Assembly: GCA_004143945.1 (NCBI GenBank)
Contig: SEHB01000003.1
Coordinates: forward strand, 1 to 64,000
Direction: 5' to 3'
Length of the DNA: 64,000 nt
Source of the DNA: Lysobacteraceae bacterium
Lineage (GTDB): Bacteria > Pseudomonadota > Gammaproteobacteria > Xanthomonadales > Rhodanobacteraceae
Below the pieces are notes generated by a model. The model was not told the origin of the DNA. It saw only the letters and a program-made list of their open reading frames with translations, and ran no database searches. A program made the position numbers and the translations under genes. Every line of letters starts with the position of its first letter. The first letter of the stretch is position 1. Of this stretch, positions 1 to 64,000 are shown in pieces.

Positions 1-13
1 CGGGAGGAAGATC

Positions 14-2612
14 ATGGCGGAAGGGGATCGCGCGCCCCGCTGGCTGGGGCCGGCAGCGCTGTTCGTGTTCGCGTTGTCGGGCTGCTCGGGCCTGATCTAC
101 CAGTCGATCTGGTCGAAGTACCTCGGCCTCTACCTCGGTCATGCCGCCTACGCGCAGAGCCTCGTGCTCGCGATCTTCATGGGCGGCATGGCGATCGGCG
201 CCTGGTGGGCGAGCACGCGCAGCATCGGCTGGAGGAACCTGCTGCGCGCCTACGCGATCATCGAACTCGTGATCGGCGTCGCCGGCGCGCTGTTCCATCC
301 GGTCTACGGCGGCCTCACCGGCTTCGCCTACGACACCGCGTTCCCGAACCTGCCCGGCAGCTGGGCGGTGCAGGCGTTCAAGTGGAGCAGCGGCGCACTG
401 CTGATCCTGCCGCAGTCGATCCTGCTCGGCATGACGTTCCCGCTGATGAGCAGCGGCCTGATGCGGCGCCTTCGCGTCGGCGACGGCGCGATCCTCGGCG
501 GCCTCTACTTCACCAACAGCATCGGCGCCGCGTTCGGCGCGCTGTTCGCGACCTTCGTGCTGCTGCCCGCGATCGGACTGCCCGGGGCGATGCGCTTCGG
601 CGCGATCCTCAACATCGTGGTCGCGCTCGGCGCGTTCCTGCTCTCGCGCGAGGACGAGCAGCCGCAGGCGCCGGCCGCGAGCCGCGTGGAAGGCCGCACC
701 GGCTTCGCGCGGCTGCTGCTGGTCGCCGCCTTCGTCACCGGCGCCACCTCGTTCGTCTACGAGATCGGCTGGGTGCGCATGCTGAGCCTGGTGTTCGGCA
801 GCACCGTGCATGCGTTCGAGCTGATGCTCGCCGCGTTCATCGGCGGCCTCGCGTTCGGCGGCCTCTGGATCCGCGGCCGCATCGACGGCTACGCCTCGCC
901 GCTGCGCGTCGGCGGCTGGGTGCAGATCCTCATGGGCCTCGCCGCGCTCGCGAGCCTGGTCGCCTACGACCGCGCGTTCGACTGGGTCGCGTGGTTCCTG
1001 CGCGATGGCGGCGGGCGTCTACCGCACCGGCGTCGCGCGCATGTCCGAAGCCAGGGGCGAGGAGGTGCTGTTCTATCGCGACGGCAAGACCGCGAGTGTC
1101 GCGATCCGGACCATGGCCGACCACATGCGATCGATCGCGACCAACGGCAAGGTCGATGCGGGCATCCGCATGGCCGACGACGGCAAGCCCGCGGCCGACG
1201 AGATCACGATGGCGATGGCCGGGGTCGTGGGCCTGCTGCATCATCCGCAGCCACGCACGGCGGCGGTGATCGGGTTCGGTTCGGGGCTCACGACGCATAC
1301 GCTGCTCGGTGACCCGCATCTCGAGCGCGTCGACACGATCGAGATCGAGCCCGCGATGATCGAAGGCGCGCGCCTGTTCGGCAAGCATGTCGAACGCGCC
1401 TACACCGATCCGCGTTCGCACCTGCACATCGAGGATGCGCGCACCTACTTCGCGGCGAACCGTTCGCGCTACGACATCATCCTGTCCGAACCCTCGAACC
1501 CGTGGGTGTCGGGCGTTGCGAGCCTGTTCAGCACCGAGTTCTACGAGTTCATCCCGCACCACCTCGCGCCGGGCGGGCTGTTCGTGCAGTGGGTGCAGCT
1601 CTACGAGATCAACGATGAACTCGTCGCGTCGGTGGTGCATGCGCTGTCGCAGACATTCGGCGACTACCGCATCTACCTCGCCTACAACAACGACATGCTG
1701 ATCGTCGCGCGCGCCGACGGTCCGGTGCAGGACATCCGCGAGGAGGTGCTCGCCGCACCGGTCCTGCAACCCGAACTCGCGCGCCTCGGCATCGGCACCG
1801 GCCCCGAGGTGCTCGCGCACCAGATGGGTGACCGCGCGTCGCTGGGTCCGCTGTTCGACGCGCTGTCGCAGCGCGTCAACTCCGACTACTACCCCGTGCT
1901 GTCGCTCGAGGCGCCGCGCGCGCGCTTCGCCAACCAGGTGGCGTGGGCGATGGTGCGGCTGCCGGTCGCGGACCTGCCGTACCGCGAAGTGCTCGCCGGC
2001 CTGAAGCCGCACAAGGCGAGCGGCATCACCGACACCTCGAGCTATGCCTACACCGGCGCATTGCACCGCGCCACGCGCATCGGCGCGGCATTGCGCGACG
2101 GCACGCCGCTCGAAGGCGCGGATGCAGCGACGCTCGCGTTCGTGCGCGAGTCGGTCGGCGAGTGCCGCGGCGCGCAGGATCCAGAACTCGCGATCGGCGC
2201 GCTCCTCGGCCTCGTCGACATCACGCTGTCCTTCCTCGACGACGAGGCGCGGCGCGGCGTCTGGATCGATCCGGCCTGGGTGCGTTGCACGACGCAGCCT
2301 CCCGAAGTGCGCGGCATGCTCGATGCGATCTCGGCGCTCGCGCGGCACGATGGCACCGCGCTGCAGCAGCACGCGGTGCAGCTGCTGTCCGGCGGTGGCG
2401 CGCCGCGTGCGCCGAACGTGCGCGACTGGCTGCTGCGCGCCGCGATGCTCGGCGCGATCGAGGCAGGCGACCCCGCGGCCGCGGTGCGCCTCGAGCGCAC
2501 GCTCGGCCGCGGCATTCCGTCCACGGCGCCCGACCTCTGGTACCGGATGTGGATGCTCAATATCGCGACGCGGCAAGCCGGTGCCGCGGCGCCGGCGGCG
2601 CCCGGATCCTGA
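14..2612 (+). pseudogene. Fused membrane / spermidine-synthase-like protein, disrupted
   Basis: Two reading frames together resemble the fused MFS/spermidine-synthase-like family. The first (ATG at 14, GGGAGGAAG ribosome site just upstream) encodes about eight membrane segments, with the family-like stretch LLGMTFPLMSSGLM. The second (ATG at 1005, ending 2612) encodes a cytosolic Rossmann domain with AAVIGFGSGLTTHTLL, the acidic EIEPAM that would hold the ribose, and DIILSEPSNPWVSG, the aminopropyltransferase-like motif. The frames meet out of register near 1000-1005. The repeated second membrane unit (from about residue 235) stops after roughly three helices, so several helices expected from the family appear to be missing. 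I read this as an internal deletion plus frameshift rather than two working genes. Such proteins are membrane bound and of uncertain substrate; true spermidine synthesis is not implied. An assembly error is the main alternative. Confidence 0.62.
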
Positions 2613-2644
2613 AGGTCCGGCTGCGGCGTATCGACGCAGGATTG

Positions 2645-2739
2645 GACAATCCGGGGCGCGGATTGTCACTACCGGACAATTTTGGCGATGCCGGTTGTCA
2701 ACCTGAGACCGGCGTCTCATCCGGGAAAGTTGGATTGTC
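2645..2739 (+). promoter_or_regulatory. Array of ATTGTC/GACAAT boxes upstream of pilA
   Basis: GACAAT occurs at 2645-2650 and 2675-2680, ATTGTC at 2662-2667 and 2734-2739, and TTGTC at 2695-2699. These five copies lie in both orientations, about 30-125 bp upstream of the sigma-54 -24 element. The position fits an enhancer site for an NtrC-type activator. PilR of Pseudomonas aeruginosa is known to recognise sites ending in TGTC upstream of pilA, so PilR is the likely ligand; that assignment is inference. Confidence 0.55.
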
Positions 2740-2769
2740 CAACCCCGTCACGACTCGGATAAGCTTCAC

Positions 2770-2786
2770 TTGGCACGGAAGCTGCT
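2770..2786 (+). promoter_or_regulatory. Sigma-54 (-24/-12) promoter of pilA
   Basis: The sequence TTGGCACGGAAGCTGCT matches the RpoN consensus YTGGCACGRNNNTTGCW at every defined base except one (C for T just before TGC). The GG and GC elements have the required spacing. Transcription would start near 2797, leaving a leader of about 110 nt before the pilA ATG at 2908. RpoN/PilR control of pilA is established in Pseudomonas and Xanthomonas. Confidence 0.85.
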
Positions 2787-2907
2787 AATCCTGAACCGCG
2801 AGCCGTCGATCGCCCGGCAAGAGAACAGCGATCGCGGAAGCGGGCCCGCCTGGCAAGGTTGGCGGCTCTAGGGGCAAACCGTTTTACCCAATACCAGAGG
2901 AACCACC

Positions 2908-3441
2908 ATGAAGATGATGCAGAAGGGCTTCACCCTGATCGAGCTCATGATCGTCATCGCGATCATCGCGATCCTGGCCGCGATCGCGCTGCCGGCGTAC
3001 CAGGACTACACCGTCCGCTCGAAGGTCTCGGAAGGCATGGTCGGCGCGAGCGCCGCCAAGGTCGCCGTCGTCGAGGCGTTCCAGGCCGGCGGCATGACCG
3101 GCGTCAAGGCGGTTGCGGCGGACTACGCCAATCCGAACGCCTCCACCAGCTCGAAGTATGTGCAGTTCATCTCGATCGATGAAGACAACGGCATGATTAC
3201 TGCTACCTACGACGCGACCAATGAGAACGGTATCCCGACGACCGAACTCGGCAAGACGCTGACGTTCTCGCCGTACGCGATGGCGACCGGCGCCCCGGTT
3301 CTGATCAATACGGCTGGCGCCTCCGGTTCGATCGACTGGGGCTGCTCGTCGCTCACCCACGTCACGGCAGACGATCGCAAGCTCGCTCCGATCGTGGCTG
3401 GTTCGCTGACCCCGAAGTACGCGCCGGCCGAGTGCCGTTGA
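2908..3441 (+). CDS. pilA: Type IV pilus major pilin, copy 1
   Basis: Structural subunit of the type IV pilus, 177 aa. The class III leader is MKMMQKG; prepilin peptidase would cut after Gly7, giving a mature N-terminal Phe and Glu at mature position 5 (GFTLIELM). The hydrophobic helix spans about residues 8-32. The C-terminal domain carries Cys146 and Cys176, the expected disulfide pair, and ends PAECR. AGAGGA lies 8-13 bp before the ATG. It is preceded by a sigma-54 promoter and followed by its own terminator, so it is probably expressed at high level and separately from the second pilin. The peptidase, assembly ATPase and platform protein are encoded about 12 kb downstream. Confidence 0.95.
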
Positions 3442-3497
3442 TCGCTTGACCTGATCGGCTTCCGGCCTGCGTCCCGGGCCGGTGGCAGTGCGATACC

Positions 3498-3528
3498 GGA
3501 AGCCCCGCACTGCGGGGCTTCCTTTTTC
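3498..3528 (+). terminator. Rho-independent terminator after pilA
   Basis: An 11-bp perfect stem, GGAAGCCCCGC (3498-3508) with GCGGGGCTTCC (3512-3522), has a 3-nt loop and is followed by TTTTT. It separates the two pilin genes. Confidence 0.9.
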
Positions 3529-3629
3529 AGGGCCGCTTGCCGGCCTTGTCCGGAACCGTGGGTCCGGACTGCGCGAGATGCGCTGAACCCTCCACGCCAC
3601 GCTTCTGGCCGGTCGACTAGGGGGCCGTC

Positions 3630-4157
3630 ATGAAAGCTGTCGTTGCGCGCGGTTTCACGCTGATCGAACTCATGATCGTGATCGCGATCATCGCGATCCT
3701 CGCGGCGATCGCGATCCCCGCCTACCAGGACTACGTGGTGCGCGCGAAGCTCATCGAAGGCTTCGGCGGCGCCACCAGCATCAAGCCGTCGATCGGCGCC
3801 GCGTTCGCGGGCAACGGGATGACCGGCGTCAAGGGCATCGCCGACGACTACCCGATGAACAACACGAGCACGAGCAGCAAGTACCTGCGCTTCGTGCATG
3901 TCGCCGATACCGGCGTCATCACGGCCTACGTCGCCGCGACGCCGAGCAACGGCATCCCGTCCGACCTCGACGGCACCACGTTCACGCTGACGCCGCAGAT
4001 CGCGAGCGCGGCGGGCTACGTCGCGCTCGATTTCGATACGCCTGGCCGCATCGACTGGGCCTGCGCCTCGCTCTCCAATGTCGTCGCGGACGCGCGCAGC
4101 ATGCTGTACACGCCCGGCACGCTGCCCTCGAAGTACCTGCCGGCCGAGTGCCGCTGA
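3630..4157 (+). CDS. Type IV pilus major pilin, copy 2
   Basis: Second type IVa pilin, 175 aa, paralogous to the gene just upstream. The leader is MKAVVARG with cleavage after Gly8, followed by [20 protein letters not shown], nearly identical to copy 1 through the assembly helix. The body diverges, but both keep MTGVK, TSSKY, two cysteines (Cys145, Cys174) and the ending PAECR. AGGGGG at 3619-3624 serves the ATG. The gene lies beyond the terminator of copy 1 and no second -24/-12 promoter is evident between them, so it may depend on read-through or a weaker promoter. Tandem pilins are usual in Xanthomonadales pil loci. It could supply an alternative or minor fibre subunit. Confidence 0.93.
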
Positions 4158-4253
4158 CGACCGCGGCACGCATGCGCCGCCTGTGCCGCGGCGCCCGCGC
4201 GGCGACGGCCGCCGATCGTTGCACGGCGCGTGCGCGCGCCCTACGCTCGGCCC

Positions 4254-6173
4254 ATGACGACCCCTGACCTCCGCCGGGCAGCCCGTTGGCTGTTCGCCGC
4301 GGCCCTCGCGCTCACCTGCGTCGTCTACTGGCCCGGATTGTCGGGCGGCTGGTTCTTCGACGACTTCCCGAACATCGTCGACAACGCCGATGTCCAGCCG
4401 CAGCGTCTGGGCGTCTCCGAACTCGTCGCCGCGGCGCTGTCTTCGCCCGCGAGCGACCTCAAGCGACCGCTCGCTTCACTGAGCTTCGTCGCGAACCATG
4501 CAATGGGCGGGCTCGACCCATTCGGATGGAAGCTCACCAACCTCGCGCTGCACCTGCTCAATGGCGCGCTCGCGTGGTTGCTTGCGCGCGCGCTGTTCGC
4601 GGCGAGCGCGCTGCGCGCGCGCCCGGTCGCGCACGCGCGGCTGGCCGCGAGCCTGGTCGCGGGCGGATGGCTGCTGCTGCCGATCAACCTGTCCGCGGTG
4701 CTGCTCGTCGTGCAGCGCATGGAGATCCTCGCCAACCTGTTCGTGCTCGCCGGCCTGCTCGGTTACGTCGGCGCGCGGCGGCGCATGCTCGAGCGCGGCG
4801 ACGGCGCCGGCCTGTGCATCGCGAGCCTGATCGTGCCGACGCTGCTCGGTGCGCTCGCGAAGGAAACGGCCGTGATGCTGCCGCTGTACGCGCTGCTGGT
4901 CGAGGCGACGCTGTTCGGCTTCCGCCGCTCGTCCGGCGGCCTGGACCGTCGCATCCTCGGCCTGTTCGGCGGCGTGCTCGTGCTGCCCGCGATCGCCGGC
5001 CTCGCATTCCTCGCGCCGTGGGTGCTCGATCCGGCCACCTGGGTCGCGCGCGATTTCACGCTCGCGACGCGGTTGCTCAGCGAGGCGCGCATCGTGGTCG
5101 CGTACATCGGCTGGACGCTGCTGCCGTTGCCGCAGTCGCTGTCGTTCTACCACGACCATTTCGCGGTCTCGCAGGGCGTGCTCGCGCCGTGGACCACGCT
5201 CGCGAGCCTGCTCGCGATCGCCGGGCTGCTGCTGCTCGCGTGGCGAATGCGCGACCGGCTGCCGCTGCTCGCGCTCGGGATCGGGCTGTACTTCGCCTGC
5301 CACCTGCTGACCGCAACGGTGATCCCGCTGGAGCTGATCTACGAGCACCGCAACTACTTCGCGAGCTATGGGCTGCTGCTCGCGGTGGTGCCGTTGCTGC
5401 TCGCGCCGACGCCCTGGCCCGCGCGCGTGCGCCACGCGCTGCTCGCGATCCTGATGCTCTGGTGGTGCGCGATGACCTGGCTCACCGCGCAGGCCTGGGG
5501 CGATCCGCTGCGCCTCGCCGCCGACCTCGCGGCGCGCGCACCGGATTCACCGCGCGCGCAGTACGGCTTCGGCCGCGCGCTGCTCGATCGCAGTGGCCCG
5601 ACGCCCGCATCACCGCTGTTCGCCCAGGCCTACGAGGTGCTCGAACGTGCGGGGGCGATGCCCGAGTCGTCGATCCTGCCCGAGCAGGCGATGATCCTGA
5701 CCAGCAGCCTCGTCGGCCGGCCGGCCGAGGATCGCTGGTGGGACCGCCTCATCGACAAGCTCGCGCGGCGCGCGCCCAACAACGAGGACATCAGCGCACT
5801 CGGCGCGTTGACGCGCTGCGAGCGCAACGGCGACTGCAACCTGCCGCACGAGCGCATGCACGCCGCGTTCGAAGCCGCCGAGGCGCACCCGGGCAAGCGC
5901 GCGAAACTGCTGGCGATCCGCTCCGACTGGGCGTGGAGCGTGCTCGGCGACCGCGTGCTCGGCGAGCGCTATGCGCAAGCCGCCGTCGAGGCCGCGCCGT
6001 CGGATGCGGATGCCCGCGTGACGCTCGCGCGCATGAACATCGTGCTCGGGAACATCGCGAAGGCGCGCGAACAGCTGCTCGCGATCGAAGGATTGAACAC
6101 GGGCGGGCGCCACGATCGCCTGATCGCCGGGCTGCGCCCGCTGGTCGAGCGCTCGATGCCGGCTGCACAATGA
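4254..6173 (+). CDS. GT-C membrane glycosyltransferase-like protein with TPR tail
   Basis: 639-aa polytopic membrane protein. An N-terminal helix is followed by the acidic loop FFDDFPNIVDN, then PLASLSFVANHAMGG, KETAVMLPLYALL and YEHRNYFASYGLLL. This pattern is seen in GT-C proteins related to the TMTC/O-mannosyltransferase type. About ten hydrophobic segments span residues 10-420. The remaining 200 residues are soluble and helix rich, with tetratricopeptide-like pairs near the C terminus. The acidic residues in the first periplasmic loop are typical of GT-C active sites. It follows two pilin genes, so an O-glycosyltransferase acting on pilin (the role of TfpO/PglL proteins elsewhere) is a reasonable guess, but the sequence is not a recognisable TfpO. 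I chose ATG 4254 over GTG 4230 because the hydrophobic helix follows more closely. Confidence 0.7.
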   Translation: MTTPDLRRAARWLFAAALALTCVVYWPGLSGGWFFDDFPNIVDNADVQPQRLGVSELVAAALSSPASDLKRPLASLSFVANHAMGGLDPFGWKLTNLALHLLNGALAWLLARALFAASALRARPVAHARLAASLVAGGWLLLPINLSAVLLVVQRMEILANLFVLAGLLGYVGARRRMLERGDGAGLCIASLIVPTLLGALAKETAVMLPLYALLVEATLFGFRRSSGGLDRRILGLFGGVLVLPAIAGLAFLAPWVLDPATWVARDFTLATRLLSEARIVVAYIGWTLLPLPQSLSFYHDHFAVSQGVLAPWTTLASLLAIAGLLLLAWRMRDRLPLLALGIGLYFACHLLTATVIPLELIYEHRNYFASYGLLLAVVPLLLAPTPWPARVRHALLAILMLWWCAMTWLTAQAWGDPLRLAADLAARAPDSPRAQYGFGRALLDRSGPTPASPLFAQAYEVLERAGAMPESSILPEQAMILTSSLVGRPAEDRWWDRLIDKLARRAPNNEDISALGALTRCERNGDCNLPHERMHAAFEAAEAHPGKRAKLLAIRSDWAWSVLGDRVLGERYAQAAVEAAPSDADARVTLARMNIVLGNIAKAREQLLAIEGLNTGGRHDRLIAGLRPLVERSMPAAQ

Positions 6174-6249
6174 CGACGCGCGCGCTCGCGTCACCCGATG
6201 GCGCCGCATCCGCGCGTGCGCCGCGTGCGCGACAACCGGATCCTTCGCC

Positions 6250-7119
6250 TTGAACCACGCCACCGACCTTCCGCTCGTCAGCATCGGCATGCCGGTCTAC
6301 AACGAGGCGCGCTTCATCGACGCGAGTCTCGCTTCGCTGCGGCGGCAGGATCATCCGAACCTCGAGATCGTCGTCTGCGACAACGCCTCCGGCGACGACA
6401 CCGTCGCGATCTGCGAGCGCCATGCGCGCGAGGATGCGCGCATCCGCATCGTGCGCGCGAGCGAGAACCACGGCGCGATCTCGAACTTCCAGCGCGCGCT
6501 GGATGAAGCGCGCGGCGACTTCTTCCTGTGGGCGGCAGGGCACGACCTCTGGAGCCCGAACTTCGTCTCCGCGTGCCTCGGTGCGCTGCTCGCCGATCCG
6601 CGCGCCTGCCTCGCGTTCGCGTGCTCGCGATGGATCGATGGCGCGGGCGCGCCGCTCGCGCGCGCGTCCGGCTGGACCGATACGCGCGGCATGGATCCGC
6701 TCGCGCGGTTCTTCACGGTGTACTGGGGCAACATGCATCCGATCCTCGGCCTCATGCGCACACCCGACCTGCGCGCCTGCACGCCGCTGCTGCAGCTGAC
6801 CGGCGGAGACCTCGTGCTGCTGTCGCGGCTGAGCCTGCGCGGCGACTTCGCGCACGCGCCGGCCGCGCTCTGGAGCCGGCGCGAGTTCCGCGCGGAGGCC
6901 CGCTACGAAGACAAGCTCAGGCGCTACGCGTCGAAGGATGTCGCGATCGCGAAGTCGCTGCTGCAACGGATGTTCCCGCTCGTGCAGCTGCCGTTCGCAT
7001 TGATGCGCGTGGTGTGGCGGGCGCCGTTGCCATGGCTCGACCGGATCGGCGCGCTGCTCGTGCTGCTCGCATCGTTCCCGCTGCGCTATCGGGTCGGGCG
7101 GCGTGACAACGCACGATGA
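6250..7119 (+). CDS. Family 2 glycosyltransferase
   Basis: 289-aa GT-A fold enzyme. It opens PLVSIGMPVYNEARFIDASL, followed by VVCDNASGDDT, the nucleotide-binding aspartates of GT2. The usual DxD is not obvious: the equivalent place reads FFLWAAGHDLW. The C terminus has a hydrophobic stretch (about residues 240-280) that may dock at the membrane. The only in-frame start before the GT2 motif is TTG at 6250, since the next ATG (6289) would remove the first beta strand. It lies between the GT-C gene and a flippase-like gene, overlapping the latter by 17 nt. It probably transfers a sugar onto a lipid-linked or protein-linked glycan; donor and acceptor are unknown. Confidence 0.8.
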   Translation: MNHATDLPLVSIGMPVYNEARFIDASLASLRRQDHPNLEIVVCDNASGDDTVAICERHAREDARIRIVRASENHGAISNFQRALDEARGDFFLWAAGHDLWSPNFVSACLGALLADPRACLAFACSRWIDGAGAPLARASGWTDTRGMDPLARFFTVYWGNMHPILGLMRTPDLRACTPLLQLTGGDLVLLSRLSLRGDFAHAPAALWSRREFRAEARYEDKLRRYASKDVAIAKSLLQRMFPLVQLPFALMRVVWRAPLPWLDRIGALLVLLASFPLRYRVGRRDNAR

Positions 7120-8044
7120 CGCACCCGCCAGCGCGCGCGCGGCGGCCACGCTGCGGCGCGTACTCGCGGTGCTTCGCTGGCTGTTCGCACCGCTAGCGCT
7201 GCTCGCGCTCGCATGGGCCGGCTGGCACGCGCGCCCGCTGTTCGCGCTCGTGGCGGGCCAGACCGATCGCGCGCTCGTGCTCGCCGCGATGCTGCTGTGG
7301 ATCTCGCTGCACCTGCTGACGCCGCTTTTCACGTGGATCGTGCTGCACGGTATCGGCGCGGGTGTGCCGTATCGCACGTTGCTACGCATCCATGTCGCGC
7401 GGCTGCCCGCGCGCTACCTGCCGGGCGGCATCTGGCACACGGTGTCGCGCGCGATGGACCTGCATCGGCTCGGCGTGACGCGCCGGCATCTGTCGGTCAT
7501 GGTCGTGCTCGAGCATGCCGTTCCCGCGGGCGCTGCGTTGATGCTCGGCGGTCTGGCGCTTTCGCTGTCGGGCGCCGCAACCTGGCTCGCACCCGCTGCC
7601 GCCGTCGCGGGCGTCGTCGGTCTCGCCGCGACGTGGGTCGCGCTGCGCCATCCCGCGCTTCGACTCGCACGCAGGTTCGAATGGCCTCGCTACCTCGGGC
7701 TCGTCGCGACCATCTGCGGCTTCTGGCTGGTGGCCGCGACCGCGTTCCTTTGCTACTGGAGCGCGTTCCCGCTGGTGGTGCGCGGCGACGCGCCTGTGCT
7801 GCAGCTGTATGGCGCCTACCTGCTCGCGTGGGTCGCGGGCTTCGTCAGCGTATTCGCGCCACAAGGCATCGGGGTGTTCGAATCCGTCGCCGGCCTGTTC
7901 CTGCGCGGAACGCTCACGCTCGGCGGTACCGCCGTGCTCGTGGCGGGATTCCGCATCGTGGTGCTCGGTGCGGACCTCGCGGCATTCGGCATCCTCTGCG
8001 CATGCCGCTTGTTGCGTCGTCGCGGCGGCCCGGACGCGCATTGA
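7103..8044 (+). CDS. Lysylphosphatidylglycerol-synthase-TM (UPF0104) family membrane protein
   Basis: 313-aa integral membrane protein with about eight hydrophobic segments. It has ARYLPGGIWHTVSRAMDL and VFAPQGIGVFESV, the two signatures of the UPF0104/MprF-type membrane domain. There is no aminoacyl-transfer domain, so it is not a full MprF. Members in polysaccharide loci are suspected to move lipid-linked intermediates or phospholipids across the membrane, although this is not firmly established. The GTG start overlaps the preceding glycosyltransferase by 17 nt, indicating co-translation. A second member of the family lies at 22092-23027, also beside a GT2 gene. Confidence 0.75.
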   Translation: MTTHDDAPASARAAATLRRVLAVLRWLFAPLALLALAWAGWHARPLFALVAGQTDRALVLAAMLLWISLHLLTPLFTWIVLHGIGAGVPYRTLLRIHVARLPARYLPGGIWHTVSRAMDLHRLGVTRRHLSVMVVLEHAVPAGAALMLGGLALSLSGAATWLAPAAAVAGVVGLAATWVALRHPALRLARRFEWPRYLGLVATICGFWLVAATAFLCYWSAFPLVVRGDAPVLQLYGAYLLAWVAGFVSVFAPQGIGVFESVAGLFLRGTLTLGGTAVLVAGFRIVVLGADLAAFGILCACRLLRRRGGPDAH

Positions 8045-8141
8045 CACGGGATTTCACGGTCGGCTCTAATCGTGCAGGCCTGCCATGCATGTTCGCGCGC
8101 GCATCCATGTGCGCCCGTCGCCGGCCCCGGAGACCGCTGCA

Positions 8142-8912
8142 ATGAAAGCCGTGATCCTCGCCGGTGGCCTCGGTACCCGAATCAGCGAGGAAACCGCGGT
8201 CAGGCCCAAGCCGATGATCGAGATCGGCGGGATGCCGGTGCTCTGGCACATCCTGAAGATCTACTCGCACCACGGCATCAACGAGTTCGTAATCTGCCTC
8301 GGCTACAGGGGCTACCTGGTCAAGGAGTACTTCGCGAACTATTTCCTGCACATGTCGGACGTCACGATCGACCTGCGCAGCAACTCGATGGACGTGCACC
8401 ACAAGCATGCCGAGCCGTGGCGCGTGACGCTGGTGGACACCGGCGTCGAGACCCAGACCGGCGGGCGCCTCGCGCGCGTCGCGGGCTACCTCGGCGAGGG
8501 CCCGTTCTGCTTCACCTACGGCGATGGCCTCTCCGACGTCGATGTCGCGGCGACGATCGCATTCCATCGCGAGAAGCGCACCCTCGCCACGGTCTGCGCG
8601 GTGCAGCCGCCGGGGCGCTTCGGTGCGCTCGACATCGAGGAAGGCCGCATCACGCGCTTCGAGGAAAAACCCTCGGGTGACGGCAGCTGGATCAATGGCG
8701 GCTTCTTCGTGCTCGAACGCGCGGTGCTCGACTACATCGACGGCGATGCCTGCATCTGGGAGCGCGGCCCGCTCGAGCATCTCGCGCGCGATGGCCAGCT
8801 GTCGGCGTTCACCCACCACGGATTCTGGCAGCCGATGGACACGCTGCGCGACAAGATGCGACTCGAGGACCTCTGGCGCAGCGGCGCGGCCCCCTGGAAG
8901 GTCTGGTCTTGA
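8142..8912 (+). CDS. rfbF: Glucose-1-phosphate cytidylyltransferase
   Basis: Converts glucose 1-phosphate and CTP to CDP-glucose, the first committed step of CDP-deoxysugar pathways. 256 aa, the usual length. The nucleotidyltransferase signature is ILAGGLGTR (residues 5-13), followed by [28 protein letters not shown] carries the metal-binding aspartate, and GGFFVLE and [10 protein letters not shown] close the fold. An upstream in-frame ATG at 8085 is not preferred, because the family begins at MKAVILAGG and there is no support for the extra 19 residues. The downstream rfbG start overlaps its stop (TTGA). First gene of a seven-gene overlapping cassette. Confidence 0.92.
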
Positions 8913-10000
8913 AGCAGCTGTTCCACGGGGCCTACGCCGGCACGCGCGTGCTGGTGACCGGCCATACGGGCTTCAAGGGTTCGTGGCTGTGCCTGTGGCT
9001 GCATGCGATGGGCGCAGACATCCATGCCCTCGCGCTGCCGCCCGCGGCAGAACCCTGCCACTGGTCGCTGCTCGGCCTGGCCGACGTGCGCGAGCGGCAT
9101 GTCGATGTTCGCGATGCGTCCGCGCTGCGTGCGGCGCTCGCCGACGCGCGACCGGAGATCGTGTTCCACCTCGCAGCGCAATCGCTGGTTCGTCCTGGCT
9201 ACCTGCAACCGTCCGACACGTTCGCGACCAACGTGGCCGGCGTGGTCAATCTGTTCGAGGCCGTTCGCGCATGCGCGTCGGTCCGCGCGGTCGTCAACGT
9301 GACCACCGACAAGGTGTACCGGGAACCTCCCGGCGAATCGGGCTACGCCGAAGACGATGCGCTCGGCGGCCACGATCCCTACAGCACGTCCAAGGCCTGC
9401 GCCGAGCTCGTCACCGACTGCTATCGCAAGAGCTATTTCACGGGGGCCGGCCACCCCGGCCCGCGGCTGGCGAGCGCGCGCGCGGGCAACGTGATCGGTG
9501 GCGGCGACTGGGCCGAGGACCGGCTCGTGCCTGACATGGTGCGCGCGGCCGCGGCTGGCACGCCGCTGCGCCTGCGCCATCCCGACGCGGTGCGCCCATG
9601 GCAGCACGTGCTCGACTGCCTCTCGGGCTACCTGCGCCTCGGCCAGGGCCTGCTCGCGGGCGCCGCGCTCGAAGGCGCGTGGAATTTCGGCCCCGAGCCT
9701 GCGTCCGCGCTTCCGGTTCGCGAGGTCGTCGCCCACGTGCAGGCCGTCTGGCCCCGCCTCGGGGTCGAATCCGCACCGGGGCCGCACCCGCGCGAAGCAG
9801 GCGTGCTCACGCTCGATTGCCGCAAGGCGACCGCGCTCCTCGACTGGCGCCCGGTATGGGATGCCCAGCGGGCCATCCAGCGAACGATGGACTGGTACCG
9901 CGCGTTCGACGAGCGCGGCGACGTGCGCAGCAGCACGGACCTGCGCGCCTACGTCGACGCCGCGCGCGACGCCGGGCTCGCGTGGGCGAAGCTCGCATGA
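8909..10000 (+). CDS. rfbG: CDP-glucose 4,6-dehydratase
   Basis: Short-chain dehydrogenase/reductase that makes CDP-4-keto-6-deoxyglucose from CDP-glucose using bound NAD. 363 aa. The Rossmann motif is [11 protein letters not shown] (residues 16-26), the substrate motif VTTDKVY, and the catalytic pair Tyr158-Lys162 sits in DPYSTSKA. Later [18 protein letters not shown] and RPWQHVLDC are typical of RfbG. The start is TTG, overlapping the rfbF stop by 4 nt, which suggests translational coupling. The 4-keto product is the expected branch point for the epimerase-like, C-methyltransferase and aminotransferase enzymes that follow. Confidence 0.92.
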
Positions 10001-10551
10001 TGCGCGTCCATCCGACGCCGCTGGCCGGGCTCGCCGTGATCGAAACCGATCCCTTCGCGGACGACAGGGGTCGCTTCGAACGAGTGTTCTGCGAGCGCGA
10101 GCTGGCCGCGCTCGATCCCGCCATGCACGTGGCGCAGGTGAACCTGTCGACGACGTTCGAAGCGGGGACGATCCGCGGCATGCATTTCCAGCGCGCGCCG
10201 GCCGCGGAGGGCAAGCTCATCCGCTGCCTCAGGGGCCGCGTGTACGACGTGGCGGTGGACGTGCGCGCCGGTTCGCCCACGTTCCTGAAGTGGCACGCGC
10301 TCGAGCTCGACGCCGATGCGCCGTTGCAGGTGTTCCTGCCCGCGGGCTTCGCGCACGGTTTCCAGGCGCTCACGCCCGACGTGCAGCTGCTGTACCTGCA
10401 CACGCAACGCTGGAACCCCGGGCTCGAGGCGACCCTGCGCCACGACGACCCTGCCCTCGCGATTCGCTGGCCGCTGCCGGTCGGTACGGTGTCGCGCAAG
10501 GACCGCAAGGCCGGACTGATCGACGCGGGTTTCGAAGGCGTGCCTCCGTGA
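9997..10551 (+). CDS. dTDP-4-dehydrorhamnose 3,5-epimerase-like (RmlC) protein
   Basis: 184-aa cupin of the RmlC family. It has the RGMHFQ motif with the catalytic histidine, KLIRCLRGRVYDVAVDVR, FLPAGFAHGFQAL, and the closing IRWPLP. In this CDP-sugar context it probably epimerises C3 and/or C5 of CDP-4-keto-6-deoxyglucose rather than a dTDP sugar. The two adjacent ATGs (9997 and 10000) overlap the rfbG stop codon. RmlC-like genes between rfbG and a C-methyltransferase are a familiar arrangement in other bacteria; the specific reaction here is inferred from position. Confidence 0.85.
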   Translation: MMRVHPTPLAGLAVIETDPFADDRGRFERVFCERELAALDPAMHVAQVNLSTTFEAGTIRGMHFQRAPAAEGKLIRCLRGRVYDVAVDVRAGSPTFLKWHALELDADAPLQVFLPAGFAHGFQALTPDVQLLYLHTQRWNPGLEATLRHDDPALAIRWPLPVGTVSRKDRKAGLIDAGFEGVPP

Positions 10552-11786
10552 AGTGCCGATGCTGCGCCACGCGCCTGGACGAGCCCGGCCTCGACAACGT
10601 GTTCCTGGACCTCGGCACGGCGCCGCCCTCGAACGCGTTCCTGCTGCCGGCCGCATTGTCGGCACCGGAGCTGCATTTTCCGCTCAAGTTGCTGACCTGC
10701 CCGCAATGCCTGCTCGTGCAGGTGGATGAAGTGCAGGCACACACGCAACTGTTCGCGCCCGACTACGCGTACTTCTCGTCGTACTCGCGCTCGTGGCTCG
10801 TGCACGCCGAACGCTACGTCGATGAAGCCCGCGAGAGGCTCGCGCTCGACCAGCGCAGCCTCGTCGTCGAAATCGCGTCGAACGACGGTTACCTGCTGCA
10901 GTACGTCGCGGCGCGCGGCATCCCCTGCGTCGGGATCGAGCCGACCGCGGGAACCGCCGCCGTCGCGCGTTCGCGCGGCATCGAGACCCTCGTCGAATTC
11001 TTCGGTATCGGCAGTGCACGCCGGTTCGTCGCGCAGCGTCGGCGCGCCGACCTCGTCGTCGCGAACAACGTGCTCGCGCACGTGCCCGACCTCGACGACT
11101 TCGTCGCGGGCATCGCGGAGTTGCTCGAGCCGCAGGGCGTGGCGACATTCGAATTCCCGCACCTGCAGCGCCTCGTCGCGCAGCGCCAGTTCGACACCGT
11201 CTACCACGAGCACTTCTCGTATTTTTCGCTGCACGTGGTGCGCCGCGTGCTGGCGCGCCACGGTTTGCGCGCCTGGGACGTGCAGGTCCTGCCGACGCAC
11301 GGCGGATCGCTCAGGGTATGGGCCGCGCGCGACGCGAGCCGCCATCCGGAAACGGCGTCCGTGCATGCGGTGCTCGCGGGCGAAGCGGACGCCGGCATGC
11401 TCGCGATGGACTACTACCGCGGGTTCCAGCGCGAGGCCGATGCGGTGAAGAACGGACTGCTCGAGTTCCTGCTGCAGGCGCGTCGCGAAGGACGCACGGT
11501 CTGCGGCTACGGGGCCGCGGCGAAGGGCAATACCCTGCTCAACTATGCCGGGGTCCGCCCGGACCTGCTCGCGTTCGTCGCCGAGGCGTCCCCGCACAAG
11601 CAGGGGCGCCACCTGCCGGGGTCTCGCATCCCGGTGGTCGCCGAAGCGCATCTGCGTTCGCGACGCCCCGACTACGTGCTGATCCTGCCGTGGAACCTGC
11701 AGGATGAGATTTCGGCGCAACTCGCCTACATTCGCGACTGGGGCGGGCGATTCGTCGTCGCCGTTCCGGAACTGGCGATCTCATGA
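10548..11786 (+). CDS. NDP-sugar C-methyltransferase
   Basis: 412-aa SAM-dependent enzyme with the three-part layout of TylC3-type deoxysugar C-methyltransferases. An N-terminal zinc ribbon has Cys3, Cys5/6 and CPQC (51-54). The Rossmann domain has VVEIASNDGYLLQ (about residues 105-117) and GIEPT. The C-terminal domain carries YHEHFSYFSLHVV, VLPTHGGSLRVW and YGAAAKGNTLL. These enzymes add a methyl group to a carbon next to the ketone of a 4-keto-6-deoxy sugar, commonly C3, giving a branched sugar. The GTG start overlaps the epimerase gene stop and the 3' end overlaps the aminotransferase start, so it is part of one translationally coupled unit. Confidence 0.85.
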   Translation: MKCRCCATRLDEPGLDNVFLDLGTAPPSNAFLLPAALSAPELHFPLKLLTCPQCLLVQVDEVQAHTQLFAPDYAYFSSYSRSWLVHAERYVDEARERLALDQRSLVVEIASNDGYLLQYVAARGIPCVGIEPTAGTAAVARSRGIETLVEFFGIGSARRFVAQRRRADLVVANNVLAHVPDLDDFVAGIAELLEPQGVATFEFPHLQRLVAQRQFDTVYHEHFSYFSLHVVRRVLARHGLRAWDVQVLPTHGGSLRVWAARDASRHPETASVHAVLAGEADAGMLAMDYYRGFQREADAVKNGLLEFLLQARREGRTVCGYGAAAKGNTLLNYAGVRPDLLAFVAEASPHKQGRHLPGSRIPVVAEAHLRSRRPDYVLILPWNLQDEISAQLAYIRDWGGRFVVAVPELAIS

Positions 11787-12904
11787 ACGCAATCGCGTCC
11801 CGCATCCACTATTCCAAGCCCTCGATCACGCAGCTGGAGAGCGGCTACGCGACCGATGCCGCCGCGAATGGGTGGGGCGAACACTGCTACGACTACATCC
11901 GGCGGTTCGAGCAGCAGTTTCGCCGCTACCTCGGCGTGGAGCACGCGATCGCCACGTCGAGCGCCACCGGCGCGTTGCACCTCGGCATGGCCGCGCTCGA
12001 CATCGGCGCGGGCGACGAGGTGATCCTCGGCGACATCAACTGGATCGCGACGGCGGCGCCGATCCGCCACCTCGGCGCGACGCCGGTGCTGGTCGACGTG
12101 CGCGAGGACAGCTGGTGCCTGGACCCGATCGCGGTAGCGGCGGCGATCACGCCGCGCACGAAGGCGATCGTCGCCACGCACGTGTACGGAAACCTCTGCG
12201 ACATGGACGCGTTGGGCGCGATCGCGCGGCGACATGGCCTGCACCTGGTCGAGGACGCGGCCGAGGCCGTCGGCTCGACCTGGAACGGCAGCAGGGCCGG
12301 ATCCCTCGGCACGTTCGGGGCGTTCTCCTTCCACGGGACGAAGACGGTCACGACGGGCGAAGGCGGGATGTTCGTCACGCGCGACGCGGCGCTGCACGAG
12401 CGCGTGCTGACCCTCTCCAACCATGGTCGCGCACGCGGCGAGCAGCGCCAGTTCTGGCCCGAACGCATCGGCTACAAGTACAAGATGTCGAACGTCCAGG
12501 CGGCGATCGGGTGCGCCCAGCTCGAGCGCGTGGAGGAACTGGTCGCCGCGAAACGCGCGATCTTCTTCCGCTATCGCGACCTGCTGGAGGGATTGCCGCT
12601 CGCGATGAATCCGGAACCCGCGGGTTCGACCAATGCGTTCTGGATGCCGACGATCGTGGTCGACGCCGATGTCGCCTTCGATCGCGACGCGCTGCTGGCC
12701 GCGTTCAAGGCCGACAACATCGACGGCCGCGTGTTCTTCTGGCCTTTGTCGTCGCTGCCGCCGTTCGAAGGCCACCCGCGTCCGCGCGTGAGCCATTCGG
12801 TCTCCGGCCGCGCGCTCAATCTCCCGAGCTACCACGACATGACGGGCGCGGACATCGAGCGTGTCGCATCGCACGTGGTCGCGGCGCTCGGCGGACGTCG
12901 ATGA
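11783..12904 (+). CDS. DegT/DnrJ/EryC1-type sugar aminotransferase
   Basis: 373-aa PLP enzyme. The predicted cofactor lysine is Lys187 in FSFHGTKTVTTGEGG, so it is an aminotransferase and not the RfbH-type 3-dehydrase, where this lysine is a histidine. Other family marks are ATSSATGALHLGMAAL, LVEDAAEA, and YKYKMSNVQAAIGCAQL. The sequence looks close to perosamine (4-amino-4,6-dideoxy) synthases, which aminate C4 of a 4-keto sugar with glutamate. Here the likely substrate is the methylated CDP-4-keto-6-deoxyhexose. The ATG overlaps the upstream stop by 4 nt and the next ATG overlaps its own stop. Confidence 0.87.
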   Translation: MNAIASRIHYSKPSITQLESGYATDAAANGWGEHCYDYIRRFEQQFRRYLGVEHAIATSSATGALHLGMAALDIGAGDEVILGDINWIATAAPIRHLGATPVLVDVREDSWCLDPIAVAAAITPRTKAIVATHVYGNLCDMDALGAIARRHGLHLVEDAAEAVGSTWNGSRAGSLGTFGAFSFHGTKTVTTGEGGMFVTRDAALHERVLTLSNHGRARGEQRQFWPERIGYKYKMSNVQAAIGCAQLERVEELVAAKRAIFFRYRDLLEGLPLAMNPEPAGSTNAFWMPTIVVDADVAFDRDALLAAFKADNIDGRVFFWPLSSLPPFEGHPRPRVSHSVSGRALNLPSYHDMTGADIERVASHVVAALGGRR

Positions 12905-13554
12905 CGCGCGTCGTCGTCTGGGGCGCGACCGGGCACGCCGCCGTCGTGCGCGAAGCGCTCGGTGGCACGGCGACCCTGCTCGCCCTGTTCGACAACCGCG
13001 ACATCCCCTCGCCGTTCGACGGCGTCGCGATCCACCTCGGCGAGGCGGGTTTCGACGACTGGGAACGTGGATACCGGGGCGAGCGACCCGTGCATGGCTG
13101 CGTGGCGATCGGCGGAGCCGGCGGACGCGACCGGCTCGCACGCATGCATTGGCTCCACCTACGCGGTTACCCGCCCCTGGCCGTCCTGCATCCACGCGCG
13201 TTCATCGCCGCCGATGCATCGCTCGGCGCGGGTTGCCAGGTGCTCGCGATGGCCGCGGTCTGCACCCGCGCCACGCTCGGCGAGGCGGTCATCGTGAACA
13301 CCGGCGCGTCGGTGGACCACGATTGCATCGTCGGCGACGGCGCCCATCTCGCGCCGGGCGCGAGGCTCGCGGGTGAGGTCGTGGTCGGCGAATGCGCGTT
13401 CATCGGCACCGGCGCCGTGGTGCTGCCGCGCATCCGGATCGGCGCCGGCGCGATCGTCGGCGCCGGTGCCGTCGTCACACGCGACGTGGCCGCGGACGCC
13501 ACGGTGGCCGGCAATCCCGCCCGCCTCCTGCGCAGGAACCCGTCCCATGCATGA
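12901..13554 (+). CDS. NeuD/PglD-type sugar O/N-acyltransferase
   Basis: 217 aa. An N-terminal nucleotide-sugar-binding lobe (VVVWGATGHAAVVREAL) is followed by a left-handed beta helix of hexapeptide repeats (about residues 95-205) with NTGASVDHDC, LAPGARLAGEV and VGAGAVVTRDV. The ending VAGNPARLLRR is typical. The central histidine of VDHDC corresponds to the catalytic base in PglD. Placed directly after the aminotransferase, it would acetylate or otherwise acylate the new amino group. ATG overlaps the aminotransferase stop; its 3' end overlaps the next gene by 8 nt. Confidence 0.85.
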   Translation: MTRVVVWGATGHAAVVREALGGTATLLALFDNRDIPSPFDGVAIHLGEAGFDDWERGYRGERPVHGCVAIGGAGGRDRLARMHWLHLRGYPPLAVLHPRAFIAADASLGAGCQVLAMAAVCTRATLGEAVIVNTGASVDHDCIVGDGAHLAPGARLAGEVVVGECAFIGTGAVVLPRIRIGAGAIVGAGAVVTRDVAADATVAGNPARLLRRNPSHA

Positions 13555-14284
13555 AGACCAGGACCCCGAAGCGGCGTTCCGCGAATCGGTCGCCCGCAAC
13601 GTCGACGGACTCAAGCAGGATCCTTCGATGCGGCGGCAGTCCGACGAGTGGCTGTTGAACTCGCTTCCGCACCGCTATTCCTACAACTTTCGCTGGATGG
13701 GCAGGCCGCTCATCCAGTACCCGCAAGACATGCTCGCGATGCAGGAGATCCTGTGGGACGTGCGGCCGGACCTGATCGTCGAGACCGGGATCGCGCATGG
13801 CGGCTCGCTGGTCTACTACGCCTCGCTGTGCGAGTTGATGGGACACGGCGAGGTCGTCGGCATCGACATCGACATCCGCGCGCACAACCGAGCGGCGATC
13901 GAGGCGCATCCGATGTTCCGCCGCATCACGCTGGTGGAAGGCTCGAGCACCGCCGCGGATGTCGTGGCCCAGGTGCAGCGCATGGCGGCGGGGAAGAAGG
14001 TGCTGGTCGTGCTGGACTCGAACCATACCCATGACCACGTCCGCGACGAACTCGCCGCGTATGCGCCGCTGGTGTCGCCGGGGAGCTACTGCGTCGTGTT
14101 CGATACGGTGATCGAGGACCTGCCGCGCGGCCTGTACCCTGATCGCCCCTGGGACGTCGGCAACAATCCGAAGACGGCGGTGCGGGAATTCCTCGCCGCG
14201 CACCCGGAGTTCGTCGTCGATACCGACATCGAGGCGAAGATCCAGATCACGGTCGCGCCGGGTGGCTACCTGCGCCGCCTGTAG
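13547..14284 (+). CDS. CmcI / cephalosporin-hydroxylase family protein (SAM-fold)
   Basis: 245 aa of the CmcI-like family, which has a methyltransferase Rossmann fold. Visible motifs are LIVETGIAHGGSLVYYASL (nucleotide loop), VVGIDIDIRAHN, VLVVLDSNHTHDHVRDEL and YCVVFDTVIEDLP. Homologues in polysaccharide clusters are commonly annotated as cephalosporin hydroxylase, but are more likely sugar O-methyltransferases or related enzymes. It ends the overlapping cassette, suggesting a final tailoring step such as methylating a hydroxyl of the CDP sugar. The reaction cannot be fixed from sequence. Confidence 0.75.
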   Translation: MHEDQDPEAAFRESVARNVDGLKQDPSMRRQSDEWLLNSLPHRYSYNFRWMGRPLIQYPQDMLAMQEILWDVRPDLIVETGIAHGGSLVYYASLCELMGHGEVVGIDIDIRAHNRAAIEAHPMFRRITLVEGSSTAADVVAQVQRMAAGKKVLVVLDSNHTHDHVRDELAAYAPLVSPGSYCVVFDTVIEDLPRGLYPDRPWDVGNNPKTAVREFLAAHPEFVVDTDIEAKIQITVAPGGYLRRL

Positions 14285-14378
14285 CAGCCCACCCCGTGGG
14301 CGATGCACGCAAGACCCGGATTCCCACGCTGCAAACGGATGTCCGCGGATCGCGCACAGGGTGCGCTCCGACGGGTCG

Positions 14379-15227
14379 TCATGCATCGCGCCGATAGGTG
14401 AGCGCGGTGATCTGTTCGGAAATCAACCCGATCAGGAAGATGATGACCGCGGCGCTGAACAGCAGCAGGCTCATGTTCGTGAAGCGGTGTTGCGTCGTGT
14501 AGGTCCACGCGTAGTAGCCGAGCCCGGTCAGGAAAAACAGCGCGCTCGCGGGCAGGAACAGTTTCAGTGGCGAGTACAGCGTCGCGATCTTGAAGATGAT
14601 GAGCAGGAAGCGCAGGCCGTCGCGCAGCGGGCGGATGTGGCTCCGGCCGATGCGCCGCGCGACCGGCACGGGCTCGTATGCGACCGCATACGCGCTTCGG
14701 AAGAACGCCATCGTGCAGGTGGTCGGGTACGAGAAGCCGTTCGGCAGCAGGTGCAGGAATTCGCGGAACCTGTTCGCGCGCACCGCGCGGAAGCCCGAGG
14801 TGAGGTCCCTGACCACGCAACCCGTCATGCGGCTCGCGAGCCAGTTGTAGAGCGTGTTCGCGATTCCGCGGCTGACCCCGGCCTGGCCGGCCCAGTCGCG
14901 CGCGCCGACGACCATGTCGTAGCCTTGGTCGAGACGCTGCAGCAGGCGCGCGATCAGTGCGGGGTCATGCTGGCCATCGGCATCCATGAACACGAGCACG
15001 TCGCCGCGCGCTTCGCGCGCGCCGCGCTTGATCGCGGCACCGTTTCCCATCGAATAGGGCTGGCGCAGCGTGCGCACGCCGGCTTGCGCGCAGAGCTGCG
15101 CGGTGTCGTCGGTCGAGCCGTCGTCGACGATGATGATCTCGGCGTCGGGCTGCGCCTCGCGCAGGCGCGGCAGCAGGCCCGCCAGCGCGGCGGCTTCGTT
15201 CTTCGCGGGCAGGATGATGCTGAGCAT
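14379..15227 (-). CDS. GT2 polyprenyl-phosphate glycosyltransferase-like protein
   Basis: 282 aa, convergent with the CDP-sugar cassette. The GT2 domain resembles dolichol-phosphate mannose synthase, with SIILPAKNEAAALAGLLPRL, IIIVDDGSTDDT, FMDADGQHDP (the DxD motif) and VVGARDWAGQAG. Residues about 205-275 form two hydrophobic segments separated by a short loop. This is the layout of GtrB-type enzymes that load a sugar onto undecaprenyl phosphate for use outside the membrane. Such a donor would suit the GT-C protein at 4254-6173. It is the only - strand gene between the pilin genes and pilB. Confidence 0.8.
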   Translation of the reverse strand: MLSIILPAKNEAAALAGLLPRLREAQPDAEIIIVDDGSTDDTAQLCAQAGVRTLRQPYSMGNGAAIKRGAREARGDVLVFMDADGQHDPALIARLLQRLDQGYDMVVGARDWAGQAGVSRGIANTLYNWLASRMTGCVVRDLTSGFRAVRANRFREFLHLLPNGFSYPTTCTMAFFRSAYAVAYEPVPVARRIGRSHIRPLRDGLRFLLIIFKIATLYSPLKLFLPASALFFLTGLGYYAWTYTTQHRFTNMSLLLFSAAVIIFLIGLISEQITALTYRRDA

Positions 15228-15305
15228 GGAGTCCCCTGCGGGCGGCGATGCCGCCTCCAGGTCCCGATGATGCCCGAGGCAGCGAGGGTGGGCGAGCGCC
15301 GCCCC

Positions 15306-15397
15306 GTAGGCTGGACGACCGAAGGTCGGCCGGCCGCTTGTGCCGTTTGCGTCGCAAGCGCGAGAAGCGCCGGCCGCGCTGCGCGCGTCCAGCCTAC
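15306..15397. repeat. GTAG-type paired palindromic (REP/BIME-like) element
   Basis: Begins GTAGGCTGGACGACCGAAGG and ends in the inverted form CGCGTCCAGCCTAC. Inner arms GGTCGGCCGGCC and GCGCCGGCCGCGC can pair. GTAG at both outer ends and a head-to-head pair of hairpins are hallmarks of REP elements mobilised by RAYT (TnpA-REP) transposases. No such transposase is in the window. Lies in the 427-bp region between a GT2 gene and pilB. Confidence 0.8.
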
Positions 15398-15415
15398 GAA
15401 GCGCGCATGCCGGGC

Positions 15416-15508
15416 GTAGGCTGGACGACCGAAGGTCGGCCGGCCGCTTCTCCGGATACGGGTCTAAACCGCCAGAAGCGCCGGCCGCGCTGCGCGCGTC
15501 CGGCCTAC
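15416..15508. repeat. GTAG-type paired palindromic element, second tandem copy
   Basis: Starts 18 bp after the first copy with the same GTAGGCTGGACGACCGAAGG and ends CGCGTCCGGCCTAC, one base different in the right arm. The central linker differs from copy 1. After it, 15509-15654 is the leader of pilB; I see no clear promoter there. Confidence 0.8.
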
Positions 15509-15654
15509 GCGGGTCCGGTGGCTTTCGGCGCCTTTTGGGCTACGCGAATCGCCGTTATGTGCCGCAGGTCGCCATTCCGGCGTGGCGGGAGTTCAATCGG
15601 CACGGTATTTGGAGTAGATTCAGTTTTGGATTCGGGGGCTTACACGGCATTCCT

Positions 15655-17385
15655 ATGGCGACGCAGATGAATACCCCGCCGCTGGCCGGCTTGACGGGCA
15701 TTGCCCGGCGCCTGGTGGTCGAAGGCGTGCTCGCCGAAGCCGAAGCGCGCAAGGCGGCCGAGGACGCGGCGCGGCAGAAGATCCCGATCGGCGCCTGGAT
15801 GGTCGAGAACGGGCTCGCGTCGGGTCGGCAGGTCGCGACCGCCTCGTCGGCGGAGTTCGGCATGCCGCTGCTCGACGTGCAGGCGATGGACTTCAGCCAG
15901 CTGCCGATGAACCTGGTCCGCGAGGACCTGATCGCGAAGCACAAGGCACTGCCGCTGTTCAAGCGCGGCAACCGCTTGTTCGTCGGCATCGCCGACCCGA
16001 CCAACGTGCGCGCGCTCGAAGAGATCAAGTTCCAGTCCAACCACATCGTCGAGCCGATCCTGGTCGAAGTCGACCTGCTCGATCGCGCGATCGAGCAGGC
16101 ACAGAGCGCGGCGTCCAACGTGATCGCCGACCTCGGCGAGGATTCCGAAGGCCTCGACAGCCTCGACGTCGGCTCGGTCGACGACGACGGCGATTCGACC
16201 GGTGTCGATGCGACCGGCGGCGAGGATGCGCCGGTCGTGAAATTCGTGAACAAGGTGCTCGTCGACGCGATCAAGCGCGGCGCATCGGACATCCACTTCG
16301 AACCCTACGAATCGGCCTATCGCGTGCGCTTCCGCATGGACGGCATGCTGCGCGCGGTCGCGGCTCCGCCGGTCAAGTTGAGCCCGCGCATCTCCTCGCG
16401 CCTCAAGGTCATGAGCGGCCTCGACATCGCCGAGAAGCGCGTGCCGCAGGATGGGCGCATCAAGCTCAACCTGTCCAAGACCAAGGCGATCGACTTCCGC
16501 GTCAGCACCTGCCCGACGCTGTTCGGCGAGAAGATCGTGCTGCGCATCCTCGATGCCTCGGCCGCGAAGATGGGCATCGAGAAGCTCGGCTACGAGGACG
16601 ACCAGAAACAGCTGTTCGTCGACGCGATCGCCAAGCCCTACGGCATGGTGCTCGTCACCGGTCCAACCGGCTCGGGCAAGACCGTGTCGCTGTATACCGC
16701 GCTCAACATCCTCAATACCGAAGGCCGCAACATCTCGACGGTGGAGGATCCGGTCGAAATCCGCCTGCCCGGCGTGAACCAGGTGCAGCAGAACGTCAAG
16801 CGCGGCATGACCTTCGCTGCTGCGCTGCGCTCGTTCCTGCGCCAGGATCCGGACGTGATCATGGTCGGCGAAATCCGCGACCTCGAAACCGCCGAGATCG
16901 CGATCAAGGCGGCACAGACCGGCCACATGGTGCTGTCGACGCTGCACACCAACGACGCCGCGCAGACGATCTCGCGCCTCATGAACATGGGCATCGCGCC
17001 GTACAACATCACCTCGTCGGTGACGCTGGTCATCGCGCAGCGCCTCGCGCGACGGCTGCACGACTGCAAGAAGCCGCTGGCCCTGCCGCCGGCCGCGCTG
17101 CTCGCCGAAGGCTTCAGCCAGGCGGACATCGACGCGGGCATGCAGATCTTCGACGCAGTCGGTTGTTCCGGCTGCAACGAGGGGTATAAAGGCCGCACGG
17201 GCATCTACCAGGTCATGCCGATGACCGAGGCGATCCAGAAGATCATCCTCGAGGGCGGCAGCGCGATCGCGATCGCCGAACAGGCGCGCAAGGAAGGCAT
17301 CCGCGACCTGCGCGCATCGGCCCTGATGAAGGTCAAGCAGGGCGTCCTGAGCCTCGCCGAAATCAACCGCGTCACCAAGGACTAA
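15655..17385 (+). CDS. pilB: Type IV pilus extension ATPase
   Basis: Cytoplasmic hexameric ATPase that powers pilin polymerisation. 576 aa, the usual length. The N-terminal MshEN/T2SSE-N domain (about 10-180) is followed by the catalytic domain, with Walker A GPTGSGKT (336-343), the Asp box, Walker B DPDVIMVGEIRD, and a His box in LSTLHTNDAAQT. A cysteine cluster (LHDCKK, VGCSGCNEGY) matches the zinc site of PilB. The SASDIHFEPYE-type motif appears as GASDIHFEPYE. ATG 15655 is chosen because the family begins here; upstream in-frame sequence runs through repeat DNA. pilC follows after 3 nt. Confidence 0.96.
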   Translation: MATQMNTPPLAGLTGIARRLVVEGVLAEAEARKAAEDAARQKIPIGAWMVENGLASGRQVATASSAEFGMPLLDVQAMDFSQLPMNLVREDLIAKHKALPLFKRGNRLFVGIADPTNVRALEEIKFQSNHIVEPILVEVDLLDRAIEQAQSAASNVIADLGEDSEGLDSLDVGSVDDDGDSTGVDATGGEDAPVVKFVNKVLVDAIKRGASDIHFEPYESAYRVRFRMDGMLRAVAAPPVKLSPRISSRLKVMSGLDIAEKRVPQDGRIKLNLSKTKAIDFRVSTCPTLFGEKIVLRILDASAAKMGIEKLGYEDDQKQLFVDAIAKPYGMVLVTGPTGSGKTVSLYTALNILNTEGRNISTVEDPVEIRLPGVNQVQQNVKRGMTFAAALRSFLRQDPDVIMVGEIRDLETAEIAIKAAQTGHMVLSTLHTNDAAQTISRLMNMGIAPYNITSSVTLVIAQRLARRLHDCKKPLALPPAALLAEGFSQADIDAGMQIFDAVGCSGCNEGYKGRTGIYQVMPMTEAIQKIILEGGSAIAIAEQARKEGIRDLRASALMKVKQGVLSLAEINRVTKD

Positions 17386-17388
17386 TCC

Positions 17389-18672
17389 ATGGCCACTGCC
17401 ACTGCCGCCGCCGTGAAAGCCAAATCCGCGACCGCCCAGCGCGGTCGCGATCGCGCGAAGATCAGCGAGATGCAGACCTTCACCTGGACCGGTCTCGACA
17501 AGCGCGGGATCAGGATCAAGGGCGAAACGGTCAGCAAGAACGCAAACCTCGTCAAGGCGGACCTGCGCAAGCAGGGCATCAATCCGCAGGTCGTCAAGCC
17601 GAAGGCGAAGCCGCTGTTCGGCGCGTCCGGCAAGAAGATCACCGGCCGCGACATCGCGGTGTTCAGCCGCCAGCTCGCGACGATGATGGCCGCGGGCGTG
17701 CCGATGGTGCAGGGCTTCGAGATCGTCGCGGGCGGCCAGGCCAACCAGCGCATGAAGGACCTGCTGACCAACATCAAGACCGACATCGAAGGCGGTTCGG
17801 CGCTGCACGAGGCGCTCGGCAAGTACCCGGTGCAGTTCGACGAGCTGTTCGTGAACCTGGTCAAGGCGGGTGAATCGGCGGGCGTGCTCGACACCGTGCT
17901 CGACACGATCGCGACCTACAAGGAAAACATCGAGAACATCAAGGGCAAGATCAAGAAGGCGATGTTCTATCCCGCCGCGGTGCTCGCGGTCGCGGTGATC
18001 GTGGCCTCGATCCTGCTGATCTTCGTGATCCCGCAGTTCGAGCAGGTCTTCCAGAACTTCGGCGCCGACCTGCCCGCGTTCACGCAGATGCTGGTCGAGA
18101 TGTCGCGCTTCATGGTGTCGTACTGGTGGATGGTGCTCGGCATCTTCATCGCGGTCGTTTTCGGCATCATCTTCCTGTACAAGCGCTCGACCAAGTTCGC
18201 GCATTTCGTGGGCCGCATGATGCTGAAGATCCCGATCATCGGCGAGATCCTGCGCCAGTCCGCGATCGCGCGCTACGCGCGTACCCTCGGCGTCACGTTC
18301 AAGGCCGGCGTGCCGCTGGTCGAGGCGCTGGACTCGGTGTCCAACGCGACCGGCTCGGTGGTCTACAACGACGCGGTCAAGCGCATCCGCGAGGACGTGG
18401 CGGTCGGCCACCAGCTGCAGCTCGCGATGAAGCAGACCAACCTGTTCCCGAACATGGTCACGCAGATGGTCGCGATCGGCGAAGAGGCCGGCGCGCTGGA
18501 TGCGATGCTGTTCAAGATCGCGGAGTTCTACGAGACCGAGGTCAACAACGCGGTCGACGCGCTGTCGAGCCTGCTCGAACCCCTGATCATGGTCATCATC
18601 GGCGTGGTCGTCGGCGGCATGGTCGTCGGCATGTACCTGCCGATCTTCAAGCTCGGCGCGGTCGTCGGCTGA
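17389..18672 (+). CDS. pilC: Type IV pilus inner-membrane platform protein
   Basis: Polytopic protein of the inner membrane that links the PilB/PilT motors to pilin addition. 427 aa. It has two GspF/T2SSF domains (about residues 95-220 and 300-420), with duplicated signatures FSRQLATMMAAGVPMVQ and YARTLGVTFKAGVPLVEAL. Three hydrophobic helices lie near 188-210, 240-262 and 395-420. The N terminus has an Ala/Lys-rich extension of about 25 residues before the conserved FTWTGLDKRG; the PilC start might lie at the internal ATG before QTFTW. It begins 3 nt after pilB and is followed by a stem-loop. Confidence 0.95.
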   Translation: MATATAAAVKAKSATAQRGRDRAKISEMQTFTWTGLDKRGIRIKGETVSKNANLVKADLRKQGINPQVVKPKAKPLFGASGKKITGRDIAVFSRQLATMMAAGVPMVQGFEIVAGGQANQRMKDLLTNIKTDIEGGSALHEALGKYPVQFDELFVNLVKAGESAGVLDTVLDTIATYKENIENIKGKIKKAMFYPAAVLAVAVIVASILLIFVIPQFEQVFQNFGADLPAFTQMLVEMSRFMVSYWWMVLGIFIAVVFGIIFLYKRSTKFAHFVGRMMLKIPIIGEILRQSAIARYARTLGVTFKAGVPLVEALDSVSNATGSVVYNDAVKRIREDVAVGHQLQLAMKQTNLFPNMVTQMVAIGEEAGALDAMLFKIAEFYETEVNNAVDALSSLLEPLIMVIIGVVVGGMVVGMYLPIFKLGAVVG

Positions 18673-18691
18673 TCGGCAGGCAATCCGTCGA

Positions 18692-18723
18692 AACGCGGGC
18701 GCTTCGGCGCCCGCGTTCGTTTG
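18692..18723 (+). terminator. Stem-loop terminator after pilC
   Basis: Perfect 11-bp stem AACGCGGGCGC / GCGCCCGCGTT (18692-18702 and 18707-18717) with a UUCG tetraloop. It is followed by only a short T-run (CGTTTG), so termination may be partial and pilD may be read through. Confidence 0.65.
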
Positions 18724-18741
18724 CGGCACCCCTTCGCACCC

Positions 18742-18826
18742 GTAGGCTGGACGCGCGCAGCGCGGCCGGCGCTTCTGCGACGACGAGGCGAACAGCGGCC
18801 AGCCGACCTGCGGTCGTCCAGCCTAC
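18742..18826. repeat. GTAG-type paired palindromic element
   Basis: Same family as 15306-15397 in the opposite orientation: starts GTAGGCTGGACGCGCGCAGC and ends GGTCGTCCAGCCTAC. It sits between the pilC stem-loop and pilD. Confidence 0.8.
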
Positions 18827-18930
18827 GGACGCGGGGACGCAGGCGGTCGGGTGGCTTCCCGGACGATGCGCTACATTGTGGCTTTCGGCGATCGCCGTCG
18901 TACTGCGTCCAGACAGAAGACACGCCCACG

Positions 18931-19944
18931 ATGCCCGAGCTCGACTGGTTCCACGAACCCGCGGTATTGATCTCGCTGACCGCGCTGCTGGGGTTGCTGG
19001 TCGGCAGTTTCCTCAACGTCGTGATCCTGCGACTGCCTGCGCGGCTCGAGCACGAGTGGCGACTGCAGGCCGCCGAGATCCTCGCCGATCCCGTCGACGA
19101 CATGCCAGCCGCGCCGGACACGGTGCGCGACGGCGTGTTCGGCGCCCAGCGCGAGGGGCCGACGCAGCTCGACGCGTTCGCCGCTTCCGATGCCCGCGCG
19201 GATGCGTCGATCCAGGACGACCCGGCATCGTCGGTCGCCGACGCGGCACCCGCCGCGCCGCCGGACCTCGTCTTCACCGGCTCGCATTGCCCCCACTGCA
19301 AGCACGCGCTTTCGCCGCTCGACAACATCCCCCTGCTGAGCTGGCTCGCGTTGCGCGGCCGTTGTCGCTACTGCGGCGCGGGCATCTCCTGGCAGTATCC
19401 GCTGGTCGAGGCGCTCACCGCATTGGCCTCCGCGGTGATCGCCTGGAAGGTCGGGTTCGGATGGGAGCTCGCAGCCGCGCTCGCGTTCACCTGGGTGTTG
19501 ATCGCGGCCTCCGGCATCGACGTGCGCACGCAGTTGTTGCCCGACCAGCTCACCTTGCCGCTGATGTGGCTCGGTCTGCTGGTGTCCCTGCTTCCGCTGC
19601 GCGTGGATCCCGGTGACGCGATCCTCGGCGCCGCGCTCGGATACCTGAGCCTGTGGTCGGTGTACTGGCTGTTCAAGCTGTCGACCGGAAAGGAAGGCAT
19701 GGGTTTCGGCGATTTCAAGCTGCTGGCCGCACTCGGCGCATGGATGGGTCCGATCGCGCTGTTGCCGACCGTGCTGTTGTCGTCGCTGATCGGCGCGCTG
19801 GTCGGAGGCGCCGCGCTCGCGCTGCAGGGGCGCGACCGCGGCACGCCGATCCCGTTCGGACCGTTCATCGCGGCGGCGGGCTGGGCCTGGTACGTGGCAG
19901 GCGATGCACTCGGTGCGCTGTATGAGCGGCTGTTCGGCCTGTGA
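18931..19944 (+). CDS. pilD: Prepilin peptidase / N-methyltransferase
   Basis: Inner-membrane aspartyl protease that trims and N-methylates type IV prepilins. 337 aa against about 290 usual. Helix 1 (LLGLLVGSFLNVVILRLP) is followed by the zinc-binding cytoplasmic domain with CPHC (120-123) and CRYC (145-148), needed for methylation. Catalytic aspartates are Asp197 (GIDVRTQLLPD) and Asp261 (GFGDFKLL). The extra length is an acidic, Ala-rich insert at about residues 45-112 between helix 1 and the zinc motif, not usual for PilD. ATG 18931 is the first start after the upstream repeat; the ribosome site is weak. coaE follows 10 nt later, the common order in this group. Confidence 0.94.
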   Translation: MPELDWFHEPAVLISLTALLGLLVGSFLNVVILRLPARLEHEWRLQAAEILADPVDDMPAAPDTVRDGVFGAQREGPTQLDAFAASDARADASIQDDPASSVADAAPAAPPDLVFTGSHCPHCKHALSPLDNIPLLSWLALRGRCRYCGAGISWQYPLVEALTALASAVIAWKVGFGWELAAALAFTWVLIAASGIDVRTQLLPDQLTLPLMWLGLLVSLLPLRVDPGDAILGAALGYLSLWSVYWLFKLSTGKEGMGFGDFKLLAALGAWMGPIALLPTVLLSSLIGALVGGAALALQGRDRGTPIPFGPFIAAAGWAWYVAGDALGALYERLFGL

Positions 19945-19954
19945 GTCGATCGCG

Positions 19955-20590
19955 ATGACGACGACGAGAACGCGCTATACGGTCGCGCTGACCGGAGGCA
20001 TCGCGAGCGGCAAGTCGGCCGTTTCCGACCGCTTCGGCGCGCTCGGCGCCGATGTCATCGATGCCGACCTCGTTTCGCGCGAACTGGTGGCCCCGGGCGG
20101 CGCCGCGCTCGCCGAGATCGCCGCGGCATTCGGCCCGGGCGTGCTCGCATCCGACGGATCACTCGATCGCCGCGCGATGCGCGCGATCGTGTTCGCCGAC
20201 GATGCGCGGCGACGCGGCCTCGAGGCCATCCTGCATCCGCGCGTGCGCGACATCCTGCGTGAACGGGCGCATGCCGGCGCCGCGGCCTACGCGGTGCTGG
20301 TGATCCCGCTGCTGGTCGAGAGCGGCCATTACGACTGGGTCGACCGCGTGCTCGTCGTCGACGTGCCGCGCGAGCTGCAGCGTGCGCGCCTCGTCGCGCG
20401 CGACGGCATCACGCCCACGCTCGCCGACGCGATGCTCGACGCACAGGCCTCGCGGGAGCAGCGCCTCGCGATCGCCGACGACGTGATCACGAATGACGGC
20501 ACGCTCGCCGACCTCGACGCGCGCGTGCGCGACCTGCATGAACGCTACCTCGCGCTCGCACGCGGCGCATCCGGCAGTGTCCACCCGTAG
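19955..20590 (+). CDS. coaE: Dephospho-CoA kinase
   Basis: Last step of coenzyme A synthesis, phosphorylating the 3'-hydroxyl of dephospho-CoA. 211 aa. P-loop GGIASGKS (14-21), then DVIDADLVSRELV, the CoA domain marks LDRRAMRAIVFADDARR and LEAILHPRVR, the lid motif VIPLLVESG, and VLVVDVP. Residues ITNDGTLADLDARV close the fold. The stop codon TAG (20588-20590) is the TAG of a GTAG repeat element, so the last residues may have changed when the element arrived. Confidence 0.95.
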   Translation: MTTTRTRYTVALTGGIASGKSAVSDRFGALGADVIDADLVSRELVAPGGAALAEIAAAFGPGVLASDGSLDRRAMRAIVFADDARRRGLEAILHPRVRDILRERAHAGAAAYAVLVIPLLVESGHYDWVDRVLVVDVPRELQRARLVARDGITPTLADAMLDAQASREQRLAIADDVITNDGTLADLDARVRDLHERYLALARGASGSVHP

Positions 20591-20671
20591 GCTGGAAATC
20601 GCAGGCCGGCCGGCTGCTCGTTGCCGCAAACGCGCCTGAAGCGCCGGCCGCGCTGCGCGCGTCCAGCCTAC
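20587..20671. repeat. GTAG-type element shared by two convergent stop codons
   Basis: Starts GTAGGCTGGAAATCGCAGGC and ends GCGCGTCCAGCCTAC. The left GTAG supplies the TAG stop of coaE (20588-20590) and the right end, on the other strand, supplies the TAG stop of the convergent gene (20670-20668). The central 77 bp is the whole intergenic region, and probably acts as a bidirectional structural terminator. Confidence 0.85.
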
Positions 20672-22095
20672 GCGGCGTGCGGCTCGCTTCGCCTCGAGCC
20701 GATTCGACCCGGGCGGCGCTGCCACAGTGCAACCCCCAGCGGCAGCGCATTGACGAACATGAAGAACGGCAGCGAGTGCAGGTAGCGGTACGAGGCAATG
20801 CTCGAGAACAGAACCTCGCTCGCAACGAGGCCACATGCGAACAATGCCGCGAGCACGGCCTGCACGCGGCGCGGGCTGTTCCAGTGCACGAGCACGTTCG
20901 CGAGCGCGATCGGAACGAGAAGGAACAGGCAGGCGACGAGCCAGCGCGAGCCCTGCTCGAATGCGCGGCTGGCCGGCGTCCAGCGCTCGGCGACGCCCAC
21001 GAGGTCGTACGCCCAGTGGGTCGCGACCGATTCGATCACGTTCGGCGGATACGGCATCGGGTCGCGCCCGAGGTCCTTGGTCAGTCGCAACCTCGAGCTT
21101 GCCGGATCGAAGTAGCCGCCGAGCGTGCGCACGCCGAGCCGCACCACGCCGAACGGATCGTCACGCACTGCATAGGCCGACAACTTGCGGCAGGTCGCAT
21201 CGACATCGAGCCCGGCCTTCCCGATCGCGTCGGCGAGTCCACCCGGGCTCCACAACTGTGACGGGCGCGTGCCCGGATCGGCGAGATCGAACGCGAGGCG
21301 CGCGGCGAAATCCGCGGGCAGGCCGACGCGTTCGAAGTGCGCCGGGGTGATCAGCGGCGCGACCAGCCCCATGCGCATGAAACCCGCCTGCCCGATGTAG
21401 CCCGGAGGCCGGTCGAACAGCGTGCCGACGTAGCTGCGGTATTCGCCATGCGCGGCCCAGAAACAGAGCCCTGCAAGCGCGCAATGCCGCAGCACGGCGG
21501 GCACGCGTGCGCGGCGTTCGCGCTCGACGAGGAGCAGCAGCGGCAGGCCGAGCGAGATCACGATCACGACTGGCAAGAAATTCATGCGCAGCGTGACGGT
21601 TGCGAGTCCGAACAGGATCGCGAGCACGAGCCACGCGGAGCGACCCCTCGCGAGGTACGCCGACGCGCACGCGAAGAATGCCGCGAACGCGAGCATGCCG
21701 AACGCCTCGGCCAGCACCATGCGCTCGTAGAAGAGCTGCGCAGGCTCCAGCGCGAAAACGCAGGCCGCGGCGAACGCGAGCACGCCGGGCAGGTCGAAAC
21801 GCAGCCGCAGCACCGACGCGAGCAGCAGCGCGACCAGGATGCCGGCGAGGGACTGCCAGTACAGCAGCGCATGCAGCGATCCGGTCGGGCGCACGAGCGC
21901 CTCGAGCAGCATGGGATAGGTGAAGCTGCGATCCGACGGCAACCAGCCTTCCGCACGCGCAGCGAACAAGTAGCTGGACGAGTCGCCAAGGAACAGGCGG
22001 ATCTGTGGATCGACGAGGATGCCGACGAGCTTCAGCAGCGCGAGCGCGAGCACCAGCGCGCCCCACCAGGCGAGTCGCGCGTGCGTACGCGTCAC
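20668..22095 (-). CDS. Polytopic membrane protein, GT-C glycosyltransferase-like
   Basis: 475 aa with about ten hydrophobic segments. A long periplasmic stretch (about 230-370) separates the N-terminal helices from the C-terminal helices. The first loop contains RLFLGDSSSYLFAA, whose acidic residue sits where GT-C/GT39-type transferases have their catalytic Asp. No family name can be fixed. It is the last of four overlapping genes that include a GT2 resembling polyprenyl-phosphate sugar synthases, so a transferase using that donor outside the membrane is likely. The GTG start (22095) overlaps the UPF0104 gene stop by 4 nt. The stop lies in a repeat element. Confidence 0.65.
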   Translation of the reverse strand: MTRTHARLAWWGALVLALALLKLVGILVDPQIRLFLGDSSSYLFAARAEGWLPSDRSFTYPMLLEALVRPTGSLHALLYWQSLAGILVALLLASVLRLRFDLPGVLAFAAACVFALEPAQLFYERMVLAEAFGMLAFAAFFACASAYLARGRSAWLVLAILFGLATVTLRMNFLPVVIVISLGLPLLLLVERERRARVPAVLRHCALAGLCFWAAHGEYRSYVGTLFDRPPGYIGQAGFMRMGLVAPLITPAHFERVGLPADFAARLAFDLADPGTRPSQLWSPGGLADAIGKAGLDVDATCRKLSAYAVRDDPFGVVRLGVRTLGGYFDPASSRLRLTKDLGRDPMPYPPNVIESVATHWAYDLVGVAERWTPASRAFEQGSRWLVACLFLLVPIALANVLVHWNSPRRVQAVLAALFACGLVASEVLFSSIASYRYLHSLPFFMFVNALPLGVALWQRRPGRIGSRRSEPHAA

Positions 22096-23027
22096 GCGGA
22101 TGTGCCGGCGGCGTCACGCGACAGCGTGTCGCGCAGCATCGCGAACCCGGCCAGCGCGAGCAACGCGTCGGCGATCACGGTGACGAGTCGGTACGCGAGC
22201 GCGAGCGCGAGTGCGGGCGCTGCACCGAGCACGGGCGCGAGGCCGAGCGCGAGCACCGCTTCGCGCAGCCCGAGTCCGGCCGGCGCGCCCGGTGTCACGT
22301 AGCCGACCGCCCACGCCAGCGCGAGCCAGCCGCACCATGCGGACAGGGGAAATGCATCCGGTTGCGCGCAGAGCAGGCGCAGGGAGAGCGCCGCCGTGAA
22401 GAAGAACGCGAGGTCGAGCACGAAGACCGTCGCGAGCGGCCCTGCCGTGCGTCGCGGAGCGAGGCGCTCCTGGCCCGCGCGGCGCCCGACCAAGCCGATC
22501 CCGATCCACGCGAGCAGTGCGAGCAGCGGCGCGGTCCACACCAGCGCGCGCGCCCATGGTGCGAGGGCTTCGATGCGTGGATCGGACACCACGCCGAGCG
22601 CGAGGATCGCCGCGCTCGCGAGCAGCAGCACGGTCTCGAGCGCGAGTGCGAGTGCGAGCGCGCGATGGCCTGCGCCTTCGCGGCGTGCTGCGAGATGGCG
22701 CCATGCGAGATGGAACACGTTGCCGGGCAGGTACTTCGCCAGTTGCGAGCGCAGGTGGCCGACGATCAAGGGGGTGCGGCGCAAGCGGGCGGACGACCCG
22801 ATGCGCACCAGCGACGACCACGCGAACGCGAGCAACAGTCCGCCCGTGACGTAGGCCGCGAGCGCGAGCGCGAACCCGCCCAGCGGGATGCGCCGCAGTT
22901 CCTCGCCGAGCGCGTCACCGAGCGCCAAGCCGCGGCGCACCAGCAGCACGAGCGCCACCACGCAGAGCACCGCGCCGGCGAGGTGCGCGGCGCGTTGCAG
23001 CCGCGACCGGTTCAGCGTCGCCTGCAC
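22092..23027 (-). CDS. Lysylphosphatidylglycerol-synthase-TM (UPF0104) family membrane protein
   Basis: 311-aa membrane protein with about eight helices and the family marks LAKYLPGNVFHLAWRHLAA and VGYVTPGAPAGLGLREAVLAL. It is the same family as 7103-8044 but strongly diverged. I place the start at GTG 23027, which overlaps the 3' end of the methyltransferase gene by 16 nt; longer readings run back through that gene. The context, between a methyltransferase and a GT-C-like protein, fits a transporter or flippase of a lipid-linked intermediate, which is inference. Confidence 0.72.
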   Translation of the reverse strand: MQATLNRSRLQRAAHLAGAVLCVVALVLLVRRGLALGDALGEELRRIPLGGFALALAAYVTGGLLLAFAWSSLVRIGSSARLRRTPLIVGHLRSQLAKYLPGNVFHLAWRHLAARREGAGHRALALALALETVLLLASAAILALGVVSDPRIEALAPWARALVWTAPLLALLAWIGIGLVGRRAGQERLAPRRTAGPLATVFVLDLAFFFTAALSLRLLCAQPDAFPLSAWCGWLALAWAVGYVTPGAPAGLGLREAVLALGLAPVLGAAPALALALAYRLVTVIADALLALAGFAMLRDTLSRDAAGTSA

Positions 23028-23623
23028 AGCGCCATCGTCCACGGCAACGGCGCACGGACTTCGACCACTTCGAAGCGCTTGTCGAGCAGTTCGAGGAAGC
23101 CGTGGCGGCTCCAGTGGTTGACGTGTCCCGGCGTGTTGCCGAGGTCGGCGAGGTATTTCCCGCGCGCGATGTTGAGCACGCGCCAGATCGGTTCGCGCGG
23201 CACGCTCGCGAGCAGCCATGGCTGCGCGAGTCCGGCGAGCGTATCGACGCCGCGAATCGGATCATCGAGATGCTCGAGCACCTCGCAGCACACGACGAAC
23301 GGTGCTGCCTCGGCCGCGACCTCGATCGATTCGACCGGGCAGGTGAAGAAGCCGGCTTCGACGCCCGCATGCGCCGCTCGCCTGCGCGCCTCCTCGACGA
23401 TGTCCGCGGAGATGTCGCAACCGCGCATGCGGAAACCGCGCCGCGCGAGCCGGATCGACAGCTCGCCCTCGCCGCAGCCGATCTCGAGCGCGGCCGACGG
23501 CGGCACCTTCGCCGCGAGTGCATCGAACGCGTCGAGGAAGCCCTGCATGAGCTTGCGCGCGATCGGGTTCGCCGTGTGGTACTTGTCGTAGTGGTTGCCG
23601 GCCGGCTGCGGGCTCGCGCTCAT
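23012..23623 (-). CDS. Class I SAM-dependent methyltransferase
   Basis: 203-aa soluble enzyme. SAM-binding motif I is ALEIGCGEGELSIRLARRGF (about 45-64), followed by GCDISADIVEEARRRA, and VVCCEVLEHLDDP, the loop common in Methyltransf_11/23 proteins. The start GNHYDKYHTANPIARKLMQGF is a pattern I associate with glycan-operon methyltransferases. The ATG at 23623 overlaps the stop of the upstream GT2 gene (ATGA). The substrate is unknown; a sugar or lipid carrier of this operon is likely. Confidence 0.8.
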   Translation of the reverse strand: MSASPQPAGNHYDKYHTANPIARKLMQGFLDAFDALAAKVPPSAALEIGCGEGELSIRLARRGFRMRGCDISADIVEEARRRAAHAGVEAGFFTCPVESIEVAAEAAPFVVCCEVLEHLDDPIRGVDTLAGLAQPWLLASVPREPIWRVLNIARGKYLADLGNTPGHVNHWSRHGFLELLDKRFEVVEVRAPLPWTMALCRRR

Positions 23624-24612
23624 GCCACGCGTTCCCTGTGCGCTTCCTGCACCGGTCGCGACGCAGCCGGGCCGGCCTGCTGTTCGAGCTGGCGCAGGCG
23701 CCAGTCGATGCCCTCGAGCAGGCGTCGGTTGACCGACTGCAGGTCCGCGATGAAGCCGAGCATGAACATCAGGATGCCGATCGATACCGATGCCGCCGCG
23801 AGCAGCGCCGACTGCACGTGTCCCGCGCCCTGCCCCGAGAGCATGTGCACGAGGTACCAGCCACCGAACAGGCCACCGACGAGCAGGAAGAACGCGGCGA
23901 TGAGCCAGAAGAACGTCAGCGGCCGATAAGTCGCGAAGATCCGCACGATCGTCGACGCCGACCGCCACACGTAGCGACCGACGCTCTTGACCAGCCGCGA
24001 CGGGCGCAGGTCGGGGTTGGTGCGGATCGGCACCGACAGCACGCGGATGTTGCTGTGGCCGGCCTGGATGATCGTTTCGAGCGTGTAGGTGTAGGAACTG
24101 AACACATTGAGGCGCTGCGCCACGCCGCGCGTGAACGCGCGGAATCCGCTCGGCGCATCGGCCACGTCGGTGTTGCTCGCCATCCGCACCACGCGGCTGC
24201 CGAGGCGCTGCAGCTTCTTCTTGAGCCACGAGAAATGCTCGGTGTCGCCGATCGGCCGTGCGCCGACGACCATTTCGGCGCGGCCCTCGAGGATCGGCCG
24301 GACCAGCGTCTCGATGTCGCGTGCGTCGTACTGGTTGTCGGCATCGGTGTTCACGATGATGTCGGCGCCGAGCGCGACCGCGGCCTCGAGGCCGGTCATG
24401 AACGCGGCGGCGAGGCCACGGTTCACCGGATGCCGCACGACGTGGTCGGCGCCGAGGGCCTTCGCGACCGCGGCGGTTTCGTCGCTCGAACCATCGTCGA
24501 TGACGACCCATTCGACGCTCGAACACCCGGCCACTGCGCGCGGCAACTGCGGCAAGGCGTGCGGCAGCGACTCCGCCTCGTTGTAGCAGGGGATCTGGAT
24601 GAGGAGCTTCAT
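23620..24612 (-). CDS. GT2 polyprenyl-phosphate glycosyltransferase-like protein
   Basis: 330 aa, first gene of a four-gene operon. The GT2 domain has LIQIPCYNEAESLPHAL, WVVIDDGSSDET, VNTDADNQYDARDIETLV (DxD motif) and DAPSGFRAFTRGVAQ. Two hydrophobic helices (about 225-290) follow, then a short amphipathic tail. This is the DPM1/GtrB-like layout. It probably loads a sugar on undecaprenyl phosphate for the GT-C-like protein at the operon end. Upstream (24613 onward) is a short leader and then a tandem repeat array. Confidence 0.85.
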   Translation of the reverse strand: MKLLIQIPCYNEAESLPHALPQLPRAVAGCSSVEWVVIDDGSSDETAAVAKALGADHVVRHPVNRGLAAAFMTGLEAAVALGADIIVNTDADNQYDARDIETLVRPILEGRAEMVVGARPIGDTEHFSWLKKKLQRLGSRVVRMASNTDVADAPSGFRAFTRGVAQRLNVFSSYTYTLETIIQAGHSNIRVLSVPIRTNPDLRPSRLVKSVGRYVWRSASTIVRIFATYRPLTFFWLIAAFFLLVGGLFGGWYLVHMLSGQGAGHVQSALLAAASVSIGILMFMLGFIADLQSVNRRLLEGIDWRLRQLEQQAGPAASRPVQEAHRERVA

Positions 24613-24739
24613 GGCCTTCCGAGCGGACGCAACGTCCCCATGGTACCGGGCGCTGCGGTGACGTGCAGCAGCCCTGCATCGATCGACACCGCGCGTCGCA
24701 CTGCGCGCGCCCGAATCGCTGCGCTACGCGCTCGCTCTT

Positions 24740-25220
24740 GTAGGCTGGACGCGCGCGCAGCGCGGCCGGCGCTTCGGCTGCGGATCAAGAGCGGCCGGCC
24801 AACCTTCGGTCGTCCAGCCCGCACAAGCCTCGTGCTTCGCAGCTGACGCGCGCAGCGCCGCGTGCGCGCCCTTGTAGGCTGGACGCGCGCAGCGCGGCCG
24901 GCGCTTCGGCTGCGGATCAAGAGCGGCCGGCCGACCTTCGGTCGTCCAGCCTACACAGGCCTCGTGCTTCGCCGCTGACGCGCGCAGCGCGGCGTGCGCG
25001 CCCTCGTAGGCTGGACGCGCGCAGCGCGGCCGGCGCTTCGGCTGCGGATCAAGAGCGGCCGGCCAACCTTCGGTCGTCCAGCCCGCACAGGCCTCGTGCT
25101 TCGCAGCTAACGCGCGCAGCGCGGCGTGCGCGCCCTTGTAGGCTGGACGCGCGCAGCGCGGCCGGCGCTTCGGCTGCGGATCAAGAGCGGCCGGCCAACC
25201 TTCGGTCGTCCAGCCCGCAC
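24740..25220. repeat. Tandem array of four GTAG-type elements, about 132-bp period
   Basis: Copies start with GTAGGCTGGACGCGCG at 24740, 24874, 25006 and 25138 (spacing 134, 132, 132 bp). Each contains the right arm GGCCGGCCRACCTTCGGTCG and then the spacer CCTCGTGCTTCGC. Only the copy starting at 24874 keeps the full outer end CCAGCCTAC; the others read CCAGCCCGC. Spacers are nearly identical between copies, so the whole 132-bp unit was amplified. The array fills most of the 674 bp between the mutT-thiE gene (ends 25287) and the start of the GT2 operon (24612). No gene lies here. Confidence 0.85.
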
Positions 25221-25286
25221 AGGCCTCGTGATTCGCAGCTGGACGCGCGCCGCGCGACACCGGAACCCGGAGTCGCGTACCGGGGA

Positions 25287-26264
25287 TCACTCCGCGCGCG
25301 ACGCCAGCGCATGCTGCGCCGGCCACAGGCCGCGGATCGCGGCGATGCCCTGCGCGCCGGACATGCGGGCCGCATCGATGTCCTGTGCGTCGAGGCCACC
25401 GAGCGCGAACACGGGCAGGGTCGCCTGGGCGGTGATTTCCGCAAAGCGCTCCCAGCCAAGCAGCTCGGCGTCGCGATGCGAAGGCGTGCGGTGCACCGGC
25501 GAGAGCGTCGCGAAGTCGGCGCCGATGCGCGCGGCGTGCTCGACCCCCGCGCGATCGTGGCAGGACACGCCGACGAGGCGGCCCGGCGGCAACGGACGCC
25601 GTTCGAGCATGCGTGCGATGCGTTCGGGCAGGTGCACGCCATCGAGGCCGAGCACGCCCGCGAGTCGCCAGTCGCCGTTGAGCAGGAGCCTCGCGCCCTG
25701 CGCCGCACAGACCGCCTGCGCCTGCTTCGCGGCTGCCGCGAGCGCGTCGCGTGGCCAGCCGGGCTGGCGCAGCTGCACGAGCCGGACGCCGCGCCGGCAT
25801 GCGGCCTCGATGCCTGCGACCAGATCGGCGATGCCGGCAGGTTGCGTCGGCGGTGTGATCAGGTAGTGGTCGGGCAAGCGCAACGCGGCGACCAGCGGGA
25901 GATCGGCGGGCGGCATCTCGATGCGGTCGAGCGCATCGAGCTGGACCCATGCGAGGCGCTGGCCTTCGAGCGGCATGGGCGTGCCCGACCACGCGCCGAC
26001 CTGCCAGCCCACGAGCACGATCGCACCGCCCGGATACGCATGCGGCACGCTGATCAGCGGATGGGCCGATTCGACCACGATGCCGAGCTCCTCGCGCAGC
26101 TCGCGCGCGAGCGCATCGATCGCGGCCTCGCCTTCGTCGACCTTGCCGCCCGGAAACTCCCAGGCGCCGGCAAGGTGCTTGCCGGGCGGCCGCTGCGCGA
26201 GCAGCACGCGTCCGCGTGCATCACGCAGGACGCCCGCGACGACCTGCGTCGCTGCGCCGCTCAT
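25287..26264 (-). CDS. mutT: Nudix hydrolase (MutT) fused to ThiE/TenI-like domain
   Basis: 325 aa with two domains. Residues 1-130 are a Nudix 8-oxo-dGTP diphosphatase: the box GKVDEGEAAIDALARELREE (40-59) continues LGIV and has the required acidic residues. Residues about 150-325 are a thiamine-phosphate-synthase-like barrel with LVQLRQPGW, LLLNGDW, GVHLPER, VSCHDRAGVEHA, SPVHRTPSH and FALGGLDAQDI. Such MutT-ThiE fusions next to secA are common in gammaproteobacteria; the ThiE-like half usually has no proven thiamine role. ATG 26264 is chosen over longer readings that run back toward secA. The gene lies 58 bp downstream of secA on the same strand. Confidence 0.9.
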   Translation of the reverse strand: MSGAATQVVAGVLRDARGRVLLAQRPPGKHLAGAWEFPGGKVDEGEAAIDALARELREELGIVVESAHPLISVPHAYPGGAIVLVGWQVGAWSGTPMPLEGQRLAWVQLDALDRIEMPPADLPLVAALRLPDHYLITPPTQPAGIADLVAGIEAACRRGVRLVQLRQPGWPRDALAAAAKQAQAVCAAQGARLLLNGDWRLAGVLGLDGVHLPERIARMLERRPLPPGRLVGVSCHDRAGVEHAARIGADFATLSPVHRTPSHRDAELLGWERFAEITAQATLPVFALGGLDAQDIDAARMSGAQGIAAIRGLWPAQHALASRAE

Positions 26265-26322
26265 GCGCAGGCTCTCGTGAGCGCGCGGTGCCGCGACGCC
26301 AGTGCGACGCGGCATTCTCGCC

Positions 26323-29076
<2,754 letters not shown>

Positions 29077-29316
29077 GGGTGGGCTTCGATTGGGAAACTG
29101 GGGTGCTGCCGCGGCCGCCGGAGGCGGCGCGGCGCTTGGCCGGACCCGACGATGGCCGGATCCGCTACGGCGCGCGCACGGAACCGTCGATGATACGACC
29201 CCGGGCGCGCAATACAAACCAGTTTGTGTCCGGCGGCAGGGGTTTCAAGCGGCGTCGTTCCCGGGGCGGAGCCGGGTTTCGTGCGTCGCGCACGAAGCTC
29301 GAGAGCGCCTTCTTCC

Positions 29317-29417
29317 GCCCCTGCGGGGCACTTTCCCCCGCAGGCGGGGAAACGGAAAGCAGCGTCCGGTTCGGAGGTTTTGCACGCGCCTTCGCTTCCC
29401 CCGCAGGCGGGGGGAAG
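29317..29417. repeat. GC-rich hairpin repeats between secA and the M23 gene
   Basis: Three palindromes: GCCCCTGCGGGGC (29317-29329), CCCCGCAGGCGGGG (29336-29349), and a longer stem TTCCCCCGC/GCGGGGGGAA around 29396-29416. Similar CCCGC/GCGGG hairpins recur at 48484-48540 and 62404-62515, so this is a second dispersed palindrome family. The rest of 29077-29439 shows no gene; the secA promoter presumably lies within it but I cannot place it. Confidence 0.6.
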
Positions 29418-29439
29418 GGACAAGCGACCGGAAGGCGGG

Positions 29440-30381
29440 TCAGGCGCGCGTGGCGCGCTTGGTCTTCACGTAGGCGATCGGATTGACCGCGCGCCCGTTG
29501 AGCCAGACTTCGAAGTGGCAATGCGGGCCGGTGGAGCGGCCGGTGGAGCCGACCTTCGCGATCGTCTGGCCGGAGTGGACGCGCGTGCCGACCTCGGCGA
29601 TGTTGCGCGAGTTGTGCGCGTAGCGCGTCATGTAGCCGTTGCCGTGGTCGATCTCGACCACGTTGCCGTAGCCGCTGCGTTGGCCGGACCAGGTGACCAC
29701 GCCGTCGGCGACCGCATGGATGTCCGAGCCGTACGGCGCGTCGAAGTCGATGCCGCGGTGCATGCCCGCGTGCCCGTCGATCGGATCGGTGCGCGAGCCG
29801 TAGCCGGAGGCGATGTAACCCTGCGCGACCGGCATGCCGCTCGGCAGCAGCGCGTTGTCGATCGTGCGGTCGCGCAGCAGGTTCTCGAGCACGTCGAGTT
29901 GCGCCTCCTGGCGATCGAACTCGGCCGCGAGTTCGTCGATGTTCGCCTGCAGCGGCAGCGTGCCGCCGATGCCCGCGACGCGTTCGTCGGGACCGCCGAG
30001 GGCCGGTTCGGAGCTGAAGTCGAACTCGCCGTCGCCGAGCTTGCCCACTTCGGCGAGGCGGTCGCCGAGTGCGTTGAGGCGGGTCGCTTGCGCCTGCAGC
30101 TTGCCGAGCTGCATCGCGAACGCATCGAGGTTGCGGTGGGAGTCTTCGCCGAGCCCGACCAGGGCATCGCGCTGCACGGCCAGTGATGCGCGCAGCTCGG
30201 CGATTTCGCGCAGGTCGTTGCCGCGCGTGCCGCCGAGCAGGAGGGTGGACACCGCGCCCAGCGCGATGAAGAACAACGCGCAACCGGCGAGTGCCGCGAC
30301 CGCGAGCAGGCGCGAACGCCGTCCGGACAGGTCGAGGCGCCGTGGCACGGTATGGGCATTGCGGACGATAATGATGTTCAT
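29440..30381 (-). CDS. M23 family metallopeptidase, membrane anchored
   Basis: Peptidoglycan endopeptidase-like protein, 313 aa. A basic N terminus is followed by one helix (about 28-50), a coiled-coil-like region (55-165), then the LytM domain. All zinc and catalytic residues are visible: GMHRGIDFDAP (His and Asp ligands), RYAHNS, and GPHCHFEVW (HxH). It is therefore likely an active DD-endopeptidase rather than a degenerate EnvC/NlpD-type activator. An alternative GTG start at 30393 would add four residues. It is divergent from the DUF721 gene, with 26 bp between starts, and lies upstream of secA in the same direction. Confidence 0.9.
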   Translation of the reverse strand: MNIIIVRNAHTVPRRLDLSGRRSRLLAVAALAGCALFFIALGAVSTLLLGGTRGNDLREIAELRASLAVQRDALVGLGEDSHRNLDAFAMQLGKLQAQATRLNALGDRLAEVGKLGDGEFDFSSEPALGGPDERVAGIGGTLPLQANIDELAAEFDRQEAQLDVLENLLRDRTIDNALLPSGMPVAQGYIASGYGSRTDPIDGHAGMHRGIDFDAPYGSDIHAVADGVVTWSGQRSGYGNVVEIDHGNGYMTRYAHNSRNIAEVGTRVHSGQTIAKVGSTGRSTGPHCHFEVWLNGRAVNPIAYVKTKRATRA

Positions 30382-30407
30382 CGGGGACAGCACCGGTTCA
30401 AAGCTTC

Positions 30408-30875
30408 ATGTCGCCAAGGCGCAATCCGCTCCATGCCCACGCGCCAGGTCCAAGGCCTGCCGCGGAGTGCATCCCCCTCGACGCACTCGCGGAACGCGCG
30501 CGTGCGCTGGATGCGCTGGATCAACGATTGCGCCGCCTCTTGCCCGCCGCGACCGCTCGCGAGACCAGGCTCGCGGACGTGCGCAACGGACGGGTTGTCT
30601 TCCTGGCGTCGAGTCCGACCTGGGCCAGCCGGCTCCGATTGCAGCAGGCTGCAATCCTCGCCGAGGCCCGCGCCGCATTGGGCGACGGGATCGAACGCTT
30701 CGCCGTGAAAGTGGCGCCCTTGCCGACCGTTCCCCCGGAACCGACAAAGCCGAAACCGCTTTCCGCTGCCACCGCACGCCACCTGATGGCGACGGCGACA
30801 ATCCTCTCTGACCCCGAACTGCAGGCCCTTTATCGCAAACTGGCGTCCATCGCCGATGACGGTTCCAGCGCTTGA
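30408..30875 (+). CDS. DUF721 (DciA-like) protein
   Basis: 155 aa. The N-terminal half (LDALAERARALDALDQRLRR through FLASSPTWASRLRLQQAAIL) matches the DUF721/DciA fold, including the tryptophan of SPTWASRLR. DciA loads the replicative helicase DnaB in bacteria lacking DnaC. The C-terminal half is Pro/Lys rich and probably flexible. Its place between lpxC and an M23-secA block is typical for the gammaproteobacterial DUF721 gene. It is divergent from the M23 gene and convergent with lpxC. The helicase-loading role is inferred from family only. Confidence 0.82.
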   Translation: MSPRRNPLHAHAPGPRPAAECIPLDALAERARALDALDQRLRRLLPAATARETRLADVRNGRVVFLASSPTWASRLRLQQAAILAEARAALGDGIERFAVKVAPLPTVPPEPTKPKPLSAATARHLMATATILSDPELQALYRKLASIADDGSSA

Positions 30876-31028
30876 CCGGAACCGGGGCGGTTCGGTCTCC
30901 CCTGCGCGGACCTCCTGGCGGAGGCCTTCCTTCTGGGACCGGTCCGATGCCAGGCATCGCGACCGGTTGCGACGAACGGCGCAGCTTCGCCGTCTTCCGT
31001 CCGTCTGCGGGTACGCTGCCCGCGGTAT

Positions 31029-31057
31029 CGGCATCTTCCCGTGCCGAGGGGTTTTTT
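31029..31057 (+). terminator. Possible terminator after the DUF721 gene
   Basis: A short stem CGGCA/TGCCG (31029-31033 and 31042-31046) is followed by AGGGG and TTTTTT. The T-run is 5 nt from the stem, so function is uncertain. It lies in the 230-bp convergent gap before the lpxC stop. Confidence 0.35.
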
Positions 31058-31105
31058 CCGTGACCGGATTCGCCGAAGGCGAAGCCGACCGGGAATGTTA
31101 CACGC

Positions 31106-32017
31106 TCAGACGGCCTGCGCCGGGTGGGCGTAGGAAATCGGGGCCAGCTTCTCGTCCTCGAAGCTCACTTCCTCCCACGCGCTCGCATCCGCGAGCATCG
31201 TGCGCAGGAGCTTGTTGTTCAGCTCGTGGCCCGACTTGTAGCCATAGAATGCACCAATCAGGCTGTGGCCGAGCAGATAGAGGTCGCCGATCGCATCGAG
31301 GATCTTGTGCTTGACGAACTCGTCCTCGTAACGGAGGCCGTCCTCGTTGAGCACCCGATAGTCGTCGAGCACGATCGCGTTGTCCATCGATCCGCCGAGC
31401 GCGAGGTTGCGTTCGCGCAGGTACTCGATGTCGCGCATGAAGCCGAACGTGCGCGCGCGGCTGACTTCCTTGACGAACGAGGTCGTCGAGAAATCGATCT
31501 CGCTGGTCGAGGTGCGCTTGGTGAACATCGGGTGGTTGAAATCGATCGAGAACCCGACCTTGAAGCCGTCGAACGGCTCGAAACGGGCCCACTTGTCGCC
31601 GTCACGCACGGTGACCGACTTCTTGATCCGTATGAAACGCTTGGCCTTGGCCTGTTCCTCGATGCCTGCCGACTGCAGCAGGAACACGAATGGGCCGGCG
31701 CTGCCGTCCATGATCGGCACTTCCGGCGCCGACAGGTCGACATACGCGTTGTCGATCCCGAGCCCGGCCATCGCCGAGAGCAGGTGCTCGACCGTGGCGA
31801 TGCGGACATCGCCCTTGACGAGCGTGGTGGAGAGGCGGGTGTCGCCCACGTTCTCGCAACAGGAGCGGATTTCCATCGGGTTCGGCAGGTCGACACGGCG
31901 GAACACGATGCCGGTGTCGACAGCAGCCGGTCGCAAGGTCATGTACACCTTGTCGCCCGTATGAAGACCCACGCCCGTCGCCCTGATGACGTTCTTGAGC
32001 GTGCGCTGTCTGATCAT
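31106..32017 (-). CDS. lpxC: UDP-3-O-acyl-N-acetylglucosamine deacetylase
   Basis: Zinc deacetylase, the committed step of lipid A synthesis. 303 aa, usual length. The N-terminal [37 protein letters not shown] (zinc His), the [16 protein letters not shown] motif, and [15 protein letters not shown] (zinc His and Asp) are all present. The C terminus is [21 protein letters not shown]; the family tail controls FtsH turnover in enterics, but I cannot say whether this one does. It lies downstream of ftsZ on the same strand after 395 bp, the conserved end of the dcw cluster. Confidence 0.97.
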
Positions 32018-32366
32018 TTTTATGGTTTGACCCCTGGGGCAGGAGCTGACAAAACGCCGACGAGGTTAGCACAGCGGATTTGTGCTGAAAAGTTAAACGA
32101 CGCACGGAACCCACACGCTGTTGCGAAAGCGCAACAGGGTGGCGGTGCCGGGATGGACGCGGAGCGGACGCGCGGTCGGCTTTGGTAGGACGCTGCGGCG
32201 ATACGCAGCGAGCGCGGCCTGGAGATCATGGGCTGCACGCGCGCATCGCGACCGGCATCCAGGCGCGCACGCCCAGGCAGGGCGCCGGCCGCCCTGCAGG
32301 GACGACGACGCCCGCCCTCATGACGCCACATGGGGCGGAGTCGTTGCCGGTGGCGGATCGCCGGCG

Positions 32367-32390
32367 GGTCCGCGGCGTCAACCGCGGACC
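32367..32390 (-). repeat. Inverted repeat downstream of ftsZ
   Basis: Perfect 9-bp stem GGTCCGCGG (32367-32375) / CCGCGGACC (32382-32390) with a 6-nt loop, 23 nt past the ftsZ stop. There is no T-run, so it is a stem-loop that may protect or pause the transcript rather than a standard terminator. The remaining ftsZ-lpxC gap (32018-32366) holds no gene; any lpxC promoter is not distinct. Confidence 0.55.
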
Positions 32391-32412
32391 GGAGGGGCAT
32401 GACGCGGCCGGC

Positions 32413-33594
32413 TCAGTCGGCCTGGCGGCGCAGGAACGCCGGGATGTCGAGGTAGTCGCCCGACGCTTCCGGCTGCGACGCGTGCTCGACCGCGGCACGC
32501 GTCGCCAAGCCGGGCATGCCGCCCGCGTAGTCGATGACCTGCCCGGTGGTGCCGTCGCGCACGACGCGCATCGGCGGGCGCGGCGTCGACATCGCTTCGC
32601 GCTCGCGCGATTCGCGCAGCGGCTGCCGCGCGACCGCGCGGTTGAGCCCGGTCGCGACCACGGTCACGCGCACGTCGTCCTTGAGTTCCGGATCCAGCGC
32701 GGTACCGACCACGACGGTGGCGTCCTCGCTGGCGAACTCGTGGATCACCTGGCCGATGTCGTCGAACTCGCGCATCGTGAGGTTGGTGCCTGCGGTCACG
32801 TTGACGAGGATGCCGCAGGCGCCGGCGAGATTGACGTCGTCGAGCAGCGGGTTGTTGATCGCCGCCTCGGCCGCCGCGATCGCACGATCGTCGCCGCGCG
32901 CGGTGCCCGTGCCCATCATCGCCATGCCCATCTCGCTCATCACGGTGCGCACGTCGGCGAAGTCCACGTTGATGAGGCCCGGGCGCGTGATCAGGTCCGC
33001 GATGCCCTGCACCGCCCCGAGCAGCACGTCGTTGGCCGACTTGAACGCCGACAGCAGCGTGACGTCGCGACCGAGCACGGTCAGCAGCTTCTCGTTCGGC
33101 ACGGTGATCAGCGAGTCGCAGTACTGGCCGAGGTCCTCGATGCCCTTGAGCGCGACCTGCATGCGCCGGCGGCCTTCGAACGGGAACGGCTTGGTCACCA
33201 CGGCGACGGTCAGGATGCCCATCTCCTTGGCGAGCTGCGCGACCACCGGCGCCGCGCCGGTGCCGGTGCCGCCGCCCATGCCGCACGTGATGAAGGCCAT
33301 GTCCGCCCCGGTCAGGAGTTCGACGATGCGCTCGCGGTCCTCGAGCGCGGCCTGCCGGCCGACTTCGGGATTCGCGCCCGCACCGAGGCCCTTGGTCACG
33401 TTCGCGCCGAGCTGCAGCGTGAACTTCGCGCCGCTGCCCTTGAGCGCCTGCGCATCGGTGTTGGCGCAGACGAAATCAACGCCCTCGACACCGGCCTGCA
33501 CCATGTGGCTGACCGCGTTGCCGCCGCCGCCGCCGACGCCGACCACCTTGATGACCGCGTTCGGTGCCATCTTCTCGACGAATTCGAATGCCAT
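32413..33594 (-). CDS. ftsZ: Cell division GTPase FtsZ
   Basis: Tubulin homologue that forms the division ring at midcell. 393 aa. It has IKVVGVGGGGGNAVSHM, NTDAQAL, the GTP-binding signature GGGTGTG (107-113), and the synergy loop NVDFADVRTVMSEMG. After about residue 320 comes a variable linker, then the C-terminal peptide DYLDIPAFLRRQAD that binds FtsA and ZipA. Start MAFEFVEKMAPNAVIKV is typical. It is 219 bp downstream of ftsA, the only sizeable gap in the division cluster, so an ftsZ-specific promoter may lie there. Confidence 0.98.
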   Translation of the reverse strand: MAFEFVEKMAPNAVIKVVGVGGGGGNAVSHMVQAGVEGVDFVCANTDAQALKGSGAKFTLQLGANVTKGLGAGANPEVGRQAALEDRERIVELLTGADMAFITCGMGGGTGTGAAPVVAQLAKEMGILTVAVVTKPFPFEGRRRMQVALKGIEDLGQYCDSLITVPNEKLLTVLGRDVTLLSAFKSANDVLLGAVQGIADLITRPGLINVDFADVRTVMSEMGMAMMGTGTARGDDRAIAAAEAAINNPLLDDVNLAGACGILVNVTAGTNLTMREFDDIGQVIHEFASEDATVVVGTALDPELKDDVRVTVVATGLNRAVARQPLRESREREAMSTPRPPMRVVRDGTTGQVIDYAGGMPGLATRAAVEHASQPEASGDYLDIPAFLRRQAD

Positions 33595-33737
33595 GTCCCA
33601 TCCTCCGCAAAGTTGTGTACCGCTGTTCTTTATCTTTCCCGGGCGCGTGACCTTCCCGGTCCGCCCCGTCCGACGGCTGGCGCGCCGCCTCGCGACCGTT
33701 TCGGTCGCTTTCCGCGATGCTCCGCACCGCGTCTTCC

Positions 33738-33813
33738 AGGGCTGAGGGCAAAGGGCTGAGGGAAAGCCCGGTGACGCGTCGCTCCTCAGCCCCCAGCCCT
33801 CAGCCCTCGCTCC
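33738..33813. repeat. Inverted 7-bp tandem repeats (GAGGGCT type) before ftsZ
   Basis: On the + strand AGGGCTGAGGGCAAAGGGCT runs from 33738; the opposite orientation, CTCAGCCCCCAGCCCTCAGC, starts at 33784 and continues to about 33813. Period is 7 bp. The two arms could form a large stem-loop in the ftsA-ftsZ gap. The repeat abuts the ftsA stop codon (33816-33814). Confidence 0.7.
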
Positions 33814-35046
33814 TCAAAACTCGCCCTTGAACCAGGTCGAAACCCGACCCCACAGGCCGCCCACCACCGACGCGCTCGGCACCACCGCGCGCGTCGCGCC
33901 GCCGCGACTGCCGTAGATGAGCAGCCCGACGCCGGTCGACTGCATCGGGTTCGCGACGACGTCGGCGAGTCCGGTCACGTGCTGCGGCGTGCCGAGGCGC
34001 ACCGGCATGTGGAACAGTTCCTCGGCGAGGTCGAGCGCGCCTTCCATGCGCGCCGCGCCGCCGGTCAGCACGATGCCCGCGCGCACGAGCTCCTCGCGGC
34101 CGCTGCGGCGAAGGTCCGCCTGCACCATCTCGAAGATCTCCTCGTAGCGCGGCTGCACTGCCTCGGCGAGGTTCTGGCGCGCGAGCCGGCGCGGCGGGCG
34201 ATCGCCGACGCTCGGTACCTGGATCGTTTCCTCCGCATGCGCGAGCTGCGCGAGCGCGCAGGCGTAGCGCACCTTGAGTTCTTCCGCGTGCGCGGTCGGG
34301 GTGCGCATCAGGTGCGCGATGTCGCTGGTGACCTGGTCGCCGCCGATCGCGAGCGAAGTCGTGTGGCGCAGCGCACCGCCGGTGTAGATCGCGATGTCGG
34401 TGGTACCCGCGCCGATGTCGACCATGCACACGCCGAGTTCGCGCTCGTCCTCGGTCAGCACCGCGCGCGCGGACGCGACCGCGGCGGGCAGCAGTTCGTC
34501 CACCTGCAGGCCGCAGCGGTTGATGCACTTGGTGATGTTCTGGATCGCGCTCGCCGCGCCCGTCACGAGGTGCACGTTCGCCTCGAGCCGCACCCCGGAC
34601 ATGCCGACCGGATGGCGGATGCCTTCCTGGCCATCGATGAGGTATTCCTGCGGCTCGCGATAGAGCACGCTGCGGTCGGCCGGGATCGCGACCGCGCAGG
34701 CGGAATTGAGCACCGCGTCGAGGTCGGCCGCGCTGACTTCCTTGTCGCGGATCGGCGCGGTGCCGTGCGAGTTCTCGTCCTTGATGTGGCTGCCCGCGAT
34801 CGACGCGTAGACCGAGCGGATCTGGCAGCCGGCCATCAACTCGGCTTCCTCGACCGCGCGCTGGATCGAATGCACCGTCGATTCGATGTCGACCACCACG
34901 CCGCGCTTGAGGCCGTGCGCCGGGTGCGAACCGACCCCGATGATCTCGACCGCCTCCCCCGCCGCGTGCTCGCCGACGATCGTCACGATCTTCGACGTGC
35001 CGACATCGAGGCCCACGATCAGGTTCTTTTCGGACTTGGGTTTCAT
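33814..35046 (-). CDS. ftsA: Cell division protein FtsA
   Basis: Actin-like protein that tethers FtsZ to the membrane. 410 aa. Phosphate-binding and nucleotide motifs are LIVGLDVGTSKIVTIVGE, VDIGAGTTDIAIYTGG, and IVLTGGAARMEG. The SHS2-type 1C domain covers about residues 85-160. The C terminus GGLWGRVSTWFKGEF is the amphipathic membrane-targeting helix. The ATG overlaps the ftsQ stop (ATGA). Gene order ddlB-ftsQ-ftsA-ftsZ is conserved. Confidence 0.97.
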   Translation of the reverse strand: MKPKSEKNLIVGLDVGTSKIVTIVGEHAAGEAVEIIGVGSHPAHGLKRGVVVDIESTVHSIQRAVEEAELMAGCQIRSVYASIAGSHIKDENSHGTAPIRDKEVSAADLDAVLNSACAVAIPADRSVLYREPQEYLIDGQEGIRHPVGMSGVRLEANVHLVTGAASAIQNITKCINRCGLQVDELLPAAVASARAVLTEDERELGVCMVDIGAGTTDIAIYTGGALRHTTSLAIGGDQVTSDIAHLMRTPTAHAEELKVRYACALAQLAHAEETIQVPSVGDRPPRRLARQNLAEAVQPRYEEIFEMVQADLRRSGREELVRAGIVLTGGAARMEGALDLAEELFHMPVRLGTPQHVTGLADVVANPMQSTGVGLLIYGSRGGATRAVVPSASVVGGLWGRVSTWFKGEF

Positions 35047-35918
35047 AGCGGCCGGGAATGGGGAATGGGGAATGGGGAATGGGACATGCCAGTGCCCGCT
35101 TCGGCCAGCAGCCGCGCATCGTTCGAACGCCAGTCGTGGACGCCGGCATCGGGGGGCATGGCGCCGTGACCATTGCCTGTCCCCGATTCCCCATTCCCGG
35201 CGTCGGGACCCGGCAACGCCGCGTCCCAACGCACGGCGAATCCATTCGCATACCGCAGGTCCACCGACTGCGGCGGGTGCGCGCGGGTGGACGCGATGCG
35301 CGGCCAGACGTCGAGGAAGCGCTTGAGGTGCAGCATCGCGTCTTCGCGGCCGAGCTCGACCACCGTGGCGGCGCCGAGGTGCAGGCGCCAGCTGCCGCGT
35401 GGCGAGAGGTCGACCGCATCGAGCACGAGGCCGCTGCCGCCGAGCTCGCGCAGGCAGTCCGAATGGAAGCGCAGCACGTCGTCGAGGCGCTCGTCGGGCC
35501 CAGCGAGGCGCGGCAGCCCCTGCAGCAGTTCGCCGCCGGGCACGCTGAACAACTGGCCGGTACGGCTGACGAGGCGGCCGCCGCTCCAGTGCGCGTACGG
35601 CTGTTGCTCGTAGACGACGAGCTCGACCGTGTCCGGCCAGCGCTTGCGTGCTTCGACGCGTTCGACCCACGGCAGGCGCGCGACCGCGTCGCGCACCTGG
35701 TCGAGCTGCATCGCGAAGAAGCCCTGCCCGAGGCCGGGTTCTGCCGCCGCGCGGATCTGCTCGGCACTCACGTGCTCGAACTCCGCGCGCACCGCGAGTC
35801 GCGTCACGGGCCAGCGTTCGCTCGCGAACCAGCCGTTCAGCACGCCGACGACCGGTAGCGCGACGAGCGTCAGCGCGATCGCCCATGCGAGCAGCTTGGC
35901 GAGTCCGCTGCCGGTCAC
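35043..35918 (-). CDS. ftsQ: Cell division protein FtsQ
   Basis: Single-pass membrane protein that recruits FtsL/FtsB in the divisome. 291 aa. One helix (about 8-30), then the POTRA domain ([20 protein letters not shown]) and the beta domain with [21 protein letters not shown] and [15 protein letters not shown]. After about residue 240 the tail is unusual: [11 protein letters not shown] and [13 protein letters not shown] are direct translations of two 7-bp tandem repeats (35183-35198 and 35053-35083). The tail is probably not needed for function. GTG start overlaps the ddlB stop; the stop overlaps ftsA. Confidence 0.94.
35053..35083. repeat. 7-bp tandem repeat (GGGAATG type) in the ftsQ 3' end
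   Basis: Four units of GGGAATG on the + strand, followed by a decayed unit GGGACAT. On the coding strand this encodes the FtsQ ending PFPIPHSR. A shorter relative (CCCCGATTCCCCATTCCC, 35181-35198) lies 100 bp upstream in the same gene. Confidence 0.85.
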
Positions 35919-36940
35919 GCGGGGCCTCCGGGTTCGCGATCGAAGCTCGTCTCGAGCACGCGCCAGCACAGCTCCTCGAACGGGATGCCGATCGTCGCGG
36001 CCGCCTTCGGCACCAGCGAGTGGCTCGTCATGCCCGGCGCGGTGTTGACCTCGAGCAGGAAGTTGCGCCCCGCGCGATCGCGCATCACGTCGACGCGGCC
36101 CCAGCCCGAGCAGCCCGCGGCATCGAAGGCCGAGAGCGCGAGCGCGCGCAGTTCGACCTCCGCGTCGCCTTCGAGGCCCGGGCAGATGTACTGCGTGTCC
36201 TCGGCCACATACTTGGCGTGGTAGTCGTAGAACGAGCCCTTCGGCACGATGCGGATCGACGGCAGCGCCACGCTGCCGAGGATGCCGACCGTGAGCTCGT
36301 CGCCCTGGATCATTTCCTCGACCAGCAGGTCGCCCGGATAGCGCGCGGCGAGTTCTGCGGCATCGTCGAGATCGCGTTGCTCGAACACGCGCGAGACGCC
36401 GACGCTCGAGCCCTCGCATGCGGGCTTCACGATCACCGGCAAGCCGACCTTCGCAGCCGCAGCGTGCACGTCCATCTGCACGCCGCGCCGCGGGTCGGCG
36501 ATGCGGTCGGCCTTGCGCAGCGCGACGAAGCGCGGCGTCGGCAGGCCTTCGGCGATCCACACCTGCTTGGTGCGCACCTTGTCCATCGACAGCGCCGATC
36601 CGAGCACGCCCGATCCCGTGTAGGGCACGCGCAGGGATTCGAGCGCACCCTGGAGCACGCCGTCCTCGCCACCGCCATGCTGCCCGTGCAGGATGTTGAA
36701 CACGCGCGCGTAGTGGCCCGCGCGCAAGGCGTCGAGCAGCGCCGGGATGCCGTCCACCGGATGTGCATCGACGCCTTTCGCGCGCAGCGCGGCGAGCACG
36801 TTGCGACCCGAATCGAGCGACACCTCGCGCTCGGCGGACTGGCCGCCCATGACGACGGCGACGCGGCCGAACGCGTTCGCGTCGTTGACGCGAAAGCCGG
36901 GAATGGGGAATGGGGAATGGGGAATCGTCGGAGCATTCAC
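35915..36940 (-). CDS. ddlB: D-alanine--D-alanine ligase
   Basis: ATP-grasp enzyme that makes D-Ala-D-Ala for peptidoglycan. 341 aa. [19 protein letters not shown] begins the conserved part; later [48 protein letters not shown], and [28 protein letters not shown] (metal ligands). The only plausible start is GTG 36940, overlapping the murC stop; there is no other ATG, GTG or TTG before VVMGG. So the first residues, including [10 protein letters not shown], must be translated from a 7-bp tandem repeat (36899-36925), adding an unusual N-terminal tag. Confidence 0.94.
36899..36925. repeat. 7-bp tandem repeat (GGGAATG type) inside the ddlB 5' end
   Basis: Perfect (GGGAATG) units from 36899 to 36925. 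It starts 15 bases inside ddlB, which begins at GTG 36940, and encodes IPHSPFPIP on the coding strand. Confidence 0.9.
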
Positions 36941-38382
36941 TGGCTGGTTCCCCGCGTCTTGAGTTGTCCGGCGGCAGCGAGGTCGGTCGCGGTCGCGCCG
37001 ATGTCGCCGGCGCCGAGCAGCAGCAGCAGGTCGCCGTCGCGCAGCAGCGGCGGCAATGCATCGCGCAGGTCGCGCGGGTGGTCGACCAGCACCGGATCGA
37101 CCTTGCCGCGTGCGCGCACCGCGCGCGCGAGCGCGCGCCCGTCCGCGTTCGCGATCGGCGCCTCGCCGGCCGGATAGACCTCGGTCAACAGCAGCACGTC
37201 GACTTCGGCCAGCACGTTCGCGAAATCGTCGATGAGATCGCGCGTGCGCGAGTAGCGGTGCGGCTGGAATGCGACCACGAGCCGACGCTCGGGCCAGCCC
37301 GTGCGCGCGGCTTCGAACACCGCCGCGAGTTCGCGCGGATGGTGGCCATAGTCGTCGACGAGCAGAGCGTGTCCCTCGTCGAGCGCGATCTCGCCGCGCA
37401 CCTGGAAGCGCCGGCCGACGCCCTCGAACCTGGCGAGCGCCGCGCGCATCGCGTCCGCGTCGACACCGAGCTGCCAGCCGACTGCGCACGCGGCGAGTGC
37501 GTTCAGCACGTTGTGGCGGCCCGGCAGGTTCAGGCGCATCGGCAGGTTCGCGCCGGCCTCGGGCAACTGCATCATGAACTCGGTCGCGCCGCCGCGCTGG
37601 CGCAAGCCGGTCGCGCGCACGTCGGCGTCTGCGTCGATGCCATAGGTCAGCACGCGGCGATTGGTTTCCCGCGCGAGCGCGGCGACTTCCGGATCGTCCG
37701 CGCAGAGCACCGCGACGCCGTAGAACGGCAGGCGGTGCAGGAAATCGTGGAACGCCTTGCGCACGCGGTCGAAGTCGCCGTCGTAGTTCTCTAGGTGGTC
37801 GGCGTCGATGTTGGTGACGATCGCGATCACCGGCGACAGCAGCAGGAACGAGCCATCCGATTCGTCGGCTTCGGCGACGAGGTATTCGCCGCTGCCGAGG
37901 CGCGCGTTCGCGCCGGCCGCGATCAGCTGTCCGCCGATCACGAACGTCGGGTCGAGCCCGGCTTCGGCGAGCACGCTCGCGGTGAGGCTGGTCGTGGTGG
38001 TCTTGCCATGCGTGCCCGCGACCGCGATGCCGCGCCGGAAGCGCATGAGCTCGCCGAGCATCTCGGCGCGAGGCACCACCGGGATGCGCCGCTCGCGTGC
38101 GGCGACGAGTTCGGGATTGTCGGCCGCGATCGCACTCGACACGACCAGCACGTCGGCATCGGCGCCGTGCGCAGCGTCGTGCCCGCGTTCGATGCGCGCG
38201 CCGAGCGAGGCGAGCCGACGCGTCGTCGCATTGTCGGCCTTGTCCGAACCGGACACCGCATAGCCGAGGTTGCAGAGCACTTCGGCGATCCCGCTCATGC
38301 CGACGCCACCGACGCCGACGAAGTGGACGCGCCGGAAGTCCTGCATGATGTCGCCGTGCTGGTGCAGGCGGACCGGCGTCAT
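36937..38382 (-). CDS. murC: UDP-N-acetylmuramate--L-alanine ligase
   Basis: Cytosolic Mur ligase adding L-Ala to UDP-MurNAc. 481 aa. N-terminal Rossmann domain [20 protein letters not shown]-binding [36 protein letters not shown] and the C-terminal [27 protein letters not shown] 38382 overlaps the murG stop (ATGA). An internal ATG, 12 codons in before [10 protein letters not shown], is the alternative start. The 3' end overlaps ddlB by 4 nt. Confidence 0.97.
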
Positions 38383-39464
38383 GCGGCGACCTCCAGGCAG
38401 GCGTCGGCGATGCGTCGCGCGGCATCGGGATGCGCGAGCGAACGCGCGGCTTCGGCCATGCGCACGAGCACCTCGCGACGGCCGATCTCCTCGAACATCG
38501 CGCCGAGGCGCTTGACGAAGTCGTCGCCTTCCGCGACGAGGCGCGCAGCACCGGCCGCGACCATCGCTTCGGCGTTGCGCGTCTGGTGGTCGTCGACCGC
38601 ATGCGGATACGGCACGAGGATCGACGGGACGCCCGCGGCCTCGAGCTCGGCCAGCGTGAGCGCGCCCGAGCGGCAGATCACGAGGTCGCACCAGGCGTAT
38701 GCCGCGGCCATGTCGTCCTCGAACGGCACCACGTCCGCTTCGATGCCTGCGTTCATGTACGCCGCGCGCGCCTTGTCGAGGTGTTTCGCTCCGCACTGGT
38801 GGCGCACGACCACGTCGAGCCGCGCGCCGCGACGACGCAGCACCTCGGGCAACGCGGCATTGAGGCTCTGCGCCCCCTGGCTGCCACCGAGCACGAGCAG
38901 GTGCAGCGCACCCGCGCGCCCGGCATAGCGCCGCTTCGGCGCAGGCACCGCGGCGATCGCGGCACGCACCGGATTGCCGACCCATTCGCCGTTCGCGAAC
39001 ACCCCGTCGAAGCCGGTCAGCACGCGCCGCGCGTGGCGCGCGAGCAGGCGGTTGGTGAGGCCCGCGATGCTGTTCTGCTCGTGCACGACGAGCGGAACGC
39101 CCGCGAGCTGGGCCGCGATGCCGCCGGGTGCCGCGACATAACCGCCGAGCGAAAGCACGCAGCGCGGCGCGAGCGTGCGCAACAGTCCGCGCGCGGCGGC
39201 CACCGCGCGCATCACGCGCAGCGGCGTCGCGAGCAGCGTCAGCAGGCCCTTGCCGCGCATGCCCGAGATCGGCAGCGTTTCGAGCTGCAAGCCGTGCTGC
39301 GGAACCAGCCGCGTCTCGAGGCCGCCGGCCGCGCCGAGCCAGACCACCGGCACGTGTCGCGACTTCAGTTCCTCCGCGACCGCGAGGCCCGGGAAGATGT
39401 GGCCGCCGGTACCGCCGGCCATCACCAGCACCGGGGCGTCCGCACGCGCGGTCGCGGCGCTCAC
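38379..39464 (-). CDS. murG: UDP-GlcNAc:lipid I N-acetylglucosaminyltransferase
   Basis: Peripheral inner-membrane GT28 enzyme making lipid II from lipid I. 361 aa. [19 protein letters not shown] (lipid-binding G loop), [49 protein letters not shown] and the UDP-GlcNAc motif [23 protein letters not shown] start overlaps the ftsW stop by 4 nt, supporting coupled translation. Confidence 0.97.
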
Positions 39465-40666
39465 GGGCGCACCTCGGCGAGCCGCGCGGTCGCGATCTGC
39501 AACATCGCGTTCTCGGCGCGGCTGACTTCGTAGCTCACGCGCACGAGCAGGCCGATCGCGGCGCAGGTCATCAGCACGCTCGAGCCGCCGGAGCTGATCA
39601 ACGGCAGCGTCAGGCCCTTGGTCGGCAGCACGCCGAGGTTCACGCCGATCGACACCAGCGCCTGCAGGCCGATCATCAGCGAGATGCCGAACGCGATGTA
39701 GCCGGCGAAGCGCCGGTTCTGCTCGACCGCGCGCAAGCCGATCGCGAAGCCGCGACCGACCAGCATCGTGAACAGCGCGAGCACGATCAGGATCCCGGCG
39801 AGGCCGAGTTCCTCGGCGAGCACCGCGAGGATGAAGTCGGTGTGCGCCTCGGGCAGGTAGAACAGCTTCTGCACGGAGCCACCGAGTCCGACCCCGAACC
39901 ATTCGCCGCGGCCGATCGCGATCAGCGCCTGGGTCAGCTGGAAGCCGTCGTTGAACGGATCGGCCCACGGGTCGAGGAACGAGGTCAGGCGCTTGACGCG
40001 ATAGTCCTGGCTCAGCGCCGCGCCTGCCAGCAGCGGCGCGGCGAGCGCGCCGAGCAGCAGCAGGTTGCGCACGCGCGCGCCGCCGAGCCAGACCATGCCG
40101 AGCGTCACCGCCATCAGCAGCGCGGCCGAACCGAAGTCCGGCTGCGCGAGCAGCAGGCCGACCAGCAGCGCGGCGATGCAGAGCGGTTTGACCAGGCCGA
40201 GCAGGCTCGCCTGCACGTTGTCGCGATGGCGCACGAGGTAGCTCGCCATGTAGACGATGAGGATCACCTTGACCACTTCGACCGACTGCAGGCCGAAGAA
40301 GCCGAGCCTGAGCCAGCGCCGCGCGCCGTTCACGCGCACGCCGATGAACGGCACGAATACGAGCAGCAGCAACACGAAGCCACCGAGCAGCAGCGGCAGC
40401 GCATGTCGCTCGATCCAGTCGAGCTCGACGTGCGCCATCGCGATTGCGATCGCGAGGCCGAGTGCGAGGAACACGAGGTGGCGCTCGAGGTAGTAGAACG
40501 CGCCGATATGCTGGTTGTCGGCCACTGCGATCGAGCTCGACGCCACCATCACGGCGCCGAGGCACGCGAGCAGCACCGCCGCGAGGATCACGCCGCCGTC
40601 GTAGCGCCCGCGCACTTCGGCGAAACGCTGTGCCTGCGGGTCGGCGTGGAGGTTGACGAGGAGCAT
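39461..40666 (-). CDS. ftsW: Lipid II polymerase / division protein FtsW
   Basis: SEDS glycosyltransferase that works with FtsI at the septum. 401 aa with ten predicted membrane segments. [22 protein letters not shown] and [10 protein letters not shown] are conserved; the long periplasmic loop has [20 protein letters not shown], and the last helices carry [17 protein letters not shown]. The catalytic Asp of SEDS proteins should lie in that loop region ([15 protein letters not shown]). The ATG overlaps the mraY stop by one base (TGATG). Confidence 0.96.
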
Positions 40667-41796
40667 CAGCGCACCTTCAACGTCGCGAGGCCGATCAGCA
40701 CCAACACCACGCTGATGATCCAGAACCGCACGATCACGCGCGGCTCGGGCCAACCCTTGAGCTCGAAGTGGTGGTGGATCGGCGCCATCCGGAAGATGCG
40801 CTTGCCGGTGAGCTTGAAGCTCGCGACCTGCAGCATTACGGAAGCGGTTTCCATCACGAACACGCCGCCCATGATCAGCAGCACGATTTCCTGGCGCACG
40901 ATCACCGCGACCGTCGCGAGCGCCGCGCCGATCGCGAGCGCGCCGACATCGCCCATGAACACCTGCGCGGGATAGGTGTTGAACCAGAGGAAGCCGAGTC
41001 CCGCGCCCGCGAGCGAGGCGCAGAAGATCGCGAGTTCGCCCGCACCCGGGATCGCCGGGATGCCGAGGTACTCGGAGAACACGCGGTTGCCCGCGAGGTA
41101 GGCGAACACGCCGAGCGCGCTCGCGACCAGCACGCTCGGCATGATCGCAAGGCCGTCGAGGCCGTCGGTGAGGTTCACCGCGTTCGAGAAGCCGACCACC
41201 ATGAAGTAGGCGATCGCGATGAACGCGGCGGCGCCGGCCCAGACGAGCCACGGCGTCGCGTCCATGCCGGCGAGGTGGCCGAGCGGGACCTGCACCTGCT
41301 TGACCAGCGGCAGGTAGAACGTCGTCGCGGCCGGCGTATCGGCGCTGAAATACAGGAACAGCGCGACCGCGAGCCCGAACACCGACTGCCAGAAGTACTT
41401 CCAGCGCGCGGCGAGGCCGCGGCTGTCCTTGAGCACGAGCTTCTTGTAGTCGTCGTAGAAGCCGATCGCGCCGAACGCGAGCGTCACGCCGAGCACCAGC
41501 CAGACGTAGCGGTTGCGCAGGTCCGCCCACAGCAGCGTCGACACCGCGATCGAACCGATGATCAGTGCGCCACCCATCGTCGGCGTGCCGGCCTTCGCGA
41601 GATGCGACTGCGGCCCGTCGTTGCGGATGACCTGGCCGACCTTCACTTCGGTCAGCTTGCGGATGATCGCGGGCCCTGCGAGCAGCGACACCGCGAGCGC
41701 GGTCAGCGTGCCCATGATCGTGCGGAACGTGAGGTACTGGAACAGGTGGAAACCGCTGATCCATTCACGCAGCAGCGCGGCGAGTTCAAGCAGCAT
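40666..41796 (-). CDS. mraY: Phospho-N-acetylmuramoyl-pentapeptide transferase
   Basis: Integral membrane enzyme that makes lipid I from UDP-MurNAc-pentapeptide and undecaprenyl phosphate. 376 aa, about ten helices. [22 protein letters not shown] (catalytic/Mg Asp pair), [28 protein letters not shown], and the [12 protein letters not shown] loop are intact. Start ATG 41796 lies 11 nt inside the murF 3' end; longer readings run into murF. Confidence 0.97.
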
Positions 41797-43162
41797 CGCG
41801 GGCACCTCCGTTGCCGGCCGCGCCGCCGCCGAGTGCGGCGACGACGCGGTCCATCGCGGCCGAACGCGAACCCTTGACCAGCAGCACGATTCCGGCGCGC
41901 AGTTCCGCGCGCGCCGCGTCCACGAGCGCAGCCTGGTCCTCGAAGTGGCGCGCGCCGGCGCCGAATGCATCGACCGCGGCGCGGCTGTTGGCGCCGGTCG
42001 CGAACAGGCGCTGGATCCCGCTGCGTCGCGCGAGCGCGCCGACGTCGGCGTGCAGGCGGCGCGTGTCGCTTCCGAGTTCGGCCATGTCGCCCATCACGAG
42101 CAGGCGCTCGCCGGGCTCGGCCGCGAGCGTCGCGATCGCGGCCGCGAACGAACCCGGATTCGCGTTGTAGCTGTCGTCGATCAGCAGCGCTCCACCTGCG
42201 AGCTGCGTGCGCGCGAGCCGCCCCGCGACCACCGGAGCGGCCTCGAGTCCGGCCTTGATCGTCGCGAGCGGCACGCCGAGCGCAATCGCGATCGCACTCG
42301 CAGCGAGTGCGTTCATGACGTTGTGCCGACCCGGCAGCGGCAGCGCCACCTCGATGCCGCCACTCGGCGCGAGCAGGCGGAAGCGCGCGGCATTGCCGGC
42401 GTCCGGATCGACCGATGCACCGACGTCGGCACGCCGCAGCAGGCCGAAGCGCAGCACGCGACGCGGCGCCGCGAGCAGCGCGAAGTAGTCGGCGAATGCA
42501 TCGTCGGCATTGATCACCGCGATGCCGTCGTTCGGCAGCGCGCGGTAGATCGCGCCCTTGGTTTCGGCCACGCCCTGCAGCGAGCCCATGCGTTCGAGAT
42601 GGGCCGAGGCGACGTTGTTGACCAGCGCGACATCGGGCCGCGCGATGCGCGCGAGGTAGGCGATGTCGCCGGGCTTTCCCGCGCCCATTTCCAGCACCGC
42701 GTACTCGCTGTCGCCCGGCATCGCGCACACCGTCAGCGGCAATCCGATCTCGTTGTTGAGGTTGCCCGCGTTGACGTGCGTGCGGCCATGCCGCTCGAGG
42801 ATCGAAGCGACCAGGCTCTTGACCGTGGTCTTGCCGTTGGAGCCCGTGATGCCGACGACCTTGGCGCTGCTGCGCTGGCGCAACGCGCGGGCGAGGTCGC
42901 CGAGCGCGGCGAGCGTGTCGGCCACCACGACCTCGGGCAGGCCGCTCGCAAGCTCGCGCTCGACCATGAGCGCGGCCGCGCCCGCGTCGCGCGCGGCGGC
43001 CGCGAACGCGTGCGCGTCATGGCGTTCGCCGCGCAGCGCGACGAACAGCGCGCCCTCGCGCAGGCTGCGCGTGTCGGTCGAGACCGAGCCCACGCGCACG
43101 TCCGCGCCGTGCAGGCGGCCGCCGGTCCAGCGCGCGACGTCGGAGAGCGCGAGGTTCAGCAT
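41786..43162 (-). CDS. murF: UDP-MurNAc-tripeptide--D-Ala-D-Ala ligase
   Basis: Last cytosolic Mur ligase, adding D-Ala-D-Ala. 458 aa. N-terminal domain [21 protein letters not shown]-loop [38 protein letters not shown] and [26 protein letters not shown] 43162 overlaps murE by 7 nt and the stop overlaps mraY by 11 nt. Confidence 0.97.
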
Positions 43163-44718
43163 GCGCGTGCTCCGAGCGCGCGACGCGCGACGTCGAGATC
43201 GTCGAACGGGCGTCGTGCGCCCGCGATTTCCTGATACGGCTCGTGGCCCTTGCCCGCTATGAGCACGACGTCGCCCGGCTGCGCCTCGCCGATCGCGAGC
43301 GCGATCGCTGCGGCGCGGTCGCGCAGCACGCGCGCATGCGCGGGACGGCGCAGGCCGCCGATGATCTGCTCGATGATCGCGTCGCCGTCCTCGCCACGCG
43401 GGTTGTCGTCGGTGACGACGAGGCGGTCGGCCAGCGACTCGGCCACCACCCCCATCTCCGGGCGCTTGCCCGCGTCGCGCTCGCCGCCGCAGCCGAACAC
43501 CAAGCTGAGCCGTCCGCTGCAATGCGCGCGCAGGCTCGTCAGCGCCTGTTCGAGGGCATCCGGCGTGTGGGCGTAGTCGACCACCACCAGCGGCTGCGCG
43601 CCGCTGCCGCCGAGGCGGCTCATGCGCCCCGCGACCGGCTCGAGCGCGTCGAGTGCCGCGACGAGGCGATCGAACGGCACGCCGAGCGCACCGAGGCAGG
43701 CCGCGACCGCGAGCAGGTTGGAGACATTGAATCGCCCGAGCAGGCGCGAACGCACGTCCGCCTCGCCCCACGGCGTCGACAGGTGGAACGCGAGCCCGCC
43801 CGCATGGCTTTCGAGCGCGCGCGCGACGACTTCGGCATCGTCGTGCTGGATGCCGCAGCGCAGGAGCCGTACCGACGCGGGCACGCGAGAAGCGAGCGCA
43901 CGCCCGAACGCGTCGTCCACGTTGATGACGGCGGTGGACAGCCCGGGCCACTCGAACAGGCGCTGCTTGGCCGCGCCGTAGGCGGCCATCGTGCCGTGGT
44001 AATCGAGGTGGTCGCGCGTGAGGTTGGTGAACACCGCGAGGTCGAACGCGACCGCGTTGACGCGGCCTTGGTCGAGTGCGTGCGATGACACTTCCATCGC
44101 GACATGGCTCGCGCCCGCGTCGCGGAACTGCGCGAGCAGCCCGTGCACGGCGATCGCGTCGGGGGTGGTGCGCTCGCCTTCGCGCACCGCGCCGTACAGG
44201 CCCGCGCCGAGCGTGCCGATGGTCGCCGCGACATGGCCTGCGTGCTGCAGTGCCTGCGCGAGCAGTTGCACGGTCGAGGTCTTGCCGTTGGTGCCGGTCA
44301 CGCCGATCACTTCGAGCGCCTGCGACGGCTCGCCGTAGAACCGCGACGCGATCGCCCCGAGCGCCTCGCGCAGGCCCTCGACCCACACGACGGGCGCGCC
44401 AGCGTCGCTGCTTGCGCCCTTGCTGGCGTCTCGAACGATTCCCGATTCCCGATTCCCCATTCCCCGTTGCAGAGCAGCCGTCGACGCGGACGCCGCGAGG
44501 CCTGCCGGATCGGCCAGGACCACCGCGGCGCCGCGCGCCGACGCCGCCGGGGCAAACGTGATGCCGTGCGAACGGGTACCCGAGAGCGCGACGAAGGCAT
44601 CGCCCGCGCGGATCGTGCGCGAATCGAGATCCAGTCCATGCACGAGGATCGCGCCCGCGGCGCCCGCATCGGCGCGGCCGCGCAGCAGTTCGGCGACGCT
44701 GATCGCGCGCGCGCTCAT
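43156..44718 (-). CDS. murE: UDP-MurNAc-L-Ala-D-Glu--meso-DAP ligase
   Basis: Adds meso-diaminopimelate to the stem peptide. 520 aa, slightly long. GLDLDSRTIRAGDAFVAL, P-loop GVTGTNGKTSTVQLLAQ, TTPDAIAVH, EVSSHALDQGRV, NLTRDHLDYHG and the DAP-selecting motif DDNPRGED. Between residues about 75 and 105 (in domain 1, before the ATP domain) is an insert reading RGMGNRESGIVRDASKGASS. Its first part is the translation of a 7-bp repeat at 44437-44466. The insert keeps the frame, so the enzyme is presumably active. ATG overlaps the ftsI stop. Confidence 0.96.
   Translation of the reverse strand: MSARAISVAELLRGRADAGAAGAILVHGLDLDSRTIRAGDAFVALSGTRSHGITFAPAASARGAAVVLADPAGLAASASTAALQRGMGNRESGIVRDASKGASSDAGAPVVWVEGLREALGAIASRFYGEPSQALEVIGVTGTNGKTSTVQLLAQALQHAGHVAATIGTLGAGLYGAVREGERTTPDAIAVHGLLAQFRDAGASHVAMEVSSHALDQGRVNAVAFDLAVFTNLTRDHLDYHGTMAAYGAAKQRLFEWPGLSTAVINVDDAFGRALASRVPASVRLLRCGIQHDDAEVVARALESHAGGLAFHLSTPWGEADVRSRLLGRFNVSNLLAVAACLGALGVPFDRLVAALDALEPVAGRMSRLGGSGAQPLVVVDYAHTPDALEQALTSLRAHCSGRLSLVFGCGGERDAGKRPEMGVVAESLADRLVVTDDNPRGEDGDAIIEQIIGGLRRPAHARVLRDRAAAIALAIGEAQPGDVVLIAGKGHEPYQEIAGARRPFDDLDVARRALGARAC
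44437..44466. repeat. 7-bp tandem repeat within murE coding sequence
   Basis: On the + strand GATTCCCGATTCCCGATTCC continues CCATTCCCCG, about four units of GATTCCC/CATTCCC. It is translated in MurE as GMGNRESGI. The flanks are ordinary MurE sequence. Confidence 0.85.
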
Positions 44719-46502
44719 TCGGGCACCTCCTCCGCGAACTCCGCGTCCGCGGTCGCGCCGTCGGGCGCGCGCCTCGCCGCCTGCGGGTTCACGAGCGCGA
44801 GGTTGGCAGACGGATCTGGCGCGCCGGTGAACCAGTTCTGGACATCGTCGGGCGGCACGTCGAGCAGGCGCAGCGCGCCGTCCATGACCTTGCCGAAAAC
44901 CGGCGCCGCCACCAGCGAGCCGTAGTACATGCCGGCCGACGGATCGTGGATCACGACCACGCCGACCAGCCGCGGCGCGCTCGCGGGCACCATGCCCGCG
45001 AACAGCGAGATGTAGCGTTTCTCGTAGCCGCCGCCGACCGCCGTGCGCGAGGTGCCGGTCTTGCCCGCGACGCGGTAGTTCGCGACCGCGGCCTTGACGC
45101 CGCCCCCCGGTGGACGCACCACGGTCTCGAGCATCGCGCGCACGCTCGCGGCGATCTGCGGGTCGATCACCGCGCGGTCGGGATTGCGCGCGCCCTTGAC
45201 GAACGTCGGCGCACGCAGGCGTCCGTCGTCCGCGATCGCGGCGTACGCCTGCGCGAGTTGCAGCGGCGTCAGGCTGAGGCCGTAGCCGTACGCGATCGTC
45301 GCCTGTTCGACCGGCCCCCAGTTCTTCGCGATCGGCAGGTTGCCGGGCGACTCGCCCGGGAAACCGCAGCCGGTGACTTCGCCGAGCCCGAAGCGGTGGT
45401 AGACGTCGTACATGTGGTCGCGCGTCATCGCGCCCGCGATCTTCGCGGCGCCGACGTTGCTCGAGTACGTGATCACGCCGGTGACGTCGATCAGGCCGCG
45501 ATTGCGCACGTCGTTGATCGTGTGTCCGTACAGCGTGTAGGTGCCCGGCGTGGTGTCGATCGGGGTGTGCGCCTTCCACTTGCCGCTCTCGAGCGCGGCA
45601 GCGATCGTCAGCGCCTTCATCGTGGAGCCCGGCTCGACCACGTCGGTCGCGACGCGGTTGCGGCGCCACGCGGGGTCGACGTTGCCACGCGCGTTCGGGT
45701 TGAACGACGGCTGGTTGACCATCGCGAGGATCTCGCCGGTCGGCACGTCGAGGATCACCATCGAACCGGCTTTCGCGTTGTGCTCCTGCAGCGCGGCCTT
45801 GAGTTCGCGGTAGGCGAGGTACTGGATGCGGCGATCGATCGACACGTGCAGGTCGCGACCCGGCTGCGCCTCGCGCACCAGTTCGACGTCCTCGACCTCG
45901 TGGCCGAGGCGGTCGCGGATCACGCGCTTGACGCCGGGCTTGCCCGCGAGCCAGTCGTCGAACGCGAGTTCGAGGCCTTCCTGCCCGCGGTCGTCGATGT
46001 TGGTGAAGCCGAGCGCGTGCGCGACCACTTCTCCATTCGGGTAGTAGCGGCGGAATTCGCGCTGGCTCGCGACACCCGGGATCCCGAGCGCGAGGATCGC
46101 CGCGGCGTCATCGGGGTTGAGGTGGCGCTTGATGTAGACGAACTCGCGCTCGGCGCGCTCGTCGAGCTTCTGCCTGAGCGACTGCTCGTCGAGTCCGGTC
46201 GCGCGCGCGAGTTCGCCGATGCGATCCGCATGCGCGAGCAGCTCGGTCGGATTGGCCCAGATCGATTCGACCGGCGTCGACACCGCGAGCGGTTCGCCGT
46301 TGCGGTCGAAGATCGTGCCGCGTGAAACCGGGATCTCGATGTCGCGCAGGTATCGCGCGTCGCCCTGCTCCTGGTAGAAGTCCTTGCGCACGACCTGCAG
46401 GTCGACCGCGCGCACCACCAGCGCGCTCGATGCGAGGCCGAGCATCGCGAGCACGACGTAGAGCCGGGTGCGCAGGCTGGCGGGCTTCACGCGCGCGTTC
46501 AT
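44715..46502 (-). CDS. ftsI: Septal transpeptidase FtsI (PBP3)
   Basis: Class B penicillin-binding protein cross-linking septal peptidoglycan. 595 aa. Cytoplasmic tail and one helix (about 13-35), pedestal domain with RGTIFDRNGEPLAVSTP, then the transpeptidase with the active-site SxxK as GSTMK (Ser293, Lys296), SSN in TYSSNVGAAK and KTG in AGKTGTSRT. The C terminus has a proline/acidic tail of about 35 residues after the catalytic domain. ATG overlaps the ftsL stop (ATGA); the stop overlaps murE. Confidence 0.97.
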   Translation of the reverse strand: MNARVKPASLRTRLYVVLAMLGLASSALVVRAVDLQVVRKDFYQEQGDARYLRDIEIPVSRGTIFDRNGEPLAVSTPVESIWANPTELLAHADRIGELARATGLDEQSLRQKLDERAEREFVYIKRHLNPDDAAAILALGIPGVASQREFRRYYPNGEVVAHALGFTNIDDRGQEGLELAFDDWLAGKPGVKRVIRDRLGHEVEDVELVREAQPGRDLHVSIDRRIQYLAYRELKAALQEHNAKAGSMVILDVPTGEILAMVNQPSFNPNARGNVDPAWRRNRVATDVVEPGSTMKALTIAAALESGKWKAHTPIDTTPGTYTLYGHTINDVRNRGLIDVTGVITYSSNVGAAKIAGAMTRDHMYDVYHRFGLGEVTGCGFPGESPGNLPIAKNWGPVEQATIAYGYGLSLTPLQLAQAYAAIADDGRLRAPTFVKGARNPDRAVIDPQIAASVRAMLETVVRPPGGGVKAAVANYRVAGKTGTSRTAVGGGYEKRYISLFAGMVPASAPRLVGVVVIHDPSAGMYYGSLVAAPVFGKVMDGALRLLDVPPDDVQNWFTGAPDPSANLALVNPQAARRAPDGATADAEFAEEVPE

Positions 46503-46765
46503 CGGCGCACCACGACGGTATCGGCCTGCGCCGGCGCGACCATGCCGAGCGTGCCGCGCGCGATCTGCTCGACGCGGTTGTTGTCGGCCCAGGTGGCCTG
46601 CTCGAGCTGCAGCCGGCCGAATTCGATCTCGAGGTCGTCGCGCTCGTTGACCTGGCGCGTCAGCTCGACGAATGCGAGCCGGCTCTGGTGGCGCGCGTAG
46701 ACCACGCCGATCGCGGTCACGACGGTCGCGAGCAGCAGCACCAGCGTGGCCAGGCGCAGCGTCAT
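46499..46765 (-). CDS. ftsL: Cell division protein FtsL
   Basis: Small bitopic divisome protein that binds FtsQ and FtsB. 88 aa. The N-terminal helix ([22 protein letters not shown]) is followed by a leucine-rich coiled coil ([20 protein letters not shown]), then [13 protein letters not shown], the usual FtsL end. Identified by size and place between rsmH and ftsI; both junctions are 4-nt ATGA overlaps. Confidence 0.94.
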
Positions 46766-47712
46766 CGATGCGCTCCTGCTGCATGGTCGCCGCCGACCTT
46801 CTGCGCGATGCGCAGCACCGCGCTGCGCGCGCGCGGATTCACGGCGAGCTCGGCCTCGGCCGCGAAATACGGCTTGCCGACCGCGACCAGGGCAGGCGCC
46901 GCCACCTCGGGCAGCGGCAGGCCACGGCGCGGTGCGCGCGCGACTTCGCCGCGGATGAACTGCTTGACGACGCGGTCCTCGAGCGAGTGGAAGCTGATCA
47001 CGGCGAGGCGACCGCCGGGTTTCAGGCAGTCGCGCGCGGCTTCGAGCCCGCGCTGCAGCGAGCCGGCTTCGTCGTTGACGTGGATGCGCAGCGCCTGGAA
47101 CGTGCGCGTGGCCGGATGCTTGTGGCGCTCGCGATGGCCGATCGTGCGCGCGACGAGCTCGGCGAGCTCGCGCGTCGTGCGCAACGGCTGCTCGCGCACG
47201 CGCTCCACGATCGCGCGCGCGATGCGTCGACTCATCCTTTCCTCGCCATGACGCCACAGCACGTCGGCGATCTCCCTTTCGTCCGCATTTGCCAGCCAGT
47301 CCGCCGCACTGACGCCGCGCGTCGGATCCATCCGCATGTCGAGCGGCCCATCAGCCTGGAAACTGAAACCGCGCGTGGCATCGTCGAGCTGCGGCGAGGA
47401 CACGCCGAGGTCGAGCAACACGCCGTCCAGTCCCGCCGCCGCTTCCTGCCATTCGCCCATCTCCGCGAAGTTCGCGTGGCGGATGCGGACCCTTGCATCC
47501 CCTTCGAATTCCCGTCGCGCGTCCGCGATCGCCTCCGGATCGCGGTCCATCAGCAGCAGGCGTCCCTCCGGACCCAGCCTCGCCAGCACCTCCCGCGCAT
47601 GCCCGCCGCGTCCGAAGGTGCCATCGAGGTAGCTGCCATCCGCCTGCACGCGCAGGCCCTCGAGGACCTCCGCGAGCAACACCGGAACATGCGCGAATCG
47701 CGGCGTGTTCAT
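46762..47712 (-). CDS. rsmH: 16S rRNA (cytosine1402-N4)-methyltransferase
   Basis: SAM-dependent methylation of m4Cm1402 in the ribosomal P site. 316 aa. [31 protein letters not shown] (SAM loop), [40 protein letters not shown] and [12 protein letters not shown] are all conserved. The start is ATG 47712, 13 nt downstream of mraZ. In E. coli the companion 2'-O-methyltransferase is RsmI, also encoded in this window (49047-49886). Confidence 0.97.
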
Positions 47713-47725
47713 CGACGGATTCCCG

Positions 47726-48169
47726 TCACAGCCGCAGCTCGAGCATGTCCTCCGTGATCTGGTCCTCGCCGATCGTTTCGCGGATCTTCGCGAGGTGCGC
47801 CTGCTCGCCCCACAGCTCGAACTTGTTGCCCATGCCGAGCAGCACCGCGCGCTTCTCGATGCCGGTCGCGTTGCGCTGGCTGCCGGGCAGCGTGACGCGG
47901 CCGTTCGCGTCAGGTTCGACATGCGCGGCAGCGCCGACGAGCTTCATCTGCAGGTTGCGGTGCACGGCCTTCACGCTCGGCAAGGCATTGACCTCGTCGC
48001 GCACGCGCTCCCACTCCTTCTCCGGGAAGATCCAGAGACAGCCGTGCTCGAACGGGTTATAGGTGACGACGAGGCGGTTGCCCGCCTTGGCGACGGTCTC
48101 CCGATGGGCGGCGGGAATGGCCACCCGGCCCTTGTCGTCCAGCGTTACCGCCGTCTCGCCCTGAAACAT
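47726..48169 (-). CDS. mraZ: Transcriptional regulator MraZ
   Basis: DNA-binding repressor of its own division operon. 147 aa with two AbrB-like swapped hairpin domains, each with a DxxGR motif: [14 protein letters not shown] (residues about 11-24) and [18 protein letters not shown] 48169 gives [15 protein letters not shown], the family start; an upstream in-frame start (48196) would lie within the operator. A strong promoter and three phased TGGNN boxes immediately precede it. Confidence 0.97.
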
Positions 48170-48181
48170 GGACCACGATCC

Positions 48182-48206
48182 ACCACGAAAAACCACTGAA
48201 ACCCAC
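48182..48206 (-). promoter_or_regulatory. MraZ operator: three TGGNN boxes at 10-bp spacing
   Basis: On the - strand TGGGT (48206-48202), TGGTT (48196-48192) and TGGTG (48186-48182), each followed by 5 bp. In E. coli, MraZ is known to bind direct TGGGN repeats separated by 5 nt upstream of mraZ; the spacing here is the same, although only the first box is a perfect match. The first box overlaps the -10 element, so binding would block initiation. Confidence 0.78.
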
Positions 48207-48234
48207 CTTAGGTGGCAAGCTACGGTCTGTCAAG
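48206..48234 (-). promoter_or_regulatory. Sigma-70 promoter of the mraZ/dcw operon
   Basis: On the - strand a consensus -35 TTGACA (48234-48229), 17-bp spacer, and -10 TAAGGT (48211-48206). Transcription would start near 48199, giving a leader of about 30 nt. It is the strongest promoter visible for the division cluster, with no later break except the ftsA-ftsZ gap. Confidence 0.82.
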
Positions 48235-48616
48235 GAAAAATCGGGATTTCGGGCGCGGTTTTTTCAGGCGGATTTCAGCAAATCTAAGGGGGATTGTGAG
48301 GAGCTGACGGCAACATGTTGAAAGCATTGCAGGCGCCGGGCGAAGGTGCCCCGCACCGCGCGCGCGGGCGGAACCGATTCGCGCGCCTCGCGGAGAGAGA
48401 TGCCGCGAAGCGGCAGCAGGGAGCTGGCTTGATCACGGTCCACGGGGGATGCGCGCGCAGATCAACGGCCGCGCCCATCCGCCCCCGCGGGGCCCCTTCT
48501 GCCGCAGGCGGGAGAAGGGAAGCTACCGCAAGCGGGAGAAGAGGAACGCGCGGAACCGGACGCTGAAATGAAGCCGCAGCACCCGCGCGCGAATGACGGG
48601 GGCCCGAAGATGAAGT
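48235..48616. other. Gene-free stretch between mraZ promoter and rnpB
   Basis: No convincing gene. The A/T-rich part (48235-48300) lies upstream of the mraZ promoter. At 48484-48540 are GC-rich palindromes (GCCCCCGCGGGGC and CTGCCGCAGGCGGGAG), related to the hairpins near secA and ribD. A + strand open frame at 48315-48566 is Arg/Gly/Ala rich without a ribosome site and is not credible. Confidence 0.6.
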
Positions 48617-48966
48617 GGAAGCCGGCCGATAAGCCGGGTTCTGTCGTGGGCAGCCATTCCTCTAGGTCCTGCGTCGCCGCAGGACTCGAGCGACCAACCC
48701 GGGAACGACGCGGGCCGCGTCATGGTTCCCCTATTAGGTCTTGCTCCAGGTGGGGTTTGCCGTGCCGGTCTGTTGCCAGACTCGCGGTGCGCTCTTACCG
48801 CACCGTTTCACCCTTGCCTGATCCGCCTCGCGGCGGCCATCGGCGGTTTGCTCTCTGTTGCACTGTCCGTCGGCTCGCGCCGCCCAGGCGTTACCTGGCA
48901 CCCTGCCCTGTGGAGCCCGGACTTTCCTCGGCGCGCAAGCGCGACGCGGCTGCCTGGCCGGCTTCC
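48617..48966 (-). ncRNA. rnpB: RNase P RNA (class A)
   Basis: Catalytic RNA of RNase P, which matures tRNA 5' ends. About 350 nt. Helix P1 pairs GGAAGCCGGCC (48966-48956) with GGCCGGCTTCC (48627-48617). Conserved segments are present in order: GAGGAAAGTCCGGGCTCCAC, then CAGGGTGCCAGGTAACGCCT, GGGTGAAACGGTGCGGTAAG with AGAGCGCACC, and near the 3' end GACAGAACCCGGCTTATCGG. A -10-like TACACT (48978-48973) is placed to start at the P1 5' end. The location between mraZ and rsmI fits Xanthomonadales. Confidence 0.96.
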
Positions 48967-49033
48967 TTCTCGAGTGTAACAGAGCAGGGAACGGGGGAAT
49001 CGGGTATGGCAACGGCGAGCGCTGCTTCCTGAC

Positions 49034-49061
49034 CATTCCCCATTCCCTATTCCCCATTGCC
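49034..49061. repeat. 7-bp tandem repeat (CATTCCC type) across the rsmI stop
   Basis: CATTCCCCATTCCCTATTCC then CCATTGCC: four units, one with a T. On the coding strand that variant makes the TAG stop of rsmI, whose final residues AGNGE are repeat encoded. Lies between rnpB and rsmI. Confidence 0.85.
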
Positions 49062-49886
49062 GGCCTCGTACAGCCCCTTGCGCGGCGCACCCGTGATTGC
49101 CGCGGCGAGCTTCGCGGCGCGCGCGGGCGGCAATTCCTCGCGCAGCAGCGCGAATACGCGGCGGCCTTCGGCGAGCGTCGCGTCGGCGGCGTCGCCTTCG
49201 GCGCCCGTGACCAGCAGCACGAATTCACCGCGTTGCTGGTCGGCGTCGGCGTCGACGCGCGCGTGCAGTTCACCGAGCGGCGCCGCGATGAAGGTTTCGA
49301 ACAGCTTGGTGAGTTCGCGCGCGAGCACGGCGTCGCGCGACTCGCCGAATACGGATGCCGCGTCGGCGAGAGTGTCGAGGATGCGATGACTCGACTCGTA
49401 GAACACCAGCGTTCGCGGCTCGCTCGCGAGTGCATCGAGGCGGACGCGTCGCGCCGACGCCTTCGATGGAAGGAAGCCCTCGAACACGAAACGATCGCTC
49501 GGCAGGCCCGCGGCCGACAGTGCGGCGATCGCGGCACAGGGACCTGGCACCGGCGATACCACGAAGCCGGCCGCACGTGCCGCACGCACGAGCCGGAATC
49601 CCGGATCGCTGACCAGCGGCGTGCCCGCGTCGGACACCAGCGCGACTTGACGCCCGTCGCCGAGCCATTCGAGCAGGCGCTCGGACTGCTGCGCCTCGTT
49701 GTGGTCGTGCAGCGACACCACGCGTCCGCGGAAGCCCGCGCGCGCGAGCAACGGTGCGCTGTGGCGCGTGTCTTCGGCTGCGACGATGTCCGCATCGCGC
49801 AACGTGTCGCGCGCGCGCGGCGACAGGTCCTCGAGGTTGCCGATCGGCGTCGCCACGATCCACAGGCGACCTCGTTGTTGCGACAT
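49047..49886 (-). CDS. rsmI: 16S rRNA (cytidine1402-2'-O)-methyltransferase
   Basis: Tetrapyrrole-methylase fold enzyme that 2'-O-methylates C1402. 279 aa. GRLWIVATPIGNLEDLSPRA, AAEDTRHSAPLL, VVSLHDHNE, VALVSDAGTPLVSDPG, VSPVPGPCAAIAALSAAGLP, FYESSHRI and RELTKLFET are family motifs. The last residues (EAGNGE) come from a 7-bp repeat. It is divergent from lpoA, the same arrangement as yraL-yraM in E. coli. Confidence 0.95.
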   Translation of the reverse strand: MSQQRGRLWIVATPIGNLEDLSPRARDTLRDADIVAAEDTRHSAPLLARAGFRGRVVSLHDHNEAQQSERLLEWLGDGRQVALVSDAGTPLVSDPGFRLVRAARAAGFVVSPVPGPCAAIAALSAAGLPSDRFVFEGFLPSKASARRVRLDALASEPRTLVFYESSHRILDTLADAASVFGESRDAVLARELTKLFETFIAAPLGELHARVDADADQQRGEFVLLVTGAEGDAADATLAEGRRVFALLREELPPARAAKLAAAITGAPRKGLYEAGNGE

Positions 49887-49983
49887 GAATGCGTCCCCAT
49901 GCCGGGCGCCACGGCAGCGAGGGAGCGACCGCGATCGGCTATGATCGGAGCGTAGCTCATCATGTGCGCGAGGAGGGATCGCC

Positions 49984-51804
49984 ATGCTCCGCTGGACAGC
50001 CAGGATGCTGCAACGTCGCAGTGCGTCGCGCATGCACGCAGCGGGCCTTGCCCGCTCCGCGCTCTTCATGCTGATGCTCGCGCTCGGCGCCTGCGCGAGC
50101 CTGCCCGGGACGCCGGGCACGGCGGTGGTCGAGCAGGCAGGGCACGCCGAACGCCTGCTGGCCGACGGCGAGTTCGTGGCGGCCGCAGCCGAGTTCCTCG
50201 CGCTCTCGCGCACGCATCGAGGCGATGCGTCGGCCTACTATCGGCTGCGCGCGGCTGAAGCGCTGCGTGACGGCGGTGACATCGAAGCCGCCGAGCGCGC
50301 GCTCGGCGACATCAAGCGGCGCCGATTGCACGGCGACGAGCCCGAGCGCCTGGACCTGCTCGATGCGGAGGTCGCGCTGCGTCGCGGCGACCACGAACGC
50401 GCGCGCGCATTGCTCACGTTCGACGATGCGACGCTGTCGCCGGAACTGCGCGTGCGCGCGCTCGAACTGCGCGCACGCGCCGAGTTCGCCGCCGGCGACG
50501 CGTTCGCGTCCGCACGCATGCGCGCGGCGCTCGACCGCCACCTTCGCGGCGGCGACCGCGAGCACAACCGCGAGCAGATCCGCGAGGTGCTCGCGACGAT
50601 GGAGCCCGCGGCGCTGCGCGAGCGCTTCGCCACGCTGCCCGAGAACGACGCGATGCGTCCGTGGGTCGAGCAGAGCCTGCGCAGCAAGGGCCATCCGCTC
50701 GCACGCACGCTGCCGCGGCCGAACCGGCCGGTCGGCACGATGCGCCCGGGCGACGGTGGCGGGCTCGCGCCCGAAGGCTACGTCGCTCCACGCCAGGTCG
50801 CGCTGCTGCTGCCGCTCGCGCAGCTTGCCGGCGTGTCCGAACCGATCCGCGACGGCTTCCTCAGCGCGTACTTCGCCGACGCCGCCGCGCAACGCCCGCT
50901 GCTGCGCATCTACGACGCCGGCAGCTCGCCGGCCGACGCGATCGCAGCCTATCGTCGCGCGGTCGCCGAGGGTGCCGACCAGGTGGTCGGCCCGCTGCAG
51001 CGCGAGGCGGTCGGCGAACTGTTCCGCCTGCCGCTCGAGGCGCGCGTGCTCGCGCTGAACCATCCCGACAGCGGTGAAGTGCCACCGCCCGGCAGCGCGG
51101 AATTCGGCTTGCTGCCCGATGCCGAGGGCGCACAGGTCGCCGAGCACATGCTCGCGCGCGGCATCACGCGCGCATCGGTGCTGATCGCGGGCGCAGACTG
51201 GGCGGACCGCGCGTCGCGCGCATTCCGTACGCAGTTCGAGGCCGGCGGTGGCAGCGTCGTCGGCGAAGCACGGCTTGGCGACAAGGACGTGGATTTCGCG
51301 CCCGCGATCGCGCAGGCGAGCGGACTGCTCGGCAGCGACGGCAACGCCGGCGTCTTCATCAGCATGCGTCCTCAACAGGCACGGCTGCTGGTGCCGCAGC
51401 TGCGCGTCGCCGGCATCGGCGCGCCGGTGTTCGCGACGTCGCACATCTACGCGGGCGACGCCAACGCCTCGCTCGACCGCGACCTCGAAGGCGTCGAGTT
51501 CTGCGACGCGCCCTGGCTGTTCGGATCGATTCCCGGACGCCCGCTACGCGCGGCGGTCTCGGGCCGGCTCGCGAGCGCGAACGGATTCGGTGGACGCCTG
51601 TTCGCGTTCGGCATGGATGCGTACGCGCTGTTGCCCTACCTCGACTGGCTGTTCGCGAACCCCGATGCGTACGTCGCGGGCGCGACCGGCGAACTCACCG
51701 CCGACAGCTTCGGGCGCATCAACCGGCTGGTCGGCTGGGCCCGCTTCCGCAACGGCATGGCCGAGCCGGTCGAGGGCGCGCTCAGCGCGCTGCCTTCGCG
51801 CTGA
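49984..51804 (+). CDS. lpoA: Penicillin-binding-protein activator LpoA-like lipoprotein
   Basis: Outer-membrane lipoprotein that stimulates PBP1A in enterics. 606 aa. The lipobox LGAC puts lipidated Cys at residue 37 after a long basic signal peptide; an internal ATG 17 codons in is a possible start. The N-terminal half is TPR-like, the C-terminal half a periplasmic-binding-protein fold of the LppC family (VALLLPLAQLAGVSEPIRDG, VVGPLQREAVGEL, LNHPDSG, VFISMRPQQARLLVPQL). GAGGAGG lies 8-15 bp before the ATG, and TATGAT at 49940 could be a -10 element. First gene of lpoA-yraN-dolP. Confidence 0.9.
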   Translation: MLRWTARMLQRRSASRMHAAGLARSALFMLMLALGACASLPGTPGTAVVEQAGHAERLLADGEFVAAAAEFLALSRTHRGDASAYYRLRAAEALRDGGDIEAAERALGDIKRRRLHGDEPERLDLLDAEVALRRGDHERARALLTFDDATLSPELRVRALELRARAEFAAGDAFASARMRAALDRHLRGGDREHNREQIREVLATMEPAALRERFATLPENDAMRPWVEQSLRSKGHPLARTLPRPNRPVGTMRPGDGGGLAPEGYVAPRQVALLLPLAQLAGVSEPIRDGFLSAYFADAAAQRPLLRIYDAGSSPADAIAAYRRAVAEGADQVVGPLQREAVGELFRLPLEARVLALNHPDSGEVPPPGSAEFGLLPDAEGAQVAEHMLARGITRASVLIAGADWADRASRAFRTQFEAGGGSVVGEARLGDKDVDFAPAIAQASGLLGSDGNAGVFISMRPQQARLLVPQLRVAGIGAPVFATSHIYAGDANASLDRDLEGVEFCDAPWLFGSIPGRPLRAAVSGRLASANGFGGRLFAFGMDAYALLPYLDWLFANPDAYVAGATGELTADSFGRINRLVGWARFRNGMAEPVEGALSALPSR

Positions 51805-51820
51805 AGCGCGCCGCGCGCCG

Positions 51821-52186
51821 ATGCGCAGCACGGGTTCGCACTACGAGCAACTCGCGTGCACGCACCTCGAACGCGCGGGCCTCGTGTTGATCGAACGCAA
51901 CTTCAACTGCCGCCATGGCGAGCTGGACCTCGTGATGCGCGATCGCGACGTGATCGTGTTCGTCGAGGTGCGCTATCGTCGCGGCGGCGCCCGCTCGGGC
52001 TTCGGCGACGGCATCGATTCGGTCGGCGCGGCCAAGCGTGCGAAACTCGTGCGCGCGGCCGGCGCCTGGCTCGCGCGCCATCCGCGCGAGGCGCGCCTGG
52101 CGTGCCGATTCGACGTGGTCGCGATCGACGGCGAGGACGCAACCGCGTTGCTGGACTGGCGTGCGAGCGCATTCGACGCCGCCTGA
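51821..52186 (+). CDS. yraN: UPF0102 / YraN-family nuclease-like protein
   Basis: 121 aa. It has the restriction-endonuclease-like core HYEQLACTHLERAGL, LIERNFNCRHGELDLVMRD, VIVFVEVRYRRG, and CRFDVVAID, with the E-x(n)-D-x(n)-ExK-like arrangement of the family (E in GELDLV, E in FVEVR). A role as a nuclease is suspected but unproven. It sits 16 bp after lpoA, as in enterics. Confidence 0.92.
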   Translation: MRSTGSHYEQLACTHLERAGLVLIERNFNCRHGELDLVMRDRDVIVFVEVRYRRGGARSGFGDGIDSVGAAKRAKLVRAAGAWLARHPREARLACRFDVVAIDGEDATALLDWRASAFDAA

Positions 52187-52220
52187 ACGCCCTGACCTGC
52201 CACTGCCTTGAGGATCCACG

Positions 52221-52805
52221 ATGCCGCGCCACCTGATGCCTGTCCTGCTCGCGCTTGCATTGCCGCTGCTGCTCGGCGGCTGCATAGCGGCCGTCGTCGG
52301 CGGCGCCGCGGTCGGTGCGCGCGCGGCGCACGATCGCCGCGACCTCGGTACCTGGTTCGACGACAAGCGCATCGTCCTCGACGCGTACGACACGCTCAAT
52401 CGCGACAAGGAACTCGCGCTGCACAACAACGTCTCGCTCGTGGTCTACAACGGCGTGCTGCTGATCGTCGGCCAGGTGCGCACCGAGGAACTCAAGCACC
52501 GTGCCCGGCAACGCGTCTCCGACGCCTCCGCGCGGCGCATCGTCAACGAGCTCGTGGTCGCGGAGCCGGAAGGCTTCTGGTCGCGGCGGCGCGACAACTC
52601 GGTCACCGCGCATGTGAAAACCGCGCTGCTCGACCTCACCAGCCTGCCCGGTTTCGATCCGACCCGCGTAAACGTGACCACCACGAATCGCGTGGTCTAC
52701 CTGATGGGCAAGCTCACGCGCGAGGAAGACGAAGCCGTGGTCGAGGTCGCGCGCAACGTGGCCGGCGTCGCGCGCGTGGTGAAGGTATTCGAGTATCTGG
52801 ACTGA
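52221..52805 (+). CDS. dolP: Dual BON-domain outer-membrane lipoprotein (DolP-like)
   Basis: 194 aa. Signal peptide with lipobox LLGGC, lipidated at Cys21. Two BON domains follow (about 45-115 and 125-192), with NNVSLVVYNGVLLIVGQV and VNVTTTNRVVYLMGKLTREE. DolP (YraP) supports outer membrane integrity and BamA function in E. coli. The gene order lpoA-yraN-dolP lacks diaA (yraO), which lies between yraN and dolP in E. coli. A 7-bp tandem repeat begins 7 bp after the stop. Confidence 0.92.
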   Translation: MPRHLMPVLLALALPLLLGGCIAAVVGGAAVGARAAHDRRDLGTWFDDKRIVLDAYDTLNRDKELALHNNVSLVVYNGVLLIVGQVRTEELKHRARQRVSDASARRIVNELVVAEPEGFWSRRRDNSVTAHVKTALLDLTSLPGFDPTRVNVTTTNRVVYLMGKLTREEDEAVVEVARNVAGVARVVKVFEYLD

Positions 52806-52811
52806 GAAGCC

Positions 52812-52874
52812 GTGATTCGTGATTCGTGATTCGTGATTCGTGATTCGTGATTCGTGATTCGTGATTCGTGATTC
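52812..52874. repeat. Nine perfect copies of a 7-bp repeat (GTGATTC)
   Basis: GTGATTC is repeated exactly nine times from 52812 to 52874, directly after dolP. It is the longest perfect heptamer array in the window. Copy number likely varies between strains through slippage. A short relative is at 60594-60614. Confidence 0.95.
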
Positions 52875-52937
52875 GGGCGCAAGCTACGGCACTGGCCTTC
52901 GGGCGAACGCAGGTATTGAGGCACTTCGGCTGCGAAC

Positions 52938-54311
52938 ATGCTCACACCCGCCGCTCTCGCCGAGCTTCAACGCATCTTCGCCGCCGACGCGATGACGGTC
53001 GACGCGGCCGAGTGCCTCGTCTACGGTTACGACAATTCGCGGCACCAGGCTGCGCCGGATGCGGTCGTGTTCCCGCGTTCCCACGAACAGGCGGTCGCGC
53101 TCGTGCGCGCATGCCGCGAGCACCGGTTGCCGCTGGTCGCGCGCGGGCGCGGCACCAACACGACCGGAGCGAGCGTGCCGGTCGCGGGCGGCGTGGTCGC
53201 GAGCTTCGAGCGCATGGACCGCATCCTGCGCATCGATCCCTACAATCGCCTCGCGGTGGCCGAGCCCGGCGTGCTCAACGCCGACCTGCAGGCCGCCCTC
53301 GCACCGCATCGCCTGTTCTGGCCACCCGATCCGACGTCGGCGCCGTTCTGCACGATCGGCGGCAACCTCGCCTGCAATGCGGGCGGCCCGCGCGCAGTGA
53401 AATACGGCGCGACGCGCGACAACGTGCTCGCGCTGCGCGCGGTAGCCGGCACCGGCGAAGATCTTCGCTGCGGCACGCCGACCACCAAGGGCTCGACCGG
53501 CTACGACCTGACGCGGCTGCTGGTCGGCTCCGAAGGCACGCTCGCGCTCGTGACCGAGGCCACCCTGAAACTGACACCGCTGCCCTCCGCGAAGCGCACG
53601 CTGCGCGCGACGTACACTGATGTCGGTGCCGCGGCGAAGGCGGTCGCGCGCATCATGGCGCAGCCGGTCGCGCCGTGCGCGCTCGAGTTCCTCGACGACG
53701 AATGCCTGCGACTCGCGCGCGCGCACGGCGGCGAGTCGATTCCGCTCGCGGGCGCGATGCTCGTGATCGAAGTCGATGGCGAAGCCGCGATGCTCGCCGA
53801 CCTCGCGGCCGCGGTTGCGCAGGCGGCTCGCGGCGACGGATTGCTCGACCTGCGCATCGCCGCGGACGACGCCGAGGTCGCGCAGATCTGGGCAGCGCGC
53901 AAGGCGCTGTCGCCCGCATTGCGCACGTTGTCGCCGAACAAGATCAACGAGGACGTCGTGGTGCCGGTCAGCCGCGTGCCCGAACTCGTCGCGGCGACGC
54001 GCGAACTCGCCGCGAGGCACCGGATCCCGATCGTCTGCTTCGGCCACGCAGGCAACGGCAACATCCACGTGAACCTGCTGCCGCGCGACACGCCCGAACA
54101 GGCACGTGCCGAACGTGCGCTCGACGAACTCTTCGACATCGTGATCCGCCTCGACGGCACGCTGTCCGGAGAACACGGCATCGGCCTCGCGAAGCGCGCG
54201 TTCCTGCCGCGCGCGATCGACGCGAATGCGCTCGCGCTGATGCGCGCAATCAAGTTGCAGTTCGATCCGGACGGCATCCTCAACCCGGGCAAATTGCTGC
54301 CGCCGTCCTGA
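52938..54311 (+). CDS. FAD-linked oxidase, GlcD / D-lactate dehydrogenase type
   Basis: 457 aa. PCMH FAD domain (about 35-215) with RGRGTNTTGASVPVAGGVV, VAEPGV, PPDPTSAPFCTIGGNLACNA and GSTGYDLTRLLVGSEGTLAL. The C-terminal FAD-oxidase domain has CFGHAGNGNIHVNLLP and LSGEHGIGLAKR, metal and substrate residues, and ends with ILNPGKLLPPS. It oxidises a 2-hydroxy acid such as glycolate or D-lactate. No glcE/glcF partner is nearby, so D-lactate or D-2-hydroxyglutarate-type substrates acting alone are equally possible. The ribosome site is weak. Confidence 0.88.
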   Translation: MLTPAALAELQRIFAADAMTVDAAECLVYGYDNSRHQAAPDAVVFPRSHEQAVALVRACREHRLPLVARGRGTNTTGASVPVAGGVVASFERMDRILRIDPYNRLAVAEPGVLNADLQAALAPHRLFWPPDPTSAPFCTIGGNLACNAGGPRAVKYGATRDNVLALRAVAGTGEDLRCGTPTTKGSTGYDLTRLLVGSEGTLALVTEATLKLTPLPSAKRTLRATYTDVGAAAKAVARIMAQPVAPCALEFLDDECLRLARAHGGESIPLAGAMLVIEVDGEAAMLADLAAAVAQAARGDGLLDLRIAADDAEVAQIWAARKALSPALRTLSPNKINEDVVVPVSRVPELVAATRELAARHRIPIVCFGHAGNGNIHVNLLPRDTPEQARAERALDELFDIVIRLDGTLSGEHGIGLAKRAFLPRAIDANALALMRAIKLQFDPDGILNPGKLLPPS

Positions 54312-54551
54312 GACGCTCGCACCGGGGCGCGAGCGCCCGGGTGGCTCGGCAACACGCAGCCGCGATCACGCGGGCTCGGGCTGCCCACGTAACGCGCAAC
54401 TAACAATCCCAATGTTCCAATCCGTGCAATCGGCACAACGCCAACCTGCGGCGATCGTCCGAGCCAAAGCGGGACGCAGATCCCGCGAACTGCGAGCACC
54501 GCGCCAGGGGTGGCGTCGCGCCGCGCCCAATTCGACAACTACGGAGTGAGC

Positions 54552-55943
54552 ATGAACAAGAATCTCTGCATGGCGGCGACACTCGTCGCCACGATCGCGA
54601 GCACGAGCGTGCACGCGATTTCCCTCAACCAGCGTGGACTCGGGCAAGCACTGGTGTACCCGTATTACACGGTCGAGAAGAACCAGGACACGCTGATCTC
54701 GGTGGGCAACGCGTCGGACGTCGGGAAGGTGGCGAAGGTCGTCATCCTCGAGGGACGCAACGGTCGTCCGGGCCTCTACTTCAACCTGTTTCTGGCGCCG
54801 AACGATGTCTGGACGGCGAGGCTCAGTCAGGTCGCCGGCGAGGTTGCGCCGCGGATATTCACCGCAGATGCGAGTTGCACGCTGCCGCCAACCGTACAGA
54901 GCGCAGAGGGCATCCCGCTGCGCTCCGCAGCCTATGCCGAACCCGCTGCGCCACTGTTCCCCGTGGATGGTGGACCCACCGGGCTAGAACGCACGCGCGA
55001 GGGCATGCTGATGATCGTCGCGATGGGCGATGTCGTGGCGGGTTCGCCACTCGCGCTCGCGATCGAGCACGATGCCTCCGGGGTGCCGGCGTGCGGCGCG
55101 CCCACCGCGATCGGCAGTTTCACCGCGGAGGACCTCGATCCACCGGGCAACGATCTCTATGGCACCGGCACGATCGTCAACGTGGGTGAAGGCACGTTCT
55201 TCGGCTACGACGCCGATGCACTCGCCGACATGACCGACGTCGCGATCGATCGGTTGGACACGCCGAACCAACTCCCGCCGCTGTTCGACACCGTGCACAG
55301 CGCCGGGCTCGCCGCAGGGCGGGCCGTCGCACATGTCAGTCGCAACGATGGTGCGACGGTCGCGCTCGAGTATCCCGGTGCGGTGGCCGCGAGTGCGGTC
55401 TTCATGGCCGAATCCATCCTGAATTCCTATCTCGTCGCGCCGGGCCTCGGCGCAGCCACGGACTGGGTGGTGACTTTCCCGACGCGCGCCCACCATGTCG
55501 ATCCGCTGTACACGAACGCGGTCATCGGCCCATTCGTCGAACCCGCGGTCGCGGGCCAGTCCACGGTGACCGTGGACGCGCGGGTTCGCGACCAGGCGCA
55601 AGGATCCTCTGGCACCCCGGTCGAGTTGCAGCTGGCCAACCAGGTGAACGTGGTTTCGGTTCGCGCCGCCACGGCGACGGACGCGCCATCCGGCGTGCTG
55701 GGTTCCTCGCTCGCCGTCAATGTCGCACCACGCGGCGATGCCGGCTGGATCCGCCTGGACCTCGCCGGCGGTGACGGTCGCCACGCGCTGCCGCCCGCGA
55801 CCGATGGAACCGTCGTTCGCGGCCTCCCGGTGACGGGCTTCATGGTCTACAACATCATCAACTCGAACGCCGCGCCGGGACGGCTCGCCAACTACGGCGG
55901 TACGTTCGCGCATCGGTCGAGCTACGCGGAAGCGGTCGAGTGA
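54552..55943 (+). CDS. Exported protein of unknown function, paralog 1
   Basis: 463 aa with a signal peptide (cleavage likely after SVHA, residue 22). No lipobox and no membrane anchor. The mature protein begins LNQRGLGQALVYPYYTVEKN, then GRPGLYFNLFLAPNDVWTAR and a Cys-containing loop (ADASCTLPP). It ends with VTGFMVYNIINSNAAPGRLA before a final NYGG and FAHR. I recall similar uncharacterised exported proteins in Xanthomonadales, but no function. GGAGTG precedes the ATG. Its tandem paralog (56279) shares both end motifs. The 240 bp upstream shows no clear promoter. Confidence 0.75.
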   Translation: MNKNLCMAATLVATIASTSVHAISLNQRGLGQALVYPYYTVEKNQDTLISVGNASDVGKVAKVVILEGRNGRPGLYFNLFLAPNDVWTARLSQVAGEVAPRIFTADASCTLPPTVQSAEGIPLRSAAYAEPAAPLFPVDGGPTGLERTREGMLMIVAMGDVVAGSPLALAIEHDASGVPACGAPTAIGSFTAEDLDPPGNDLYGTGTIVNVGEGTFFGYDADALADMTDVAIDRLDTPNQLPPLFDTVHSAGLAAGRAVAHVSRNDGATVALEYPGAVAASAVFMAESILNSYLVAPGLGAATDWVVTFPTRAHHVDPLYTNAVIGPFVEPAVAGQSTVTVDARVRDQAQGSSGTPVELQLANQVNVVSVRAATATDAPSGVLGSSLAVNVAPRGDAGWIRLDLAGGDGRHALPPATDGTVVRGLPVTGFMVYNIINSNAAPGRLANYGGTFAHRSSYAEAVE

Positions 55944-56010
55944 GTCGATGAGCATGCGGCGCCCCGGCTCCCGGGGCGCCGCGATCTGGCGCGCGGCGAG
56001 CGCCGCGTGC

Positions 56011-56080
56011 TGCGCGCAATCAAGGGGCAATTCGCTCCGGGCGGCATCATGAATCCGGGCAGGCTGTGGCCGCCGTCAGC
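56011..56080 (+). pseudogene. Remnant of an FAD-oxidase 3' end
   Basis: These 70 bp align without gaps to the last 70 bp of the oxidase gene (54241-54310): about 80% identity by eye, translating to RAIKGQFAPGGIMNPGRLWP against the oxidase ending in ILNPGKLLPPS. No longer oxidase frame exists here. It lies between the two paralogous exported-protein genes, at the same relative place as the intact oxidase before paralog 1. The rest of 55944-56278 shows no gene. Confidence 0.75.
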
Positions 56081-56278
56081 AACCGATCCCGCATCAGTAC
56101 AGCCGCACTGAAGTCGCCTCCTTTATCGCGCCGGCGCGACGCTGCGTAGCGGGTCGCCGACACATTGGTGATAAAGGCAACGCGCTTCGATAGCGCGCAT
56201 AGCAATACCCGATGGGCACCCCGTGGCATGACCTCGCGAGTCACGTGGAGTACGATCGACACAGGGGGAGTGCGAGAC

Positions 56279-57784
56279 ATGCGCAACTCGAAAGGGAAGG
56301 AGGTCATGTCGAGGGCGCCGTTCCCCGCCGCCGCGGCACTCGCAGCCGCGCTCGCGGCACCCTGCGTGAGTGCGGTGAGCCTCAATCCCCATGGTCTTGG
56401 CGAGGTACTGGTTTATCCGTACTACACCGTCAACAAGAACCAGGACACGCTGATCACGATCGGCAACAGCACACCGGTGTCGAAGGTAGTCGCGGTCGTG
56501 ATTCGCGAAGGCATGAACGGCAGGCCCGTTCTGTACTTCACGCTGTTCCTTTCACCGCACGATGCGTGGACTGCGCGCATCAGCGGAACCGGTGGGGAAG
56601 GCGGAGCGTTCCTCATCACACAGGATTCCAGTTGCACCTCGCCGGGCTTATCCGAGGGAGGAATGCGGTTCTGGTCGGAAACCTATGCTGGGCCGGCACG
56701 CCCCGCCGACGGCGGGCCGACGGGCATCGAGCGCACGCGCGAAGGCATGATCGAGTTCATCGAACTCGGACACGCGATCCCCGGCAGCGCCCTCGCCCGC
56801 ACCATTGAACACGTTCCAACCGACCATCCGAATGAGGGCGTGCCGGAATGTGACACGGAAGCGCTTGGACTGCGCAACGCCACGAATGCGGGGCCACCGG
56901 GCGGAGGCCTGTTCGGCACCGCGAGCATCGTCAATGTCGCGGAGGGTACGTACTTCGGATACCAAGCCGATGCCCTTGCCGGATTCAGTGATGTCGTGCT
57001 GCCGCCCAAGGACTACATGCCTATCCCCTTCGAAAGGATGCTGGCGTTCGCCAACTCAAGCGATTCCTCGGTCGGCGGCGCGAAGGCAACCGTCATCGAG
57101 CGCGACGGTCGTGCAGTGGACCTCGACTACGCGCGAGGGATCGACGCCGTCAGCGCCGTGTTCATGGCGGAATCCCTCGTCAACGAATACCTCGTATCGC
57201 CCGCGCTCGGAGCGAACACCGATTGGGTCGTGTCCTTCCCCACTCGCACCTTTCTTGTCGACTCGTTCTACGCCGCCGCCCAAGTCCCGAGCCCGCCATT
57301 CACTCAATCCGCGGTCGCCGCGCGCTCGGATGCTTTCGTGCATCCCGCGATCTACGACCAGGAGGCAAGCCAGTGTCCATCCTGCGCCGTCTCGCCGCCC
57401 ATCGGTCCACCTCCAATGCTCAAATGGCAGGTCAACGTGGTGAGCTTCCTTCCCGACGGCACGCCGAACGCACCGTCCCCCGTGCTCGGATCGAACCTTA
57501 CGACCCGCCTCGCACCATTCGGCGACGCCGGTTTGGCCGTACTGAGCCTGGGTTCGCACACCGGGCAGGAGCTTCCCGGCGGACGCGGGAATGGATATGC
57601 GGCCACGTTGCATGGGCTGCCGGTCGCCGGCTTCATGGTCTACAACATCATCAATGCGAATGCCGCGCCGGGGCGGCTGGCAAACTATGGCGGCGCATTC
57701 GCGCACAGGACGACGATGCTGTGCGTGGCGCAGGCGCAAGACGGCGGTTCAGCGTCATGCGTTACGGGCGTCGTCCAGCGTTAG
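56279..57784 (+). CDS. Exported protein of unknown function, paralog 2
   Basis: 501 aa, paralog of 54552-55943. ATG 56279 has GGGGGAG 9 nt upstream; the signal peptide covers about 30 residues, ending before VSLNPHG. Shared features: GLGEVLVYPYYTVNKNQDTL, GRPVLYFTLFLSPHDAWTAR, GGPTGIERTREGM, VFMAESLVNEYLVSPALGA, DWVVSFPTR and VAGFMVYNIINANAAPGRLA. It differs by an insert with several cysteines near residue 400 (ASQCPSCAVSPP) and a C-terminal extension with two more cysteines. The shared ends suggest a fold constraint; function unknown. Confidence 0.75.
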   Translation: MRNSKGKEVMSRAPFPAAAALAAALAAPCVSAVSLNPHGLGEVLVYPYYTVNKNQDTLITIGNSTPVSKVVAVVIREGMNGRPVLYFTLFLSPHDAWTARISGTGGEGGAFLITQDSSCTSPGLSEGGMRFWSETYAGPARPADGGPTGIERTREGMIEFIELGHAIPGSALARTIEHVPTDHPNEGVPECDTEALGLRNATNAGPPGGGLFGTASIVNVAEGTYFGYQADALAGFSDVVLPPKDYMPIPFERMLAFANSSDSSVGGAKATVIERDGRAVDLDYARGIDAVSAVFMAESLVNEYLVSPALGANTDWVVSFPTRTFLVDSFYAAAQVPSPPFTQSAVAARSDAFVHPAIYDQEASQCPSCAVSPPIGPPPMLKWQVNVVSFLPDGTPNAPSPVLGSNLTTRLAPFGDAGLAVLSLGSHTGQELPGGRGNGYAATLHGLPVAGFMVYNIINANAAPGRLANYGGAFAHRTTMLCVAQAQDGGSASCVTGVVQR

Positions 57785-57925
57785 CCACGCGCGCGCGGGC
57801 ACGACGACAAGCGCGCCCGGGTGCTTCACGGCATGCGGATCGAGCTCGGCCGCATCAATGACCTCTCGGGCGAGCCACAGCCGCGCGACGACGCGTTCAT
57901 GCGGAGGACCGGCAGTCGTGCTGCC

Positions 57926-58020
57926 GCAGGCTGGACGCGCACAGCGCGGTCGGCGCTTCCGCCAGCGTCCACGCGCGAAAGGCCAGAGCGAGCCGGCCGA
58001 CCTTCGGTCGTCCAGCCTAC
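57926..58020. repeat. GTAG-type element providing the pgpA stop
   Basis: Starts GCAGGCTGGACGCGCACAGC (left GTAG decayed to GCAG) and ends CTTCGGTCGTCCAGCCTAC. The right end, read on the - strand, gives GTAG, whose TAG (58019-58017) is the pgpA stop codon. No gene lies between 57785 and 58016. Confidence 0.83.
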
Positions 58021-58499
58021 GACAGCGCGAAGAGGACGACGGCGGCGCCGAGGCCCGCGAGCGCGTCATCGAGCATCACGCCGATGCCGCCCTTCACGTT
58101 GCGATCCGCCCACGACACCGGCCACGGCTTCCAGACATCGAACAGGCGGAACAGTGCGAAGCCGCCGAGCACCCAGCGCCAGTCATGCGCGAGCCACAGC
58201 AGCGGCGCGAGTGCGATCCACTGGCCGACGAATTCGTCCCAGACGATCGCTCCCGGGTCGGCGATGCGCAGCCGCGCGACCGCGATGTTCGATGCCCACA
58301 CTCCTAGCGCAAACGCGGCGACCAGCGCGAGCACGTACCACGGCCACGCGAGTTCACGCAGGGCAAGCCACGGCAACAGCGCTGCCGCACTGCCGACCGT
58401 TCCGGGCGCGACGGGACTGAGGCCCGAGCCGAAGCCGCAGGCGATCCAGCCGGCCGGATGGCCGAGCAGCGCGCGCCGTTGCGCCGGATCGAGCCTCAC
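58017..58499 (-). CDS. pgpA: Phosphatidylglycerophosphatase A
   Basis: Dephosphorylates phosphatidylglycerol phosphate in the inner membrane. 160 aa. The family begins with WIACGFGSGLSPVAPGTVGS, followed by ARLRIADPGAIVWDEFVGQW (the acidic catalytic site), RLFDVWKPWPV and GIGVMLDDALAG. Four hydrophobic segments. GTG start overlaps the thiL stop by 4 nt; the usual thiL-pgpA pairing is kept. The stop is inside a repeat element. Confidence 0.94.
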   Translation of the reverse strand: MRLDPAQRRALLGHPAGWIACGFGSGLSPVAPGTVGSAAALLPWLALRELAWPWYVLALVAAFALGVWASNIAVARLRIADPGAIVWDEFVGQWIALAPLLWLAHDWRWVLGGFALFRLFDVWKPWPVSWADRNVKGGIGVMLDDALAGLGAAVVLFALS

Positions 58500-59476
58500 G
58501 CGAAATGATCCCAGCCGCGTCGACGCAGTGCCACCGGCTGCCGCGCCGCATCGAGCAGGCGCACGCCTTCGCCCTGGACCACGCGACCGATCCGCGTCGC
58601 GCCGCAGCCGCTGCGCGCGAGGTCGCGCAGCAGGTCGCGTTCGCGCGCGGGCGGCGCGGTGAACGCGAGTTCGTAATCGTCGCCGCCGGCGGCCTGCAGC
58701 GATACGCGCGCGTCGGCGTCGAACAATGCGAGCAACGCGGAGGACGCAGGCAGCGCCTCGAGGTCGATCTCGATGCCGACGCCGCTCGCGCGCGCGACGT
58801 GGCCGAGGTCGGCGAGCAGGCCGTCGGAAACGTCGATCGCGGCCGACGCAACGCCGCGCAGTGCATGCCCTGCCGCGATTCGCGGCGTCGGCCGATTGAG
58901 GCGCGCGAGCAGTTGCTCGCGCGTGTCGCCGGGTGCGTGGAACAACGCATGCGCGTGCACGTCGCGAGGATCCAGGCAGCGCAGTCCGGCGGCCGCATCG
59001 CCGAGCGTGCCGGTCACGAACACGAGGTCGCCGGCCGAAGCGCCCGATCGCAGCAGCGCGCGCTGCGCGGGCACGAATCCGTGCACGGTCACGCTCAGCG
59101 AAAGCGGCCCGCGCGTGGTGTCGCCACCGACGAGCGCGACGCCGTGCTGCGCGGCGAGTTCGTGGAAGCCCTCCGCGAGGCCGCTCGCGAATTCGCGGTC
59201 CGGCTCGGGCAACGTCAGCGCGAGCAGCGACCATGCGGGCGTCGCGCCCATCGCGGCGAGGTCGGACAGGTTCACCGCGAGCGCCTTCCAGCCGAGGTCG
59301 CGCGCGCTGGTCGAACCCGGGAAGTGCACGCCCGCGACGAGCGTGTCGACCGCGACGACGAGCTCGTGGCCCGCGGGAACCGCGAGCACGGCGGCGTCGT
59401 CGCCGATGCCGGTGCGCACGTCGGCGCGCGAGCTTGCGCAGCGCGAGCGGAACAACTCGATCAGGTCGAATTCCAC
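58496..59476 (-). CDS. thiL: Thiamine-monophosphate kinase
   Basis: Makes thiamine pyrophosphate from thiamine phosphate and ATP. 326 aa. GIGDDAAVLAVPAG, VAVDTLVAGVHFP, ALAVNLSDLAAMGATP, LVGGDTTRGPLSLSVTVHG, ASAAIDVSDGLLADLGHVA and GGDDYELAFTAPP carry the metal-binding aspartates. GTG 59476 has a good ribosome site (GGGAGG). It follows nusB in the conserved rib-nusB-thiL-pgpA order. Confidence 0.95.
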   Translation of the reverse strand: MEFDLIELFRSRCASSRADVRTGIGDDAAVLAVPAGHELVVAVDTLVAGVHFPGSTSARDLGWKALAVNLSDLAAMGATPAWSLLALTLPEPDREFASGLAEGFHELAAQHGVALVGGDTTRGPLSLSVTVHGFVPAQRALLRSGASAGDLVFVTGTLGDAAAGLRCLDPRDVHAHALFHAPGDTREQLLARLNRPTPRIAAGHALRGVASAAIDVSDGLLADLGHVARASGVGIEIDLEALPASSALLALFDADARVSLQAAGGDDYELAFTAPPARERDLLRDLARSGCGATRIGRVVQGEGVRLLDAARQPVALRRRGWDHFA

Positions 59477-59564
59477 TGCGGCCTCCCTGCGAACCACGCA
59501 CCCTGGTGCAAGACGCGCGATTCCGCGTTCATGCGCGCACTGCGGCGGGTTCGCCGCGCATGTG

Positions 59565-60023
59565 TCAGCGCCGCGCGCCGTACTCGGCCGCGCGCCATTG
59601 CGCGGCGAGCTTGTCGAGCACGCCGTTGACGTAAGTGTGGCCGTGTTCGGAGCCGAAGCGCTTGGTCGTCTCCACGGCTTCGTTGATGACAACCCGATAC
59701 GGCACGTCGATGCGCTCGCGCAACTCCCAGGCGGCGATCCGAAGCACCGCGCGTTCGATCGGATCCACGCGCGCGATCTCGCGGTCCAGGAACGGCAGGA
59801 TCGCCGCATCCAGTTCCTCGTGCATGCGCGCGACGCCGCGCACGAGGTCCTCGAAGTAGCCGAGGTCGGCGATCTGCATGTCCTGCTCGGCGCGGAACTG
59901 GTCGATCACGTGGTCGACGCGGTTGCCACTGAGCTGCCAGGCATAGACCGCCTGCAACGCGCGACGACGCGCGCGCGAGCGCGCCGCGGGATCGATGCCC
60001 GACGGGTGGGACGCATCGTTCAC
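59565..60023 (-). CDS. nusB: Transcription antitermination protein NusB
   Basis: Binds boxA RNA with NusE (S10) in rRNA antitermination. 152 aa, all-helical. [72 protein letters not shown] and FVNGVLD-type VNGVLDKLA are conserved. The GTG start overlaps the ribH stop by 4 nt. Confidence 0.95.
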
Positions 60024-60481
60024 AGTTGTCTCCAGAGATCGGCGAGTTCGAGCGCCGCGAGTGCGACCTCTTCGCCCTTGTTTCCATGCGCGCCACCCGC
60101 GCGCGCTTCGGCGTCGGCGTGGCGTTCCACCGCGAGCACGCCGTTGAGGACCGGCAGTCGATAATCGATAGCGACCCGCATCAATCCCTGCGCGCAACCA
60201 TCGGCGACCTGTTCGTAGTGGCGCGTGTCGCCGCGCACGACGCAGCCGAGCGCGAGGATCGCCGCGTGTCCGCCTGCGTGCGCGAGCCGCGCCGCCGCCT
60301 GCGGGACTTCCCATGCTCCGGGCACGCGCACCACTTCGATCGCATCGGCCCCGACGCCGTGCTCGCGCAGCGTGCGCACGGCCGCCTGCACCAGCGCATC
60401 GACAATGCGCGGGTTCCAGCGGCTCGCGACGATCGCGTAGCGCGCGTCGGCGACGGGGCGGAGTTGGCCGGAGAGGGTCAT
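60020..60481 (-). CDS. ribH: 6,7-dimethyl-8-ribityllumazine synthase
   Basis: Condenses the ribityl-aminopyrimidinedione with dihydroxybutanone phosphate. 153 aa. [49 protein letters not shown] with the catalytic His, [10 protein letters not shown] and [17 protein letters not shown] 60481. It is followed by nusB and preceded by ribB with 124 bp between them. Confidence 0.95.
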
Positions 60482-60593
60482 CGTGCGTAAACCTGCTTGC
60501 GAACTGCTCGATGGCCGGAATTCGCGGGAGGGACCGGGACGGACCGGTCCGGCTGTCGTCCTGCAACGACGCGAAGTGTAACCGAGGGCCCTT

Positions 60594-60614
60594 CCGAATC
60601 CCGAATCACGAATC
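60594..60614. repeat. Short 7-bp tandem repeat at the ribB stop
   Basis: GAATCCCGAATCACGAATCC, about three heptamer units related to the GTGATTC array at 52812. The ribB stop codon TGA (60608-60606) lies inside it. Confidence 0.75.
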
Positions 60615-61706
60615 CGCGGTCCCGGCTTCTTCGTACCCCACCACCTCGAGTCCGAAGCCCGCGAGGCCGACCAGCCTGCGCGGCGTGCCGAGCACGCGCA
60701 GGCGCTGCACGCCGAGGTCCGCGAGGATCTGCGCGCCAACGCCGAGCCGGCGCCATGCGGCAGGCCCTTCGGCCGCGAGCGGGCGTCCGTGCAGGCGATC
60801 GAGCAAGCCTTCGGGCGCTTCGTCACCCGCGAGGACGACCACGACGCCGCGCCCCTCGGCGGCAATGCGACGCAGGGCGGCGGTGACGGTCAGTCCGAGA
60901 TCGGTCCGCTGCAGGTGCAGCACGTCCGACAGCGTGTTGCGGACGTGCACGCGCGCGAGCACCGGCGTTTCACCCGCGACCTCGCCGCGCACGAGCGCGA
61001 AGTGGAGTTCGGGCGCGAGCAGGTCGCGCCAGGCGACGAGGTGGAAGCGACCGAACTCGGTGTCGACGTCGCCTTCGTGCACGCGCTCGATCGTCGTCTC
61101 GGTCTCGAGCCGATAGCGGATCAGGTCGGCGATCGTGCCGATGCGCAGGCCGTGTTTCGCGGCAAAGATTTCAAGCTCCGGGCGGCGCGCCATCGTGCCG
61201 TCTTCACTGAGGATCTCGACCAGCACGCCTGCGGGTTCGAGCCCCGCGAGGGCCGCGAGATCGCAGGCTGCCTCGGTGTGTCCCGCGCGAGCGAGCACGC
61301 CGCCCGGCTGCGCGGCGAGCGGGAAGATGTGGCCGGGCTGCACGATGTCGACGGGACTGGCGCCTTCGCGCACCGCGGTGCGGATCGTGTGCGCACGGTC
61401 GTAGGCCGAGATGCCGGTCGTCACGCCTTCGGCCGCCTCGATCGACGCCGTGAAGTTCGTATGGTGCGGCGAGGTGTTGGTGTCGACCATGGGTTTGAGC
61501 CCGAGCTGGCGACAGCGCGCGCGCGTCATCGAAAGGCAGATCAGGCCCCTGCCCTCGCGCGCCATGAAGTTGATGTCCTCGGCGCGCACGCTCGCCGCGG
61601 CCATGATCAGGTCGCCTTCGTTCTCGCGGTCCTCGTCGTCGACGATCACGACCATGCGGCCGGCGCGGATGTCGGCGAGGATGTCGGGGATCGTCGAGAA
61701 AGACAT
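60606..61706 (-). CDS. ribB: 3,4-dihydroxy-2-butanone-4-phosphate synthase with degenerate RibA-like domain
   Basis: 366 aa. Residues 1-200 are a complete DHBP synthase: [19 protein letters not shown] (Mg-binding acids), [20 protein letters not shown], and [13 protein letters not shown]. Residues about 205-366 have the GTP cyclohydrolase II fold but no zinc cysteines: where RibA reads CxxGD...CDCG this protein has RNTLSDVL and QRTDLGL. The second domain is therefore unlikely to be a cyclohydrolase, and a separate ribA should exist elsewhere. The stop codon lies within a 7-bp repeat. Commonly annotated as RibBA. Confidence 0.93.
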
Positions 61707-61747
61707 GTGCAAGGTCCGGAGTGGTCGCGCGCCGCGCATCGCGGCGG

Positions 61748-62356
61748 TCAGGCGGGATCGGCCATTGTCGCAGCCTGCAGGCGTTCGGCGTAGCGCGCCA
61801 TCAGGTCGACCTCGATGTTGACCGGGTCGCCCGGCTTGCGCCCGCCGAACGTCGTCATCGAGAGCGTGTGCGGGATCAGGGTCACGCCGAAGCCTTCCGC
61901 ATCGACCATGTTGACGGTGAGGCTGGCGCCGTCGACGCAGATCGAGCCCTTGGCCGCGACATAGCGCGCGAGCGCAGGCGGCAGAGCGAAGCTCCAGCGC
62001 TGCGAGCCGCCGTCGTCGTCGATGCCGCGCACGAGGCCGACGCCGTCGACATGCCCGCTGACGAGATGCCCGCCGAGCCGGTCGGCGAAACGCAGCGCCT
62101 TCTCGAGGTTGACTGCATCGCCTTGCTGCAGCGATCCGAGCGTGGTCAGGCGCAAGGTTTCGGCCGAGACGTCGGCGGACCAATGCCTGCCCTCGAGGGC
62201 AACGACGGTCAGGCAGGCACCTGCGACCGCGATGCTGTCGCCGATCGCGACATCGGCGAGATCGAGCGTCGCCGCATCGATCACGAGGCGTGCATCCGAG
62301 CCCCGCGTTTCGCGCGACTGGATGCGGCCTACGGCCTGGATGATTCCGGTGAACAT
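61748..62356 (-). CDS. ribE: Riboflavin synthase, alpha chain
   Basis: Dismutates two lumazines to riboflavin. 202 aa with two internally repeated lumazine-binding domains: MFTGIIQAVGRI, VAGACLTVVAL, DVSAETLRLTTLG and NLEKALRFADRLGGHLVSGH in the first; ICVDGASLTVNMVD and IPHTLSMTTFG in the second. 41 bp separates it from ribB. Confidence 0.95.
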   Translation of the reverse strand: MFTGIIQAVGRIQSRETRGSDARLVIDAATLDLADVAIGDSIAVAGACLTVVALEGRHWSADVSAETLRLTTLGSLQQGDAVNLEKALRFADRLGGHLVSGHVDGVGLVRGIDDDGGSQRWSFALPPALARYVAAKGSICVDGASLTVNMVDAEGFGVTLIPHTLSMTTFGGRKPGDPVNIEVDLMARYAERLQAATMADPA

Positions 62357-62403
62357 GGTGCGTCGTCCTCGCCTCGAGCGAACGTCAAGAGCTGCCCTCA
62401 CCC

Positions 62404-62515
62404 GCCCCTGCGGGGCACCTTCTCCCGCAAGCGGGAGAAGGGAACTCGTCATGCGCCTTCCGCTTGCGTTGATTCTGCTTCCCCCGCTCGCGGGGGAAGA
62501 TGCCGCGCAGCGGCA
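62404..62515. repeat. GC-rich palindromic repeats between ribE and ribD
   Basis: GCCCCTGCGGGGC (62404-62416), CTTCTCCCGC/GCGGGAGAAG (62419-62440), TTCCCCCG/CGGGGGAA (62479-62498) and TGCCGCGCAGCGGCA (62501-62515). The same palindrome family occurs near secA (29317) and rnpB (48484). The hairpins lie inside the presumed rib transcript. Confidence 0.65.
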
Positions 62516-62561
62516 GAAGGGGGCCGCTCTTGATCCTGATTTTCCCTGGCCTTGCGAACGC

Positions 62562-63698
62562 TCAACCAACTGCGTCGCACGGCCGCAGCACCAGCCGCAG
62601 GTCCTCTCCGAGTTGGCGCTGTTCGACGAGCCGAAGCCCGAAGCGCGCGGCCATCGTGGCCGGCGACGCCATTGCCAGCAGCGGCCTCGCCGCGTCGCCG
62701 AGCAGCACGGGCGCGACGTACAGCAGCAGCTCGTCGACGAGCCCGGCCGCCAACAGCGCGCCACTGAGTGCCGGGCCGGCTTCGACCTGCACCTCGTTCA
62801 TGCCGCGCGCCGCGAGCACCTGCAGCACCTGATGCAGATCGAGTCCGTCGGGCCGCGTTTCAACCGCGGCAAGCGCGACTTGCGCGAATCGGTCATCCGG
62901 CGCGAGCGCGCCCGGTGCGTGCAGCAGCAAGGTCGGAGCCGTGCCATCGAGCACCTTCGCGCCTTTCGGGGTGCGCAGGCTTCGATCGAGCACGACGCGC
63001 AGCGGCGCAGCGGGCGTGAGGGATGGCGCCCCTGCGCCGGCCGGCGCGACTCGCACCGTCAGCGCGGGATCATCCGCGAGCACCGTGCCGCTGCCGGTCA
63101 GGATCGCGGAGCTGCGTGCGCGCCAGCGCTGCACATCGCCGCGCGCGGCGTCGCCGGTGATCCATTTCGACTCGCCGTTCGCGAGCGCTGTTCGGCCGTC
63201 GAGACTCATCGCGAGTTTCACGCGCAGCCACGGCCGCCCGCGTTCGACACGCGAGAAGAAACCGCGATTGAGTTCGCGCGCGGCCTCGCGCATCAGCCCG
63301 GACTCGACCGCGATGCCTGCGGCGCGCAGTCGATCGATCGCACCGCCTTCGCGCTGGAAAGGATCTTCGGCCGCGATCACCACGCGCGCGACGCCGGCCG
63401 CGACCAGCGCATCCGCGCACGGTGGCGTGCGGCCGTGCAGGCCGCAGGGTTCGAGCGTCACGTAGGCGGTCGCACCGCGCGCGCGCGCGCCGGCGACTTC
63501 AAGCGCGAGCACTTCCGCGTGCGGCTCGCCGGCGCGGCGGTGCCAGCCCTCGCCGACCACCGCGTCGCCGAGCGCGATCACGCAGCCGACGCGCGGATTG
63601 GGCTGCGTGCTCGAGAGGCCTTCGCGCGCGATGCGCAGCGCACGCGCCATCAGCGCGTGGTCGCGTGCCGAGAACGCCGGAGGCTGCCCGGGATTCAT
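62562..63698 (-). CDS. ribD: Bifunctional pyrimidine deaminase / reductase RibD
   Basis: Second and third steps of riboflavin synthesis. 378 aa. The N-terminal zinc deaminase has GEPHAEVLAL and LEPCGLHGRTPPCADAL (zinc His and Cys). The C-terminal reductase starts near residue 150 with RPWLRVKLAMSLDGRTALA, SKWITGDAARGDVQRWRARS and ILTGSGTVLADDPALTVR. ATG 63698. It lies 34 bp downstream of nrdR, a conserved pair. Confidence 0.95.
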   Translation of the reverse strand: MNPGQPPAFSARDHALMARALRIAREGLSSTQPNPRVGCVIALGDAVVGEGWHRRAGEPHAEVLALEVAGARARGATAYVTLEPCGLHGRTPPCADALVAAGVARVVIAAEDPFQREGGAIDRLRAAGIAVESGLMREAARELNRGFFSRVERGRPWLRVKLAMSLDGRTALANGESKWITGDAARGDVQRWRARSSAILTGSGTVLADDPALTVRVAPAGAGAPSLTPAAPLRVVLDRSLRTPKGAKVLDGTAPTLLLHAPGALAPDDRFAQVALAAVETRPDGLDLHQVLQVLAARGMNEVQVEAGPALSGALLAAGLVDELLLYVAPVLLGDAARPLLAMASPATMAARFGLRLVEQRQLGEDLRLVLRPCDAVG

Positions 63699-63732
63699 GC
63701 GTGCGGGTTCGAACGCGGGGGCGCCGCGCACC

Positions 63733-64000
63733 TCAGCCGCGCGCCTTGCGCGGCGGCTCGCCGAGCAGCGGCAATTGCAACCCTTCGATCGCGGGGAGGT
63801 CGCGCTCGAGGCGCTCGATCTCCTCGCGGAACGCCTGCACGTCTTCGAAGCTGCGGTAGACCGAAGCGAAGCGCACGTAGGCCACATGGTCGAGCTTCTT
63901 GAGCTCGCGCATCACGATCTCGCCGATGCGCAGCGAAGGCACTTCGCGTTCGCCGCTGCGGCGCAGCTCCTCCACGACGACGCGCACCGCGGCGTCGACC
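63733..64000 (-). CDS. nrdR: Transcriptional repressor NrdR (partial, cut by window edge)
   Basis: C-terminal 88 residues of the ATP/dATP-sensing repressor of ribonucleotide reductase genes. Visible part is the ATP-cone: [56 protein letters not shown]. The N-terminal zinc ribbon lies beyond position 64000. Assigned from the ATP-cone ending and its place before ribD. Confidence 0.93.

Follow-up and report, generated by a model that had tools for sequence, protein, structure and literature searches.

An exchangeable sugar-gene cassette at a probable pilin-glycosylation locus between pilA and pilB in Xanthomonadales

The window analyzed here, the whole stretch of 64,000 nucleotides from a Lysobacteraceae bacterium, contains what is probably a polymorphic pilin-glycosylation locus, in which a DPM/ArnC-like glycosyltransferase (GT2b) would start a lipid-linked glycan that is extended, flipped across the membrane, and transferred to pilin by a protein combining a GT-C domain with tetratricopeptide repeats (GT-C/TPR). 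The ends of the block are conserved, with GT-C/TPR at the pilA side and GT2b at the pilB side, while the middle can be swapped. Most likely, the exchangeable sugar-gene set gives the pilus a sugar tag that differs from strain to strain, and the attachment enzyme and the lipid-flipping protein are probably of unfamiliar kinds.

Open reading frames in the window and profile searches place eleven glycan genes between pilA1-pilA2 (2908–4157) and pilBCD-coaE (15655–20590), and every gene named in the first-pass annotation was found where it had been placed. All genes lie on the forward strand except GT2b. The first pilin gene, pilA1 (2908–3441; PF00114, 7.7e-15), encodes a type IV major pilin-like protein and is followed by a terminator-like hairpin at 3498–3522. 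The second, pilA2 (3630–4157; PF00114, 2.7e-10), encodes the probable acceptor, and no terminator-like site was found between it and the gene for the GT-C/TPR protein (4254–6173), the candidate pilin glycan transferase that forms the conserved left boundary. An ARAGORN call of a tRNA-Arg at 4581–4671 was taken as false because it lies inside the conserved GT-C/TPR reading frame. Next come GT2a (6250–7119; PF00535, 2.7e-27), a cytoplasmic glycosyltransferase and candidate for CDP-sugar transfer, and an LPG_synthase_TM/UPF0104-type membrane protein with an MprF flippase-domain fold (7103–8044). The sugar pathway comprises the glucose-1-phosphate cytidylyltransferase gene rfbF (8142–8912; TIGR02623, 459 bits, cut-off 300), the CDP-glucose 4,6-dehydratase gene rfbG (8909–10000; TIGR02622, 429 bits, cut-off 278), which is the only such dehydratase above the cut-off in the source genome, and genes for an RmlC-like sugar epimerase (9997–10551; PF00908, 1.8e-55; 146.8 bits, slightly below the RmlC equivalog cut-off of 155.75), a sugar 3-C-methyltransferase-like protein (10548–11786; PDB 5t64, 1.6e-74, and 4rv9, 1.3e-70), a DegT aminotransferase nearest to perosamine (4-amino) synthases (11783–12904; PDB 3bn1, 3.5e-78), a NeuD/PglB-family sugar N-acyltransferase (12901–13554; above the TIGR03570 cut-off), and a member of the CmcI/rhamnosyl O-methyltransferase family (13547–14284; PF04989, 2.2e-94). 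We infer the enzyme activities of these proteins and predict from their sequences that the CDP pathway would make a 3-C-methyl-4-acylamido-4,6-dideoxyhexose, perhaps also O-methylated. GT2b (14379–15227, reverse strand; PDB 5mlz, 2.3e-15, and 9hwj, 5.7e-15), a polyisoprenyl-phosphate glycosyltransferase of the DPM/ArnC/GtrB type, forms the conserved right boundary. It is followed by pilB (15655–17385, start approximate), assigned from its open reading frame and tblastn to relatives, by pilC (17389–18672) and pilD (18931–19944), assigned from their open reading frames and comparison with relatives, and by coaE (19955–20590), assigned from the latter comparison. The source organism is a soil bacterium.

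The association of the GT-C/TPR gene with pilin genes extends across the order. A match to it is present in 163 of 197 genomes of the same family and in 154 of 299 of the same order. From the listed matches of the 163 genomes, 60 loci were picked by hand for genus spread; three could not be scored upstream, and in 54 of the 57 evaluable loci the end of a pilin gene lies no more than 1 kb upstream of GT-C/TPR. Outside the family, 40 genomes were fetched of the 81 with a match counted in the match list, and the gene is pil-linked in 39 of these 40 loci: 35 show a strict signature of a pilin upstream, two have an upstream pilin by tblastn (L222 and L229), one has the pilin downstream (L224), and in one the pilin precedes a second GT-C/TPR copy that lies in the opposite orientation (L220). 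Three more genomes of the same genus again have a pilin gene directly 5′ of the GT-C/TPR gene, and in one of them, G120, this arrangement is found even though pilB sits on a different contig. Among the loci scored, homologous cassettes thus do not usually lie apart from the pil genes. The first-pass annotation had described the block as an unusual insertion among pil genes that are normally neighbors, a premise that is wrong here because the glycan-block layout recurs in relatives across the order. A recent foreign insertion in the source genome was also rejected, with G+C content of 0.66–0.73 in 1-kb windows of the block, compared with 0.64–0.74 across the first 25 kb, and no step at the block. 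Three other elements of that earlier proposal are supported indirectly, namely that a dedicated system lies next to the pilin gene, that its donor is lipid-linked, and that its transferase is a GT-C/TPR protein that does not have the Wzy_C/O-antigen-ligase domain of TfpO and PglL.

At the other end of the block, GT2b adjoins pilB in all 29 in-family stretches that reach pilB. GT2b was not seen in 9 of 54 in-family stretches having 11 kb downstream or in 10 of 40 out-of-family stretches, and in both sets most stretches without it end before pilB. In two loci (L102 and L104) the pilin genes stand directly before pilB, and GT-C/TPR, cassette, and GT2b are jointly absent. Two exceptions keep one end each: L236 has pilA-GT-C/TPR-pilB without cassette or GT2b, and L105 has GT2b-pilB without GT-C/TPR or cassette. 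To compare the middle of the block, genes were clustered at 38% identity and 65% coverage in the 78 complete cassettes among 122 unique loci, with the 44 incomplete loci left out of cassette counts. No gene cluster is shared in 1923 of 3003 cassette pairs (mean Jaccard 0.059), and cassette similarity is nearly uncorrelated with backbone identity (rho 0.08 and 0.10). L087 and L157 have the same cassette clusters, yet their GT-C/TPR proteins are 38% and their GT2b proteins 75% identical. GT2a occurs together with the 7103–8044 gene and the CDP genes in both of these loci and also in L038, L051, L132, L207, L225, and L228.

The GT-C/TPR protein has 639 residues and is polytopic, with the TPR region at its C terminus; TPR_19 was matched in 26 of 28 members at E≤1 in Pfam. 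The first-pass annotation had proposed comparing its predicted structure with GT-C transferases, and the model (pLDDT 90) indeed matches the folds of STT3, PMT, and ArnT. Within the GT-C fold, two adjacent acidic residues lie in periplasmic loop 1. A PDB search with the sequence returned nothing, a PDB search with the profile returned mostly weak TPR matches and none below E 0.02, and Foldseek alone gave no match to the model at E≤1e-3, with TPR proteins ranked first. When the window protein was compared with Pfam at E≤10, the Wzy_C/O-antigen-ligase family (PF04932/IPR007016) did not appear, and neither this family nor Pfam TMTC/DUF1736 was found in the 28 members at E≤1 among the 25 listed of 26 matched families. 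GT-C/TPR proteins have invariant acidic residues and invariant basic residues at positions of the GT-C active-site type. This invariance, along with the joint absence of GT-C/TPR and cassette in L102 and L104, argues against a reading in which GT-C/TPR assists pilus assembly without catalysis, as TfpY does, and the sugar genes are bystanders, which we regard as very improbable. Two GT-C/TPR copies are found in 45 of the 57 evaluable in-family loci, as would suit sequential transfer, where GT-C/TPR uses the Und-P-sugar made by GT2b to attach a single residue to pilin and a second copy or another enzyme adds the cassette sugar. However, only one copy is present in the window and in 12 of the 57 loci, some of them with the same cassette kind (L038 and L051), and we consider sequential transfer unlikely.

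GT2b combines kinship to DPM, ArnC, and GtrB with a DxD-type motif and C-terminal membrane helices (two hydrophobic segments), and its residues D82, D84, Q86, and H87 are identical in 69 of 69 non-gap rows of a 79-row alignment. Its best NCBIfam match is AglJ (4e-32, 112 bits), with the cut-off of 325 far above. We infer that undecaprenyl monophosphate is the carrier. Assigning the carrier through a missing WecA failed: each of the 15 genomes tested has two or three WecA/MraY-type PF00953 enzymes. These enzymes are compatible with a somewhat unlikely alternative in which the donor is an undecaprenyl-pyrophosphate oligosaccharide begun by a chromosomal WecA, GT2b adds one extra periplasmic sugar, and pilin is still the acceptor. 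Most cassettes also encode flippases of the Wzx or PglK-like kind, and in known systems Wzx and PglK move pyrophosphate-linked units. For Wzx, this activity is described in PMC11127046. Against a pyrophosphate donor, none of the 40 matches to the initiating transferase PF02397 in 46 genomes lies within a cassette, a second polytopic protein of the WecA kind is absent from nearly all complete cassettes, and the conserved boundary is a DPM/ArnC-type enzyme.

The 7103–8044 product has 313 residues and is polytopic, and its predicted model has the MprF flippase-domain fold. PF03706 was not matched in the window protein itself and was matched in 15 of 24 and 10 of 17 proteins of the ~300-residue group, so that Pfam support for this flippase kind is incomplete. 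A polytopic protein is encoded in all 78 complete cassettes, exactly one in 76, and after assignment 77 of the 78 have exactly one flippase-type protein. In the held-out out-of-family set, all 27 complete cassettes encode a polytopic protein and 24 encode exactly one, with the extra proteins in the other three being acyltransferases or a spermine-synthase protein. Most of the cassette polytopic proteins fall into three flippase groups: Wzx, ABC proteins like PglK, and ~300-residue proteins of the window type. Alignment A4, with the remaining 59 polytopic proteins from complete cassettes, includes 50 with PF01943 and five with ABC domains. No flippase family was matched in two 11-segment proteins (L203 and L205). 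Alignment A3 left out two small polytopic proteins from incomplete loci (L075 and L170). In the flippase count, the second polytopic protein of L060 was left out and taken to be the single PMT_2 match in the family tally of A4, which carries no member names, and a protein of L083 fused to a methyltransferase was counted as the ~300-residue kind (weak PF03706 match, E 0.0098). The exchange of the ~300-residue proteins with Wzx and PglK in this slot suggests that they may act as lipid-glycan flippases.

The kinds of genes in the cassette are typical of O-antigen loci, and the block could in principle be a surface glycan locus (O-antigen or exopolysaccharide) in a pil hot spot, with GT-C/TPR decorating lipid or polysaccharide. 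Decoration of O-antigen by three-component GT-C systems is indeed known (PMC11127046). We consider this quite unlikely, given that the GT-C/TPR gene is tied to pilA across the order, that GT-C/TPR and cassette are jointly absent from two pilA-pilB alleles, that most cassettes encode a single polytopic protein and therefore no Wzy, and that Wzy_C/ligase-type genes are present elsewhere in the source genome.

For glycosylation of pilin by a monophosphate-linked donor, the following sequence can be proposed. On the cytoplasmic side, GT2b would load the first sugar onto undecaprenyl phosphate. Further sugars would be synthesized and attached by enzymes from the exchangeable middle, with GT2a attaching the CDP-pathway sugar, and the resulting lipid-linked glycan would be flipped by the MprF-fold protein. 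At its periplasmic face, GT-C/TPR could then transfer a single unpolymerized unit, presumably en bloc, to the adjacently encoded pilin, which its TPR domain may hold or recognize. Pilin is the predicted acceptor, for which gene position is the evidence. No conserved acceptor Ser/Thr was found among the pilin C termini of the window and relatives; a C-terminal Ser that is common in the relatives' pilins is replaced by Glu in both window pilins.

A broader joint reading, to which we give slightly less than an even chance, is that the TMTC-like GT-C/TPR proteins, using an Und-P multi-sugar donor as in archaea, constitute a new type of pilin oligosaccharyltransferase in bacteria, and that MprF-fold PF03706-type proteins make up a third class of flippase for lipid-linked glycans, interchangeable with Wzx and PglK. 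As part of this reading, and with the same not quite even probability, the locus would be a plug-in site where starter and attachment enzyme are fixed, and sugar and matching flippase are exchangeable. Among the matches listed in a literature search of titles and abstract openings, with most subscription papers and all preprints outside its scope, we found no pilin glycosylation in Xanthomonadales or Rhodanobacteraceae, no TMTC-like pilin transferase, and no PF03706 proteins as glycan flippases, which is weak evidence of absence in each case. If true, the reading would give a second, order-wide solution to pilin glycosylation, in which the transferase differs, the lipid-sugar starter is fixed, and cassettes are exchanged, and it would supply a rich natural collection of transferable glycans. 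That nearly every cassette encodes exactly one flippase-type protein, with MprF-fold proteins in the Wzx/PglK position, would offer a direct genetic handle on flipping of Und-P-linked sugars. In Pseudomonas, glycans on pilin contribute to evasion of pilus phages (PMC11841053), so cassette exchange could also let pili change coat against pilus-specific phages here, a role that can be tested.

The known transferases TfpO, TfpM, PglS, and PglL share one architecture, with an O-antigen-ligase-related and a WaaL-like domain, and use a lipid-linked donor and periplasmic transfer, as proposed here; for TfpO, TfpM, and PglS, the transferase gene is close to the pilin gene, as in the 54 of 57 and 39 of 40 loci above (PMC12645811). 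In contrast, GT-C/TPR has a GT-C fold with TPR and no O-antigen-ligase Pfam match. TfpW of Pseudomonas (group IV), as described in PMC11841053, is a pilin accessory protein that adds arabinofuranose, and by this description its arabinofuranose homopolymer sets it apart from the variable multi-gene cassette here. The animal O-mannosyltransferases TMTC1-4 have a GT-C membrane domain followed by extracytoplasmic TPR (PMC7801869), and the GT-C domain with C-terminal TPR required of TMTC (GT105) proteins is present in GT-C/TPR. By eye, of the motifs M1–M7 given in that source, M1 is present, M2, M3, M4, and M7 are partial, and M5 and M6 were not seen; the shared parts are DD, RP, R-x-acid, KE(T), and E..(R)..Y. 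GT-C/TPR differs in having no DW or PxxP motif seen and no TMTC Pfam match, and in being bacterial and pil-linked. MprF shares its flippase-domain fold with the model of the 7103–8044 protein, which at 313 residues does not have the aminoacyl-phosphatidylglycerol synthase domain and stands in the Wzx/PglK slot of glycan cassettes. Three-component GT-C systems (GtrA-GtrB-Gtr; GT136) consist of an Und-P-sugar synthase, a flippase, and a GT-C transferase (PMC11127046), with a MATE-family flippase in the GT136 system and another kind in GtrA. By family and fold, the same three kinds of protein are encoded in one locus here, but with extra cytoplasmic glycosyltransferases, sugar pathways, and a predicted protein acceptor, and with flippases that are MprF-fold, Wzx-type, or ABC. 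The archaeal dolichyl-phosphate pathway started by AglJ uses a monophosphate-linked multi-sugar donor. GT2b resembles its starter in having AglJ as best NCBIfam match, although below cut-off, whereas the system in the window is bacterial and is expected to form an O-linkage.

Gene calls and family matches bear out the gene list that the first-pass annotation had given for the interval between pilA and pilB. On the plus strand, the pilin genes pilA1 (2908-3441) and pilA2 (3630-4157) are followed by the gene call for GT-C/TPR (4254-6173), a polytopic protein with C-terminal TPR and candidate pilin glycan transferase. The exchangeable cassette then comprises a cytoplasmic glycosyltransferase (GT2a, 6250-7119), a polytopic protein (7103-8044; gene call), rfbF (8142-8912), rfbG (8909-10000), an rmlC-like gene (9997-10551), a C-methyltransferase closest to sugar 3-C-methyltransferases (10548-11786), a DegT aminotransferase closest to perosamine synthases (11783-12904), an acyltransferase (12901-13554) and a CmcI-like O-methyltransferase (13547-14284), with overlaps of 4-17 bases between most adjacent plus-strand genes. 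GT2b, a DPM/ArnC-like GT2 on the minus strand (14379-15227), is followed by pilB, pilC, pilD and coaE, in that order. A terminator scan found a hairpin with a T run at 3498-3522, between pilA1 and pilA2, and none in the gap between pilA2 and GT-C/TPR. ARAGORN places a tRNA-Arg, probably falsely, within the GT-C/TPR gene (4581-4671), and repeats of 30-60 bases that look REP-like border the pil genes (15305-15517, 18741-18827 and 20621-20680).

RfbF and RfbG are equivalog-level matches that, judging by sequence, would give CDP-4-keto-6-deoxyglucose. The cassette sugar is predicted to be a CDP-3-C-methyl-4-acylamido-4,6-dideoxyhexose, possibly O-methylated, and would be similar to kansosamine.

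GT-C/TPR relatives occur in 163 of 197 same-family genomes, spanning all 26 genera, and pilins in 191 of the 197. A profile search matched 154 of 299 same-order genomes, 73 of them from the window's family. Rhodanobacter, Dyella, Frateuria, Luteibacter, Tahibacter, Oleiagrimonas and others are named among the best 80 of 358 loci, with one locus each from Solimonas soli and Luteimonas salinisoli. We mapped the window proteins onto 60 in-family stretches, 57 of them evaluable upstream. A pilin ends at most 1 kb upstream of GT-C/TPR in 54 of the 57, with none within 1 kb in L075, L081 and L082, and GT2b directly precedes pilB in all 29 stretches that reach pilB. GT-C/TPR forms a tandem pair in 45 of the 57 loci and is single in 12, as in the window. 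Among 40 loci fetched from outside the family, a strict search for a pilin signature upstream succeeds at 35. In L222 and L229 tblastn places a pilin upstream of GT-C/TPR; at L224 the pilin directly follows GT-C/TPR, and at L220 it precedes a second GT-C/TPR copy that faces the other way. Only L217 has none anywhere in the fetched stretch. Linkage of the block to pilA in relatives, proposed earlier as a check, holds at 54 of 57 evaluable loci within the family and at 39 of 40 fetched from outside it. Four loci (L210, L221, L226 and L241) read coaE-pilD-pilC (reverse), pilin, GT-C/TPR, cassette and GT2b, with pilB next in the last three, so that the block remains between pilin and pilB despite rearrangement elsewhere. 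In G120, from the window's genus, pilB (at L109) has no adjoining cassette, and both GT-C/TPR genes lie directly after the pilin on another contig; a pilin is also directly upstream in G057 and G176.

Some alleles are empty. In L102 and L104 the pilins immediately precede pilB, GT-C/TPR, cassette and GT2b are all absent, and a membrane protein of ~240 aa, a putative TfpY/TfpZ-type accessory protein, lies upstream of the pilins. The block is also absent from L100 and L103; in L103 the 4.9 kb between pilins and pilB, at the cassette position, hold genes for a membrane protein (602 aa) and for a methyltransferase-like protein, perhaps a different accessory system. Two loci speak against the model. 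At L105, GT2b is retained next to pilB, but GT-C/TPR and cassette are missing; L236 carries a pilin, GT-C/TPR and pilB and lacks both cassette and GT2b. Weak extra GT-C/TPR-like matches (25-35%) lie several kb upstream of the pilins in L125, L137 and L152.

Cassette content was compared across 122 unique loci, 78 of them complete between GT-C/TPR and GT2b, with ORFs called by a composition score that recovered the window genes except for some starts. The 928 cassette ORFs fell into 282 clusters, 165 of them singletons, with a mean of 7.3 ORFs per complete cassette. No cluster is common to 1923 of 3003 complete-cassette pairs, and 18 pairs have at least 80% in common. Cassette likeness is nearly uncorrelated with sequence identity at either boundary gene (rho 0.08 for GT-C/TPR, 0.10 for GT2b): GT2b is at least 88% identical in 125 pairs, 74 of which have no common cluster, and L087 and L157 have all clusters in common, yet their GT2b and GT-C/TPR are 75% and 38% identical. 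The rfbF cluster is present in 19 of the 122 loci; Tahibacter L038 and L051, which recur as L124 and L180, carry the CDP genes as an inverted block. Composition agrees with exchange in L053 (cassette 0.522, pilB 0.607) and L156 (0.501, 0.613) but not in L038 (0.644, 0.628). The original observation stands, and the window carries a single allele of a polymorphic locus spread over the order.

At least one polytopic protein (four or more hydrophobic segments) is encoded in all 78 complete cassettes, and exactly one in 76. Assigned to flippase types from size, cluster and Pfam, these comprise 51 cassettes with a Wzx-type protein, 21 with the ~300-aa kind, whose window member is modelled with an MprF flippase fold (one of the 21 is fused to a methyltransferase), 5 with a PglK-like ABC protein and one, L112, with both Wzx-type and ~300-aa proteins. 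PF03706 was found in 15 of 24 proteins of the ~300-aa group, the remainder being assigned by alignment; among the 59 other polytopic proteins, 50 have PF01943 and 5 have ABC domains. In held-out out-of-family loci, separate from the discovery set, all 27 complete cassettes encode a polytopic protein and 24 exactly one, the surplus in L208, L218 and L224 being two acyltransferase/SGNH proteins and one spermine-synthase protein. Seventeen of the 27 have a ~300-aa member (PF03706 in 10) and 10 a Wzx-size member, with PF01943 in 7, weakly in L211, and not found by Pfam in L203 and L205. As background, only 3 of 29 seven-ORF windows at 20.6-64 kb, a small sample, encode a single polytopic protein. 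Within the family, cassettes carrying the ~300-aa kind have a median length of 6064 bases, compared with 8254 bases for cassettes with Wzx (Mann-Whitney p 0.0009). L033 and L034, among the smallest, encode one GT4, one methyltransferase-like protein (assigned by cluster or by eye) and the ~300-aa protein, which fits a short unit made on GT2b's sugar. The PF02397 initiating transferase was absent from the cassettes of 46 genomes searched, all 40 matches lying elsewhere.

Immediately after coaE, a second glycan module (20668-24612, minus strand) encodes a 475-aa polytopic protein with no Pfam match, an MprF-type relative (22092-23042), a methyltransferase and a DPM-like GT2 with membrane segments; it looks like a separate three-component system. 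At the contig start (14-2612, plus strand), a spermidine-synthase-like gene with a membrane N-terminus is apparently broken into two frames near 1000, by either a frameshift or a sequencing error. Two neighbouring proteins at 54510-57784 (plus strand) have the stretch GLG.VLVYPYYTV.KNQDTLI in common near the N-terminus, and RNase P RNA (RF00010) lies at 48614-48965 (minus strand).

The locus is best explained by pilin glycosylation, which is probable; which carrier is used and in what sequence transfer proceeds are less certain. In Pseudomonas, pilin glycosylation works against pilus phages (PMC11841053). The pilin O-oligosaccharyltransferases TfpO, TfpM, PglS and PglL carry O-antigen-ligase-related domains (PMC12645811). 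The three-component GT-C systems (PMC11127046) have synthase, flippase and GT-C in common with the system in the window, but their acceptors are polysaccharides. The system in the window combines the position of known pilin transferases with the machinery of three-component GT-C systems.
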